Shown here: piece after piece, positions 1-64,000 of the stretch | Layout of the letters: each line of letters opens with the position of its first letter | How positions within the stretch are numbered: the first letter of the stretch is position 1 | Assembly: GCF_036669915.1 (NCBI RefSeq) | Contig: NC_089314.1 | Location: 11,123,665-11,187,664 of the forward strand | DNA from: Pocillopora verrucosa | Lineage: Eukaryota; Cnidaria; Anthozoa; Scleractinia; Pocilloporidae | DNA length: 64,000 nt | Reading direction: 5' to 3' | Notes under the pieces: model-generated | Told to the model about the DNA's origin: nothing | Database searches by the model: none | The model's input: only the letters and a program-made list of their open reading frames with translations | Translations under genes and position numbers: made by a program

Positions 1-827
1 ATGAGAAATACTACGTTACTTCTTCAACCCCCCACCCCCTCTCCATCCCAACGGCCTTCTAGATCGAGTCTTACCGCCAATTTGTTCATTATCACTCCCC
101 CCCCTCCTCGCTCTTCGGTTCTAATGTCCACGTGTACATATTTTTGCGTGCGTCAAAAGTTGAAGGAAACAATTTTAGATTGTCATTCGGAGTTCATTCG
201 TCACCACTTGTTACTAGTAAGCCAAAATTACGAATCATTCAAACACGGAATGCAAAACATGGGTAAGGTAAATGAACTGAAATACTGCATCTTAACTTTG
301 ACGAACTTTCCGGAGGCATACAATTTTTTTTGCGGCTATTTTGGGAAACAACACTTTTGATAAGACATCGAATAAATTGTTCGAATTCTCTTTGTGAATC
401 GAGTCGAATAATATTTCAACGGTTACGCTAAAAAAATCTAAAATAAAGCGATCGGGAACATAAAAAAAGTTAGTCAAGTAAAAATTTTCCAAGTTTCATT
501 TCACAAAGCGAAAGATCTGCAAGATGTTTAGCGATTAAAGTGCACTCCTCGTTTTCCCACTTCTTACGAAAGTTTCCAATTTGAAATGAACAATGGAAAA
601 ATTACCAGAATAATTGGCCAAGCGACCCTACACACTACGAAGCAATGCATACCTTTGGTGAAGTTTTTTCACAATATGAGAAAGAAATCGTAAGAGCAAG
701 CACAAAAATCTTTGCGAAAGGAAGAGCCATTCTGGTCTGTTTGAAGTCCACTTTCTCACGATAGCATGGGTGAAAGACATCGGTATTAGCCAACAACATC
801 ATTATGAATGGAACAGTTCCTTTGTTT

Positions 828-2880
828 CAAAAACGCGAAAAATCTCGTAGACGATGTTTGCGTTCCTATTGTTTCATACAAAACACACCAAAACGGTTTT
901 CATCGAGGGTGGAGGGTTGCGCTGGGGGGGCATAGAGAGAAAATCAAATCTCTTTTTTTGCAATTCTCTGCTTGTGGAAAAAGGCGTTTTGTTGCTGGGT
1001 TATCGCCAAAATTTTAAGGAGACAGGAAAAATTTTCAAACAGTCTCAACTTTACAAAACGCACGCACAAACCAGATCAACCATTACTCTCCCTCCCCTCC
1101 CCTAGCTGTTTTTCCTTTTGGTCTCAAGATCAATTATTTGTACAGTTTGATAAGTTCTCTTAACCACTCTACCTGGCTGTGGATCGAATTAAAATTGAAG
1201 AAAAAAATCATCAATCGATAATGCTTTGATCACAATCTTTTTCATCGAACAAGATCTGTGCGGTTATCAGTTAAATTAATTTACTTTCAGATCAGTGAGA
1301 GGGTTAACGGTCCTATTTCTCAGGGGAATTTTATTCTTTTAAAGCCCAAGTAAAGAAAAATATTCGGCGGTAATAAGTTATCCAGGTGAGGTGACAGATG
1401 AAACTAAAAAATGTTTTTGACGAGAAGGAAGGAATTTTATTCCTTTAAGTTAGGCGTGGGCGTTTAAAAGAAAAACATTTTTTCTACAGGGAAAATTGAA
1501 GAATGTTCAGTAAGAAAGTACAGCCTTCCCATTGTTTTGGATTCGCGAAAAATCTCGTATGGCTTGTTTACCTTTCTATTTTTCTGAAGAGGTGAACTTA
1601 CCAAATTTCGAATGGCTCGAGGGAGACTGACCCCATGAAACTTTACTTTTTCACACAAAAACTCGGTTCCCTTAGAAAGCAAGCTTTTTCGACGACCCTT
1701 AACCATCTTCCTTACACTCTATTTCGTTATAGTTTGCTCGACAAAGATAAAAAAGAAAAAGCACGTACAAGTGCAATCTTGAGAGCTCCCCAGAATTTGA
1801 ACTTTACAATGTAGGAGGTTTAATCATAGAAGTGGCGTTCGAGTTTCAAAAATGATCAAATGTACGATAAACTTAAGCCAAAATGAACAACGACTTTTTT
1901 CGTGAATGTTATATTACAGCATAGTAGTAGTTTCTTTGACAAACGGTTTTTTTCCACGCTCAGTGTAAGGCTTTTCTTAATGTTTTATCTTCCTGAAATA
2001 TTTCTCCTTCAAGATCTATGAAATGCGTCTGTTAATGATAGGACAAAGAAACGCTCGCGTGACTCATTTTGCGAATGATTATGTTAATAATATAAATGTG
2101 ACTATCTCAATTCAACGAAATGCGAAAGTACAGCTTTTATTAATGTTTTATATTCCCGAAATATTTCAATTTAAAAAATCTTTAATATGTGTTTGTTAAT
2201 AAAAAAGCAAAGAAAAGTTCGCGTGTGATCCATTTTGCGTAACCTCAATTCAATTTTGGTAATCTGAATTCAACGAAATGCGACATTTCTACATTATCAT
2301 TGAATACTACTTCCTTAGAGAAAAAAAAAATTTGGTGATGAATTTGGTGTTGAGGTGTGAAACCTATCAAGACTGAATATGCGATTCCTTTCATATCAGT
2401 TCGACTTAATTATTTTGACTCGCAAATAAATGAAAATTTCTTACTTCTTCGCTGCCATACCATCTAATCAACATTGAAACATTTTACCACAGGTCATTGT
2501 AGCTTGATCTCACCCTAACTTATTTCTTTGGTCAATTCTGTCTCTCTTATCCTAAACTAAATAAAACCTGCTAAGCCGCGACTCGTGTTACACAGAACTG
2601 CTTACCTAAGGTAACAACTCATACCTTCGCAGAGGTCCCCGTTGAGTACGAAAACGACATAATTAAAGCAAGGAAAAATCTTTTTGCCAAATTCTGCCAT
2701 TCTGACTTCTTTATTCAGAACTCGACGAAACGAAAAGTGTTACCCCCCAAAACAAATGTCTATGCATAATTAAAGAAAACGAGAAAAATCTCGAAGTCTT
2801 GTTTACAGTTTTATTGTTTCTAAAGTACACCGAAACATTAACCCCGGGCGGGGGAGGACTGACTCGGGAAGAGGGAGAGA
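828..2880. repeat. Three degenerate copies of a dispersed repeat
   Basis: Segments at about 828-920, 1548-1640 and 2775-2880 share a core resembling CGAGAAAAATCTCGTAG followed about 10 bases later by TTGTTTAC. A G-rich stretch with a GGAGACTGAC-like motif follows. The copies are diverged, so this looks like an old repeat family rather than a recent array. A weaker match lies near 59280. Confidence 0.45.
1965..2255. repeat. Diverged tandem duplication, period about 165 bp
   Basis: The segment at about 1965-2090 is repeated at about 2128-2255. Both contain TTAATGTTTTAT, then a TTCC(T/C)GAAATATTTC stretch, and end in a CATTTTGCG motif. Several indels separate them. No coding potential. Confidence 0.5.
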
Positions 2881-4494
2881 AAACTTTGAGAAAATGTCAA
2901 GATAATGCGTTTGAGTAAACTTTGTAGAAATTGGAAAAACGATTATAATAATGTACTTATTAACAAATCCTCTCACCCTACAAATTTCAGTGGAATGTCA
3001 CAGTTGCAACGAATTGGAATGAAAATTTCTTGGTGATCTTCGTGAACAGACGAAGATCTTGCGAGATGTTATTAATTGTAAGGCCTCTTTTATATTCAAA
3101 CTTACTCAAAGATGATGTCCTTGATTAAGTGAAAGTTTGCCGGATTGGCGACGAAAACAGTCAAACATTTTCTTACTGTTCTAAATCTACTGCATTCCTA
3201 ATGTGAGCAATTTGGAAGAGGGAAATGAAGTATTGTTCAAGGGCGGAGGGAATGTTGACATGCGGAATAAAATTTGTGAGTTACATGGAAAATTATTTGA
3301 ACCCAAAAGACAATAATTTATGTCAACATTCAGTCTTAAAATGACATTCAGTGGCCTTTTTTTTTTTTTTGTATATTTATCCAAGACTTTGCATTACGTT
3401 TGAGTTTTGAATAAATCTCAGCTGATCACAAATGCATGTTGAATCAGACAGCGCTTATTTGTTGAGTTGTTTTTCCTTAAACCCGAAAAGTTTGAATCTA
3501 CCTGTATTGGTCTCAAACGTTTTAAGTTTTTATTTAGTTTTTGTAAGTATACTTTCTGATATTCAAAAAAAATTGGCTTAACTTGTCTTTGTACTCAACA
3601 TAAACAAACCCACTGTTCGTGTACATAAAGTGGGTAAAGTAAGCTCAATACTAAACCTAGCACTGTTCTAGAAACGATTCTCAAGTCCCAAGCCAGGGAA
3701 CATGTCTATTTTTTTTCACTGTTTTTAAAGACTGAAACACGTTATTAATTGAAATAAAGAAAGATTGGTCACGCTCAAGAAGACAATGTTTTGGTTTAAA
3801 AAAATTCTGGAAAACTGACAGTTTTCATTACATAAATTTTACGCCATTTGTTTTATTTTGTTTTTTTAAGTTTATCTTACCATGGAATATTTAGAGGCAG
3901 GAACCGGATATCAGATGACAAAATATCTTATAAATTTGAAATTAATTAGTTTACCTTGAACGTAATAGAAATTCATTTTCGGGCAAAGTTCTTTTTGAAG
4001 AACGCAATCATCGCTTCCAGCTTTGATGAGCTAATGGGAGGCACAATTAAATAGAATGTGCAACTATTGTGACTGCAACGCTGTACAGTAAGCGGTAAAC
4101 GCGTCTCAAACTAAGTAGCCGCGCCTGATTCGTTTGCCCGCCATTGCTTTTGCCTTCGGATTTAGGTTGACTAGTTTTTTGAAAAGATCACTGGAGCAGT
4201 GCTTGCTGTTTTTTTATCGGCGTAAACGGTAAGAATTGTCCTTGGCACATATGAAAGAACACTTTTAAGATTATTTCGCCCTACAGTTTGATTTCTGGAG
4301 TATTTTTTAATAAACACAAGCTTAAGTAATTTGCCGTAACTTGATTGTTGTCTCAAAAGTTAAAAGAATTCGTCGACGTCTTTCTGCCTGTGAATAAAAA
4401 ACGTAAAGAACGAGAGGCCAGCCACGACTAGATAGCTTATCTACTAGGAACTTTAAGCTCACTAAAAACTTTTTCGTCGTGATGTGACCCAGCA

Positions 4495-4854
4495 GTCACG
4501 AAAAAGATCCATCAATCTCTTCGCAAACTAGCTGGAGATGTCAAAGGTGAAGACACAAAGACACCAAAGGGCAGAAAAAGAGAAGCCCTGAAAATTAAGT
4601 TAAATAAATTTCATATCTTTGAAGGGCAGACAATAGAGGTTAGAGGGGAAATTTCCTTCCTAAGGGATGAAATTAAGGACTGTAAAAGGAAACACGACAA
4701 TTAAGACATGGAAATCAAAACGTTGTTTGAAGAAATGTAAAGACTAGTTAATGAGAAAGACAAAACAGTTGAACAATTACATTCCAAGAATCAAGAACTT
4801 ATTCAAACACATGCTCCTGAATGGGAGGTACAATTAACCGAGAGAGCAACTTGA
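4495..4854 (+). pseudogene. Coiled-coil protein fragment with two TAA stops
   Basis: One frame stays readable for 120 codons except for in-frame TAA codons at 4702-4704 and 4738-4740, and ends in TGA at 4852-4854. The product is highly charged (Lys/Glu/Asp-rich). It has heptad-like stretches such as VRGEISFLRDEIKDC and VNEKDKTVEQLHSKNQEL, as expected of a coiled coil. No start codon or splice context was found and the parent family is not recognised. Constant heptad character on both sides of the stops suggests a formerly continuous frame that has decayed. Confidence 0.45.
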
Positions 4855-5275
4855 TAGATCCTCTACCACCATATTTAAACTTAAAATAGTTTATTCTTTC
4901 AGGAAATTATTACAATTGTTTCTGTAAAGGAGTTTCTTATCTATTTAATAATAAATACATTTCCCTCAGAGAGCACAGTTAAAAAGGGTCATGGTGCTAT
5001 TGTAAATGTGTAATGGTATGCCATTTTGTTCTTCTCTTCTCTCTTTAAGCTTACTTCAACTGATTTGATTTTCTAATCTATTGGTACAACGTGATCAGGA
5101 TTACGTCTATCAGCTTGAGAATTTAACTCTGTGAGTCACTTTTCTCTTCCTCCGGCCTTCCCACCTGTTAAAATTTTTTGTCGGATTATGCGTAAATATA
5201 TCCCCTTTTGGTATTAAATCTACTTAATGAATTGGGTATCCCCATATTCCCCTTCAGTGATGGACATCACTAAAA

Positions 5276-5587
5276 CTACAAACGTAGGTCGCGAAAAGTT
5301 ATTGCGTGGGGCTTGGGGATGTTAAATTTACGAGCAGCATGACGTTTGGTGGCTAAATATTTTCGTAAGTTAAAATCGACTTTAGTTAGGATAACATTAT
5401 CCCTCATGATTACATCAGTAATTTTATCAAAGGTTGAGAATATCGAAGGCGTGTATGCTGATATTAACGGGTCAAGTTTATAGTTTTTATCTGTTCTCTT
5501 AAAGTGGTGTACGCATTCTTCATATTGTTTTTGCCTAGGCGGGTTGAGACGGGAGACTGAAGCTTTCAAACGCACCAAAATATCGCA
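5276..5587 (-). pseudogene. Unrecognised open frame, possible mobile-element fragment
   Basis: About 100 codons are open on the minus strand, bounded upstream by an in-frame TAA and lacking an ATG at the start. The product is basic. It contains SAYTPSIFSTFDKITDV and a Lys/Arg-rich C-terminal part ending ITFRDLRL. It is too long and compositionally regular to dismiss, but I do not recognise the family. It could be an exon or a transposon relic. Confidence 0.25.
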
Positions 5588-6074
5588 TTATTTCACCTTA
5601 AGAGAAGGGAAAAAAAACTAATTTATTTGAATTCACACAGGTATTTTGTGGTCTATTGCCTAAATACTTCTTCGCAAAAATAAAATGCATCGGTGCGTGA
5701 TGGAATGCAAGTTGTTTGCCGTGTTAGTTGTGAGTAAAGGAGCGGGGAAAAACACGTTTTAACTTAAAAAATGAGACAATACGGTTAAATGCGAACCTTG
5801 CATTTCCCGATAAATCTCGACCTTAATCGACGAGGCTCTTGTTAAGGCCACAAACCATTACACTTACCAAAATTAGCTCAAAATTTATGGTTTATGTCAT
5901 TCTTTGTGCACAGCCACCTGCTTCCATGACATCATTTACAAGAAAGCTGTGATATGATTGGTGCGAGATACATAGAGAAGAATACATGGGCGCGCGTAGA
6001 TATGGAATTTCTATTCGAGTGTTTGACTGGCCCCTCTGGATACCAGCCTTGCCTTACTCTTAACGCAGCGAGGT

Positions 6075-6660
6075 GTGTCTCTAATACCCTTATCGAGCCA
6101 ATCCTGTGTTATACCGACACTACATGGGGTGAGCTGTCAGTCACCTTCAGTAAAACCCTTCAACAGTTACAAAATCGTGCTGCCCACATCGATTGGCGTG
6201 ACTCCTCTAAAGACACTTTAAGTGTTCTAGGGTGGCTGAGGTAGAAATGAAACGGAAAAGACACAAATGTGTTTTAGTTTATAAATGCTTAAGTAAGCTA
6301 GTACTTCATTACTGATATAACTATTTTATTAGAAACTACAATGTATATGGCCATAACACTCGCAGAAGAACCGATTTGCACCTGCCCAACCGAAGCTAAG
6401 CCTTGGGAAATTTACTTTTAGATATTCGGGCTCAGCCCTTTTTAATTTGTTGCCTCGTTACTTTCAGAACGCGGAGTCACTTTCTTTCTTTAGATTTTTG
6501 ATAAATGTTCACGATTTTTTAAATTTTGTATTTTTAAATTATCACATCCCGTATTTTAAATTATTATTTATTGTTTAATTATTGTACTTTTTAATCCAGG
6601 GCCCCTCTGGATACCAGCCTTAAGGCTGATTGGGTCACCCTCGTAAAATAAAGCTTACCC
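6075..6660 (+). mobile_element. 3' end of a decayed non-LTR retrotransposon
   Basis: From about 6075 the plus strand encodes the typical C-terminal tail of CR1/L2-like reverse transcriptases: a TLIEPILCYTD segment, then LQQLQNRAAHI, then SVLGW. It continues after a stop into VYKCL-like and HNTRRR-like stretches near 6270-6370. The 3' untranslated tail includes GCCCCTCTGGATACCAGCCTT at 6601-6621 and ends near AATAAAGC (about 6650). The same 21-mer also occurs upstream at about 6030. Stops and frameshifts make it inactive. It has no 5' part. Confidence 0.7.
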
Positions 6661-6704
6661 TTTTACCCCTTATGTAACTAAGCCTTTGCGAAATATTATC
6701 GTTT

Positions 6705-6918
6705 TATTTTTTCTTTAGTATTTTACATTACAGTATTTAGTGAGACAGTTCAGTTAAATAAAATTTATAAAATTGCCAAACACAACGGCCAAAAGTATGC
6801 ATGATTACGCCCTATTTTTTCTTTAGTATTTTACATTACAGTATTCAGTAAGACAGTTCAGTTAAATAAAATTTATAAAATTGCCAAACACAACGGCCAA
6901 AAGTGTGCATGATCTCGT
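6705..6918. repeat. Near-perfect 108-bp tandem duplication
   Basis: Two adjacent units start with ATTTTTTCTTTAGTATTTTA and end with CAACGGCCAAAAGTRTGCATGAT. They differ at only a few positions. The offset is exactly 108 bp (CTTTAGTA at 6713 and 6821). Noncoding. Confidence 0.8.
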
Positions 6919-7162
6919 CCTAGCTCACTTTCTTGTTCTTTCTTATTAAATATCATGCGATAAAATCTCTTTTTTTCTTCGAAACTAACAAACGGCTCTT
7001 AACCAATGGCTCTCCGAAATATGCACCACCCTACATCCAGGAACGCAAAGAACAACAACCTCATCCTTGTTTACGACAGGACTCACTCAGCTAGCGCAAA
7101 TTTCCCGGGAATAAATTAAAACAAACATTTCAAATCTAAAACACTCGGAGTCTCATAATGCC

Positions 7163-10100
7163 TTAGGTATTAGGCCTGTCAATCACGGCGACTCCCGCAT
7201 AACTGCGGCCTATCGTCATGAAGGTTGACAGTAAGCCCCACTGGTCTGTCCGGGGGTTGTAAACTTCAACAGAAAACAGATTACTGGAGCCGTCGTCGCC
7301 TCCGACAACAAAAAGCAAGCCATTAACCGAGGCCACACCAGCGTTCCTACGACACATGCTCATGTCGCTTACCGATCGCCATTGTTTCTGCTCCGGATTA
7401 AAACATTCCACGCTTTTCCGCACGTGCGGCCCGTCGTGTCCGCCTATGGCGTACAAGAGCCCATCGGCCACACCCACTCCCGCTCCACTCCTCCGCGTGC
7501 TCATTTCGGCCATTAGACCCCATTCGTTTGAGTTTGGATTGTAACACTCAACTGAGCTCAAGCAATGTCTCGACGCGCCGTCGTACCCGCCGACGGCGTA
7601 AAGCAGACCGTCGAGGACGCCTACGCCGACGCTGCTTCTTCGGGTGCTCATCGGACAAATAGATCGCCATTCGTTTATCTTGGGGTCATACACTTCGCAA
7701 GTGTTGAGTCCCGTTGTACCGTCAAATCCTCCTATGGCGTACAACAGTCCATTCATTACTGCCGCACCAAGTGTGCTGCGCCGCGCCTCCATGGAAGCCA
7801 CAGGACGCCATTGGTCTTTCCCAGGATCGTAGCAGTCGACTGTGCGAACGCGCAGTGAACCGTTGAAGCCGCCAACTGCATAAACGAGCCCGTCTAGCAC
7901 GGCTACTCCAGCACGGCACCGACGAGAGTTCATCTCTGCCACAGCGTACCAGTTCTCTCCTTTGAAATCGTAACATTCCACACTGACAGTAAAACAAAAC
8001 AAGTATTGTCAACTCGAGCCGCTTTATTTTTCCATGTTACGGAACTATTATGTTCGACAAAATTGAATAAAAAAAAGGAACCGACAGCTTACGGGGAAGC
8101 GAGGATAAATTCACTTCACATGTCAAGACTAAGCCTTAAACATGCTTAATTCAATAAAAAGTGCTTTGTTTGTATGCTTATAATTATGTTTGTTAAGATG
8201 AAAATGGAAAAAAAAGCGTTAAATAACTAGAGCTCCACTTGCATAACAGTAAATAATACTCCTTGTACACATGTGAAAAAATAAGAAATTCTCGATATAC
8301 TAAATCGGCATAAAACGGACTCCTGCTCACTTTCTTACCTTCGTATAGCCTTGGGCGCCTGGCCTCCGACGACGTACATCACTTTAGGCAATCCAATCGG
8401 TGTCCTGGGACGAGTTCTCGGTGACTGTACAGATGACCGCTGTTCATTACTGAGCAGGTGATATTTCATAGCTTCGATAAGAAAATCTTTACACATGTTA
8501 TTGTTTTTGACCAGTGTTTCCGTCTCCACGCGACTCACGAGGTATTCACGTGACAGCAGAGGGAGTCGCACGTGCTCCATGAGTTGTGCCAGGCACTCCT
8601 GTCTATGTTCAGGGTCGTAATTCACCCAAGTAACCACAGCTTCGAATACCTACAGTACAACACAAACACATACGTTTAAGCCATCATGCTCTGAAACAAC
8701 TGAAAGGACCAAAGGGATACATAATTTTCCACTTTCTCCATAAGACTGATAAGTTCGTGTGAAGTTTATCTTTTTTTTTTTCGTTTATTTTGGTTTTGTT
8801 TTTTGTTTTGTTTCTTATGCAATGACAAGCTATATTAATAATAATAACAATGAACTTTATTTTATTCAAGTATCAATACACTACAGCTAAATGAGCTATT
8901 GGGGGACATGTATATGTATATAAAACATGTATGTTAAAAAAAAAACAATTTGTGATGATTATTCAAGGTATCAATTTTGACTACAAGAAATACTTAACTA
9001 AACTTAAATGCTTAACCCCTTTACGACCTAACATCAGTTTTCAAGGTCTCCATATTGTTCTCGATACATTTCCTGTGGTGCATGTACTGCACTCTGGACA
9101 CTTTTAGCCTTACATAGCATCATTATGTATATTCTCCATACTGTTCACCATACAAGGTGCTAACAAGGAGGATTTGTCAAACTATCAAGAGCTTCTTCAG
9201 TTGAACTTCTTTCCTTTATTCTTGTGACCTAAATGTGTGATCCAGGGGTAACATTGTGAGGAGAAATTAGATGCATGTCACTCTTTGGGGTCAAAGGGTA
9301 AAGGGGTCTCTTCTCACCCAGGAGTACAAATGGGTGCCTTCACACAGTCAGGGAGACTTCAAATACTGTTTGCAATGAGGGAGAGGCGGAGAGCAGAGAG
9401 GAGGAGAGGGACCATGCAATGAAATAGTCTCTCATTCAAAAGGATTAGTAATTCTCCTTGTCACCTTCTGCAGAAACCAGGGAGCAGTCTGGCAGTTAAG
9501 GGATTCATTTGCATGTGTGTATGACCTTTACCCTTTAACTCCAAAGAGGGAATAGTATCTTATTCATTTTTATCTAATCACCTCTGAATCAAACATTAAG
9601 ATCATGAGGATAAAGGAAATGATCACCAACTAAAGAAGCTCTTGATTGTTAAACAAATTTCCCTCGTTCATACAATGTACCACAAGATATGCACAGAGAA
9701 CAGTTTAAGGAGAACATGCATACTGTTGTTATGGTGTCAATGGTTGAGGAATTAAATTAAAGTTTTTTGGGGGGTACAATACCTTCTCCTCGGAGGGAAC
9801 TGTAAGCTGGTCACTGCAGACAAGTTCTTCTACTTGAATGGTTGGCAGGGCAAGAAATTCGTCAGCCTGAACAACCTCACTAAAATGTTTCTCTGCAAAT
9901 GAGTGGGCAGCAATCATTAAATCACTGCAGGAATGCATGTCAGCAAAAGCTCTGATTCCTAAACAGTTTGTGGAGTGGAGTTGGGCCTTCAGAAATTCAC
10001 AGCATGCATCACGGACATCTGTTAGTTGAAGAAGATTAGCAGCAGGAAGCAAAACCTAAAAAAAAAATGAAAAAAAAAAATTACAAAACTTGTACACACA

Positions 10101-13043
10101 ATTTTTAAGTGCATTTTCTACACAATGTTTCCAAAAAAGATTATGATACAGGATGCCTGTCCTCTTTGTAAACACCACTTTAGGCAGAGGTATTCTATGT
10201 CACCAACATACAACAATGTATCCCTTTGTTAAAGTGAGAAAGGAATGTTGATGAGGTTTACCTATGTCAGAAACACAAAAAAATGGACATTTATTATTCA
10301 TATAATGCAAAAAAATATATATTCCCTGGAGAATTAAAATAGAAGTCGCTACAAAATTTTAGATGAAAGTACTGCAAGTTATCCAATGATAGATTAATTT
10401 TATATGACAACAAAAAGCAAAATGTTGTTCATGGTGACATCATCTGTGTCTCTGTCAGCTGATAGATTTATTTCACATGAATTGAAAAGCAAAATGTTGT
10501 TCATGGTGACATCATCTGTGTCTCTGTCAGCTGATAGATTTATTTCACATGAATTGAAAAGCAAAATGTTGTTCAAGGTGACATCATCTGTGTCTCTGTC
10601 AGCTGATAGATTTATTTCACATGAATTGAAAAGCAAAATGTTGTTCATGGTGACATCATCTGTGCCTCTGTCAGCTGATAGATTTATTTTACATGACAAT
10701 GAAAAGCAAAACGTTGTTCAAGGTGACATCATCTTTGCATCTGTCCTTCCATAGATTTATTTTACTAAACAAAAAGAGAAAAATGTTTTTCACGGTAACA
10801 TCATCTTTGTGTCTGTCCTCAGTTCAATAAATTTATTTTACAAGATAAAAAGAGTAAAATATTATTCTGTGCTCCAACAGATCATAAGTAGAAACAATTA
10901 AAATTCAAGTGTGATGCAGCTTATTACGCAATTGAAGACACATCTATGAGTAAAGGAGTAAGTCTCTAATAAAAGAAACCATGGTGCTGCATTGTTGGGA
11001 GAGTATAACAGGGTAAGAATAATTAGTCAAAGAGTTTCAGAGCTGACATTTCAAGCATTTCCCCTTTGTCAGAGCAAAGGTACATGCACCTACTGTAAGT
11101 ACCTATAAGTCACAGCTTACACAGTGGTTTAAAAAAAGCATTAAAGCCATTGAATTTATTACCTGAACATTATCCTCTGTGACTTCGATCTCAGCTGTGT
11201 ACACATATTGCACTAAAAGTTCAAGTGCACGGCTATCAATTTCACGCATGGTTACTACAGTTTGTCGACTTTCTGACAGCTCCCCAGTGAACATTGCAAA
11301 AAAATAAGGACTAGATGATGCGAGGACAACCCTGTGTGCTGGAATCTCACTTCCTGCCGCTTTCAACAAAACATCACACAGCTGGTTTTGTTCACGCAGG
11401 GTGTTCATTACTTGGAAAGATTTGTTGTGACATTCTGGACTCCTGTAGGGAGGAATCACTACTTTCTCCTCTGGTTGGGGACTTTGTTCTGTTTCTGGGA
11501 GAAAAAAACAAATTTTAGTGAATATTATCAACCCTTACACTCTCAAATTGTGATAGTTAATTCTGCTCTCAAGCTGCTACAAATTTCATCATAAATTAGT
11601 AACGAGAATTGGTGTTAGATCAAGATAGCACCTTCTACCTGATAAGTTTTAGTATTCTCATTACTTGTTTGCTAAACAATGTATGGATGTTATAAGGAGA
11701 AGTTACATGTCAATAATATTTGGGTGTTGAAGGGTTATATGCATGCATTCATTAGTAGGAATCATGGTGGCAGAGAAATTTGTGTCCTAGACTCTAAACT
11801 GAGGGATCTGAAAATTGACCCTTGTCATGTCATTGCATTGTGTTACTAAGCCAGAAAGACATTCTCAGGGTACCTTTTTTCTTCACCAGGATTTTCGTTA
11901 TAAAAATAAAGAATAAAGTAAAGCAACTGCATAATATTCTCTACTGCTGACACTTTTCTCAACCCTTTTACTCCCAAGATCTTATTATCAATTCTCCTTA
12001 TTGTTTGCTACATAATTGTGGTGGTGTTCCTTTGGAGAATTAAGTATTGGATAAACTAAAAATCCCCTATTAACAGTTTATTCTTGTCAACTTGATGTTG
12101 TGTTGGCATTATGCTGATAAATTCTGTTTCACTCAATCAGGGAAGTAAAAGGGTTAAAGAAAACCTGGTACATGGCTTTGTAAAGGACTGTTCTGGCTTT
12201 TTTGAATAATGGATAGGACAAGTTAGTATATACAGGAGTAAACTGATTATTCCTCAAACAGCTGAATCCACTAAACCTGCTTTATTTACTGAGAGGGGAT
12301 CATTGAGCTTGGCCGAAGGCTGAACTCAAGACCAAGGGCACAGTTTTTTCCCATGCAGACAAACGGCTAGACCAGTCAAAACCTTCTTTTTCCTACTGTT
12401 TGCTTTTTCTCTGCTTTGTCACAAACAGCAGCGAACATTTTCAGGAGTATTGTGTATATTGTGTATATTGTTGAAAGCTGGACTACGTTTCCTCCTCGAC
12501 CATGTTAACACCACCGATTATAAGTAAACGGGGTAAAAAAATAAACGTACTCTGCGTAAAATTTTAAGCTAAATCTCAGAGGAAATCAACGCACGAAAAA
12601 TATCACTGGCATTTAAATTTCCATTTTTTGTATTGAAATTTCAAAAACATGGAACATTCCTTGCTTCAGTGATCACAAACACAGATATGAAATCTGCCCA
12701 ATTAAAGCTTCTATATTTGCCCATTGGCGCCGATCGATTAAATGACATAATTTCGTTTACACGATTGAACGAAAACATATTCGGTAAAGAGTAAGCAAAT
12801 TCATACATTTTACGGAAAGTCGACCACACAATTCTCGAAACAATTCAAAAAGTTTGAGAAGAAAATGAAAAAGATCACCGCTTTGCTTTACTGTCATATC
12901 ATTAACAACTAATGTCCAGTGGTAAAAACACTGGCCGCATTTGCGAGTTTCTTCGGTGTTACTAAGAAGATGTTTAGCAAGTGACACTATGATTGTTGAT
13001 ACTCACCAAAGTTAGTTTCCTTCGACACGACAGAAGTATACAT
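7163..13043 (-). CDS. KLHL3: Kelch-like protein 2/3 (BTB-BACK-Kelch Cul3 adaptor)
   Basis: Five coding exons on the minus strand: 13007-13043, 11163-11494, 9783-10055, 8339-8649 and 7163-7982. Borders are GT..AG and phases match, giving 1773 nt and 590 aa (vertebrate KLHL3 is about 587 aa). The start ATG has an in-frame TGA two codons upstream. Exon 2 encodes the BTB domain (CDVLL, PAHRVVLASSSPYF, MFTGELSESRQ). Exons 3-4 encode the BACK domain (NCLGIRAFADMHSC, LMEHVRLPLLSREYLV). Exon 5 alone encodes six kelch repeats (for example LYAVGGYDGASRHCLSSVE). The junction KAIR-SVECYDF matches the KLHL2/KLHL3 pair rather than KLHL20. Family knowledge: these proteins present substrates to Cullin-3 ubiquitin ligase (WNK kinases for vertebrate KLHL3) and bind actin in KLHL2. 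The invertebrate gene is probably the single ancestor of both. No lesions seen. Confidence 0.93.
9011..9306. mobile_element. MITE-like element, TTAACCC family
   Basis: The left end TTAACCCCTTTACGACC is the approximate reverse complement of the right end GGGGTCAAAGGGTAAAGG. The interior includes CTAACAAGGAGGATTTGTCA-like sequence shared loosely with sister copies in the window. Noncoding. Confidence 0.5.
9528..9757. mobile_element. MITE-like element, TTAACCC family
   Basis: The left end carries ACCCTTTAACTCC. The interior has GAATCAAACATTAAGATC and ACTAAAGAAGCTCTTGATTG, both nearly repeated in the copies at 14.8 and 16.4 kb. The right end GTGTCAATGGTTGAGGAATT is a degraded inverted repeat. 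Confidence 0.55.
10390..10860. repeat. 72-bp minisatellite in KLHL2/3 intron 2
   Basis: The unit begins AAAAGCAAAATGTTGTTCAT and contains GTGACATCATCTGTG and TCAGCTGATAGATTTATTT. Starts at about 10413, 10485, 10557 and 10629 are exactly 72 bp apart. Two to three further units (about 10702, 10770, 10841) are increasingly diverged. Because 72 is a multiple of three, open frames appear on both strands, but these are artefacts. The unit includes a TGACATCA motif resembling a CRE/AP-1 site. Confidence 0.9.
11530..11738. mobile_element. MITE-like element, TTAACCC family
   Basis: Begins CAACCCTTACACTCTCAAAT and ends TGGGTGTTGAAGGGTTA, which are imperfect inverted ends. The interior carries TTAGTAACGAGAATTGGTGT and TATAAGGAGAAGTTACATGT. 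Located just upstream of exon 2 of KLHL2/3. Confidence 0.65.
11961..12156. mobile_element. MITE-like element, TTAACCC family, best ends
   Basis: The left end AACCCTTTTACTCCCAAGAT and right end GGGAAGTAAAAGGGTTA are inverted repeats of about 17 bp with one mismatch. About 196 bp long and noncoding, this is the clearest member of the family in the window. Confidence 0.75.
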
Positions 13044-13440
13044 TACTCAAACTGTGCTTTCCTTGATGAATGTAAGCTTTGAAAGCCACTAAATCGTAAA
13101 AAAAAAATTGCCAGAAGATCGAAGCGAGATAAACTTGGTAGCAGTGAATTGTGTACAGATGTTTGAATTCGATCGAGAGAAAAGTTAACAAAAGATTGAT
13201 TTCTCCATGACATCAAATCTGTGCTTTTTCCCAGCTTTCTGTGATTTGTTCTGAAGATCACACAAGATTACACCGTATTCCAAAATACAAGATGTTCCAA
13301 AACAAATATTTGAACTTGAGTTTCCACTGCAGTTACTTGAAGACACTTTCTTAACGGCTCGGTTACTCAGCATCCACTGGTAGTATTTGTCAGGGGAGGG
13401 GAGAGGAACGCGGTCCATCGCAGGTTTATAAGAGAAGGCT
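13044..13440 (-). promoter_or_regulatory. Probable KLHL2/3 5' leader and promoter
   Basis: This lies directly upstream of the KLHL2/3 start codon. It contains a TTATAAA-like element on the minus strand near 13424-13433. A 77-codon open frame starts at 13418 (context GCGATGG) and ends at 13185, before the main start, so it could be an upstream ORF if transcription begins further out. No transcript evidence is available. Confidence 0.35.
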
Positions 13441-13924
13441 CATTTTGCCGGATTTTTCTATATTATCATTCTTTCTCATTGTATTTTTATATTTTTTTAA
13501 GGTGATTCCTAAGAAAAAAAAAAAAGCTACCGAAACTTTTTAAAAAACTTTTCCTAAATGACCCCTACCAATGTCTGTTTCGAAAAAAATACAATTTAAA
13601 AGATAGGTCACCGTGCTTTTTTAAGAAAGATGATGAGCAAAACTTACCCCACTCATGCCTGTTCTGGCACTAATCAAAACTATAACAAAATTCTCGAACG
13701 TAATTGGTTATCACCAGCCCGATTTGAGCACTAATAGGTTAGTGTACGCGTCATAAGTTGTAAAGTCATGCTTGGAAAGTGTAATAGGCCAGTTAAAGGG
13801 ACAGTTAACACGTCATGCTTATCTAAGTGGACAGATCGCGTCATGTGCGCTCGCTATTGCCTCGCATTTCGCTGAGTTAACTAATGGATTTTTCCATGAA
13901 AACGTATAACCGATGTCTAGTTTC

Positions 13925-14065
13925 CTTCCCAAATTTTGTCATAGTTTTGATTAATTGGACTGATTGATTAACAGGACTTCGTGTCGTACAATTCGGTCTG
14001 TAATCATACGAGTGATTAACAAAATCGGACGACCACGAAGCGGGAGTCCGATTTGTCAATCACGA
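13925..14065. repeat. Hairpin-type inverted repeat
   Basis: TGATTAACAAAATCGGAC and GTCCGATTTGTCAATCACG are inverted arms around 14010-14065. The outer part (GTCGTACAATTCGGTCTGTA) resembles the hairpin element at 61.4 kb, so both probably belong to one MITE family. Confidence 0.5.
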
Positions 14066-14794
14066 AAAAAAAAACCTTAATAGGTAGAAAGTCACGAGCG
14101 TATGGAACAATATATCTTTGTAAAAAAATTACGCAATTTTAAACGAAATCGACTCAAAACGTTCCCTCTGAGTTTTAATTTCGAGGTTATAATTTACATC
14201 ATCGAGTGACGGGCTTTGAGCACGGTTTTAGCCATATCTTTTTTTCCCCTCGAATGTTTTTTAGTCCTCTTATTTAAATGGAACAATTTGTACAACAAAA
14301 TTATGCAACAAAAAAATATAGGTCGCTTTTTCTGCGGAAAATGGACACAGGGTGCGGTTAAGTCTAAAATGTTTTGCGAACTCTTATAAATGAAATGAAT
14401 TGAACCTAAATTGCGAGCATGGGAACTTCAAAGGGGGCTAGCATAGTTTAGTTTCTAGTATAATTGAGACCTTTTCACTCAGATTACCACCCTCCTCTCT
14501 GCCTGCAGAGGTCTTAGGGTTGAGAAGAGGAGTGTGCAAGGAGGGGGGAGGGGGGAGGGCTCTGGGGGAAGTGGGTGGGGAGAAAACAATTCCTTTTACA
14601 CCATTTTGTCTTAAAGCAGTTCCACTCCCATTCCATTGAGAGGGATTCATAGTGATATTAGCTCAAACCTTATTTTGCTCATGAAAAAGTAATCCAATTT
14701 TATCACTTCAGCCCCTTCTATAAGCTAACTGTAATAAATTCAGTGGTCAGATTCCAATTTTGTAACGAAAGAAACTGTCAGTCCTCCACTTGAT

Positions 14795-14998
14795 GAAAAC
14801 ATTAACTGGGATCTAATTTTCCCCACAGGATCACTTCTCTTGAATCAAACATTAAGGTCTTTAGGATTAGAAGAATTAATGCAAACTAAAGAAGCTTGCG
14901 ATTGTACATAAATTTTCCTTGTGAGTAGCATAGGAAGTGTATAAGGAGCAGTATGGAAACTGTAGTCATTGACGTGAGGGGGTAATGGGATTAAGGTA
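14795..14998. mobile_element. Diverged TTAACCC-family element
   Basis: It shares GAATCAAACATTAAGGTC and AACTAAAGAAGCTTGCGATT with the copies at 9.5 and 16.4 kb. The termini are degraded. Confidence 0.45.
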
Positions 14999-15671
14999 GT
15001 TTAGATCTTTCTCCCCAAACCAGGTAAGCAAGGGTAAAGAAGGAAAAGACTTAGAGATACATATGCTATGGATCTTATATTTCTATTTACTAGTAACATG
15101 AAGACATGGCCCAAACTACTTCAATTCTTCTTCTTTGACACTGAACTTAAAACAAAACTGACACAACTAGCAAATATCATGTTTTTAAATTACATTGACA
15201 GGTAAGCAAGGGTAAAAAAGGAAAATACTTAGAGATACATTTGAGATACACAAAATATAATCAAAACACACCATGTGCAGAATGACAATTTTCCATAACT
15301 TGAGGAGTACTATCCTTTTCTAGTAACAAAGACCATTAATAGCAACAGCCAGCCTTTATCATCATCATCATCAGTCTAAAATTGGTAAATGTAATTTTAT
15401 ACAACCCAAGAAACTTTCTGCCTTTAACCACTTGTATTTCCATCCACTGCTCCACTCTGATATCTTCCTCAAAAATAGTAATGCAAGATAATCTAAGGCA
15501 GTGGCAGATCTAGGGGAGGGGCCATGGGGTCCTAGGGCCCCCCCCCCTTATATTGGATAAAAAAATCACAGAAGAAAGAAAAGTTGGCAGGGCAAGGGAC
15601 AAAAAACCCAGGCACCCCTCTTGACTCAAGCTCAAGGTAAGGTAAGTCTGAGATAAGAAGTGTTAGCAAGG

Positions 15672-17990
15672 CTATTTTGGTCTGCTAGCAAGCATTTCTC
15701 TAATATTATCTTCATGTTCTTTGACACTTCTTTGAAGATATTCTTTATTAGCCTGTAGAGAAATAGGGAAAAACTACAGGTTAGTATACAGATACAGTAT
15801 GGAATACATTTTATTGATCAGTCCCATTAGGGTTTTTCAGAATCAATTTACTAGGCAAGAATAGTAGAAAATATAAAAAATATATATAAAAATATATTAA
15901 AATCAGTGATAGTGTTTTGCAATTTTGCAAACAAGCAGATGCATTGTTGACTATCTAAACACTAAGTGCAACTAATTTCAACTTCAGCTTTCTTCTTGAA
16001 ACATGGAATAGATGGAGAGTCTCTTGTCTGACCAGTTAGACTATTCCATGATTCTACTGCTCTGTAGAAGAATGAATGCTGAGCAGTCACTGCGTGACAT
16101 TTGGGAAGGCTAACTTGATCTCTATTTCTAGTGTAGTACTCGTGCATTTCTGAGTGCACTGTGAGCTTTGAACTTAAATAGCTGGGTGTCAGACCCATCA
16201 GAAATTTGTAAATCACAGCAGTGTCATGCAAGTGCAACTGTTCTTGTACAGAGTAAGAACCACAAGAGAATTTTCATTATTAAGTACAGGGTGTAAAGGC
16301 CAAGATCCAAATAGATAATATTGCAAATTTAACAACTTGCTGAAGCCAACTGGGAATACATGCCTCCTCCCTGCCTCAAGTTTCTTCATGTTTATTAAAT
16401 GCTATCCCTTAACCCCTCAACCCATAAGAGTAACTAGCATCTAATTTCTCCATACAAAACCACTCCTGAATCACAAATGAAGGTCGCGAGAATTGAGGAG
16501 ATAATCACAGAGTAACCTAAGAAGCTTTTGATTATCAAACAAATTCTCCTGGTCAGCACCTTTGGAAATGTATGGAGAACAGTGCGGAGAAAATCATTAT
16601 TGAAGATAGAGTGTCAAGAGTTAATGAATATTATTTCTAGAAGTGTTTTTTTGTCCACAGTTCCCACATTGAACTGAGATTTTGTGGAGAATATAATTAA
16701 AGAACATGGAACAAGGAGGAGAACTGACAAAAGATTCGACCCACATGTGATACCTAGTTAGTAATAAACTTTTAACTGACAAGTCCACCATATTAAATTC
16801 TGTTCTTCACTATAAAAATATTTTACATTTTTGCACCAAACATGTGCAACTTCACCCTTTCACTCCAGAGATCTACATATAAATTCTCTCTACTGTACAC
16901 TATATGTTTCTTTTGATTTTAATTCTGATGTTAAATCAATTAAAGTCTCCTTTTTGATTTCCTTATTACCTTCCTGCTCAACAAATGTATGCATATTGTA
17001 ATGAGAAATTCCTTGTTGGTCGCTCCTGGGAGTGAAAGGAGTTCATATTGAGAAGACACTAAAAAGTATGCCAGCGAAGATGTACTGTACCTCAATGCTT
17101 TTGATCTTCTCTTCATTGCTTTGGAGTTTCTGAACAAGGTCCTTTCTGATATCTGATACGGGCTGGAGAACAAACCTGTCAAAAGTTGTCAATAAATTAA
17201 ATTTGGAAACCCATAAGGCTACCAGAGAGAAAGGAGATTCACAGTGACATCTGAAAGTGATGAGGCATTCATACCCTTTCTGATGGGGGTGACAAAACGA
17301 CGGCCAAATACAGCACCCAATCTCTGTTTATAACAGAGGAAGATGTTAAGAGCCCCTAAGAAACTAAACATTGAGTTTGACAACCTATTGGTCATTGTAT
17401 TCAGAACCACCTATTATGGTGCTCAAAATGCTGTTTAAGTGTTAAAATTATGCTAAAATGGAAAGAATTCCCTGTCTTCACAATTTCCATATACATGCGC
17501 ATGAAGATGGAGACAGCAGCTTTTTTTAACACTTTAAAATCCTAACATCATGAAAACAGCCACGATAAAACTTACATTCTTCCTACTGCTTCATAAGTGG
17601 GTGTATGAGAGGGTAATGAAGCTAATTCTTGGTCCGTTAATTTGGAATGAGCCATGTTCCTTCGAAGTTGCAAAATTTGACCTTCTGCCACCTTGACACG
17701 TTGCGTGGTCTCAATCATTTTTTCTTGGAGTTCTTGGAAGGCCTACAGATCAATTGAAATACCGTTAATAGGGAATGAATGCTCAATATGAAGTTTTCTC
17801 TTATGAGAGAAGAAACCGAGAGACTTAAGGAATAATAACATTTGCCCCCCACCATAAACGATAATTTTAAGGATTTGTGGAACTTTTGAATCCACCTATT
17901 TTCCTAAAATGTTACTTATAAGGTTATGGTCAAAAATGAGAATATAGATGCATTTACCTTTCGTAGTTCTTGATCAAATGTAGTCGCCAT
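15672..17990 (-). CDS. PFDN1: Prefoldin subunit 1
   Basis: Four exons on the minus strand: 17958-17990, 17576-17742, 17091-17175 and 15672-15752. They join in phase to 366 nt and 121 aa; the human protein is 122 aa. The protein starts MATTFDQELRKAFQELQEKM, has the SHTPTYEAVGRMFVLQP core typical of beta-type prefoldin subunits, and ends with a second coiled coil (SVKEHEDNIREMLASRPK). Two coiled-coil arms flanking a beta hairpin are as expected. Family knowledge: PFDN1 is one of four beta subunits of the hexameric prefoldin chaperone, which passes nascent actin and tubulin to the CCT chaperonin in the cytosol. The start codon lies in CAAGATGGCGAC. The gene is head-to-head with FAM185A. Introns carry a LINE fragment and MITE-like elements. 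Confidence 0.94.
15962..16340 (-). mobile_element. C-terminal fragment of a non-LTR reverse transcriptase in a PFDN1 intron
   Basis: The minus strand encodes about 110 codons resembling the C-terminal tail of LINE RT proteins: LHLHDTAVIYKFLMGLTPSY, then EYYTRNRDQVSLPK, then SFFYRAVESWNSLTG and a Lys-rich end at a stop. Catalytic RT motifs are absent. It is a 5'-truncated insertion inside the last PFDN1 intron, on the same strand as PFDN1. Confidence 0.75.
16409..16624. mobile_element. MITE-like element, TTAACCC family
   Basis: Starts TTAACCCCTCAACCC and ends GTGTCAAGAGTTAA. The interior shares ACCTAAGAAGCTTTTGATTA with sister copies. Located in PFDN1 intron 3. Confidence 0.55.
16852..17043. 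mobile_element. MITE-like element, TTAACCC family
   Basis: Left end TCACCCTTTCACTCCAGAGA, right end CTGGGAGTGAAAGGAGTTCA. About 190 bp, just downstream of PFDN1 exon 3 in gene orientation. Confidence 0.6.
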
Positions 17991-18162
17991 CTTGGAAATA
18001 AACGTAACCGCGCAGGGCCTGACGACTAAATCTGTGTGTGTGCGCTGAACTAAGGTACCGCCGAATTGGCTCAAAATCCAATATGGCGGGTTTACTCAAA
18101 TCTCCTCGACGAAGGTAGAGGGTTGCATAATTTTATTTGAAGGATTATTAAAGGCTTTCGAG
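17991..18162. promoter_or_regulatory. Bidirectional promoter between PFDN1 and FAM185A
   Basis: Only 172 bp separate the two start codons, which face away from each other. The interval is GC-richer than its surroundings. It contains CCAATATGGCGGG (a CCAAT-like box fused to a GGCGGG-type element). A YY1-like CCAAGATGGCGAC overlaps the PFDN1 start on the minus strand. No TATA box is obvious. A shared promoter is inferred from spacing and motifs. Confidence 0.6.
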
Positions 18163-20858
18163 ATGTTTAGGGTCGAAAAGCTGCTTAAATATGTAACCAG
18201 AGCGACAAATTGTTTGAATCGTCGGCAAATTCGCGGCAAAACTCAAGATGTATTCGCATGGAAGATGGACGCCTCCTCGAAAGATACCCCTTTCATTGTT
18301 GTACAGAGCCCGTACACTGTAAAAATACAGCCAGTGAATCCTATGGAATATATAGAGAACGTAGATACTGATGGTCAGTCTGTGAAAGGAAATGTTTACT
18401 TAGAAACAGACGATGAGGGCGATCTTGCACCAGATTTAAAGAATTCATTTATGAAGGATATTAATTTCAACGTGACACCCGTCAGCTCCAATTCCAAGGA
18501 CTATTTGGAGGTAAAAAAGGTTAAGAAAAGTGTTTTAAAAGAGGAATAATACAATGCGAATAAATTTTCCCATTTCATGCGAGGCATTTGTAATGTAGTA
18601 CACTTGGTTGCACTATTCAACATTAGGCTATTTACTTGCAGGTAGCTTTTCCAATCCTATCCCATCAAACGCGCGCCTGTGCAACACGTCCTACTTAGGT
18701 TGAAACAAAATTCTCAATATGTAGAGTTCATATAATGAAGTGATTATTGACTGAGTTTTCTCAGGCCAAACAGCAAACTAAGTGGCCCTCTTTTATGACA
18801 TCAAGCCAGATATTTTCTTGTCCAGCCCTCCCATTTGGTCAATAGGTACTTGTACGAACTGTTTCTTGATATTTTTCCAAATTGGGATATCAAATGGACC
18901 CAATGATTAAATTTCATGATTTCCTTTTGAAGGTAACATGCTCAGAACAACAACAATACCAGTACCCTACAAAGAACATCACCCTGCACTTTCAAGTTCC
19001 TGCTGCATGTGGTGTTGATATTAATGTGAGGGGTGATGCCAGCATTGATATCAAAGACTTAGAAGGTGGACCCTTTGAAATGGTGACTAATCAAGGTGCA
19101 TGCTGCTTGAAGAATCTGAAGGGATCAAGTTTGAGAGCTTCATCAAACTATGGTGACATCATATGTCAGTCTCAGTTGCTGTTTGAACATGGATTTTTAG
19201 AAACTAAGAAGAAAGGGAAGATATCTGTGAAAAAGTTACAAGGGAAGGAATTTAATTTAAAAACAGAGCATGGAGATGTTGATGTTGGAGCTACCTATCT
19301 CCTAAAGGCCAAATTTGCATCTAAAAGTGGTTGTATTAAATTAGGAGATGTGCATGGTGAGTTCAGTCTTACAATGTAGAGCCCTTGTGATGGGATGAGG
19401 TTTGAAGAAGGGAAGGAATGAACACAAATATGTTGAGGAACACTGGTTCCAAATTAATAGGGGTTACTGCACTAGTTTCTGAGTTGTAGGCTGTAATGTT
19501 GCAATGATCACCTCAGTTCATTTGGCAACATGGTGATAAATGTGTTTTTAATATCACTCAGGGAAACAGATTAAAATGTGTGGCAGCATTGATTAATCAA
19601 AGAATTGGTGTATTTTGAGCCACCTTAAATCAAAGCATCCCTGTAGGAGAGAGGTAAATCCTCATGCACAGACATTCTGTGTCTTGTCAAATGTGCCCTC
19701 AGGTTTTTTCCAATCAGATCCTTCCTTGCAGGTTTTACTGAGATTCGTGCTGAGGATGGAAACATATCAATTGGTTCAACTTCTGGTCAATTGGAAGCTT
19801 TTACAGGAAGAGGCAGCATAGATGTAAACTTATCTCAACATGAGGATGTAGTGCTAAACACAAATGAAGGTAAAGCATGTTGAAGCTGAATCATTGTGTA
19901 TTTTTGAGTGCCAGTTGTACTAAACAAATAAGTTGATCATTCTGAATGAACATAGTATTTTACATGGAGGTAGACCCTCCAAATTATGTTGTTGAAAATT
20001 ATTTTTAATGCTCATACCAGTCTTACAAATTTTGTTGTTCTACACATTCTTATGTGATTATCAAGCAACTATCCCCATCACAAAACCCTTACTGAGTATA
20101 GAGTGGGATGAGCTATGAATGTAGAGAGACATGGTGTATTAAATGTCAAATTTAAAAATCTTAAATTAACTTTTCATTCATTGAGTACCCAACCAAATTT
20201 GGCCAAAAAAAAATCTAAAAAGTCTTGGCATTAAATATGATTGTCTGGTTTTAGTACTAGTTGTACACTCACAATTAATCAAAGAGTTCTTAAGCTGAAG
20301 ATACAATCAGGATCAAAATTACTTTGCAAATTGTGTTTGAACAGTTAATTGTAGGAGTTGAAGAACGCTACTTTTTGCACCGCACTATGAATCATTGATA
20401 AAACCCCCTCTCCTCCATTCAATGTTGCTTGTTAGTAGCTAAAAGATCAAGTGAATCACTGTGTGACAATGTTTTGGGGGGACAGGGGGAGAATCAGTTA
20501 TTTAAAGAATGACAAAAGAGATACAAATGAAGTAACAAGGAGTTGAAAAGGTTAGTGTCAACAATTTTGTCCCAAATGTAGATTTTTGCTCTTAAATTCA
20601 GGAGACATTACCGTCAAGTGTTTGCAGGAATCGTTTTCTTCAGAGTTCTTGGTGAGGTCAAAACATATTCACGTCGATTCAAACATTGACGTTGTCATCG
20701 ACAAAGAACGTGCAGAAGGGAACTTTACCGTCATGACGGGAGAACTTAACAAAAAAGACAAGAAGGAGGAAGGGGTAAAAACGATCAAAGCGGAAGCAAA
20801 ACTTGGAACTGTGAAGTTTGAGAAGGAAGACTGGTTTAGTTCTCTCAAATTGAGTTAA
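18163..20858 (+). CDS. FAM185A: FAM185A-like protein (DUF4097 beta-helix type)
   Basis: Four exons on the plus strand: 18163-18510, 18933-19356, 19732-19869 and 20602-20858. All have GT..AG borders and compatible phases, giving 1167 nt and 388 aa; human FAM185A is about 392 aa. The first 25 residues are rich in Arg, Lys and hydrophobics without acidic clusters (MFRVEKLLKYVTRATNCLNR), which suits a mitochondrial presequence. Residues from about 115 on form repeated strand-turn units (VDINVRGDASIDIKDLEGG, LKTEHGDVDVG, IRAEDGNISIGSTSGQLEA), the pattern of DUF4097/adhesin-like beta-solenoids. The biochemical role is not established to my knowledge. It shares a short divergent promoter with PFDN1. 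No lesion seen. The mitochondrial location is inference. Confidence 0.88.
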
Positions 20859-21170
20859 TATGATTGTGGAATGAACTGGGAATTTACAGCAGTAAATTAA
20901 TTGGTACAATAAGTAATGTTCTGACTTTTTTTTTATCCCTGGAATGGTTACAAACCGAATTGGACTCCACTCGGTGTCATTACCAATTAATCATAAAATT
21001 TACAATTTCCGAGGAAAGAAGATTAGTCAAGTCATGAAAAAAAGAGAAAATTTGTATCAAAAGACTGACAAAGGAGGCGTAAATGTTTCTGTTCCTATGA
21101 TGATTAAAACCCAGGTTGTGATTGGTTGAATTAAACTATAACTTTGAAAGTGATTGGTTGATTTAAATTA
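20859..21170. other. FAM185A 3' flank
   Basis: No gene. It holds FAM185A 3' sequence, a fragment resembling the ends of the hairpin MITE at 61.4 kb (near 20945-20990), and tandem-like GTGATTGGTT motifs around 21117-21190 leading into the duplicated segment. Confidence 0.5.
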
Positions 21171-22952
21171 CAACTTTAAATGTGATTGGCTTATTGAACT
21201 GTTCAATGATAAACTGTCTGATAACAACTTGGCAAGTGAATTCGTGGAAAATAGGAGTTTTTAAACCAATCGCTATCGAGAAAATTGTAATTTTAATGGT
21301 TATGATATTTTTGTTGGAGCTGATGGTGCACGTTTCATTTGTTTAAAAACTGTTCGTCTACGAACAGCCCCTCCTTTTGAGTGAAGTCCGACACGAAATA
21401 AATCATAGGCATGCGTAGCGTGCAAGAATTTCTTTTTGGCTGGGCGGGTTGAGATGGGACAATCTAATGCGACAATCTGATTGTTGCGAGATACATACCC
21501 TTATGCGGTAATCTGATTGGTGCGATATACATGACCCAAATGTGGTGATCTGATTGGTGCGAGCAACATACTACTCTACACGCTAACCTGGAGTTATATT
21601 TCTTCATTAAAAAAAAAAAAAAAAAAAGAACAACTAAAAAATTGATGGTGACTTCCCTGAGAAAGTTTTCTGCCGTTCCTAGGAGGAGAGTTCATTAATT
21701 GAAATTGAATGTGACGTAAAATTTTCGCATTGGTCGGAAAAAGAAAATTCCATGAGAATTGTTCCCCCTCCCCCTTCCCCGCTCCTTCTTCGGCGGGAAC
21801 ATTTAAACAAATCACTTTTGGGGGCACAGTCTTCTCCGCTCTGTGCAAATCTTGAGGGTGGGTGCGCGTTTGGCTGAGTCATCCGCGGCGTAAGAATAGC
21901 GCACCTAGTGAGGATGATCGGACGTACTTGATTTCCTAACCAGATTTTCCTGGCTATGGCATTCGCGCGGTGCGAGCTCCGATTATAATGTGATCTTGTG
22001 GAAGGTTGGAAAAAATAAGTGAGCCTCGCCTTTACAATTTTACGCTACGCGTTTGAAATCAATTTTCAGTCATTTCGGTGGGTGTTCTTTTTAATCGTTG
22101 AGGGTTGACTGGATATTAGGTATTAGATCATATTTTGAAACTTTCAAGTCACACCATAGGAAAAAACTCATCGTTATGAACAGAAAAAAATGATAACCGT
22201 TGTCCAAAAATATACACTTTTTGGTGGTACAGACAGAGAAACTTCAATCCTCGTTTATTATTTTCAGCCCGAAAACTTTGAAACGGAAAGGTGTGTGTTA
22301 GTGAAAAAATTTCTTGAGTAAATAAACAAAGTAGATCATGCTTTCTGTTACTAAAGGTTCATCTTTATCTCAGTACCACACCATACTCTACATGTTTTAC
22401 AAGACGGCAGGACCTCGAAGTTAAGTACCCTTAAGTCCCGTTTGTTGAAACGGGGTATTTCAATATCCTTGTAAGATAATGAATTAATTTTACCTGCTAT
22501 CATGAACTAATAAAAACGGTTAATTGGTTGTCGATATCCCTCAGTACTACACTATAACATCTTTCTACTTATGCCAATAAAATAAACGAATAGCCCCATA
22601 TTCATACCTATTATGAGATGTTACAAACTCATCTGAGAAAACGATTCTTCTAAGAGGTTCTCAAAGTGTAAAAACAAAAAAAAACATGTAAAAACGTTGA
22701 AAATTAGACGAGCTATCTTTAAACTAAGGGAGAAGCTGAAATTGCTGCGATGAGATGAAGGAGCGTTCTCCTTTCTCATAGAATTTAACTGACGAATTCC
22801 TTTCAAATGGGAATTATTCCTTACAAGGAAAACTGCAAAACTATCCTCGTCCAACACGAATTAAAAATATACGAAGGCGGAATGGAAGACTGGTACCAAT
22901 ATATGTTGTAATGCAAATGTGAGTGTGATTCCATCGTCGATTAAAGCCAAGC

Positions 22953-25900
22953 TCAATGTGCCGCCGTTACATTTTGGGTATGCACAAGACGAGCAAAGAT
23001 TCCATCCTCATTTTGTAGTAGCACTTCAGGTCTGTCAAACTCCAAGACTCGTCCCTCATCCATAACCACCATTTTATCATAATCTATGATGGTGTTCAAG
23101 CGATGGGCGATGGTTATTACTGTGGAGTCTTTAAATCTGTTGCGAATAACGTCTTGAATCAGTCTGTCTGTCTTGAAGTCGACATTAGCTGTGGCTTCAT
23201 CCAGGATGATGATCTTACTTTTCTGTAACAGAGCACGCGCTAAACAGACCAACTGGCGCTCGCCGACACTGAAGTTGCTCCCAGACTCTTTTAACTTGTA
23301 CTCCAGCTTTTCAGGCAATTGTTGTACCAGGCAACTTAACTGTACATCTTCCAAAGCTCTCCACAGATCATGATCTTTGTATAAGGAAAAGGGATCTAAG
23401 TTCTTCCTAAGGCTGCCGCTAAAGAGGACAGGATCCTGAATAATGACAGCCATAGATCTGCGAGCTGCCTGTATATTGAGATGCGTGATATCTATGCCAT
23501 CTATGATAATCTATTCAAATGAAATGAGGAAGTGGATCAAAATGATGTCGAATAACGATATTTTTAAGGCGTGCATGTAAAACGGAAACTAATGAAGAGC
23601 AAAACAGTTGTCCTCTAAGAAATAATACGTTATTTTATCTTTTTTATCATCATAATCATTTATGTCATTAAAACTCGCTAACGATTTCTTAAATCAAGTT
23701 TTAAGAAAACTTACATTTCGCGTAACAGGAAGGAGATAAAGGAACGATATCTCAAAGTTTGCCTAACGGTAACACTCTGCATGTTCTCACCTCGCCTTCT
23801 GGCTCTGGTGTTCTGAACAAAGCCGCCACTAATGATGATTTTCCAGCTCCGGTACGACCCGCCACACCAACTTTTTCCTTATCAGTGATACATAAATTTA
23901 TTCTGTTCAAAGTTGGTGGTGCTCCCTTTAAGTATGATAAAGATAAGTTGCGCAATGTTAAAGTGCCTTTTGTTGGCCACGACTCCGGAGGTAGGCTTTC
24001 TAAGTTGTACCCAGGTTCAGATTCGATTTGAGTGTAGGTAAACACCCTTTCCACTGATGTCATGTAGTTTTCTGTCTCTGAGGCTACCTGGATACCGTAC
24101 TGGGCTGCTTCCAATGTGTCGGCTGCAAAAGTAAGGGACATTCCCGCCAAAGCTGAAAACAAGAGTGGTTTACTAATTATCTTTGATCATGCTTCTACAA
24201 AAGTCGGTGAAAAGGAATATGAAGAGAAGGTCATGCTCTTTTATGATGTACTAAAAGCGTAATTCAAATTGCTTTTCAAATGGACATTTTAATAAGTAAA
24301 TAGGATTTATTAACAGCGCAGAGAGAAAGGAAACTTTCTGGGAGGCAGGAATAGGCTCCTATAGGAAAGGGCTCGCCAGGCGAAGAATTTTAATTGATAA
24401 AGTGATCACACAAGCGAAAGGAATGGAGATTCAGTTGCACTAGAAACCTTAGGAATATGTACCTGGGTTTTGTGTTGCAAACAAAGCTCCAGCCGACACA
24501 GAAGTTACAAGAAAATTAGACAAACAATCTCCTCGGAAAGCGAGCCATCGCGTTGAGGCCTTCAGCAAAAACAGGGCAGACGTGTTCTTGTCTTGATATC
24601 TTTAAAAAAAGACCAATACATTGATGAGTTCTTCTTAGTTAGAGACCTGTGTCCCAATTAAGTCCATTGTATTACATTGAGCCAATCGATCCATTCGAAA
24701 TTGATGTCATGATCTTAGCTTTAAGAAAAATGAAAAAGAGAGCATTTTAACGTTACCATTGAAATCTTTCAACAACAAAAATAAATTTCAAACTCTGTTC
24801 GCTCCCCCTCCAAAAAACAGGAACTTAGTAACACAAATAATTTTCACTAAATACTTCTTACTATCCGAGTTCGAGGTCCGTACTGGAACTTACCGACAGA
24901 GCTTTTTTCTGCTCGGTTTTATGACCCAAGCGTAGAACATAAATATGAGAAGAAATAACGAGATCTGTAACTTACAAAACAAACCAACAAACAAGGTTCG
25001 TTTAGATATTTAATATATCTCTGAATTCTAATAGGGGGAGGGTTTCAAGTAAAATTAAGTTTGCAATCAGTCGGGGTGTACAGTGAAATACGGCCCGCTA
25101 AATTTACCAATCGTAACTTACGTACTAACTAAAGTGTACCAAAGTATAGCTTAAGCCTTAAGTTAAAGATATGTAATATCTATGAAATTGATGGGGTAGA
25201 AATTATGTTTAAACAGCTCCTGCCCATCAGAAATGGGGTCTGTACAAAAGGTTGTAAAGATTGACTGCGGCTCAGCTGTTTTCAAAAACCCTAATTGCTT
25301 GCAGTTTCGATCATTTTGATTGTTATCCTCTCTGCTATTCAATATCTCAACGAAATATTCCGTCCAAAATAAATGGCTTACAACTGCTAACGTTTTCCCT
25401 TTCCATGTCTATGATAATTGTTTAAAGTAATGGTATCCACCATACAGTCCGATGTGAGACTCCCTCACCTATAAACCTTCCAAGCTACAAATTAGAGTTG
25501 AAGTTAAACTAGGATGTAGAACGTAATTTAAAAACTGTAACGTACTAAGAACATTTAATTACTTAATATTACTAATTATTATGAATAACCTTGCTATAAA
25601 ATTCATTGGGTATTTTGCAAATTGATTAAATTGGATGTAATTAACCGGTTGAAGTATCCTACATTGTTAGGTTAAATTATCAAATGAAGTACACTTCCAC
25701 AATTTTTTTCCTTGATATAAAATTGTGAATTGTTTAATGTCAGTTCTATAGACTTGGGGACGGTATAATTCAGGAAACTTAGTATTCGTAACAGTGACAT
25801 TGTATTTTCATAGGGCACTCACCGATAAAACTTTTGCAGAAAATTATCTTCCATCCCAGATGATCTTATCACCTCTAATCCAGCCATTGTATCAGCAATA

Positions 25901-28900
25901 AGGGAATACACCGGACTGCAGGTTATAGCTTCAAGTCGCCTGAGCTCTCGAGCGGATTTCAAATAATATTTAGTCAGGTAGATAAAAAGTACTGTTAATG
26001 GAGAGCAAGTAATGAAGAGCCAAACATTGGATACCGCTGAAAGAATGGTAGCACCAAGAAAGTGAAGACATAATTGAATGGCAAAGAGAAACTTTCCTGG
26101 AAGCAGGTCATCCATGCAACCGACATCTTTGGAGAAACGATTCAAGATGCGACCAACTGGATTAGTATCAAAGAATAAAACTGGTGCTTTAAGAACAGCG
26201 TTTGTCATCTGGTCATGAAGGTTTCCTGATGCTCTCAAAGCAGTGACATAGAAACAGAACGAGGATACGATTGTAAAAAGCAAGGAAGCAATAGCAATTG
26301 ATCCGTACACCGAAAGAGTGATGAAATTTTTTTGCTTTTCAAATGGCATTTCCGTCATTCTTGAGACCCACCAGAAGGGTGCTATCCACAATACTGAGGA
26401 GAGACAAAAAATTGAATGGTATGTATAAGTGCCTTGAAAAATTTAAAAAACTGTCATTAATGGTGTTAAGGCTATACGGTCGGTAATAATGTACCTAAAA
26501 GTATAGCCACAGCTAACTTTATTTGCTGAAGAAGACGAGTTTCATGATGTTCTCTGTAGTCATGATGAGGCAAATGTTCAGATTTTTTAATAGCTTCTTG
26601 CAATTTAGAATGGCTTGATGAACTCGTACTTATAGGCGATGGATTAACACTCCATTTCAAAGCTATCACGCGATTAACGAGTACAGATTATTTCGACCAA
26701 GACTGATCATTTTTTATTCGTGAAAATTTTAGACAATACATAGGATGATCCAAGCTGGCGAGGGTCCTCGCATAGTTATTAAAATTTCCAGACAGTTTAG
26801 CTGCATGGGTCATGAAAAAAAACACTCCAAGCGATTGTCACTTACCTAGTACAAAAGTCAAGAAAACGGAAAGGCTTGCTATCGTGATAGTTGGTAGTAC
26901 AGTCCTAAAATATTTCCAGTACAACAACCACTTCACACTTCCAATCATTCTGTCCTCCGCATCATCTGTGAGATCCACTCTTTCACCATCTATTTGAGGG
27001 ACGCTCATGGATTTGTGAGTGTCTTTGCACACAACTGTAGCCATTTCAAGATCATCTTTCTCAAAACTGGGGGCTCCTTTCGCTTCACGCTGAAAAAAGC
27101 GAAAGCCCATGCTGAGTTGAAGTACTTGACTATATGTCCCTTGACCTACAACGGAACCATTCTCAAGCAGCACAACGCTGTCAGTCTTTTTTAGAAACTG
27201 CAGCTGATGAGTAGCCAGAATGCGTATTCTTCTGCCCAGAAACTCCTTGATACACCTCTCGAATAGATTTTTGCCGACTTTGGCATCCACTGCACTGAGT
27301 GGGTCGTCCAATAAGTAAATGTCAGCATCAGTGTATATCGCGCGTGCTAGACTTACTCGAGCACGCTGACCACCGCTCAAGATGACTCCGCGTTGACCAA
27401 TTTCAGTTAGATCGCCTTTAGGAAAACATTTAATATCTTTCTCAAGGTCACAAACCATGATAACTTTATTGTATTTTTCGGCGACAAACTGTCTGCCAAA
27501 CACAATATTTTCGCGCACTGTGCCTGAATAGACCCAAGGAATTTGGGATACGAAAGCCATTTTTCCGATACAAGAAATTCGACCAGAACATACGGGAAGT
27601 TCTCCCAGAATACTAAGTAGTAAAGTTGTTTTTCCGCTTCCAACTGGGCCTGTTAAACCCACAAGCTGCCCATCAGCAACATCTAACGAAACGTTTTGTA
27701 GCGCAGGAATCTCCGACGTTTTACTCCAAGCACACGAAACTTTGTCGAGCGTAACCTTCGGTGGATGGTTGTCGATTAGCGGTTCCAGCTTTCGAGCACC
27801 AACTAACACCGGTTTTCCATTTGTAAAGCTATCAGTTCTGACAAAATTCGATCGCTTTCTTTGGTCTGTAAAGGGCAATATTGTATCGCCTTGATCTATT
27901 TGCATCTTTGACAAGGAATTCTTTTCTAGTAACCTCTGCATTCTGCAACAAGCCGTCCTTGCGTCGGCAATGTAGCGCAATGCATAAACAAGAAATATTG
28001 TCACCACCATTTTAGTGTTACTCAACACCAAAAGCAATGTAAAAGCCATAAATGAGGTCAGCAGATTCCCTGTAAGGAGCAGCGTTACGACTGAAATAAA
28101 ACCTGCAATCGTGGAGCTGGTGAAGAACAGTGCGTAGATACTGGAGATGAAGAATCCTCGTATACGAATCAGAGAGATCTCTTTCCTGTGGAAAACATTT
28201 TGAAGGAATGTAATTCGAGCATGTGGTGTTATATAACACTCTGATAGTTTTTTCCTGGTATGGAGGGCCCATCTCCATGATTAATCGGTGGATGAAAGTC
28301 TAAAATTACGTTTTCACACAAAACGCATGTGCAGAGAAAGATGTAAATTTAAATTTCATCGATTGATTAATCAAGGGCTATCACTATGAAATCTTGTAAT
28401 CTTTACATATAAGCACGTACCAATTGGACTGAGGGGACGGTCGAAAATTTCAGATTTGAGAAAATAATATATGTGATTCATGATTCCTTAGGGGTTGAAG
28501 AATTAAAGTCGATCTGTTGGTAAAATTATGATATTTTCTGGAAAACACAACAATCCTCTAACCTTCTTATTTGTGCAACCAGATCCCTAAAGTTCCATTC
28601 CCAAGCGTACATTTTTACTATGCGGATACCAGAGATGATCTCATTCATTATCTTCAGCCTCTTGTCGGTTACTGCAGCAGCCCGGAGGCGTATTTTCCCA
28701 GTTTCACGAGCTATGAAGGATCCGTAAGCAACGACCACAAGAAAAAAGGAAATTCCTAACAACGCTTGCCAGGCCACTAAGTACCATACAAGAGCCAAAG
28801 AGGCAATGAGGTCTACAAAGGCGAATGAAAATGAATACAAGACATAACCCAGCTCCTCAATAGTTTGAGCATCGTTGGAAACAAGGTTGATAGTGTTCTC

Positions 28901-31900
28901 CGAAAGCGAGTCTTCTAAGGTGCATCTCGGACTGTTTAGAATCTAACAAAGAAAAAGGGGAACAGTAAAGATATTGTTAATTTAAAAAACGGTAAAAGTG
29001 CCTTTTCTTCACGTACACAGAATCATTTCTATGCAGGGGAAGTATCCTCTTAAAAGGATGTTATCTTTATCTTTACGATTGAAATGTATATCTATAAATG
29101 TACTATTTACATGTTTGAGGTTTCAAACAGTAACCCAACCGTTTCGAGATTTCTCTTTGAGCGTGCTGAAAAAAACTCGACAATTGACGCCGCCAGTTCG
29201 AATAAACTATCTGTGAACGTAATGCAGCAACTCGTGGTTCACAACCGAAAAGACCCTTGTCCCTCTCTATGGCGCAGAAATGAATTTTGGATGTTGGATG
29301 CCTTCTGGCGTATCTCCTAATTTGCAAACCAATCATGAAGGAAAAGAAGGAAAGGAGAAAAATAAAAGAAGGGAAACACGAGAAAGCTACAAGGACGCTA
29401 CGCAAGATTATTCGACATGGCGGGGACCGTACTTGACTGTAGAGTACAAGAAAGACAAGTCTAAGAGATGATGTCGGTTGTAGGAATCTCAAACACTGCC
29501 TGCCAGGGTACCAAGTAGTGTCCGGTGTCCCTCGGTAATTCTAGCGCCCCATTGCACATGTGTCGATTAAAACGGGAATTCTTAATGAATTACACACTTT
29601 GTCCGTGTTGAAGTCGTAATGAGGTCATAATTTCATACACACTAACTTGTGGCAGAGCATACACTTGTATTACAATGCGTTTTTAGTAAAGAGCTTTAGC
29701 ATCGGTGACGAAAGAGACGACGAGGACGGCTGGAAGTCCTTTCGTGACACTGTCAAGTTACGGCACATGTGCTTTTTTAACGGGCTGTCGTTCTATAGTC
29801 GTTGTGGACAAAATTTTTAGTGCTAACGCATTCAAACGAGAAGGCGAATAATTTTCACCTGTGGTAAGTTGCAATAACCGGAAGTTTACAGGATTTTAAA
29901 TTTAGTTTACTTTCACGGATTTCATTCCTTATAGAAATTCAAACCTTGTATTCTAACACTTTGTAAATGAAGATGAACTTTATTCGTTTCGGGTATCCAA
30001 GTTTTGCATGGATTTGCATTTTAAACGAAAACAGTTTTATTTTCTTGGTTTACACCTTACATAAGGGGTGTATCAGAGATTCTTCGCCGCTGCCTACAAC
30101 ATAAGGACCGTTTTCAAATCTGACATACCGCTTAGGTCTCACTTAGTGCGACCTAGCTAAAGGTGCCTTAGAACCAACAAAACAAAACGGTGTCGTTTAC
30201 AAGATCCCATGCGACTGCGGCAAAGTGTATATCGGTGAACAGGGAGATCAAAGCGAAAAAGGATAAAAGAACATGACAGAGACATACGGTTTGCTCGCAC
30301 TCAGACCCCTGCGGTTTGGGAGCACGCTAGCGAAACGGGGCATATTCCTATTTGGGGCGAGGTTAAGTTCATTGATTGTGATCCACACGTAGAGTCAAAG
30401 AGGCTATACAAAAAGACTTCATCCCAACAACATCAGTGGAATCGAAATTCCCGTAACGTAACCAGGCCATCATGGCGGTCAGACACGTCCGTATGGGCGA
30501 CACATTATTGTGTCTTTTATTCCTTGTCGTACTTCTACGAGAATTTCGTGACTCATCAAACTGCAGTTTTATGCATCCCGAACGCTGTACGCGACTGGTT
30601 ATTTCACTCCACTTAACAACGTCAAGTGCTTACTACAAACTACCTTTCAAGCTTGCATCGAGGCGTTTTAATGGAGGAAGATTATTATACACTGCTACTG
30701 GTGTAGGTACATTTCAAGCGCAAAGATTGTTGATTTCTGGAGATGTTTCACCTAACCCTGGTCCGAGAAGGAAGCCTACGAAATATCCTTGTGGTGAATG
30801 TTCTAAATCCGTAAGAATCAATCAAGACGCCATTTTATGTTCTGAGTGCAACACCTGGTCGCATGCAAGATGTCTGAATATGTCGAACTGGACCTTTCAG
30901 TACTATCTTAATAATCCATCTGTCGACTGGATATGCTCTTTCTGTGCCTTGCCGAAGTTTAGCGATTCATTCTTTTCCACCTTGAATAGCTCCACGCATG
31001 AAAGCGCGAGCGACACTGAGCTGGACCTTAGTTCACAACCTTCGGACATGAAGTTAATTAGAAACGATAATCGCAAGGAATGCATTATAGCAAACCTAAA
31101 TGTAAACAGTTTACCAAGCAAATTTGAGGAGATCAAGGAGTGGCTAACGAACAGAGCCTTCGACATTCTATCCATACAGGAAACTAAGATCGATCGATCC
31201 TTTCCTAACTCTCAATTTTATGTTAACGGGTGCAAGTTATTTCGCCGTGACAGGACGAAAGGTGGTGGCGGTCTTGCCGTCTTTATTCGCGATAACATCG
31301 CCGCAACATGTAAGAAAGGCATTACAACATCAGTGGAATCACTCTTATTCGATCTACTCATCGGACAAAGACGCTTTGCTTTAGTCAGTGCCTACAAGCC
31401 TCCTTCTGTTAACAATGCTACTTTCAGAACTGAATTGACTACAGTCCTGGATCAAGCGATATCTCTCTGCGTAAACGTGATTTGTCTTGGTGATCTAAAT
31501 TGTGACATAATTCATCCGTTTATGAATAATAACCAGGGCAAATGCCTTTTGGATATTTGCGATATCTATGACCTCGACACATTAATTAAAGAACCGACAA
31601 GAATTTCAACAACTAGAGCTTCTTGCCTGGACGTCATTCTTTCAAATGTGCCCATGTTTATGAAATCGTCTGGCGCTACCGAAACAGGAATCAGTGATCA
31701 TCTGCTAGTTTACACGGTTCTCAAAACTAAAATGTTACATGCTAACGCCGAAGTCGTCAAGAAACGGATATTCAAGACCTTTAACCGAGATGATTTCCAG
31801 AAAGATCTCAGTCGAGTTCCTTTTCATGCTGCATACGTTTTTGATGATATGGACGATGTTTACTGGTGCTGGGAGACGTTATATAATCAGGTGTTAGAAG

Positions 31901-34335
31901 ACCACGCACCAATGCGATCTTTCAAACGACGATCTTCAGTAGAATCGAAGTTTATCACTCCTGAAATTCGGAGAGAAATGGTGGAACGAAAACGGCTTAA
32001 GAAAAAATTTAATAGATCACGTAATCAGTGTGATTGCGAGAGCTACCGTCTAGTGCGCAACAAAGTAGTTAGCACGAGAAGAAAATCTATACGTAGACAT
32101 TTTGAGAAGCTGTGTTCGGAAAAATATGCGGATCAAAAGAAGTTTTGGCTTGCCATCAAGCCTTATGTTAATTCCCGAAAGAATGTAGACAATAGCGGAA
32201 TAACATTGAAAGAGGGTGACAAAATCATCAGGAATCCTCAAGAGGTGACCGAGACATTAAATAATTTCTTCACAAGCTGTACTCAAAGTACCAAAGAACA
32301 AAATCAAAACGGCTATCCAGTAGATTTATCGCACATGTCAAATAACTTAATAAGCAGGCCGAATGTGTCGCTAAGCAACACTAATCCAACAGAAGTTTAC
32401 GAGGTAATGAGGAAACTTGCTCCAAACAAGGCTTCTGGATGTGATGGGATCCCTCCACTAGCAGTTAAAGAATCGATGGATGTCTTATGCTTCCCTCTTA
32501 GTACAGTGATTAATCATGTTTTAACTTCAACAAAGATACCACAACAGTGGAAACTTGGCGAGGTCACTCCAGTTCTCAAAAAAGACTGCAGCCTATTAAA
32601 AACTAACTATCGGCCGATAACGATTCTGCCAGCTTTATCGAAGGTTTTCGAAAAAATTTTTCATTGTCGAATAAGCTCGTATTTTGAAGAAATTTATCAC
32701 AAATATGTGTTTGCTTATAGGAAATATCACGGCTGCGACTCAGCACTTCTTAGTCTAACCGAACAATGGAAAAAAGAAATTGATAACAATAAATTGATCG
32801 GTCTGGTCTCCATAGATTTGTCCAAGGCTTACGACAACTTACCTCATGAACTGATTGTTTTGAAATTAAAAGAATATGGAGCAGATGAAGTAACAACCTC
32901 CCTGATAAAAGATTATTTATCAAATCGATTCCAAAGGGTAAGACTGGGGGATACGCTCTCCAATTGGCAACCTATATGCAATGGTGTACCACAGGGATCC
33001 ATCCTCGGCCCTTTATTATTCAACATCTTCATGAACGATCTTTCATATGTCATCAAGAAGTGCACTCTGTCCACTTACGCTGATGACACTCAAATCTTTT
33101 ACGCCGACAATCAATGATGAACAATAACCACATATTTTATCACCTTAAAAATGAATAATTGATTTTAGGTATTTTCTGGGGAATTCGACACCACGATTAA
33201 AGTATGCATGAGTATCATAGCTATAAATGTGCCATTGCTCTGTATTTGGCCATCAGCCTGTCCTTGTACATTATATTGCTTTTTTTTTAAAGTTGTCATA
33301 AAATTCAACTTTTCTGTGATTTCAGAGGAACAAATGTCTTCAGTGGACCTTTGACCATGAGGTTATCATATACCCGAAAGTTCTAGTCTCAGAACCGTTC
33401 AATTTTAAACTGAGGGGCCCGGAAAACGGCTCTTAGAGCGAAAAGAACTCTTAATCGTCGGTCCAATCGCGTTTGCAAAAGAGAGGAAGCGGAGTTCGAA
33501 TATTTCCACACGATGCCATGCCACAACGAAATTTTCTTCGCTTTCTTTGACCCGAGCTTTTGCATAACGTTTTTTCGCTCCGAAAGACAAACATTACTCC
33601 ACCGCCCTGGTCGATGCTAAAGCTCTCTATTATAATAGTCAATATCAAACGTTGTGACAAAGCAAATGCGGCCATCTGTAATACTAAATGCATAAAAGTT
33701 GTTGTGAATCCTCCGTGCAACAAAGATTTCATGGAAAACAAAAATGCCGATATTACTGAAAAAAATTAATCGCGGTTATCAGCCACAACTATCAAAATCA
33801 CTATATCTTTTTTGCCCACCTTCTTATAAATGAGTCCCACCACGGCAACTTTCAGTCTTATTGCCAATACTTGCGCCTTAAATATGGCTTTGGATTGCAC
33901 GACAGTTCTCATCATGGTGACCAGAAAAATACCAATGACAAAGGGCAAAGATGTCTTGTAACTGATACCTGTGCCTGTAGAAATACTTCTCAAGAAGTAC
34001 CATATCAACAGAGGTAGCGCATGCAATGTCAGTGAGTAACATAACCTTAGTAATGCCATAATGATATAATCTCGGCGGGAAATCGTTCTCATCATGGCCC
34101 TCCACAAGCGAGGCTTTGTTCGTTGGTGTGCAGTTGCTCTTTTCTCTGCGACCCATTCTCGTTCCAATTCAGTAACTAGTCTTTCTGTTCGATTCGAAGT
34201 ATCCACCCGGAATAAAAAGCTTTCGTCTAAGGGTTGTTTACTACCGAGCTTGAGAATATCATTCAGCCAAGAGAAAGTTATCAGAGAGAAAAAACCCGCC
34301 TTTCCTAGAGGATTTGTACTAGAAATATCTTCCAT
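22953..34335 (-). CDS. ABCC4: ABCC4/MRP4-like ABC transporter, copy 1
   Basis: Minus-strand exons: 33820-34335, 28563-28942, 26846-28185, 25823-26393, 24463-24599, 23791-24152 and 22953-23510. They join in phase to 3864 nt (1287 aa; human ABCC4 is 1325 aa). The start is in a GCCGCCATGG context. Architecture is membrane domain 1, NBD1, membrane domain 2, NBD2, as in short MRPs without an N-terminal TMD0. NBD1 has Walker A GPVGSGKTT, signature LSGGQRAR and Walker B IYLLDDP. NBD2 has GRTGAGKSS, FSVGERQL and IIILDEA. The second membrane domain has VLFFDTNPVGRILNRFSKD. All ATP-site motifs look intact. Family knowledge: MRP4-type pumps export organic anions, cyclic nucleotides and conjugates across the plasma membrane; the substrate here is unknown. 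A 4.9 kb first coding intron holds a Penelope fragment and an 881-codon retrotransposon ORF on the opposite strand. An extra 168-nt phase-1 exon candidate is listed separately. Confidence 0.92.
26495..26662 (-). other. Candidate cassette exon in ABCC4-like copy 1
   Basis: This 168-nt interval has an acceptor-like GATAG before it and a donor TTTTAG|GTACAT after it. It is open in the phase that fits both neighbours (phase 1 at each side). It would insert 56 residues (starting ALKWSVNPSPI, Ser- and His-rich, ending QIKLAVAILL) just before the second membrane domain. The neighbouring exons also join in frame without it. The acceptor has a poor pyrimidine tract. It may be an alternative exon or chance. 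Confidence 0.4.
29517..29640. repeat. Dispersed repeat shared with 46.4 and 58.5 kb
   Basis: Contains TCGATTAAAACGGGAATTCT then TTAATGAATTACACACTTT and GTCCGTGTTG. The same block recurs at 46407-46520 (duplicated copy) and, outside the duplication, at 58513-58625. That makes it a genuine dispersed repeat. Confidence 0.6.
30040..30450 (+). mobile_element. Penelope-like element fragment, copy 1 (frameshifted)
   Basis: The plus strand encodes parts of the C-terminal RT linker and a GIY-YIG nuclease (GVVYKIPCDCGKVYIGE). A base lost after TATCGGTGAA (about 30237) shifts the frame relative to copy 2, so the nuclease reading breaks there. The 3' part of the element has been replaced by the retrotransposon that starts at about 30451. 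Confidence 0.8.
30451..33114 (+). mobile_element. Non-LTR retrotransposon, 3'-truncated, in ABCC4-like copy 1 intron
   Basis: This segment is absent from copy 2. There, the sequence reads from CGAAATTCC (47345) through 261 bp of Penelope tail to ATGATGAACAATAACC. In copy 1 the element begins right after CGAAATTCC and ends at the same ATGATGAACAATAACC. There is no poly-A or repeat tail, and the RT is cut just after its YADD motif. It lies antisense to the host gene. Confidence 0.85.
30472..33117 (+). CDS. Retrotransposon polyprotein: 2A-like motif, PHD finger, endonuclease, partial RT
   Basis: Open frame of 881 codons, uninterrupted. The N-terminus has a hydrophobic run (TLLCLLFLVVLL, residues 11-22), then a 2A-like motif GDVSPNPGP (residues 90-98). 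A PHD-type zinc finger follows at about 105-158 (CGECSKS, ILCSECNTWSHARC, WICSFC). An AP-like endonuclease lies at about 207-430 (NVNSL, IQETKID, GGGGLAVFIRD, GDLNCDI, ISDHLLV). The RT spans about 690-881 (NYRPITILPALSKVFEKI, DLSKAYDNLPH, NGVPQGSILGPLLFNIF, STYADDTQIFY). The rest of the RT (primer grip and thumb) is missing: the TGA follows 9 residues after the YADD motif, at the junction with host sequence. Clade CR1/L2-like by layout. It is probably young, since the frame is intact, but not autonomous. Confidence 0.9.
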   Translation: MAVRHVRMGDTLLCLLFLVVLLREFRDSSNCSFMHPERCTRLVISLHLTTSSAYYKLPFKLASRRFNGGRLLYTATGVGTFQAQRLLISGDVSPNPGPRRKPTKYPCGECSKSVRINQDAILCSECNTWSHARCLNMSNWTFQYYLNNPSVDWICSFCALPKFSDSFFSTLNSSTHESASDTELDLSSQPSDMKLIRNDNRKECIIANLNVNSLPSKFEEIKEWLTNRAFDILSIQETKIDRSFPNSQFYVNGCKLFRRDRTKGGGGLAVFIRDNIAATCKKGITTSVESLLFDLLIGQRRFALVSAYKPPSVNNATFRTELTTVLDQAISLCVNVICLGDLNCDIIHPFMNNNQGKCLLDICDIYDLDTLIKEPTRISTTRASCLDVILSNVPMFMKSSGATETGISDHLLVYTVLKTKMLHANAEVVKKRIFKTFNRDDFQKDLSRVPFHAAYVFDDMDDVYWCWETLYNQVLEDHAPMRSFKRRSSVESKFITPEIRREMVERKRLKKKFNRSRNQCDCESYRLVRNKVVSTRRKSIRRHFEKLCSEKYADQKKFWLAIKPYVNSRKNVDNSGITLKEGDKIIRNPQEVTETLNNFFTSCTQSTKEQNQNGYPVDLSHMSNNLISRPNVSLSNTNPTEVYEVMRKLAPNKASGCDGIPPLAVKESMDVLCFPLSTVINHVLTSTKIPQQWKLGEVTPVLKKDCSLLKTNYRPITILPALSKVFEKIFHCRISSYFEEIYHKYVFAYRKYHGCDSALLSLTEQWKKEIDNNKLIGLVSIDLSKAYDNLPHELIVLKLKEYGADEVTTSLIKDYLSNRFQRVRLGDTLSNWQPICNGVPQGSILGPLLFNIFMNDLSYVIKKCTLSTYADDTQIFYADNQ

Positions 34336-37050
34336 GGCGGCCGTTCCTATGCTTATTCCTCCTGCGAAAGAAAAAACGAATCGTTTTAAAATTTGCGTGG
34401 AATACAAAGGATTGTCAAGTTTTTGTTTTATAAAAGATGTCCTCAACCGTCTTCTATAAAACTGTTGTCACCAAATTGTTATGGGTGCCTCACCACATTT
34501 ATTAAATACTTTCAGAAATTCTTAAAGTGATCACTAGTTTAGTTATCTTACCTTGAAGATCTCTTTGTCCAGCGTGCTTTGAAAAAAACAGGTACGCAAG
34601 AGGTAAATAACTATGGAGGCACAAGTGGAACGAGAATAGATTTAGCTGTATTTTAAGTCTCGAGTGCATTAAATTTTCTTAACGACAAAAAATATCTGCA
34701 AAATTCTCGATAAAACCAAAGATTTAACCAGATCGGCAAGTGGAAGAGAGGCGGTCCTTCTGTGTCCAACTGTTACTGACGTTACCTTGCGTAATGAAAG
34801 CTCCTTATTGCGTTACATAAAAACACGAATAACTTAACATGGACAATAGAAGGTATCAAACCAAAAGAAGCGACCATTTTTTCTTTTTGAAATGTCTATG
34901 GGGAACGAAAAAAAACCTTGAAAATAATATATGTATATAAGAACTCACAAGGTAAGCCTATCGTTATCGTAATTCAAATGGTAATTTGTTTTTTCACAGC
35001 AAATATGGAATCTTTCATTTCTGTAACGGAGTCGCTCCCAAACATATTAAGAAAATCAATCATCCAGCAAAACGAGCCATGTGGTTACAAATGTTTCCTC
35101 TGGCTACATCTTAGCGTAGCAAAGCTTCACATCGATTCCGAAGTCAATCATAGGTTAAATTCTTCCGAAAATTTAGCTTAGTCGATGACATTTTGGCTCC
35201 TTTTCAATCTGTTGTAATATTTTTAATGTCAAATACAAATACGTCTCATGCACAATGGCTCTATAACTAGTCATTTTGAATAGTAATTACCCTTGTAGCT
35301 TTAAGAGAAACAAACCTCCATCACTCCCTCCCAGGAGCTCATTTCGCAGCCTCGGTACCCAAAGCTCCAACAATACAGCACCTTACAGAAGCTGTCGATT
35401 GCGTAACCAACTAATCATATAAAGAGGTGAAATGTCCATCCTTATGAATTACTTGAGTTAATCGACCATGTACAAATAAACAACAAGTTACTTACTAGAA
35501 TATGCTTCAGCAAAGCCGATTATCTTGATCAAAGTTCTGGAATGTATATCGCACTCTTTCGGTTTTAAAAAAAGTGACTTGAAGGCCAGTCAATCTGGTC
35601 TGTATCTTTGTCAGTAGGTATAGAAGAAATATTCCATTATTTCAATTTATGCAAAACAATTCGTCACTCTATTTCCCCATAATGATCGATGGTGGCATAG
35701 TAGATACTCAGTATAATTACGCGTTAAGACTTAGAGAAAGAAATTCAAATATCCGAGGCACTTCGGCCAACAGGTTTAAGAACTTTACCTCAAAAAAATA
35801 CGCTTTATGCTTTGCACATGATTAGCTTCGCCATTATTTTGCCATTATATGCTTGTTGGTTGCTAATACAATCAATTTTTTCTTAGCTATTTATTTTGTG
35901 TTATTGGATTATTATTGTTTGCTGGGCAGACTTGTAATTCAGTTATTTATACTGCAAGAGGTCTTAATAAACATATCCAAATATCCATACCTGAAGCGGT
36001 TCGAAGGAATCGCAGATATTTTGTGCAGCTGCAATCCTCACCTCGAAACCTGCCTTTCTCGACTACGTAAAATGTGTTTCAGCTAATCTCTGAATTTACA
36101 AGCCAACGCAGAGTGTAATTTATGCATGTGAAACAGATCCGTTGAATAACCTGATGAAATGAAAAGAGATAAAACTACCTTACAGTAAACAAAGAACCTC
36201 TGTATCCCAAACAATTTCCATTAATCTCTGAATTTGCAAGCCAATGCAGAGTCTAATTTATGCATGTGAAACAGATGCGTTGAAAACCTGGTGAAATGAC
36301 CAACAATACAACTACTGTATACTAAAATAAAACCTCTGTATCCCAAATAACTTGCATTAGTTCCGGAATTTCCTGTCGATATTATTTCTAGCAGATGCTC
36401 TCATCTAAAATCGTTCCCCTTCAAAGAGTACAACACTGAAGTGTTCACTGTGCTTTGATTGTTCATGAATTCTGAAGATTGGACTACACGTCAGGGCACA
36501 GTTGTTCGAAGAGTGGATGATGCTATCCAACGGATAAATCACTATCCAGCGGATAACTATTAAGAAAACGTATTGCGCTATCCACTATAGTGATTTTCCA
36601 ATGGATAGCGTTATCCAACCTTTGAACAAGCGGCCACAGAGATTGACATAACTAACATCAAAACTTTTATCATGATCTGAGAGTGACAATCAAAGTCAAT
36701 ACAAATAACTCACCTATCAAACATTACGGATTAATTTTGCGTTTGTTGAGGTACTTCAGAATGATAATGAACTGAAAGTTACCAGTTCACTGATCATGAC
36801 TATGATGAAACTAGACTCTACATTTGCATACTCACGCGGCATTGGCAGTTCAGCTCCAGTAGTCTGTGTGCCTTTCCGAAGGTAGGACGCAAAGGCCGAA
36901 GAGGTTTCTTACATATGAATCACATGCAGTAATTGCCTAGTTTACTTCAGTTCATTTTATTTGTTGATGATGTTGGTTTTAATCAACGGCAGATATTGAT
37001 GTGCTGGAAGACGTAAGAAATTATGAAATCTGAAAATGAAACACTTAATC
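34336..37050. other. Upstream region of ABCC4-like copy 1
   Basis: No other gene recognised. A probable 5' untranslated exon end lies at 34336-34361 (acceptor TTTCGCAG). A donor-like CTTCAAG|GTAAGATA at about 34545-34555 may mark a further leader exon. Two near-identical segments at about 36080-36165 and 36222-36300 repeat CTCTGAATTTRCAAGCCAA and ATTTATGCATGTGAAACAGA. The same arrangement occurs upstream of copy 2. Confidence 0.5.
36498..36640. mobile_element. Palindromic MITE, copy 1
   Basis: The left arm GGATGATGCTATCCAACGGA with ATAAATCACTATCCAGCGGA is mirrored by the right arm ending CAATGGATAGCGTTATCCAA and CCTTTGAACAAG. Arms of about 55 bp are imperfect. A copy with an internal deletion sits at the matching place in the second duplicate, so insertion predates the duplication. 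Confidence 0.75.
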
Positions 37051-37763
37051 TGCTATTTTGTGTCTCATAAACTACATCTTAGACATCTCAGAGTGCAAGG
37101 GCAAACAGATAATGACAAGAACTGTCTTTATCGACTAAAAGAAGGCATTTGACCTCGTAAATAACAAGTGCCTCAAATTAACGCACTATGGATTCCGGGG
37201 TCCTAGTCATGACTAGTTCGAGAACCATCTCACTTCTCGCAGTCAAAGAGTAAAGTACAGGTGCAACTTATCCAGTCTTACACTTGAATGTGGCGCACCT
37301 GCTGGTTTAGGTTCCGATAATATCCAAATGACGATTTAAGGAAATCGTGACAGGGTGGAGCAATGGATGAGCAACAGCAAGCTACTACAAAACCTGAGCA
37401 AGACCAAATGTATTCTATTTGGAGAGAACAGAAGCTTGCAGGCTCGACTGACTTTAACATCTAAACGCACAGCATGAAAATTGAAAGGGTTGCCAAGTTT
37501 TGCTGCGTAGCGGTATTGATGGGTGAAGATCTCTGAACAAAGCGCTCACTGAGGTCAACACACGCCTAAGCTTGCTCGACTGCTTTCAGTCATGCCTGAC
37601 TCTTACAAAGCCGATCAATGTGTGTACAGTTCCCTCATTCTGCCGGTTATTTGCTACACAGACACCGCTTGGGGGAACTATCGGCTGCGCGCAGTGGTGA
37701 GTTACGGCAACTACAAAACAGAGCTGTGTATCACTGTGTATCACTATCAGAAGTAATGGCTCC
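37050..37763 (+). mobile_element. Reverse-transcriptase remnant at the end of duplication copy 1
   Basis: The frames read RTVFID-stop-KKAFDLVNNKC, then GFRGP, LTSRSQRVKYR-like, VEQWMSNSKLLQNLSKTKC and LILPVICYTDTAWG, the order of a LINE RT from motif A to the C-terminal tail. It carries stops and lacks about 30 bp around the VPQG-type motif that is present in the copy-2 version. The tandem-duplication breakpoint falls inside this remnant. Confidence 0.8.
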
Positions 37764-39566
37764 AAGAAGTAACAACTTTGAATGTGATTGGCTAATTGAA
37801 CTGTCCGATGACAAACTGTCTTATAACAACTTGGCAAGTGGATTCGTGGAAAATAGGAGTTTTTAAACCCATCGCTATCGAGAAAATTGTAATTTTAATG
37901 GTTATGATTTTTTGTTGGAGCTGATGTTGCACGTTCCATTTGTCTAAAAACTGTTCGCCAACGAACAGCCCCTCCAATTCGGTGAAGTCCGACACGAAAT
38001 AAAACATAGGCATGCTTAGCATGCAAAATTTTCTTTTCCGCCGGGCGGGTTGAGATGGGACAATCTAATGCGGCAATCTGATTGGTGCGAGATACACACC
38101 CCTATGCGGTAATCTGATTGGTGCGAGATACATAACCCAAATGCGGCGATCTGAATGGTGCGAGCAACATGCTACTCTACACGCTAACCTGAAGTTATAT
38201 ATTTTTTTCATTTAAAAAAAAAAAAAAAAACGAATTAGGAAAAAATTGATGGTGACTTGCCTGAGAAAGTTTTCTGCTGTTCTTAAGAAGAGATTTCATT
38301 AATATAAATTGAATGTGACGTAAATTTTCTCATCGGTCAGAAAAAAAATTCCATGAGAGTTGTTTCCCCCCCTTCCCCGCTCCTTCTTCGGCGGGAAAAT
38401 TTAAACAAATCATTTTCAGTTGGGGGCACAGTTTTCTCTGCTTTGTGCAAATCTTGAGGGTGGGTGCGCGTTTAGCTGAGTCGTCCGTAGTGTCAGGAAT
38501 AGCGCACCTGGTGAGGATGATCGGACGTAGGTGATTTTCTAACCAGATTTTTCCTGGCTATGGCATTTGCGCGGTGCGAACTCCGATTATAATGTGATCT
38601 TGTGGAAGGTTGGAAAAAATAAGTGAGCCTAATCCTTTATAATTTTACGCTACGCGTTTACGATCAAATTTCAGTCATTTCGGTGGGTGTTCTTTTTAAT
38701 TGTCGAGGGTGACTGGATATCAGGTATTAGATCATATATTAAAACTTTCAAGTCACACCATAGAAAAAAACTTATCGTTATGAACAGAAAAAAAAGGATA
38801 ACCGTTGTCCAAAAATATACGCTTTTTGATGGTATAGACAGAGAAACTTCAATCCTCAGTTATTATTTTCAGCCCGAAAACTTTGAAACGGAAAGGTGTG
38901 TGTTTGTGAAGAAAATTTATTGTGTAAATAAACAAAGTAGATCATGCTTTCTGTTACTAAAGGTTCACTTTTGTGTCAGTACCACGCCGTACTCTACATG
39001 TTTTACAAGACGACAGGACCTCGAATTTGAGTACCCTTAAGTCCAGTTTGTCGGAACGGGATATCTCAATATCCTTATAAGATAATGAATTAATTTTACC
39101 CGCTATCATGAACTTAAAAAAAATTTAAAACGGTCAGTGGGTTGTTGATATGCCTCAGTACTAAACTATAACATCTTTCTACTTATGCCAATAAAATAAA
39201 CGAATAGCCCAATATTCATACCTATTATGAGACGTTACAAACTCATCTGAGAAAAAGATTCTTCTAAGAGGTTCCCAAAGTGTAAAAACAAAAAAGACGA
39301 TGTGAAAACGTTGAAAATTAGATGAGCTATCTTCAAACTAAGGGAGAAGCTTAACTTACTGCGATGAGATGAAGGAGCGTTCTCCTTTCTCATAGAATTT
39401 AACTGACGAACTCCTTTCAAATGGGAATTATTCCTTACAAGGAAAACTGCAAAACTATCCTCGGTTAACACGAATTAAAAATATACTAAGGCGGAAAGGG
39501 AGACTGGTACCAATATATGTTGTAATGCAAACGTGAGTGTGATTCCATCGTCGATTAAAGCCGAGC

Positions 39567-42500
39567 TCAATGTGCCGCCGTTACATTTTGGGTATGCACA
39601 AGACGAGCAAAGATTCCATCCTCATTTTGTAGCAGCACTTCAGGTTTGTCAAACTCTAACACTCGTCCCTCATCCATAACCACCATTTTATCATAATCTA
39701 TGATGGTGTTCAAGCGATGGGCGATGGTTATTACTGTGGAGTCTTTAAATCTGTTGCGAATAACGTCTTGAATCAGTCTGTCTGTCTTGAAGTCGACATT
39801 AGCTGTGGCTTCATCCAGGATGATTATCTTACTTTTCTGTAACAGTGCACGCGCTAAACAGACCAACTGGCGCTCGCCGACACTGAAGTTGCTCCCAGAC
39901 TCTTTCAACTTGAACTCCAGCTTTTCAGGCAATTGTTGTACCAGGCAACTTAACTGTACATCTTCCAAAGCTCTCCACAGATCATGATCTTTGTATAAGG
40001 AGAAGGGATCTAAGTTCTTCCTAAGGCTTCCGCTAAAGAGGACAGGATCCTGAGTAATGACAGCCATAGATCTGCGAGCTGCCTGTATATCGAGATGCGT
40101 GATATCTATGCCATCTATGATAATCTATTCAAATGAAATGAGGAAGTGGATCAAAATGATGTCGAATAATGATATTTCTAAGGCGTGCATGTAAAACGGA
40201 AACTAATGAAGAGCAAAAAAAATGTCCTCTAAGAAATAATACGTTATTTTATGTTTTTGATCATCATAATTATCAATTTTTCACCATCACAGTCATTTGT
40301 GTCATTAAAACTCACTAACGATTTCTTAAATCAAGTTTTAAGAAAACTTACATTTCGCGTAACAGGAAGGAGATGAAGAAACGATATCTCAAAGTGTGCC
40401 TAACGGTAACACTCTGCATGTTCTCACCTCGCCTTCTGGTTCTGGTGTTCTAAACAAAGCCGTCACTAATGATGATTTTCCAGCTCCCGTACGACCCGCC
40501 ACACCAACCTTCTCCTTATCAGAGATACATAAATTTATTCTGTTCAAAGTCGGTGGTGCTCCCTTCAAGTATGATAAAGATAAGTTTCGCAATGTTAAAG
40601 TGCCTTTTGTTGGCCACGACTCAGGAGGTAGGCTGTCTAGCTTGTATCCAGGTTCAGATTCGATTTGAGTGTAGGTAAACACCCTTTCCACTGATGTCAT
40701 GTAGTTTTCTGTTTCTGAGGCTACCTGGATACCGTACTGGGCTGCTTCCAATGTGTCGACTGCGAAAGTAAGGGACATTCCCGCCAAAGCTGAAAATAAG
40801 AGCGGTTTACCAATTATCTTTGATCATACTTCTACAAAAGTTAGTGAAAAGGAATGTGAAGAGAAGGTTATGCTCTTTGATGATGTACTAAAAGCGTAAT
40901 TCAAATTGCTCTTGTCAAGTGGATATTTTGATAAGTAAATAGGATTTATTAACAGCGCGGAGAGAAAGGAAACTTTCTGAGAGGCAGGAATAGGCTCCTA
41001 TAAGAAAGAGCTCGCCAGGCGAAGAATGTTAATCGATAAAGTGATCACACAAGCGAAAAGAATGGAGATTCAGTTGCACTAGAAACTTTAAGAATATATA
41101 CCTGGGTTTTGTGTTGCAAACAAAGCTCCAGCCGACACAGAAGTGACAAGAAAATTACTCAAACAATTTCCTCGGAAAGCAAGCCATCGTGTTGAGGCCT
41201 TCAGCAAAAACAGGGCTGACGTGTTCTTGTCTTGATATCTTAAAAAAAAGACCAATACATTAATGAGTTCTTCTTAGTTAGAGACCGGTGTCCCAATTAA
41301 GTAAATCGTATTACATTGAGCCAATCGGTTCATGCGAAATTGATGTCATGATCTCACCTTTAAGGAAAATGAAATAAAGAGAATTTTAACGTTACCATTG
41401 AAATCTTTCAACAACAAAAATAAATTTCAAACTCTGCTCACTCCCCCTCCAAAAAAAGAAAAATAATAATAGTATTAATGAATTAATAAAAATATATAAA
41501 TAAGACTGAGCGCCATCTTGAGCCAAAAAACAGAAACTTAGTAACACAAATAATTTTCACTAAATACTTCTTACTATCCGAGTTCGAGGTCCGTACTGTA
41601 ACTTACCAACGGAGCTTTTTTCTGCTCGGTTTTATGACCCGAGCGTAGAACATAAATATGAGCAGAAATAACGAGATCTGTAACTTACAGAACAAACCAA
41701 CAAACATGGTTTGTTTAGATATTTAATATATCTCTGTATTCTAATAGAGGGGAAGGTTTAAAGTAAAACTAACTTTGTAATCAGTCGGGGTGTACAGTGA
41801 AATACGGCCCGCCAAAATTACCAATCGTAACGTACGTACTAACTAAAGAATATGCTAAGTGTACCAAAGAATAGCTTTAGCCTTAAGTTAAAGATATGTA
41901 ATATCTATGAAATTGATTGAGTAGAAATTATGTTTAAACAGCTCCTGCCCATCAGAAATGAGGTCTGTACAAAAGGTCGTAAAGATTGATAGCGGCTCAG
42001 CTGTTTTCAAAAACCCTAATTGCTTGCAGTTTCGATCATTTTGATTTTTATCTTTTCTGCCATTCAATATCTCAACTAAATATTCCGTTTAAAATAAATG
42101 GCTTACAACTGCTAACGTTTTCTCTTTCCATGTCTATGACAATTGTTTAAAGTAATGGGATCCACCATACAGTCCAATGTTTTATTCAATGCAGGTGGAC
42201 AGATTTTAATTTTATTTATTTTTTATTCACTTATTTATTTATAATATGCCTTTATATGCATATTAAAAGAGGAACAAAGCTAATTTCTACAGATAATTCA
42301 TGGGAAATAGAAAATAGAAAAAGGAAAGGCGAAGAAGTCTCAAAAAGCCGGAAAGGCCTATAGGTGAGGCTCCCTCACCTATAAGCCTTCCAACCTATAA
42401 ATTAGAGTTGAAGTTAAACTAGGATATAGAACGTAATTTAAAAAGTGTAAAGTACTAAGAAAATTTAATTACTTAATATTAATAACCTTGCTATAAAATT

Positions 42501-45500
42501 CATTGGGTATTTTGCAAATTGATTGAATAGGATGTAATTAACCGGTTTAAGGATCCTACATTGTTAGGTTCAATATCAAATGAAGTACAGTTCAACAATT
42601 TTTTCCTTGATATTAAATTGTGAATTGTTTAATGTTAGTTCTATAGACTTGGGGACGGTATAATTCAGGATATTTAATATTCGTAACAATGACATTGTAT
42701 TTTCATAGGGCACTCACCGATAAAACTTTTTCAGAAAATTATCCTCCATCCCAGATGATCTTATCACCTCTAATCCAGCCATTGTATCAGCAATAAGGGA
42801 ATACACCGGACTGCAGGTTATAGCTTCGAGTCGCCTGAGCTCTCGAGCGGATTTCAAATAATATTTAGTCAGGTAGATAAAAAGTACTGTTAATGGAGTG
42901 CAAGTAATGAAGAGCCAAACATTGGATACCGCTGAAAGAATGGTAGCACCAAGAAAGTGAAGACATAATTGAACGGCAAAGAGAAACTTTCCTGGAAGCA
43001 GGTCATCCATGCAACCGACATCTTTGGAGAAACGGTTCAAGATGCGACCAACTGGATTAGTATCAAAGAATAAAACTGGTGCTTTGAGAACAGCGTTTAT
43101 CATCTGGTCATGAAGGTTTCCTGATGCTCTCAAAGCAGTGACATAGAAACAGAACGAGGATACGATTGTAAAAAGCAAGGAAGCAATAGCAATTGATCCG
43201 TACACCGAAAGAGTGATGAAATTTTTTTGCTTTTCAAATGGCATTTCTGTCATTCTTGAGACCCACCAGAAGGGTGCTATCCACAATACTGAGGAGAGAC
43301 AAAAAATTGAATGGTATGTATAAGTGCCTTGAAAAATTAAAAAGACTGTGATTAATGGTGTTAAGGCTATACGGTTAGTAATAATGTACCTAAAAGTATA
43401 GCCACGGCTAACTTTATTTGCTGAAGAAGACGAGTTTCATGATGTTCTCTGTCGTCATGATGAGGCAAATGTTCAGATTTTTTCATAGCTTCTTGCAATT
43501 TAGAATGGCTTGATGAACTCGTACTTATAGGCGATGGATTAACACTCCTTTTCAAAGCTATCACGCGATTAACGAGTACAAATTATTTCGACCAAGACTG
43601 TCATTTTTTATTCGAGGGAAATTTAGACAATGCATAGGATGATCCAAGCTGGCGAGGGTCCTCGCATAGTTATGAAAATTTCCAGACAGTTTAGCGGCAT
43701 GGGTCATGAAAAAAAAAACACTCCAAGCGATTGTCACTTACCTAGTACAAAAGTCAAGAAAACGGAAAGGCTTGCTATCATGATAGTTGGCAGTGCAGTT
43801 CTGAAATATTTCCAGTACAACAACCACTTCACACTTCCAATCATTCTATCCTCCGCATCATCTGTGAGATCCACTCTTTCACCATTTATTTGAGGGACAG
43901 TCATTGATTTGTCTTTGCACACAACTGTAGCCATTTCAAGATCATCTTTCTCCAAACTGGGGGCTCCTTTCGCTTCACGCTGAGAAAAGCGAAAGCCCAT
44001 GCTGAGTTGAAGTACTTGACTATATGTCCCTTGACCTACAACCGAACCATTCTCAAGCAGCACAACGCTGTTAGTCTTTTTTAGAAACTGCAGCTGATGA
44101 GTAGCCAGAATGCGTATTCTTCCGCCCAGAAACTCCTTGATACACCTCTCGAATAGATTTTTGCCGACTTTGGCATCCACTGCACTGAGTGGGTCGTCCA
44201 ATAAGTAAATGTCAGCATCAGTGTATATCGCGCGTGCTAGACTTACTCGAGCACGCTGACCACCGCTCAAGATGACTCCGCGTTGACCAATTTCAGTTAG
44301 ATCGCCTTTAGGAAAACATTTAATATCTTTCTCAAGGTCACAAACCATGATAACTTTATTGTATTTTTCGGCGACAAACTGTCTGCCAAACACAATATTT
44401 TCTCGCACTGTGCCTGAATAGACCCAAGGAATTTGGGATACGAAAGCCATTTTTCCGATACAAGAAATTCGACCAGAACATACGGGAAGTTCTCCCAGAA
44501 TACTAAGTAGTAAAGTTGTTTTGCCGCTTCCAACTGGGCCTGTTAAACCCACAAGCTGCCCATCAGCAACATCTAACGAAACGTTTTGTAGCGCAGGAAT
44601 CTCCGACGTTTTACTCCAAGCACACGAAACTTTGTCGAGCGTAACCTTCGGTGGATGGTTGTCGATTAGCGGTTCCAGCTTTCGAGCACCAACTAATACC
44701 GGTTTTCCATTTTTAAAACTATCAATTCTGACAAAATTCGATCGCTCTCTTCGGTCTGTAAAGGGCAATATTGTATCGCCGTGATCTATTTGCATCTTTG
44801 ACAAGGAATTCTTTTCTAGTATCCTCTGCATTCTGCAACAAGCCGTCCTTGCGTCGGCAATGTAGTGCAATCCATGAACAAGGAATATTGTCACCACCAT
44901 TTTAGTGTTACTCAACACCAAAAGCAATGTAAAAGCCATAAATGAGGTCAGCAGATTCCCTGTAAGGAGCAGCGTTACGACTGAAATAAAACCTGCAATC
45001 GTGGAGCTGGTGAAGAACAGTGCGTAGATACTGGAGATGAAGAATCCTCGTATACGAATCAGAGAGATCTCTTTCCTGTGGAAAACATTTTGAAGGAATG
45101 TAATTCGTGCATGTGGCGTTATTTAACACTCTGCTAGTTTTTTCCTGGTATGGTGGGCCCATCTCCATGATTAATCGGTGGACGAAAGTCTAAAATTACG
45201 TTTTCACACAAAACGCATGTACAGAGAAAGATGTAAATTTAAATTTCATCGATTGATTAATCAAGGGCTATCACTATGAAATCTTGTAATCTTTACATAT
45301 AAGCACGTACCAATTGGACTGAGGGGACGGTCGAAAATTTCAGATTTAAGAAAACAATATATGTGATTCATGATTCCTTAGGGGTTGAAGAGTTAAAGTC
45401 TATCTGTTGGTAAAATTATGATATTTTCTGGAAAACACAACAATCCTCTAACCTTCTTATTTGTGCAACCAGATCCCTAAAGTTCCATTCCCAAGCGTAC

Positions 45501-48500
45501 ATTTTTACCATGCGGATACCAGAGATGATCTCATTCATTATTTTCAGCCTCTCGTCGGTTACTGCAGCAGCCCGGTGGCGTATTTTCCCAGTTTCACGAG
45601 CTATGAAGGATCCGTAAGCAACGACCACAAGAAAAAAGGAAATTCCTAACAACGCTTGCCAGGCCACTAAGTACCATACAAAAGCCAAAGAGGCAATGAG
45701 GTCTACAAAGGCGAATGAAAATGAATACAAGACATAACCCAGCTCCTCAATAGTTTGAGCATCGTTGGAAACAAGGTTGATAGTGTTCTCCGAAAGCGAG
45801 TCTTCTAAGGTGCATCTCTGACTGTTGAGAATCTGACAAAGAAAAAGGGAAACAAGAAAGATATTGTTATTTTAAAAAACGGTAAAAGTGCCTTTTCTTC
45901 ACGTACACAGAATCATTTCTGTGCAGGGGAAGTATCCTCTTAAAAGGATGTTATCTTTATCTTTACGATTGAAATGTATATCTGTAAATGTACTATTTAC
46001 ATGTTTGAGATTTCAAACAGTAAACCAACCGTTTCGAGATTTCTCTTTGAGCGTGCTGAAAAAAACTCGACAATTGACGCCGCCAGTTCGAATAAACTAT
46101 CTGTGAACGTAATGCAGCAACTCGTGGTTCACAACCGAAAAGACCCTTGTCCCTTTATATGGCGCAGAAATGAATTTTGGATGTTGGATGCCTTTTGGCG
46201 TATCTCCTAATTTGCAAACCAATCATGAAGGAAAAGAAGGAAAGGAGAAAAATAAAAGAAGGGAAACACGAGAAAGCTTCAAGGACGCTACGTAAGATTA
46301 TTTGACATGGCGGGGACCGTACTTGACTATAGAGTACAAGAAAGACAAGTCTAAAAGATTGTGTCGGTTGTAGGAATCTCAAACACTGCCTGCCAGGGTA
46401 CCAAGTAGTATCCGGTGTCCCTCGGTAATTCTAGCGCCTCATTGCACATGTGTCGATTAAAACGGGAATTCTTAATGAATTACACACTTTGTCCGTGTTG
46501 AAGTCGTAATGAGTTCATAATTTCATACACGCTAACTTTTGGCAGAGCATACACTTGCATTACAATGCGTTTTTAGTAAAGAACTTTAGCATCGGTAACG
46601 AAAGAGACGACGAGGACGGCTGGAAGTCCTATCGTGACACTGTCAAGTTACGGCACATGTGCTTTTTTAGCGGGCTGTCGTTCTATAGTCGTTGTGGACA
46701 AAATTTTTAGTGCTAACGCATTCAAACGAGAAGGCGAGTAATTTTCACCTGTGTTAAGTTGCAAAAACCTGAAGTTTACAGGATTTTAAATTTAGTTTAC
46801 TTTCACGGATTTCATTCCTTATAGACATTCAAACCTTGTATTCTAACACTTTGTAAATGGAGATGAACTTTATTCGTCTCGAGTATCCAAGCTTTGCATG
46901 GGATCTTTTAAACGAAACCGTTTTATTTTCTTGGTTTACACCTTACATAAGGGGTGTATCAGAGATTCTTCGCCGCTGCCTACAACATCAAGCATAAGGA
47001 CCGTTTTCAAATCTGACATACCGCTTAGGTCTCACTGAGTGCGACCTAGCTAAAGATGCCTTAGAACCAACAAAACAAAACGGTGTCGTTTACAAGATCC
47101 CATGCGACTGCGGCAAAGTGTATATCGGTGAAACAGGGAGATCAATGCGAAAAAGGATAAAAGAACATGACAGAGACATACGGTTTGCTCGTACTCAGAC
47201 CCCTGCGGTTTCGGAGCACGCTAACGAAACGGGGCATATTCCTATGTGGGGCCAGGTTAAGTTCATTGATTGTGATCCACACGTAGAGTCAAAGAGGCTA
47301 TCCAAAAAGACTTCATCCCAACCACATCAGTGGAATCGAAATTCCTGAAGCTTGAATACCCACGATCAAACAACAGAACAGCCGATCATCTCGGACCTAT
47401 GAGGGAACACCATCTAACAACCGGAATAATAATGAGGATCGAAATACACCAACAGCAGCGAATCAACGTGCTACAAATAGCGACACGTAAAGAATCGACA
47501 TAACCTCCTGATGAAGACTAGCAGCATTGCAGTCGAAACGTCGCGATCAACATCCAAAGTGACACCATCGTGAGACAAACCAGTAAAGTTCATCTCTTAT
47601 CTCACACCATGATGAACAATAACCACATATTTTATCACCTTATGAATGAATAATTGATTTTATGTATTTTCTGGGGAATTCGACACCACGATTAAAGTAT
47701 GCATGAGTATCATGGCTATAAATGTGCCATTGCTCTGTATTTGGCCATCAGCCTGTCCTTGTACATTATATTGCTGTTTTTTTAAAGTTGTCATAAAATT
47801 ACCTCAAAAATTCAACTTTTCTGTGATTTCAGAGGAACAAATGTCTTCAGTGGACCTTTGACCATGAGGTTATCATATACCCGAAAGTTCTAGTCTCAGA
47901 ACCGTTCAATTTTAAACTGAGGGGCCCGGAAAACGGCTCTTAGAGCGAAAAGAACTCTTCATCATCGATCCAATCGCGTTTGCAAAAGAGAGGAAGCAGA
48001 GTTCAAATATTTCCACACGATGCCATGCCACAACGAAATTTTCTTCGCTTTCTTTGACCCGAGCTTTTGCATAACGTTTTTTCGCTCCGAAAGACCAACA
48101 TTACTCCACCGCCCTGGTCGATGCTAAAGCTCTCTATTATAATAGTCAATATCAAACGTTGTGACAAAGCAAATGCGGCCATCTGTAATACTAATGTGCA
48201 TAAAAGTTGTTGTGAATCCTCCGTGCAACAAAGATTTCATGGAAAACAAAAATGCCGATATTACTGAATAAAATTAATCGCGGTTATCAGCCACAACTAT
48301 CAAAATCACTATATCTTTTCTGCCCACCTTCTTATAAATGAGTCCCACCACGGCAACTTTCAGTCTTATGGCTAATACGTGCGCCTTAAACATGGCTTTG
48401 GATTGCACGACAGTTCTCATCATGGTGACCAGAAAAATACCAATTACAAAGGGCAGAGATGTCTTGTAACTGATACCTGTGCCTGTAGAAATACTTCTCA

Positions 48501-48843
48501 AGAAGTACCATATCAACAGAAGTAGCGCATGCAATGTTAGTGAGTAACATAGCCTTAGTAATGCCATAATGACATAATCTCGGCGGGAAATCGTTCTCAT
48601 CATGGCCCTCCATAAGCGAGGCTTTGTTCGTTGGTGTGCAGTTGCTCTTTTCTCCGCGACCCATTCTCGTTCCAGTTCAGTAACTAGTCTTTCTGTTCGA
48701 TTCGAAGTATCCACCCGGAATAAAAGGCTTTCGTCTAGGGGCTGTTTACTACCAAGCTTGAGAACATCATTCAGCCAAGAGAAAGTTATCAGAGAGAAAA
48801 AACCCGCCTTTTCTATAGGATTTGTACCAGAAATATCTTCCAT
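39567..48843 (-). CDS. ABCC4: ABCC4/MRP4-like ABC transporter, copy 2
   Basis: Minus-strand exons: 48328-48843, 45453-45832, 43742-45075, 42718-43288, 41102-41238, 40428-40789 and 39567-40124. The structure is the same as copy 1, giving 3858 nt and 1285 aa; exon 3 lacks two codons in the linker after NBD1 (VCKDKSM versus VCKDTHKSM). Both NBDs keep Walker A (GPVGSGKTT, GRTGAGKSS), signature (LSGGQRAR, FSVGERQL) and Walker B motifs. The 166 residues from the NBD2 start MAVI to the C-terminus differ from copy 1 at only three positions. Most substitutions lie in the linker regions and membrane domain 1. Expected role as for copy 1: ATP-driven export of organic anions at a membrane. The intact motifs suggest both genes are functional; different regulation or substrate range is possible but unproven. 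Confidence 0.92.
42181..42366 (-). mobile_element. Short LINE/SINE tail inserted in copy 2 only
   Basis: About 185 bp is absent from the matching intron of copy 1, where CAGTCCGATG runs almost straight into CTCCCTCACC. Read on the minus strand it begins CCTCACCTATAGGCCTTTCC and ends in an A-rich stretch with several AATAAA motifs. This is the form of a retroposed 3' end. Confidence 0.65.
43390..43557 (-). other. Candidate cassette exon in ABCC4-like copy 2
   Basis: Counterpart of the 168-nt phase-1 exon candidate in copy 1, still open with the same splice borders. The predicted peptide differs at Trp-to-Arg, Ile-to-Met and Tyr-to-Asp, against few silent changes. That substitution pattern does not show strong purifying selection. 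Confidence 0.35.
46407..46520. repeat. Dispersed repeat, copy-2 instance
   Basis: Same block as at 29517-29640, carried along by the segmental duplication. Confidence 0.6.
46930..47607 (+). mobile_element. Penelope-like element fragment, copy 2
   Basis: This copy keeps a longer reading frame: YRLGLTECDLAK-like sequence after a break, then a GIY-YIG nuclease (GVVYKIPCDCGKVYIGETGR, RIKEHDRDIRFARTQT, SEHANETGHIP) up to a stop at 47346. The 3' tail after that includes CTGATGAAGACTAGCAGCAT and GCAGTCGAAACGTCGCGATC, typical of Penelope-like 3' ends. The RT catalytic domain is missing. It is shared with copy 1, so it inserted before the duplication. Confidence 0.82.
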
Positions 48844-51574
48844 GGCGGCTGTTCCTATGCTTATTCCTCCTGCGAAAAGAAAAAAACCAATCGTTGTAAA
48901 TCCGTGGCATACAAAGGATTGTCAAGTTTTTGTTTTATAAAAGATGTCCTCAAGCGTCTTCTATAAAACTGGTGTCACCAAATTATTATGGGCACCTCAC
49001 CACATTTATAAAATACTTTCAGAAATTCTTGAATTGATCACTAGTTTAGTTATCTTACCTTGAAGATCTCTTTGTCCAGCGCGCTCTGAAAAAAAAAACA
49101 CGCACGCAAGAGGTAAATTACTATGAAGGCGCAAGTGGAACGAGAATATGTTTAGCTGTGTTTTAAGTCTCGAGTGCATTAAATTTTCTTAACGACAAAA
49201 AATATCTGCAAAATTCTCGATAAAACCAAAGATTTAACCAGATCGGCAAGTGGAAGAGAGGCGGTCCTTCTGTTTCCAACTGTTACTGACGTTACCTTGC
49301 GTAATGGAAGCTCCTTATTGCGTTGCATAAAAACATGAATAACTTAACATGGACAATAGTAGGTATCAAACCAAAAGAAGCGACCATTTTTTCTTATTGA
49401 AATGTCTATGGGGAACGAAAAAAAAATTCAAAAGGAAAAAAAAAACCTTGAAAATAATATATGTATATTAGAACTCACAAGGTAAGCCTATCGTTATCAA
49501 AATTCAAATGGTAATTTGTTTTTTCACAGCAAATATGGAATCTTCCATTTCTGTAACGGAGTCGCTCCCAAACATATTAAGAAAATCAATCATCCAGCAA
49601 AACGAGCCATGTCGTTACAAATGTTTCCTCTGGCTATATCTTAGCGTAGCAAAGCTTCACATCGATTCCGAAGTCAATCATAGGTTAAATTCTTCCGAAA
49701 ATTTAGCTTAGTCGATGACATTTTGGCTCCTTTTCAATCTGTTGTAATATTTTTAACGTCAAATACAAATACACCTCATGCACAATGGCTCTATAACTAA
49801 TCATTTTGAATAGTAATTACCCTTGTAGCTTTAAGAGAAACAAACCTCCATCACTCCCTCCCAGGAGCTCATTTCGCAGCCTCGGTACCCAAAGCTCCCA
49901 CAATACAGCACCTTACAGAAGCTGTCGATTGCGTAACCAACTAATCATATAAAGAGGTGAAATGTCCATCCTTATGAATTACTTGGGTTAATCGACCATG
50001 TACAAATAAACAACAAGTTACTTACTAGAATATGCTTCAGCAAAGCCGATTATCTTGATCAAAGTTCTGGAATGTATATCGCACTCTTTCGGTTTTAAAA
50101 AATGTGATTTGAAGGCCAGTCAATCTGGTCTGTATCTTTGTCAGTAGGTATAGAAGAAATATTCCATTATTTCAATTTATGCTAAACAATTCGTCACTCT
50201 ATTTCCCCATAATGATCAATGGTGGCATAGTAGATACTCAGTATAATTACGTATTAAGACCTAGAGAAAGAAATTCAAATATCCGAGGATCTTCGACCCA
50301 CAGGTTTAAGAACTTTACCTCAAACAAATACACTTTATGCTTTGCACATGATTAGTTTCGCCATTATTTTGCCATTATATGCTTTTTGGTTGTTAATACA
50401 ATCAATTTTTTCTTAGCTATTTATATTGTGTTATTGGATTATTATTGTTTGCTGGGCAGACTTGTAATTCAGTTATTTTTACTGCAAGAGGTCTTAATAA
50501 ACATATCCAAATATCCATACCTGAAGCGGCTCGAAGGAATCGCAGATATTTTGTGCAGCTGCAATCCTCACCTCGAAACCTGCCTTTCTCGACTACGTAA
50601 AATGTGTTTTAGCTAATCTCTGAATTTGCAAGCCAACGCAGAGTGTAATTTATGCATGTGAAACAGATCCGTTGAATAACCTGATGAAATGAAAAGAGAT
50701 AAAACTACTTTACACTAAACAAAGAACCTCTGTATCCCAAACAATTTCCATTAATCTCTGAATTTGCAAGCCAATGCAGAGTCTAATTTATGCATGTGAA
50801 ACAGATGTGTTGAATAACCTGATGAAATGACCAACGATACAACTACTGTATAATAAAAAACAACTTCCATTAGTTCCGGAATTTCCTGTCGATATTATTT
50901 CTGGCGGATGCTCTCATCTAAAATCGTTCCCCTTCAAAGAGTACAGCACTGAACTGTTCACTGTACTTTGATTGTTTATGAATTCTGAAGATTGGACTAC
51001 ACATCAGGGCACAGTTGTTCGAAGAGTGGATGATGCTATCCAACGGATAAATCACTATCTAGCGGATAACTATTAAGAAAACGTATTGCGCTATCCACTG
51101 GATAGCGTTATCCAACCTTTGAACAAGCGGCCACAGAGATTGACATAACTAACATCAAAACTTTTATCATGATCTGAGAGTGACAATCAAAGTCGATACA
51201 AATAACTTACCTATCAAACATTACGGATAAATTGGCTTTTGTTGAGGTACTACAGAATGATAATGAACTGAAAGTTACCAGTTCACTGATCATGACTATG
51301 ATGAACCTGGACTCTATATTTGCATACTCACGCGGTATTAGCAGTTCAGCTCCAGGAGTCTGTGCCTTGCCAAAGGTAGGACGCAAAGGCCGAAGGGGTT
51401 TCTTACATATAAATCACATGCAGTACTTACCTAGTTTACTCCAGTTCATTTTATTTGTTGATGATACTGGTTTTAATCAACAGCAGATATTGATGTGCTG
51501 GAAGACGTAAGAAATTACGAAATCTGAAGATGAAACACTAAATCTGCTATTGTGTATCTCACAAACTACATCTT
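48844..51574. other. Upstream region of ABCC4-like copy 2
   Basis: Counterpart of 34336-37050 with the same leader-exon signals and the same pair of short repeats (about 50620-50700 and 50755-50830). No independent gene recognised. Confidence 0.5.
51010..51130. mobile_element. Palindromic MITE, copy 2 (internal deletion)
   Basis: Same flanks and arms as at 36498-36640 but shorter by about 20 bp in the right arm, where CTATCCACTATAGTGATT... is reduced to CTATCCACTGGATAGCGTTA. Confidence 0.7.
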
Positions 51575-51633
51575 AGACATCTCAGAGCGCAAGGGCAAAC
51601 AATTAATGACAAGAACTGTCTTTATCGACTAAA
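51575..51633 (+). mobile_element. Left part of the RT remnant in copy 2
   Basis: Encodes LDISERKGKQ and TRTVFID, continuous with the FDPVNNKC stretch that resumes at about 55823. The two parts are separated by the 4.18 kb DNA transposon. Confidence 0.75.
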
Positions 51634-54600
51634 GGTAATTCCCTTTAAATTGTTCTACAATCAAACTCTTTTTGAAACTTGGTATAATTAACATTCATGA
51701 TAAAACCTTAAAAAAAAATGCAATTAAAAAATGGGGTCACCGTGCTTGTTTACGCGTCAGCAGGCTCTTAAAATGGGGTATTTTTACTGGTTGCGCGTTA
51801 AAAATTCGAATCTCCTTCGTACAGAATTTAGCCTTAGTAACTTGAAAGAAATTTTAATTTGAAATTAAAGCTTCTTTTATTAAAATAAATGGTATTGCTT
51901 CATGTTAGCGGTTTCTGATTGCCTGGTTGTGGGGATTTTGCACTTTTTCGGACAGTTCCGAAATGGTGCCCATCGTGTTCGAAACTTGCAGCTAAATATA
52001 GGAATTGCACCGACCTGTGATTGAAGTTAAAAATAACATTAGTCACGCTGTTGAGCTCAAGAGACTTGCTGATCACGTTGGCATTTGTGGACGAAAATTA
52101 TGTTAGCATTAAAAATCTTTCCTTTTTTCAAATCAAATAAACACAAGCTTTGATATTATCGCTGGAAGATAAATTTTCGGGTTCAAATATTGAATGTAAT
52201 ATTAAGACCCTTTCAGAATTACTGTTTGCATTCTTGTTTGCAACCAAACCAACAGAGTAAATAATTGTTTTACAAAACATTAATTTCATAAATTGCAATC
52301 TTAATTTGCGTTATTTATAAAGTACTGACATATTTTTGCCAGCACCCGCTTGTTTGAGGAGACTCTGGGTTTGTTGTCAAACCTCTCCATACTGAACTTT
52401 CTTCACCCCTTTTTCCTTGCCTCTTTGTTACACCACTTGTAGGTGATGGAGACCCAAACCTGAGCTTGCACACTTAATGGCCATTGAGGCTGAAATGTAC
52501 TTATCTCTGACTAATGGCTGCGGGGTATTAACCAGAAGTTTCTTTTCTTTTAGGAGCTTTTGATAGGATGTCACCCATGAAACTTTGAAACTCTGCTTTT
52601 GTAGCAGTTTGACATTTAGAAACTTGTTCACCAGCTGGTAGAGTATTTGCACATTTGCAAGAGCATTGTGAGCTTCATAGGATTTACACAGAAGATCTTG
52701 TACAAGGTTTTCCTGGCTATGGGATTTCCTTTCAGGAGGCAATTCCCTGAATGCTGGAATAGAGTCTGTAAAGCCAGAAACAGTTTTAGCTAAGTCATCC
52801 ATGACTCCATTTTTCTCTGCTGCTTGTACCAAGAACCTGGCATCAAAGGATTTGCAATTGTACGTAACTAAAATGCAAGGCATTCTTGATTTCAGCCACT
52901 CAATGAAGTTCTGCAGGGTCACATCAATTGCAATGGCATCAGTAATTGGCTTCCCATCATGAAACAGCATTCCTCTTTGGAAGGTGAGTTTGTTCACATC
53001 AGATGCTTCTGGTGATATTACATGATAAGGCTTGATATAAATAAAGAACTCATCTTTACCATCTGTTGCTGTAATTTGTAGGATTTCGGCATCATTACCT
53101 GATGTCAACAAAGATAAACAAATTTTTTAAGATATTGTAATCCAATTATTACTTTACAAAGATTTTACAAGGAAAATGTAATAAAAAAGCTAAGTGCATC
53201 TATGCAGGTTATATATAAAATAAAAATAGAAGGAGCGATTACTGAATACCTCTCCTGCTAATTCACATCTCGCCTATTTTCTTTAAGAACAAGGCAAGAT
53301 AAAACAAAGGAATCTATGTGATGCAAATTAGCAGGATAAGTCTTCAGCAATTTAGCAAAATAGAACAACAATTCCGTGATTAAATATAATTATTCTCTAA
53401 TGTGTAATTCAGAAATACCCTGCTAAGACAAACATGGTTATATTCACTTTGTTACTTTTTTGCTGAACTCCACCCTGCAAAGCTAATTACCCCTTTCTGG
53501 ATGTTTCTAAATCAAATATGATTTGATGGTAGTCTTTGGTTAATGATACTTTCTCAATCTTTGAGGCTGCAAGTGGTGCTGGAATTTCCTGAGCGGCATT
53601 GTGTCCATCGAAGCCCATTCCAGAACTATACTGTTGTCCTTCTCTGTTCTCAAGCTGTTTTGTCTTTTTCAACCGCTTCTCTTTCTTCTCAATTCTTTTC
53701 TTCTTGTACTCTCTTTTTTTCTGTTTCTCTTTCAAACTTAGAATTCTCTTGTCCATTTTCTTTGCTAACTTTAAAGAATTGGAACCTGGAGATAGTTGTG
53801 TCTTCATAAAAGCCTAAAAGAAATTCACTAGCCTTAGGGAAAACAATATTCTAAGTTATAATATAGTGTTTTATTATTTGTTTTTTTTGTGACTCATAAT
53901 ATGCAATAGGTACTGGTAGTATAACACTGGACACATTGGTTAATGTTTAATGTTCAATGGATCTCACAAACTGGGAAGTGTACAAAATGCTCATAATATT
54001 ATATCTGCTCACCTGAGAAACATAAGAATGGCCTAAGTTCTTTTGGCCAACAGCACATGCAACACAGAAGTCATTGTTTTTGCTAGATCTGTAGTGTCCA
54101 ATCTTTGGAGCTTTGCTTCCTATAGTGTTGTGGAGTGCTTCATTTGCCTGGCTTGACCCAAGGGGAGCTAGCTTCTTGGCATTTGAAGCATAAACCTAAA
54201 TTGAAGAAGCAAACAGTTTTTTTCACTAAAATTTGGTATCTCATAAAGCTTGTGAAACTAAGAAAGAGGTTGATAGTCCCCTGACACTTATAGCTTTATC
54301 CCTTGCAGTTATTATTTAGAATAAATTCATAAGCACTAACACTATTTTCATAGATTTGTGTTCCTCTACTACATGTAAAATGTTGGGAATTGGGAATTTG
54401 TGAGGAGTGAGCTGTGCCACCATGCATGTACACTGTACTTACTTCTATGATCTTTCCCAGGGACTGCCTCAAGCTTTTGTCTGTCAGATCCTTGCCATAG
54501 GGAAGGCCTGTGTGTTTGTAGGATGCAGGATTTTTTAAGTAGCCACACCAGTTGCCACAGGAAGAATGGTCACCATAAGCATGGGGTACAATAGACTCCA

Positions 54601-55814
54601 GACCATTTTGCACGCCTTCTTCGTCATCCTTATTCTGCTTTAGTGTGTAACCAAAGCATCACTGGAAATACCATATCACCATATCTGTCAGGCTTCTGTT
54701 TTGGGTTTTGATGCTGTATAGTGAGCTACCAAAGGATCTTTTAGCATGGACTACATCTGACCATTTTTCAATCTCGTGTTCGACATTTTTCCTCACTTTG
54801 CTAATGCTGGATGAATCATCATCCCCAACAAGAACAGATACAACTGCATTTTTTTCTTCACAACTGTTAAGCAGAGTGAAACCACAAAAATAACATTTTG
54901 TGCTATAAAAAGTGAGGGCATTCAAACTACACCTAGGCATTATCTTAAAGTATTTTCTTTTTTGCATTTTTAACATACTCATATTCAAAAATATAGGTGC
55001 ATTTTTATGTTGGCTTTCTTGTCAAATTTTCAATCATTGTTACCAAGGGTGTTAGGTACTGTAAGACTTTCCACTGTTCATAGTTCAAGTGTCATTACTG
55101 TAACATTGATATCATAAGAAAAGATTCCACAAGTCTCTCTTTGGAGCAATAAAACTGCGAATTTAACATTTTAATAACTATTGTTATAATTATTATTTTA
55201 TTTTTTATTTTTATTATAGCATACCTGATTATTAATTACCTTTTGACCAGATCAACACAAACATCAGCTTCCATAGCTTTTGACGAGCCTTCCCAGTTGA
55301 GTCTGCAGTCGTGTATGCGAGGCTTTTTTGACTGTCTGCTGGCAGTTTCACATGTTGCACACCTTTATAAAAGACATTATGGGTAAAGGTCCTGGGTAGC
55401 ACCCATATTTGCCTCCTCTTGAAAGTGTTGTCATATGTTGAATGATTCTGTACTTTCTGTGGTCAAATTGAAAAAAAAAACATAGCAGCTTTCTATGAAA
55501 ATGCATATCCAAATGCACCCTTTTCAATTCTTTCAGGTGTAGAATTTGTCAGGCTGTTGTGGTCTTTTTCCCTTTTTCGGCCGCGAAGTTTAAATCCACT
55601 GCAGACTTCCGGATTACGCACATTTTTTCTTTTCCTTGTTTTTTGAGAGCAGACCAGGAAGCTGTCAGCCGATTTGCGGCATATTACGAATAAAAGCTTT
55701 CACTCTGCAAAACAAAAGCTTTCGCTCTGCAAGAGCGGCCCTTGTCTGTTCTTTTCACGCTAGCGGGAAGAACGGCGCAGAAAAGGTCGAGCAGTGCAAA
55801 GCAAGGGAATAACC
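51634..55814 (-). mobile_element. Mutator-like DNA transposon with exonuclease fusion
   Basis: The ends are inverted: GGTAATTCCCTT at 51634-51645 and, reading inward from the right, GGTTATTCCCTT at 55814-55803 (one mismatch). Including two flanking A residues they extend to 14 bp. The sister duplicate has the uninterrupted RT remnant at this place, a natural empty site. Length is 4181 bp. A clear target-site duplication is not visible; the flanks GACTAAA and TTCGGTG differ. The coding strand is minus and carries the transposase/exonuclease gene described separately. Confidence 0.85.
52428..55362 (-). pseudogene. Mutator-like transposase fused to a DEDDh exonuclease, degraded
   Basis: Minus-strand exon-like blocks: 55240-55362, 54443-54863, 54013-54195, 53491-53813 and 52428-53098. 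The first three give motifs of the Mutator-like transposase domain found in cnidarian elements (SSKAMEADVCVDLVK, VLVGDDDSS, EIEKWSDVVHAK, CFGYTLKQNK, PHAYGDHSSC, LAPLGSSQANEALHNTIGSK). A Lys/Arg-rich linker follows. The tail is a DnaQ-like fold with ExoI IIFDLETS, ExoII VTYNCKSFDARFL and ExoIII YEAHNALANVQIL. Lesions: in-frame TGA at 54659-54661 before CFGYT; one extra G in the GGGG run at 53490-53493, which throws the last splice out of phase; and Asn where ExoIII normally has the metal-binding Asp. The N-terminal transposase part is not found in the remaining 450 bp. Family role: transposition in the nucleus; the part played by the exonuclease is unknown. Confidence 0.8.
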
Positions 55815-56520
55815 TTCGGTGTTTGACCCCGTGAATAACAAGTGCCTCAGATTAAAGCACAACGGAGTCCGGGGTCCTAGTCATGACTAGTTCAAGAACC
55901 ATCTCACTTCTCGCAGTCAAAGAGTAAAGTGCAACTTATCCAGTCTTACACTTGAATGTGTCGCACCTCAAGGTTTTCTACTAACACCTTTGCTGTTCGT
56001 TATATACGCCGCTGGTTCAGGTTCCGATAATATCCAAATGACGATTTAAGGAAATCGTGACAGGGTGGAGCAATGGATGAGCAACAGCAAGCTACTACAA
56101 AACCTGAGCAAGACAAAATGTACTCTATTTGGAGAGAACAGAGGCTTGCAGGCTCGACTAACTTTAACATCCAAACGCACCGCATGGAAATTGAAAGGGT
56201 TGCCAAATTTTGCTGCGTAGCGGCAGTGATGGGTGAACATCTCTAAACAAAGTGCTCACTGAGGTTAACACACGCCTAAGCTTGCTTCACCGCTTTCAGT
56301 CATGCCTGACTCTTACAAAGCCGATCAATGTGTGTACAATTCCCTCATTCTGCCGGTTATTTGCTACACAGACACCGTTTGGGGGAGCTATCAGTTGCGC
56401 GCAGCAGTAAGTTACGGCAACTACAAAACGGAGCTGTAGGTATCACTATCAGAAGTAATAGCTCCAGTGAGCAAGGCTATCGAGGCGTTAGGCTGGTCTA
56501 ACTTTGCATTTTGCAATGCA
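55815..56520 (+). mobile_element. Right part of the RT remnant in copy 2
   Basis: Continues the LINE RT: FDPVNNKCLRLKH, a VAPQGFLLTPLLFVIYA stretch (the VPQG motif region missing from copy 1), VEQWMSNSKLLQNLSKTKC, LILPVICYTDTVWG and SKAIEALGWSNF. Several stops and frameshifts. It extends beyond the duplication boundary, so this is the original right flank. Confidence 0.78.
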
Positions 56521-56552
56521 TTGTAGAGAAAGGTGGTTTTTCGTCATGTTAC

Positions 56553-56630
56553 GAGCCCTATGAGGAATCGAACCTCAGACCTTCGGATTCCGCCCTCTGA
56601 TGCCGCTCTACCACTGAGCCACAAAGACTC
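56553..56630 (-). tRNA. tRNA-like sequence (likely SINE head or tRNA pseudogene)
   Basis: On the minus strand it runs GAGTCTT...AGGGCTC, a 7-bp acceptor-type stem with G-T pairs. It carries an A-box-like TGGCTCAGTGGTAGAGC and a B-box GGTTCGATTCC. The distance from acceptor stem to D-arm is four rather than two bases, and the anticodon stem-loop is irregular. A working tRNA is therefore unlikely. A second member occurs at 63.1 kb. Confidence 0.5.
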
Positions 56631-56844
56631 TTTAGTAAGCCTCATATGGGTTGAAACATATTAAAATATGTGTGACTCGCGACTGGAATGTCGACCGCAA
56701 AAGGTCAAATAACTGCATTTTAACGGACTTTGAAAAGCTTTTGTATCGCTCTCAATCACTTGCCCAAACAAATTTTTACAGTTTTATTGAAAACATCTTT
56801 TCGAAATTCAACCACCAAAAGCTTAATCCATTTAAACCACATGG

Positions 56845-56861
56845 GTGTGTGTGTGCGTGTG

Positions 56862-56901
<40 letters not shown>

Positions 56902-56914
56902 GGGGGGGGGGGGG
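56845..56914 (+). repeat. (GT)n microsatellite ending in a poly-G run
   Basis: GT dinucleotides with a few GC interruptions at about 56845-56898 run into roughly 15 consecutive G residues. Z-DNA- and G-quadruplex-prone. Repeat number in an assembly may be unreliable. Confidence 0.9.
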
Positions 56915-57239
56915 TGGTAGTTTCAATTATTTTGAGACTAAGAAAGATTTATGGGCAAAGTTTGAAAGAAATCGATATTTTGAACCGAAATGCATTGGAC
57001 GGCTTTTAGAGAGACTGCGACTTTAAAAAGGTAACATCACAGAGTTCATAGAAAACGTATTGAAATCCATAATGCCATTTTGAGCAGAGAAAAAAGGCAT
57101 GCGAATACAAAAAAAAAACCCCAAAACATCAAGTGCACCATTTAAACATATACTAACTTAAGGGGAAATAAGAAAGAATCAATCGTATGGACGAATGCTA
57201 TCGATTTTTTACCCGGGGTAAATAAATTAAAAATAAAAA

Positions 57240-57926
57240 TAAAATAAAATAAAATAAATTCATTATTATGTTGGCCTAGATATTTTATTAAGCTTATATT
57301 ATGCACTTATATATCCTTTTTTGACCTATGGAATAATTATTTGGGGAAATACCTATAAGACCACTCTTCAACCAATTTTCATTTTACAAAAAAGAGCTGT
57401 GCGATTAATTACCTTTTCTAGATTTGATGAGCACTCTAGTCCTTTATTTAAATCTCTTGAAATTATAAATTCCTAGACCTAGTAACTTTTCATTTAGCAA
57501 TCTTTATGTATAAATATCATAATCAATTATTGCCATCAGTCTTTAGTTCTTTTTTTAGTAAAATTTCGCAAATCCATACCTATAATACAAGGCTTGGTGC
57601 AAAACAGTCTTATTATCTTCCAAAAGCAAGAACAAATTATGGTATATTCAATATCAGATTTCAAGGTCCATCAATATGGAATTCCATTGACGAAGATATA
57701 AAATTATCTTCATTGTCTTTGTTTAAAAAGAAAGTAAAGCAGCAATTTATCAAAGATTACTAGACATCTGTATTGTCTGTGTAACTTTAAAATGGAAATA
57801 ATACTGTTTTGCAATGTATGAATTTTAGTCTCTTTAATATACTGATAGTTTTACTTTTGTGTGCGTTTATGTAACTCTTTGTTTTTGTGTCCCTGACCTA
57901 AACATTTAGACATCTTTTCTTTCAAT

Positions 57927-57971
<45 letters not shown>

Positions 57972-58062
57972 CGCCCCTATCATTGTCTGTACTATTATTA
58001 TAAATTCTTCTTTCTTGTATATTTTGGGGTGAAAAAATAAAGTTGTTCTTGTTTGGAAAAAA
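57240..58062 (+). mobile_element. 3' end of a second LINE type
   Basis: After frameshifted remnants, the last frame (57506-57763) encodes MYKYHNQLLPSVFSSFF, IHTYNTRLGAKQSYYLP and a FQGPSIWNSIDEDIK stretch ending at a stop, a typical LINE RT C-terminal tail. The 3' untranslated part contains TTTCGGGCAGCCAGCGCCCC and ends AATAAAGTTGTTCTTGTTTG at about 58062. 5'-truncated and inactive. The 3' end is well preserved, so it is moderately young. Confidence 0.78.
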
Positions 58063-58183
58063 ATTAGTAAGCTTACATCAGTTACAAGTAAGATCGATCA
58101 TAAACTTCCACAAATAAGTTGCGCCTGTAACAGATTCGTGATCGATTAATGCTGGTTAAAAATAGACTGCAAGAAAATCTTAC

Positions 58184-58399
58184 CTTTGTCGAGGAAAGGT
58201 TTCTTGGCTTTCTTTTCCGATCAGGCAATGGTCGATCCCTGATCTCTCGTGGATCACGGACGCGGCGATTCCACTCCGCATTCCAGCCGTCAAAGGACAC
58301 GATCACGAAATTATCGTCCACTTCTTTAACAGTGCACGCACACCAAACTCCTTCTTCATCGACTGCTTCAGCTTTTGAAGCCAACAGTTTTTGGAAGCG
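58184..58399 (-). CDS. Exon with MBT/Tudor-like domain (partial gene)
   Basis: The minus strand is open from 58399 (after an in-frame TAG) to a donor CGACAAAG|GTAAGATT at 58184. It encodes SKAEAVDEEGVWCACTVKE, VSFDGWNAEWNRRVRD and a basic DRKRKPRN tail. The pattern K-x-EAVD...W-ACTV...FDGW...W resembles MBT/Tudor-family modules that read methylated histones. No ATG precedes it in frame, and neither the upstream nor the following exon was located. It could be a single exon of a gene extending leftward or a retroposed or duplicated domain. Function is inferred from resemblance only. Confidence 0.45.
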
Positions 58400-58512
58400 C
58401 TATGTCGTTTTTAGTCAACCGTGCGTTTAACTTATGCGATCAAAACAGGTTTGCGATCGATAAAGCCGGTCAACTTGTTTTGATGACTCTGCAATCGGTC
58501 GCTAGGATACTG

Positions 58513-58625
58513 AGTGGTGTCCAGTATCCCTCTGTAATTCTAACGCCTCTTGCGCATGCGTCGATTAAAACCGGAATTGTTAATGAATTACACGCTTTTG
58601 TCCGTGTTGTAGTCGTGTTGTTAGC
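58513..58625. repeat. Dispersed repeat, third instance
   Basis: GTGTCCAGTATCCCTCTGTA, then CATGCGTCGATTAAAACCGG and TTAATGAATTACACGCTTTT. It matches the blocks at 29.5 and 46.4 kb but lies outside the segmental duplication. Confidence 0.6.
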
Positions 58626-58677
58626 GTAAAACGAAGTAACACCGCACTTTTTGGTCTTGTGCCGACGAAAAACGTGT

Positions 58678-59065
58678 CGAAAGGTAAAATGCTGTTTTTT
58701 TTTCTGAATAAATGCATGTCATGTAACCAAAACCGTAAGAAAGAAACGAACGAAAGAAATTTTGTGGAATATGCAAATTCCACAAAATTTCGTTTGTCGT
58801 TGTGCTTTGTAAGCGTTTTGAGGCCGCTTGTTTCTTAGGCATAAGCACTCGATATAACGAGTACGTCGCTTATCGAAAGGTAAATTACTGTTTTGTTTGC
58901 TTGTCAAATGCATATCTTATATCTAAAACCGTAAAAAAGAAACGAAACCACCTATGCAAATTCCACAATAGTTTTATGACGTTTATGCTTATGTAAGCGT
59001 CTTGGGTTTCTTGTTTTTTTGGAATATCAACCCGACATGAGCTGTGAAAAAAGACATATAAACTC
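58678..59065. repeat. Diverged tandem duplication, about 196-bp period
   Basis: Both units start CGAAAGGTAAA (58678 and 58874). They share AAAACCGTAA-AAAGAAACGA, the octamer-containing ATGCAAATTCCACAA and a TGTAAGCGT stretch. The first unit holds a perfect 14-bp inverted repeat at 58756-58791 (arm GAAATTTTGTGGAA, 8-base loop). Confidence 0.7.
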
Positions 59066-60180
59066 TTCGTCTCATCCATAACATTCACTCAACTGGCTAC
59101 GGCTCGATATTTCATGATATTCCTTACATGTATCAACTTATTTCTCCTTCACGGAAAAGGCGGTGCTTTCGAATCTTCGGAAAGGTTTCCATTCGACTTA
59201 TCGTGCGTTCATTCAACGAATATAACTGTAAATGTCCGCAAGTAAACCCAAAAAAGACATAATTAAGTGCTCTTTGCCAACGAGGAACGAAAGTCTTGAA
59301 ATTCTTCTATTTCAATCGTTTCTCTTGTTTATTACGCGTTAGTTTTCCTTTTTTTGTGTGTTTCGAGAAAATGTTTGTAAATAGGACATTGCAATGAAAA
59401 CTAATTCAACGCAGCTTTCAGTCTTGTGAGGCTATATTTTTCCCAGTTCTGTGGATGCACTTGGTTGATGGGATGAAAAAATCACTCTTTATTAGGAATC
59501 GGATGATTTCTCTTTATTCCAACACTTTTTGGGAAAATCTGGAGTAAAAAGGACACAGCGATGTTTTTCGAAAGTCGATTGATTGATTGGCTTGCGGTTA
59601 TTCGCAATCTCCTGTTATGCATTGCAGATAGACGTAGTTGGAGTAATGACTTATTCTCTTTTTATTCATTTTCCAGACGTGTTTAAAGTCTGGAATAAAA
59701 CTCCAAACTATATTCATTTCCTTGTTACACCATAGCCTTTACCCATGCTTTCTGTTAATTTTATAATGTGATTAATTATCTTCGAGAGTTGTTGATTGAC
59801 AAACTGTTCACTCGGTAAGTAAGCTGTTAATTTCCTTTACATACTCAATGCTACTACTTGGAAAAAAAACATGAATTGCAAAATCCGATTGAACATTTTT
59901 TTCAATCCGTTTAGCATTGCTACCGTGATAAACAAACGAGGCATTTTAAGATTTTCCCTATATGATCCTCATTATCTCTTGAAATCCACTCGACGTAGTC
60001 ACTGGCTGCCTTTTTTTCTTGTCACTTTTTCTGACCGCTTACCACGGTCATTCCCATAGACTCGAACAGAATACCCGTCGCTAATCTCATTTTTCCATCT
60101 ACCTTTAATTCAAAGGAGCTGAATAAAGATTTGTGAATCTGAGAGTATTTAACCCAATTTTATTTGTGAACAAAGGCATA
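59066..60180. other. Intergenic, nothing recognised
   Basis: AT-rich sequence with only short open frames and no family resemblance. A weak match to the degenerate repeat of the first 3 kb lies near 59280. Confidence 0.5.
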
Positions 60181-60184
60181 TTCT

Positions 60185-60960
60185 ACAGCTTGAGGGCCCA
60201 CTCCTAAGTCCAATTCTTTCAAAAAGAAATTGAATTTTTTCAAAAAGATTCATGTTTCTTCAGAAGAGAATTGATTATTTCAGATTCTTCATCCTCTAAG
60301 GAGAATTATAATTCTCAGGATAAGAAATCTGGTCCTTGAGGAACAAAAATTCTTATGAGACGAATCTCAAGTATGTCTGATTCTTGTAAGAAGAAAAGTA
60401 GTTTTTCCCACAAGAACAAAATTCTTTTGCCGAGAACCGGTTTATGAGATATTCTTCCGTGAGGACACACTGCTCTCCTCCCAAGATGATGTCCATTTAA
60501 GGAAAGAACTGAATGTCTTCTCCTAAGGTTACGAATTCTTATGAGAAGAATCTCATGTAAGTCTGATTCTCGTTAGAATACTAGCTTTTTCCCACAACAA
60601 CAAAATTATTTTGCCAACAACCAGTAAATAAGGTATTCTTGTGTGAAGAAACAAGGCCCCCCTCCCAAGACAAGATATTCATTTGAGGAGAATCTCATAT
60701 TTCAAGGAAGCTTATCAGAAGAATCACTGCTCTTCTTATAAGAATTTTTGTCCTTCACCAAAGAATGAATATTCGTTTTTAAATCAATAGTACTTCTCTA
60801 GAGATTGAAATTTGCTTGTGTGAAGAATAACATTCAAAATCATTCTTGCTGATAAAGTTTTTGTGCTCTTTTGAGGTCTGAATATTCAATTGAGAAAAAT
60901 CTCATGCCTTAACTAAGTTTTGTCGAATTATTGAAAGCACTGAATTTCGTCTAACACAGT
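60185..60960. repeat. AAGAAT/ATTCTT-rich block with 185-bp duplication
   Basis: ATTCTTATGAGA(A/C)GAATCTC and its relatives recur many times. Segments at about 60343-60507 and 60527-60685 align with each other: both have TCTGATTCT, TTTTTCCCACAA and CTCCTCCCAAGA in order. GAA and TTC triplets alternate often, giving many heat-shock-element-like matches by composition. Confidence 0.6.
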
Positions 60961-61442
60961 AAATTACACTGAAAAGAATTTTGATTTATTTGGTTTTATG
61001 TCTAACATACAATCAACATAACTTAAAATTAACTATTTCACTATATCGACAACTTTCACTGTTTATTACACCCATTTTGAAATCACTGGTGGTCCCTATA
61101 ATCTGATTGGCTCTGATTGGTGCGATTTATCCACGAATCGCACCATTTTTTGCTTTAAATCGCATCATTTCCCCAGCCAATGAGGAAGCTACACTAAGAA
61201 CAAAACAACCGATCAAATTTCAAGGCTTGTTTAATAACCGATCAAATTGCAGGAAAATGAAAGATAAAGAGTATCATGTGGCAAATTTTGCAACTTTTGT
61301 TTCCAGAACTCTTATTCTCCCCCCCCCCCCCCAAAAAAAAAAATGGATGAATTTAATTTCAAACTGGTTCAGTAATGCATCAATAAAATATTTGAACTGA
61401 CCAAGTCCAGTATTTGGGCGATTTCAAAATTGCTGTAATAAA

Positions 61443-61588
61443 GTGATAATTGAACCTCGTGTCGCGCAATTTTGGTCTGAAATCATACTTGTGATTTCAA
61501 ATCGAACTCACCCTGCGCACTTGTTCGATTTTGAAATCACACGTATAATTTCAGCCCAAATTGCACTCCACTCAGCTCAATTACCATT
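61443..61588. mobile_element. Long hairpin MITE
   Basis: The left arm includes ATAATTGAACCTCGTGTCGC, AATTTTGGTCTGAAATCATA and GTGATTTCAAATCGAACTC. The right arm is its imperfect complement (TTCGATTTTGAAATCACACG, TAATTTCAGCCCAAATTGCA, CTCAGCTCAATTACCA). Arms exceed 60 bp with a short loop. No coding capacity. Confidence 0.8.
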
Positions 61589-62645
61589 ATTTATCTACAT
61601 ATCTCATACTTTGTATCTAAGTGAAAAGATATATCACTTTTAAATCATACCCCATTTTGTTTGGTTTTATCTTTTAACATACAATTCACAAAAATATAAT
61701 TCACTTACATATTCGTGACAACATGATGTATACATCAAGTTATCAATTAACAACTATATCAACATTCACTGTATTAACAACTTTCAGTTTTTATATACAT
61801 ATCTCATTCTTTGTAAATTAGTCATATATATATCACTCCACTGACTGTTACAATAGCATGCCGATTGCAACCCCTAGTCCTTTTCTATGATCCCTTCTCT
61901 AGCTGAGCAACTTCTTCTGCCTCACTAGCAGTATATTTCCAGAATTTCTTTCTAATTTCTTACATTTTCACTTGAAAAGGCCACTTCATCCTCAAGTAAA
62001 CTAAGGGATTAATACAAACAGATTCCCATGGATTAAAACATCTAATTCACTATTTGTGGCACTTTAAAAATTAATTCAGAACATATTCATACCAATGAGC
62101 AATATGAATTTTAGCTGAATTGGACATTTTTTACACAAGTTTCTCTAATCAATGAAGACCTTCTATTTCATAAAGTGTGCCATCATTCAGCTGTAATTTA
62201 TCTTAACCTCGAGTTCTGCAACTGAATTAAATTTGTCAGTCCTACATTCAGTACAGCATGAACAGGGTTCAATCAATTACTGAAGAGCAGTTCCTTCCAA
62301 CAGCTTTGTTAACAACATGTTCCCAACGAATGTGAAGTCTGTTCAAGCATTATCCAGGTACTTGGACTTCATCTTAATGATATGATGCGAGCCTCGGTCG
62401 ATCGGTTGACAATAGATTATTGTAACAAGAACCCATCTGACACTCCGAGTATACCTAATACACCACTCAATATGAACCCAGATTTGAATGCCTTCCTAAG
62501 GTAGAAGTTAATCTTAGAGCGGAAGGCAGTATTGGCGGCTGAAATATCACTCCTCAAATGAGATCGAAGGGGCAATTAGATAACGGCGTAATATGTGACG
62601 AACACAGTCTGTAGATTGCACGATTATATGCCATTATCTGCTTCG
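61589..62645. other. Intergenic, nothing recognised
   Basis: AT-rich DNA with frequent TATATA stretches. No open frame with family resemblance on either strand. Confidence 0.5.
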
Positions 62646-62649
62646 ATAT

Positions 62650-63010
62650 ACATACTGTAAGATTTTAAGCCTTTAACCGACGGCGTAAAATCTTACATGT
62701 ATACATTACCGACTGGAAGAAATTATGCCGTTAGTTTACGGCGTAAAATCTGACAGTATATATATCTCACACTGGTAGAAATAACGCCGTTAGTTAACGG
62801 CATAAAACTTTACAGTATATGTATTACCGACTGAGCCAAATTATGGCGTTAGTTAACGGTGTAATTTGGTTTAGTCGGTATAAGTACATACTTTAAGGTT
62901 TTACGCCTTTAAGTAACGGCGTAATTTGGCTCAGTCGTATATATACATATTGTAAAGTTTTACGCTGTTAACTAACAGCATAACTTGGCTCAGTCGGTAA
63001 TAAACATTAC
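62650..63010. repeat. Six-unit palindromic satellite
   Basis: Six units at roughly 58-61 bp spacing each carry a palindrome related to GCCGTTAGTTAACGGC, centred near 62678, 62735, 62793, 62853, 62912 and 62971. Spacers alternate between TACAGTATAT-like and CCGACTGAGCCAAATTA-like segments, some in inverted orientation. Several units have compensating changes that keep the pairing (for example GCTGTTAACTAACAGC). Confidence 0.85.
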
Positions 63011-63086
63011 GCTATCGACATTGCTGATCCTAGCAGTATGCAGGACGCGTGTCATATGAACTTCTTAATAGACCTCGCTCACCGTG

Positions 63087-63161
63087 GAGTCTCTGTGGCT
63101 CAGTGGTAGAGTATCGGAGCGCGGAATCCGACGGTCTGAGGTTTGATTCTTCATGGGACTC
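63087..63161 (+). tRNA. tRNA-like sequence (likely SINE head or tRNA pseudogene)
   Basis: GAGTCTC at the start pairs with GGGACTC at the end. It has an A-box-like TGGCTCAGTGGTAGAG and a weakened B-box GGTTTGATTCT. The anticodon arm TCGGA/TCCGA closes an 8-base loop instead of 7. Close relative of the 56.55 kb sequence. Better explained as a pol III-type repeat than a working tRNA. Confidence 0.45.
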
Positions 63162-63267
63162 AGAATTTTTACTTTGTCCCACACGTGACAAAACGATATA
63201 TATCTTTCTTTAAAGTCACTCTACCCAAGCGTAATTTTATGTACGTACTAAATTCCTCTGTCTTCAG

Positions 63268-64000
63268 ATTATGGACAACTCGGTCATCAAACGAGACTCA
63301 GGCATGGTAAATGATCTCACCACAGCCTTCCAAGAGTATGCAAAAAGTCTCGGAAGGATGGATCTTTACAACTATTACTTTACCTTTCGGCGCAACGATG
63401 TGAAAGATCTGACTAAGGTTGAGTTTGGAAAAATTATGGACGACTACCAAATACCAAGCACGCAACGTTACGGAAGGAGGGGCAACTTGGTTGTCATAGA
63501 TCACCAAGAATCAGGTTCCATACGAAAGACCATTCTAATATTTGCCCGATCAAAAAACCGCAAGTATGATGTTGTTGTGGCCGAAGGGAAGATGTCGACC
63601 AATTTGGACTGGGAAAGGTATTGCGCTTCGCTTTTATTTTGGCATGTTCGTCTTCCATTGTTTATCGTTATTTCAGTTTGTAACAAAATACAAAAGGGAC
63701 TCACCTTTACAAGGAGGCTCTCGTTCTCTTTTATTTTGTTTTTAATTATTTACCTTGTCTTTTCTTCGCAGGACTGGATGGACTGCATTTATGTCAGCTG
63801 CCATAAGTGGGGCAGCTTATTATGCGACTAATCCTACCCTGGGGATTGTGGCTGGGGCAATAAGTTTATTTAGAATTGGGAGTAACATAAATAGTGGCCC
63901 AAACAACCACGAATTTGAAGATGTCGTCACCGATTTCATGATTAAGCAGCTGATTGCAGCTCAAGATTTGATCGTGGAAAGACAGGGCAAACTTGCATTT
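63268..64000 (+). CDS. Unrecognised protein, 5' coding exons, cut by window end
   Basis: The first coding exon is 63271-63617, preceded by an acceptor TCTTCAG just before ATTATGG, so a leader exon probably lies upstream. Donor GGGAAAG|GTATTG is at 63617. The second exon starts at 63772 after TTCTTCGCAG and is open to the window end (phase matches: AG+G). Of about 192 residues seen, 1-116 are soluble and charged (NYYFTFRRNDVKDLTKVEFG). Residues about 122-150 are Gly/Ala-rich and hydrophobic (FMSAAISGAAYYATNPTLGI, VAGAISLFRIG), a possible membrane or amphipathic segment. A helical region then follows (FEDVVTDFMIKQLIAAQDLI). I do not recognise the family. Confidence 0.65.

Follow-up and report, generated by a model that had tools for sequence, protein, structure and literature searches.

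The window, i.e. the whole 64,000-nucleotide stretch of Pocillopora verrucosa DNA analysed here, contains a tandem duplication of 21170-37764 (about 16.6 kb) and 37772-56466 (about 18.7 kb), in which large blocks are 92-96% identical. ABC-transporter coding blocks are present in both halves of this duplication (21170-56466). The segment 51634-55814 is an insert in the second duplicate. Comparison of the tandem copies placed the empty site in the first one within 37100-37200 (plus strand), at about position 37140, as the preliminary description had claimed. The ends of the insert are AAGGTWATTCCCTT, in inverted order. The inverted ends, also proposed before, comprise 14 bp with one mismatch at the insertion boundary. 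By end comparison, one terminal inverted repeat lies at the 3' end of the gene (51634-51645, plus strand, GGTAATTCCCTT, with two more matching bases outside) and the other at its 5' end (55803-55814, GGTTATTCCCTT on the minus strand). When the flanks of this copy were compared with the empty site, no clean target-site duplication was found; on the gene strand, the insert is bordered by CGAA and TTTA, and one flank differs from the empty site at several bases.

The bare 12-mer end was genome-wide no commoner than its reversed control (66+58 vs. 61+58 occurrences). Counting of elements by the 12-mer ends alone was rejected, since these are as frequent as the control. They are meaningful because they are placed at the insertion boundary and recur at the ends of relatives. 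For TTAA followed by the 12-mer and the next bases, two places in the genome (three rows) were detected, both of them copies of the window family, and the control matched none. The insertion site (37100-37200 and the flanks of 51634-55814) resembles part of a decayed reverse transcriptase, namely the region of the motif FxDxKKAFD of these enzymes; for one flank ORF at this site no Pfam match was obtained. A LINE-like insert is present at 30451-33114 of the first tandem copy (RVT_1 4e-28, endonuclease 5.8e-10, PHD finger) and absent from the second.

The element is read on the minus strand, in the order transposase blocks, basic linker with ExoI, presumed intron, and ExoII/ExoIII with the start of a PML_C domain. 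Within the transposase region (55364-54013), one piece matched PF20700 with 2.7e-15 and another with 5.5e-5, the latter under the cut-off of this model. Translation and transposase search identified a block with a CCHC finger (CATC..HDC) at 55209-55364. The block at 54437-54886 contains the second Asp (VGDDDS), DxxH (SDVVH) and the second zinc finger and is split by a TGA at 54659-54661; the block with the catalytic Glu (SSQANEALHNTIGSKAPK) was found at 54013-54198 by the transposase search. The basic linker and ExoI (FDLETS) were located by translation at 53487-53813, the linker being similar by eye to that of the sister family L030. Comparison with relatives indicated a presumed intron between ExoI and ExoII at 53127-53486, with the acceptor CATCAG/GTAATGATGC. 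It is followed at 52428-53126 by an open frame that encodes the ExoII and ExoIII motifs of a DEDDh exonuclease and runs into PML_C. For the frame 53126-52431, Pfam reported RNase_T (6.1e-6) and PML_C (4.9e-7) with 30.3 bits, above the curated PML_C (PF25244) cut-off of 27.1 bits. The PML_C itself (52389-52520, 4.1e-10, profile 6-49) is truncated and has one TAA inside. All these blocks lie on the minus strand.

Several lesions were found in this copy. At the deletion point 55577-55578 (minus strand), this copy lacks about 545-620 bp that the relatives C13 and C9 possess, among them the first-Asp exon (FDMGW); the block with this first catalytic Asp of the transposase is present in C9, C13 and C5. 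The ExoI exon has one base more than in all four relatives seen (C6a, C6b, C9 and C13), and the phase-1 junction AAGGG/GT..CAG/GT gives no read-through here. Of the phase-compatible exon blocks described previously, the order on the minus strand could be retained, but not the ExoI/ExoII junction. ExoIII reads HNALAN, with the last Asp changed to Asn, and C9 and C6b keep the Asp. Because of the deleted first Asp, the in-frame stop, the extra base in ExoI and the Asp to Asn change in ExoIII, the window copy is dead and incapable of moving by itself.

The exonuclease search of the genome (353 Mb) identified six loci of the window family (nine rows); at the protein level the exonucleases of four rows compared are 83-90% alike. 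The 3' end AAGGGAATTACC (gene strand) is common to C6a, C9 and C13. The 5' end GGTGATTCCCTT was detected in C5 and C9, and a decayed form of it in C13. For the eight ends seen, exact TTAA was found in four cases, a one-base variant (TTTA, CTAA, TTCA) in three cases and CGAA in one.

In a sister family, L030, which has 47% identity to the transposase query, seven near-identical copies are distributed over six contigs. Their frame has 971 codons in six copies and 949 in one, without stops. The DED, H/D and DDE motifs are present and the five catalytic exonuclease residues are kept in 7/7 copies. Pfam matches of the L030 ORF are PF20700 at aa 113-448 (6e-106), Exu_RNase_H_like (1.4e-8) and RNase_T (3.3e-8), the exonuclease spanning aa 673-855. 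The copies on C1 and C12 (5.58 kb) share 99.57% identity and have flanks that differ; their inverted repeats of about 980 bp have 94.8% identity. TTAA is found on both sides of six of the seven copies, at different sites; the seventh has TTAA at the 3' end only, its 5' end being lost, with reverse-transcriptase-like sequence on the 5' side. Judged from these features, the copies of this family have evidently moved recently. Since they hold transposase and exonuclease in one frame, the fusion belongs to the transposon itself and is no by-product of a decayed copy, and both parts are, on the reading of these frames, one protein of one transposon. Thus, the joining of a transposase to a DEDDh exonuclease, postulated from the window copy, is borne out by seven copies with both parts between TTAA-flanked inverted ends. 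Just upstream of the 971-codon ORF, an ATG-led basic peptide in a different frame was observed (L030:537), perhaps a first exon. For relatives of the 971-codon protein in IMG/VR, four pattern matches and no confirmed one were obtained.

The co-occurrence of both parts, proposed earlier as a check, was examined with 62 of 63 exonuclease/PML_C rows (a second row of the C5 locus was left out) against all transposase rows, at least 87 in the genome. For 34 of the 41 exonuclease/PML_C loci counted, a transposase match was found within 6 kb, and at two more (C10:15403056 and C9:11467805) closer inspection of the examined DNA showed transposase pieces. The remaining five comprise four broken fragments (C12:14751557, C6:23397550, C6:23559021 and C8:15520593), with no transposase seen in the 1.8-2.3 kb upstream, and C1:6424659, which lies in a cluster of related copies. 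An intact separate host gene for the exonuclease, named beforehand as the refuting case, was not found among the best genome matches listed, C1:6424659 lying outside the DNA examined. That a transposon relic merely lies beside an unrelated host exonuclease gene by chance would fit the broken and intron-split reading of the window, but it is contradicted by the single open frame in seven L030-type copies, by the presence of both parts together at 34 of 41 loci and, on closer inspection, at two more, and by the common ends in relatives, and can practically be dismissed.

Among the matches listed, 28 of 62 transposase loci are without an exonuclease row within 6 kb. These belong mostly to distant lineages, with 21 in a class of 25-35% identity and seven closer relatives. 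No exonuclease was found in the three members of the 25-35% class examined. The closer relatives were examined at four of the seven loci, by tblastn with a table of exonuclease pieces that does not include L001-L008 and L031-L036. Exonuclease pieces are present at L044 and L045, and none was detected in the 1.5 kb flank of L051 and L056 (a further 2.5 kb of L051 was translated only). At L062, L063 and L064, other PF20700 transposases were noticed whose open frames span 610-746 codons and contain no exonuclease. Furthermore, numerous KolobokD copies that are related to one another and broken lie clustered at C1:5.1-7.2 Mb of the genome (G000; L039-L045, L047, L049, L050, L052-L055 and L057); in the copies seen there, ExoIII is mostly HDALEN, with the last Asp changed to Asn.

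Kolobok transposons are described as having TTAA duplications and 5'-RR/YY-3' ends, and KolobokD, reported 2022 in Mob DNA and known from molluscs, arthropods and cnidarians, as a lineage of Kolobok whose transposase contains a CCHC finger and is accompanied by a DEDDh exonuclease (PMC9587614). These features were found again here. A 4-bp TTAA target-site duplication is present in the L030 family (both sides, 6/7 copies), and the RR...YY termini are GGT..ACC in both families. Between the second Asp and Glu, the C/DxxH is DVVH in the window and DVNH (aa 377) in L030, and the zinc finger is CGNWC in the window and CSNSWC (aa 443) in L030. The CCHC finger downstream of the first Asp is located at aa 301 in L030 and corresponds to CATC..HDC in the window. 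The DEDDh exonuclease accompanies the transposase, with residues intact in the seven L030-type copies and altered in the window copy. The Kolobok label is given because of the TTAA targets, the GG..CC ends and the zinc-finger/DxxH signature. The KolobokD assignment, made against the published description and not by a tree, rests on target site, termini, motifs and exonuclease. Hence, the window element is very probably a dead KolobokD copy, whose relatives would carry transposase, linker and DEDDh exonuclease in one protein. A distinct new transposon lineage, as suggested in the preliminary description, is not involved, since KolobokD was already described in 2022 (PMC9587614); it is a known kind of transposon, although thinly described. 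PiggyBac was ruled out by the GG..CC ends, and no piggyBac model occurs among the Pfam rows; piggyBac shares the TTAA target, but its termini are other than RR..YY (PMC9587614).

The label Mutator-like, under which the element had first been placed, could not be kept, as target site, termini and signature are those of Kolobok. A Mutator (MULE) transposon that acquired an exonuclease would explain the match to PF20700, which Pfam names 'Mutator-like transposase'. This name is not diagnostic, because the model also matches 3/3 examined transposases of other lineages in the genome, which have no exonuclease. The target-site duplication of MULEs is 8-11 bp. Such a duplication is absent, none being visible in the window copy, and Mutator membership was ruled out by the TTAA target. 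Target sites and Kolobok signature thus contradict this origin, which is very improbable.

In the window family, the exonuclease runs into the Pfam domain PML_C (PF25244), L010 scoring 70.7 bits (1.2e-19) and L041 35.3 bits. For the L030 family, scores of 20.1 and 23.5 bits were obtained, under the cut-off of 27.1, and this family is absent from the matches of the PML_C genome search. The six-frame search reported 18 matches, all above the cut-off and up to 81.7 bits. Six belong to the window family and nine to the transposase-exonuclease cluster at C1 5.1-7.1 Mb; the other three are C2:10295867, which has a transposase match at a distance of about 2 kb, C10:15403056, where pieces of a transposase occur, and the fragment C6:23397550. 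In 14 control genomes no PML_C match was found. The PML_C piece alone matched no solved structure with an E value of 10 or less. When a profile was built from 12 KolobokD rows, its best structures were 9l8b (9.6e-35) and 9mrd (2.7e-31), both of Plex9 type, followed by Exuperantia (4.8e-14) and TREX1 (3.9e-6). The SAM subdomain of PML-1 is described as occurring, among structural homologues, only in Exuperantia and in no other nuclease (PMC12934764), and PML_C and this SAM-like subdomain are presumably the same stretch. The SAM-like domain of Exuperantia (PF18609) gave a score with L041 only, which at 14.1 bits (E 0.057) is not significant and lies under the curated cut-off of 28.9 bits.

From the motifs, the following mode of action can be proposed. 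The protein would be arranged as transposase, basic linker, DEDDh 3'-5' exonuclease and PML_C, the last being clear in the window family. The DDE transposase would excise the element and insert it at TTAA, which suggests cut-and-paste movement, and the exonuclease is predicted to be active. For KolobokD, its authors suggested a degradation of DNA intermediates by the exonuclease, starting at their 3' ends (PMC9587614). As the likeliest role, although only tentatively, the exonuclease could trim 3' DNA ends or intermediates of transposition while tethered by the transposase. Alternatively, it may not serve DNA ends and, together with PML_C, may bind nucleic acid, e.g. RNA of the element or target DNA. 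Precedents are the EXO/SAM region of PML-1, a catalytically inactive binder of G-rich single strands, and Exuperantia, likewise a pseudo-nuclease (PMC12934764). Against a binding-only module stand the five catalytic residues kept in 7/7 L030-type copies and the closest solved relatives, Plex9, which are termed active (PMC12934764), so that binding alone seems rather unlikely. Trimming by the transposase-fused exonuclease, and its role in general, is directly testable, because the genome offers seven near-identical copies in which the frame is open and the target sites are clean.

The preliminary description had further considered the element a possible source of host genes. The matches to PML_C and Plex9 strengthen this proposal, whereas the direction of descent is left undecided by the trees. 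In the best trees PLEX9 is placed among the KolobokD exonucleases, a position that is weakly supported (68.8/49 in one tree, 52/87 in another). In the AU test, a single group of all KolobokD exonucleases that excludes PLEX9 and Exuperantia was not rejected (p 0.2), and neither was a clade of KD2 and PLEX9 (p 0.128). Judged by these relationships, the EXO and PML_C module of the transposon is a candidate for the origin of PLEX9, of PML-I exon 9 and perhaps of Exuperantia. We give close to an even chance to the wider reading that KolobokD spread an EXO and PML_C/SAM-like module in animals, with PLEX9 and PML-I exon 9 of vertebrates, and independently Exuperantia of insects, as domesticated tails. 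The reverse, in which KolobokD captured the module from a host gene ancestral to PLEX9 and PML, fits the AU result for a single KolobokD group. It is somewhat doubtful, given the position of PLEX9 in the best trees, weakly supported as it is, and the lack of an intact stand-alone gene of the EXO and PML_C kind among the genome matches listed. If the module did spread from KolobokD, the active-nuclease ancestor of the SAM subdomain of PML-1 would sit in a transposon. The PML_C tail thus poses an answerable question on the origin of a domain in PML, a human tumour-suppressor and antiviral protein. Literature joining Kolobok with PML was not found within our coverage, which does not include the PLEX9 paper (PMC10123124).

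Compared with known systems, the elements share with the published KolobokD the TTAA target, 5'-RR/YY-3' ends, two zinc fingers and the transposase with DEDDh exonuclease (PMC9587614). The families described here are apparently other than the published ones. KolobokE likewise has a nuclease downstream of a Kolobok transposase, but of the PD-D/ExK lambda-exonuclease type and not DEDDh (PMC9587614). The KolobokD exonuclease was likened by its authors to exuperantia, TREX and ERI1; in the main text of that paper PML has 0 occurrences, and no mention of Plex9 was encountered (PMC9587614). The closest solved relatives are the Plex9 or PML-like exonucleases (PDB 9mrc, 9mrd and 9l85, to which 9l8b is 56% identical). 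Over trimmed columns, Plex9 has 38-40% identity to three window-family rows, whereas the window family and sister KolobokD families share 24-30%. The Plex9 nucleases are vertebrate host proteins without transposase (zebrafish in the case of Plex9.1; PMC12934764). Drosophila Exuperantia has EXO followed by a SAM-like domain, comparable to EXO and PML_C of the KolobokD tail, but is a pseudo-nuclease; the SAM-like domain was reported as gained in arthropods (PMC5597691). The C-terminal EXO/SAM region of PML-1 (PXL) combines, as in the window family, an exonuclease fold with a further domain, and retains one of four DEDD residues and no nuclease activity (PMC12934764).
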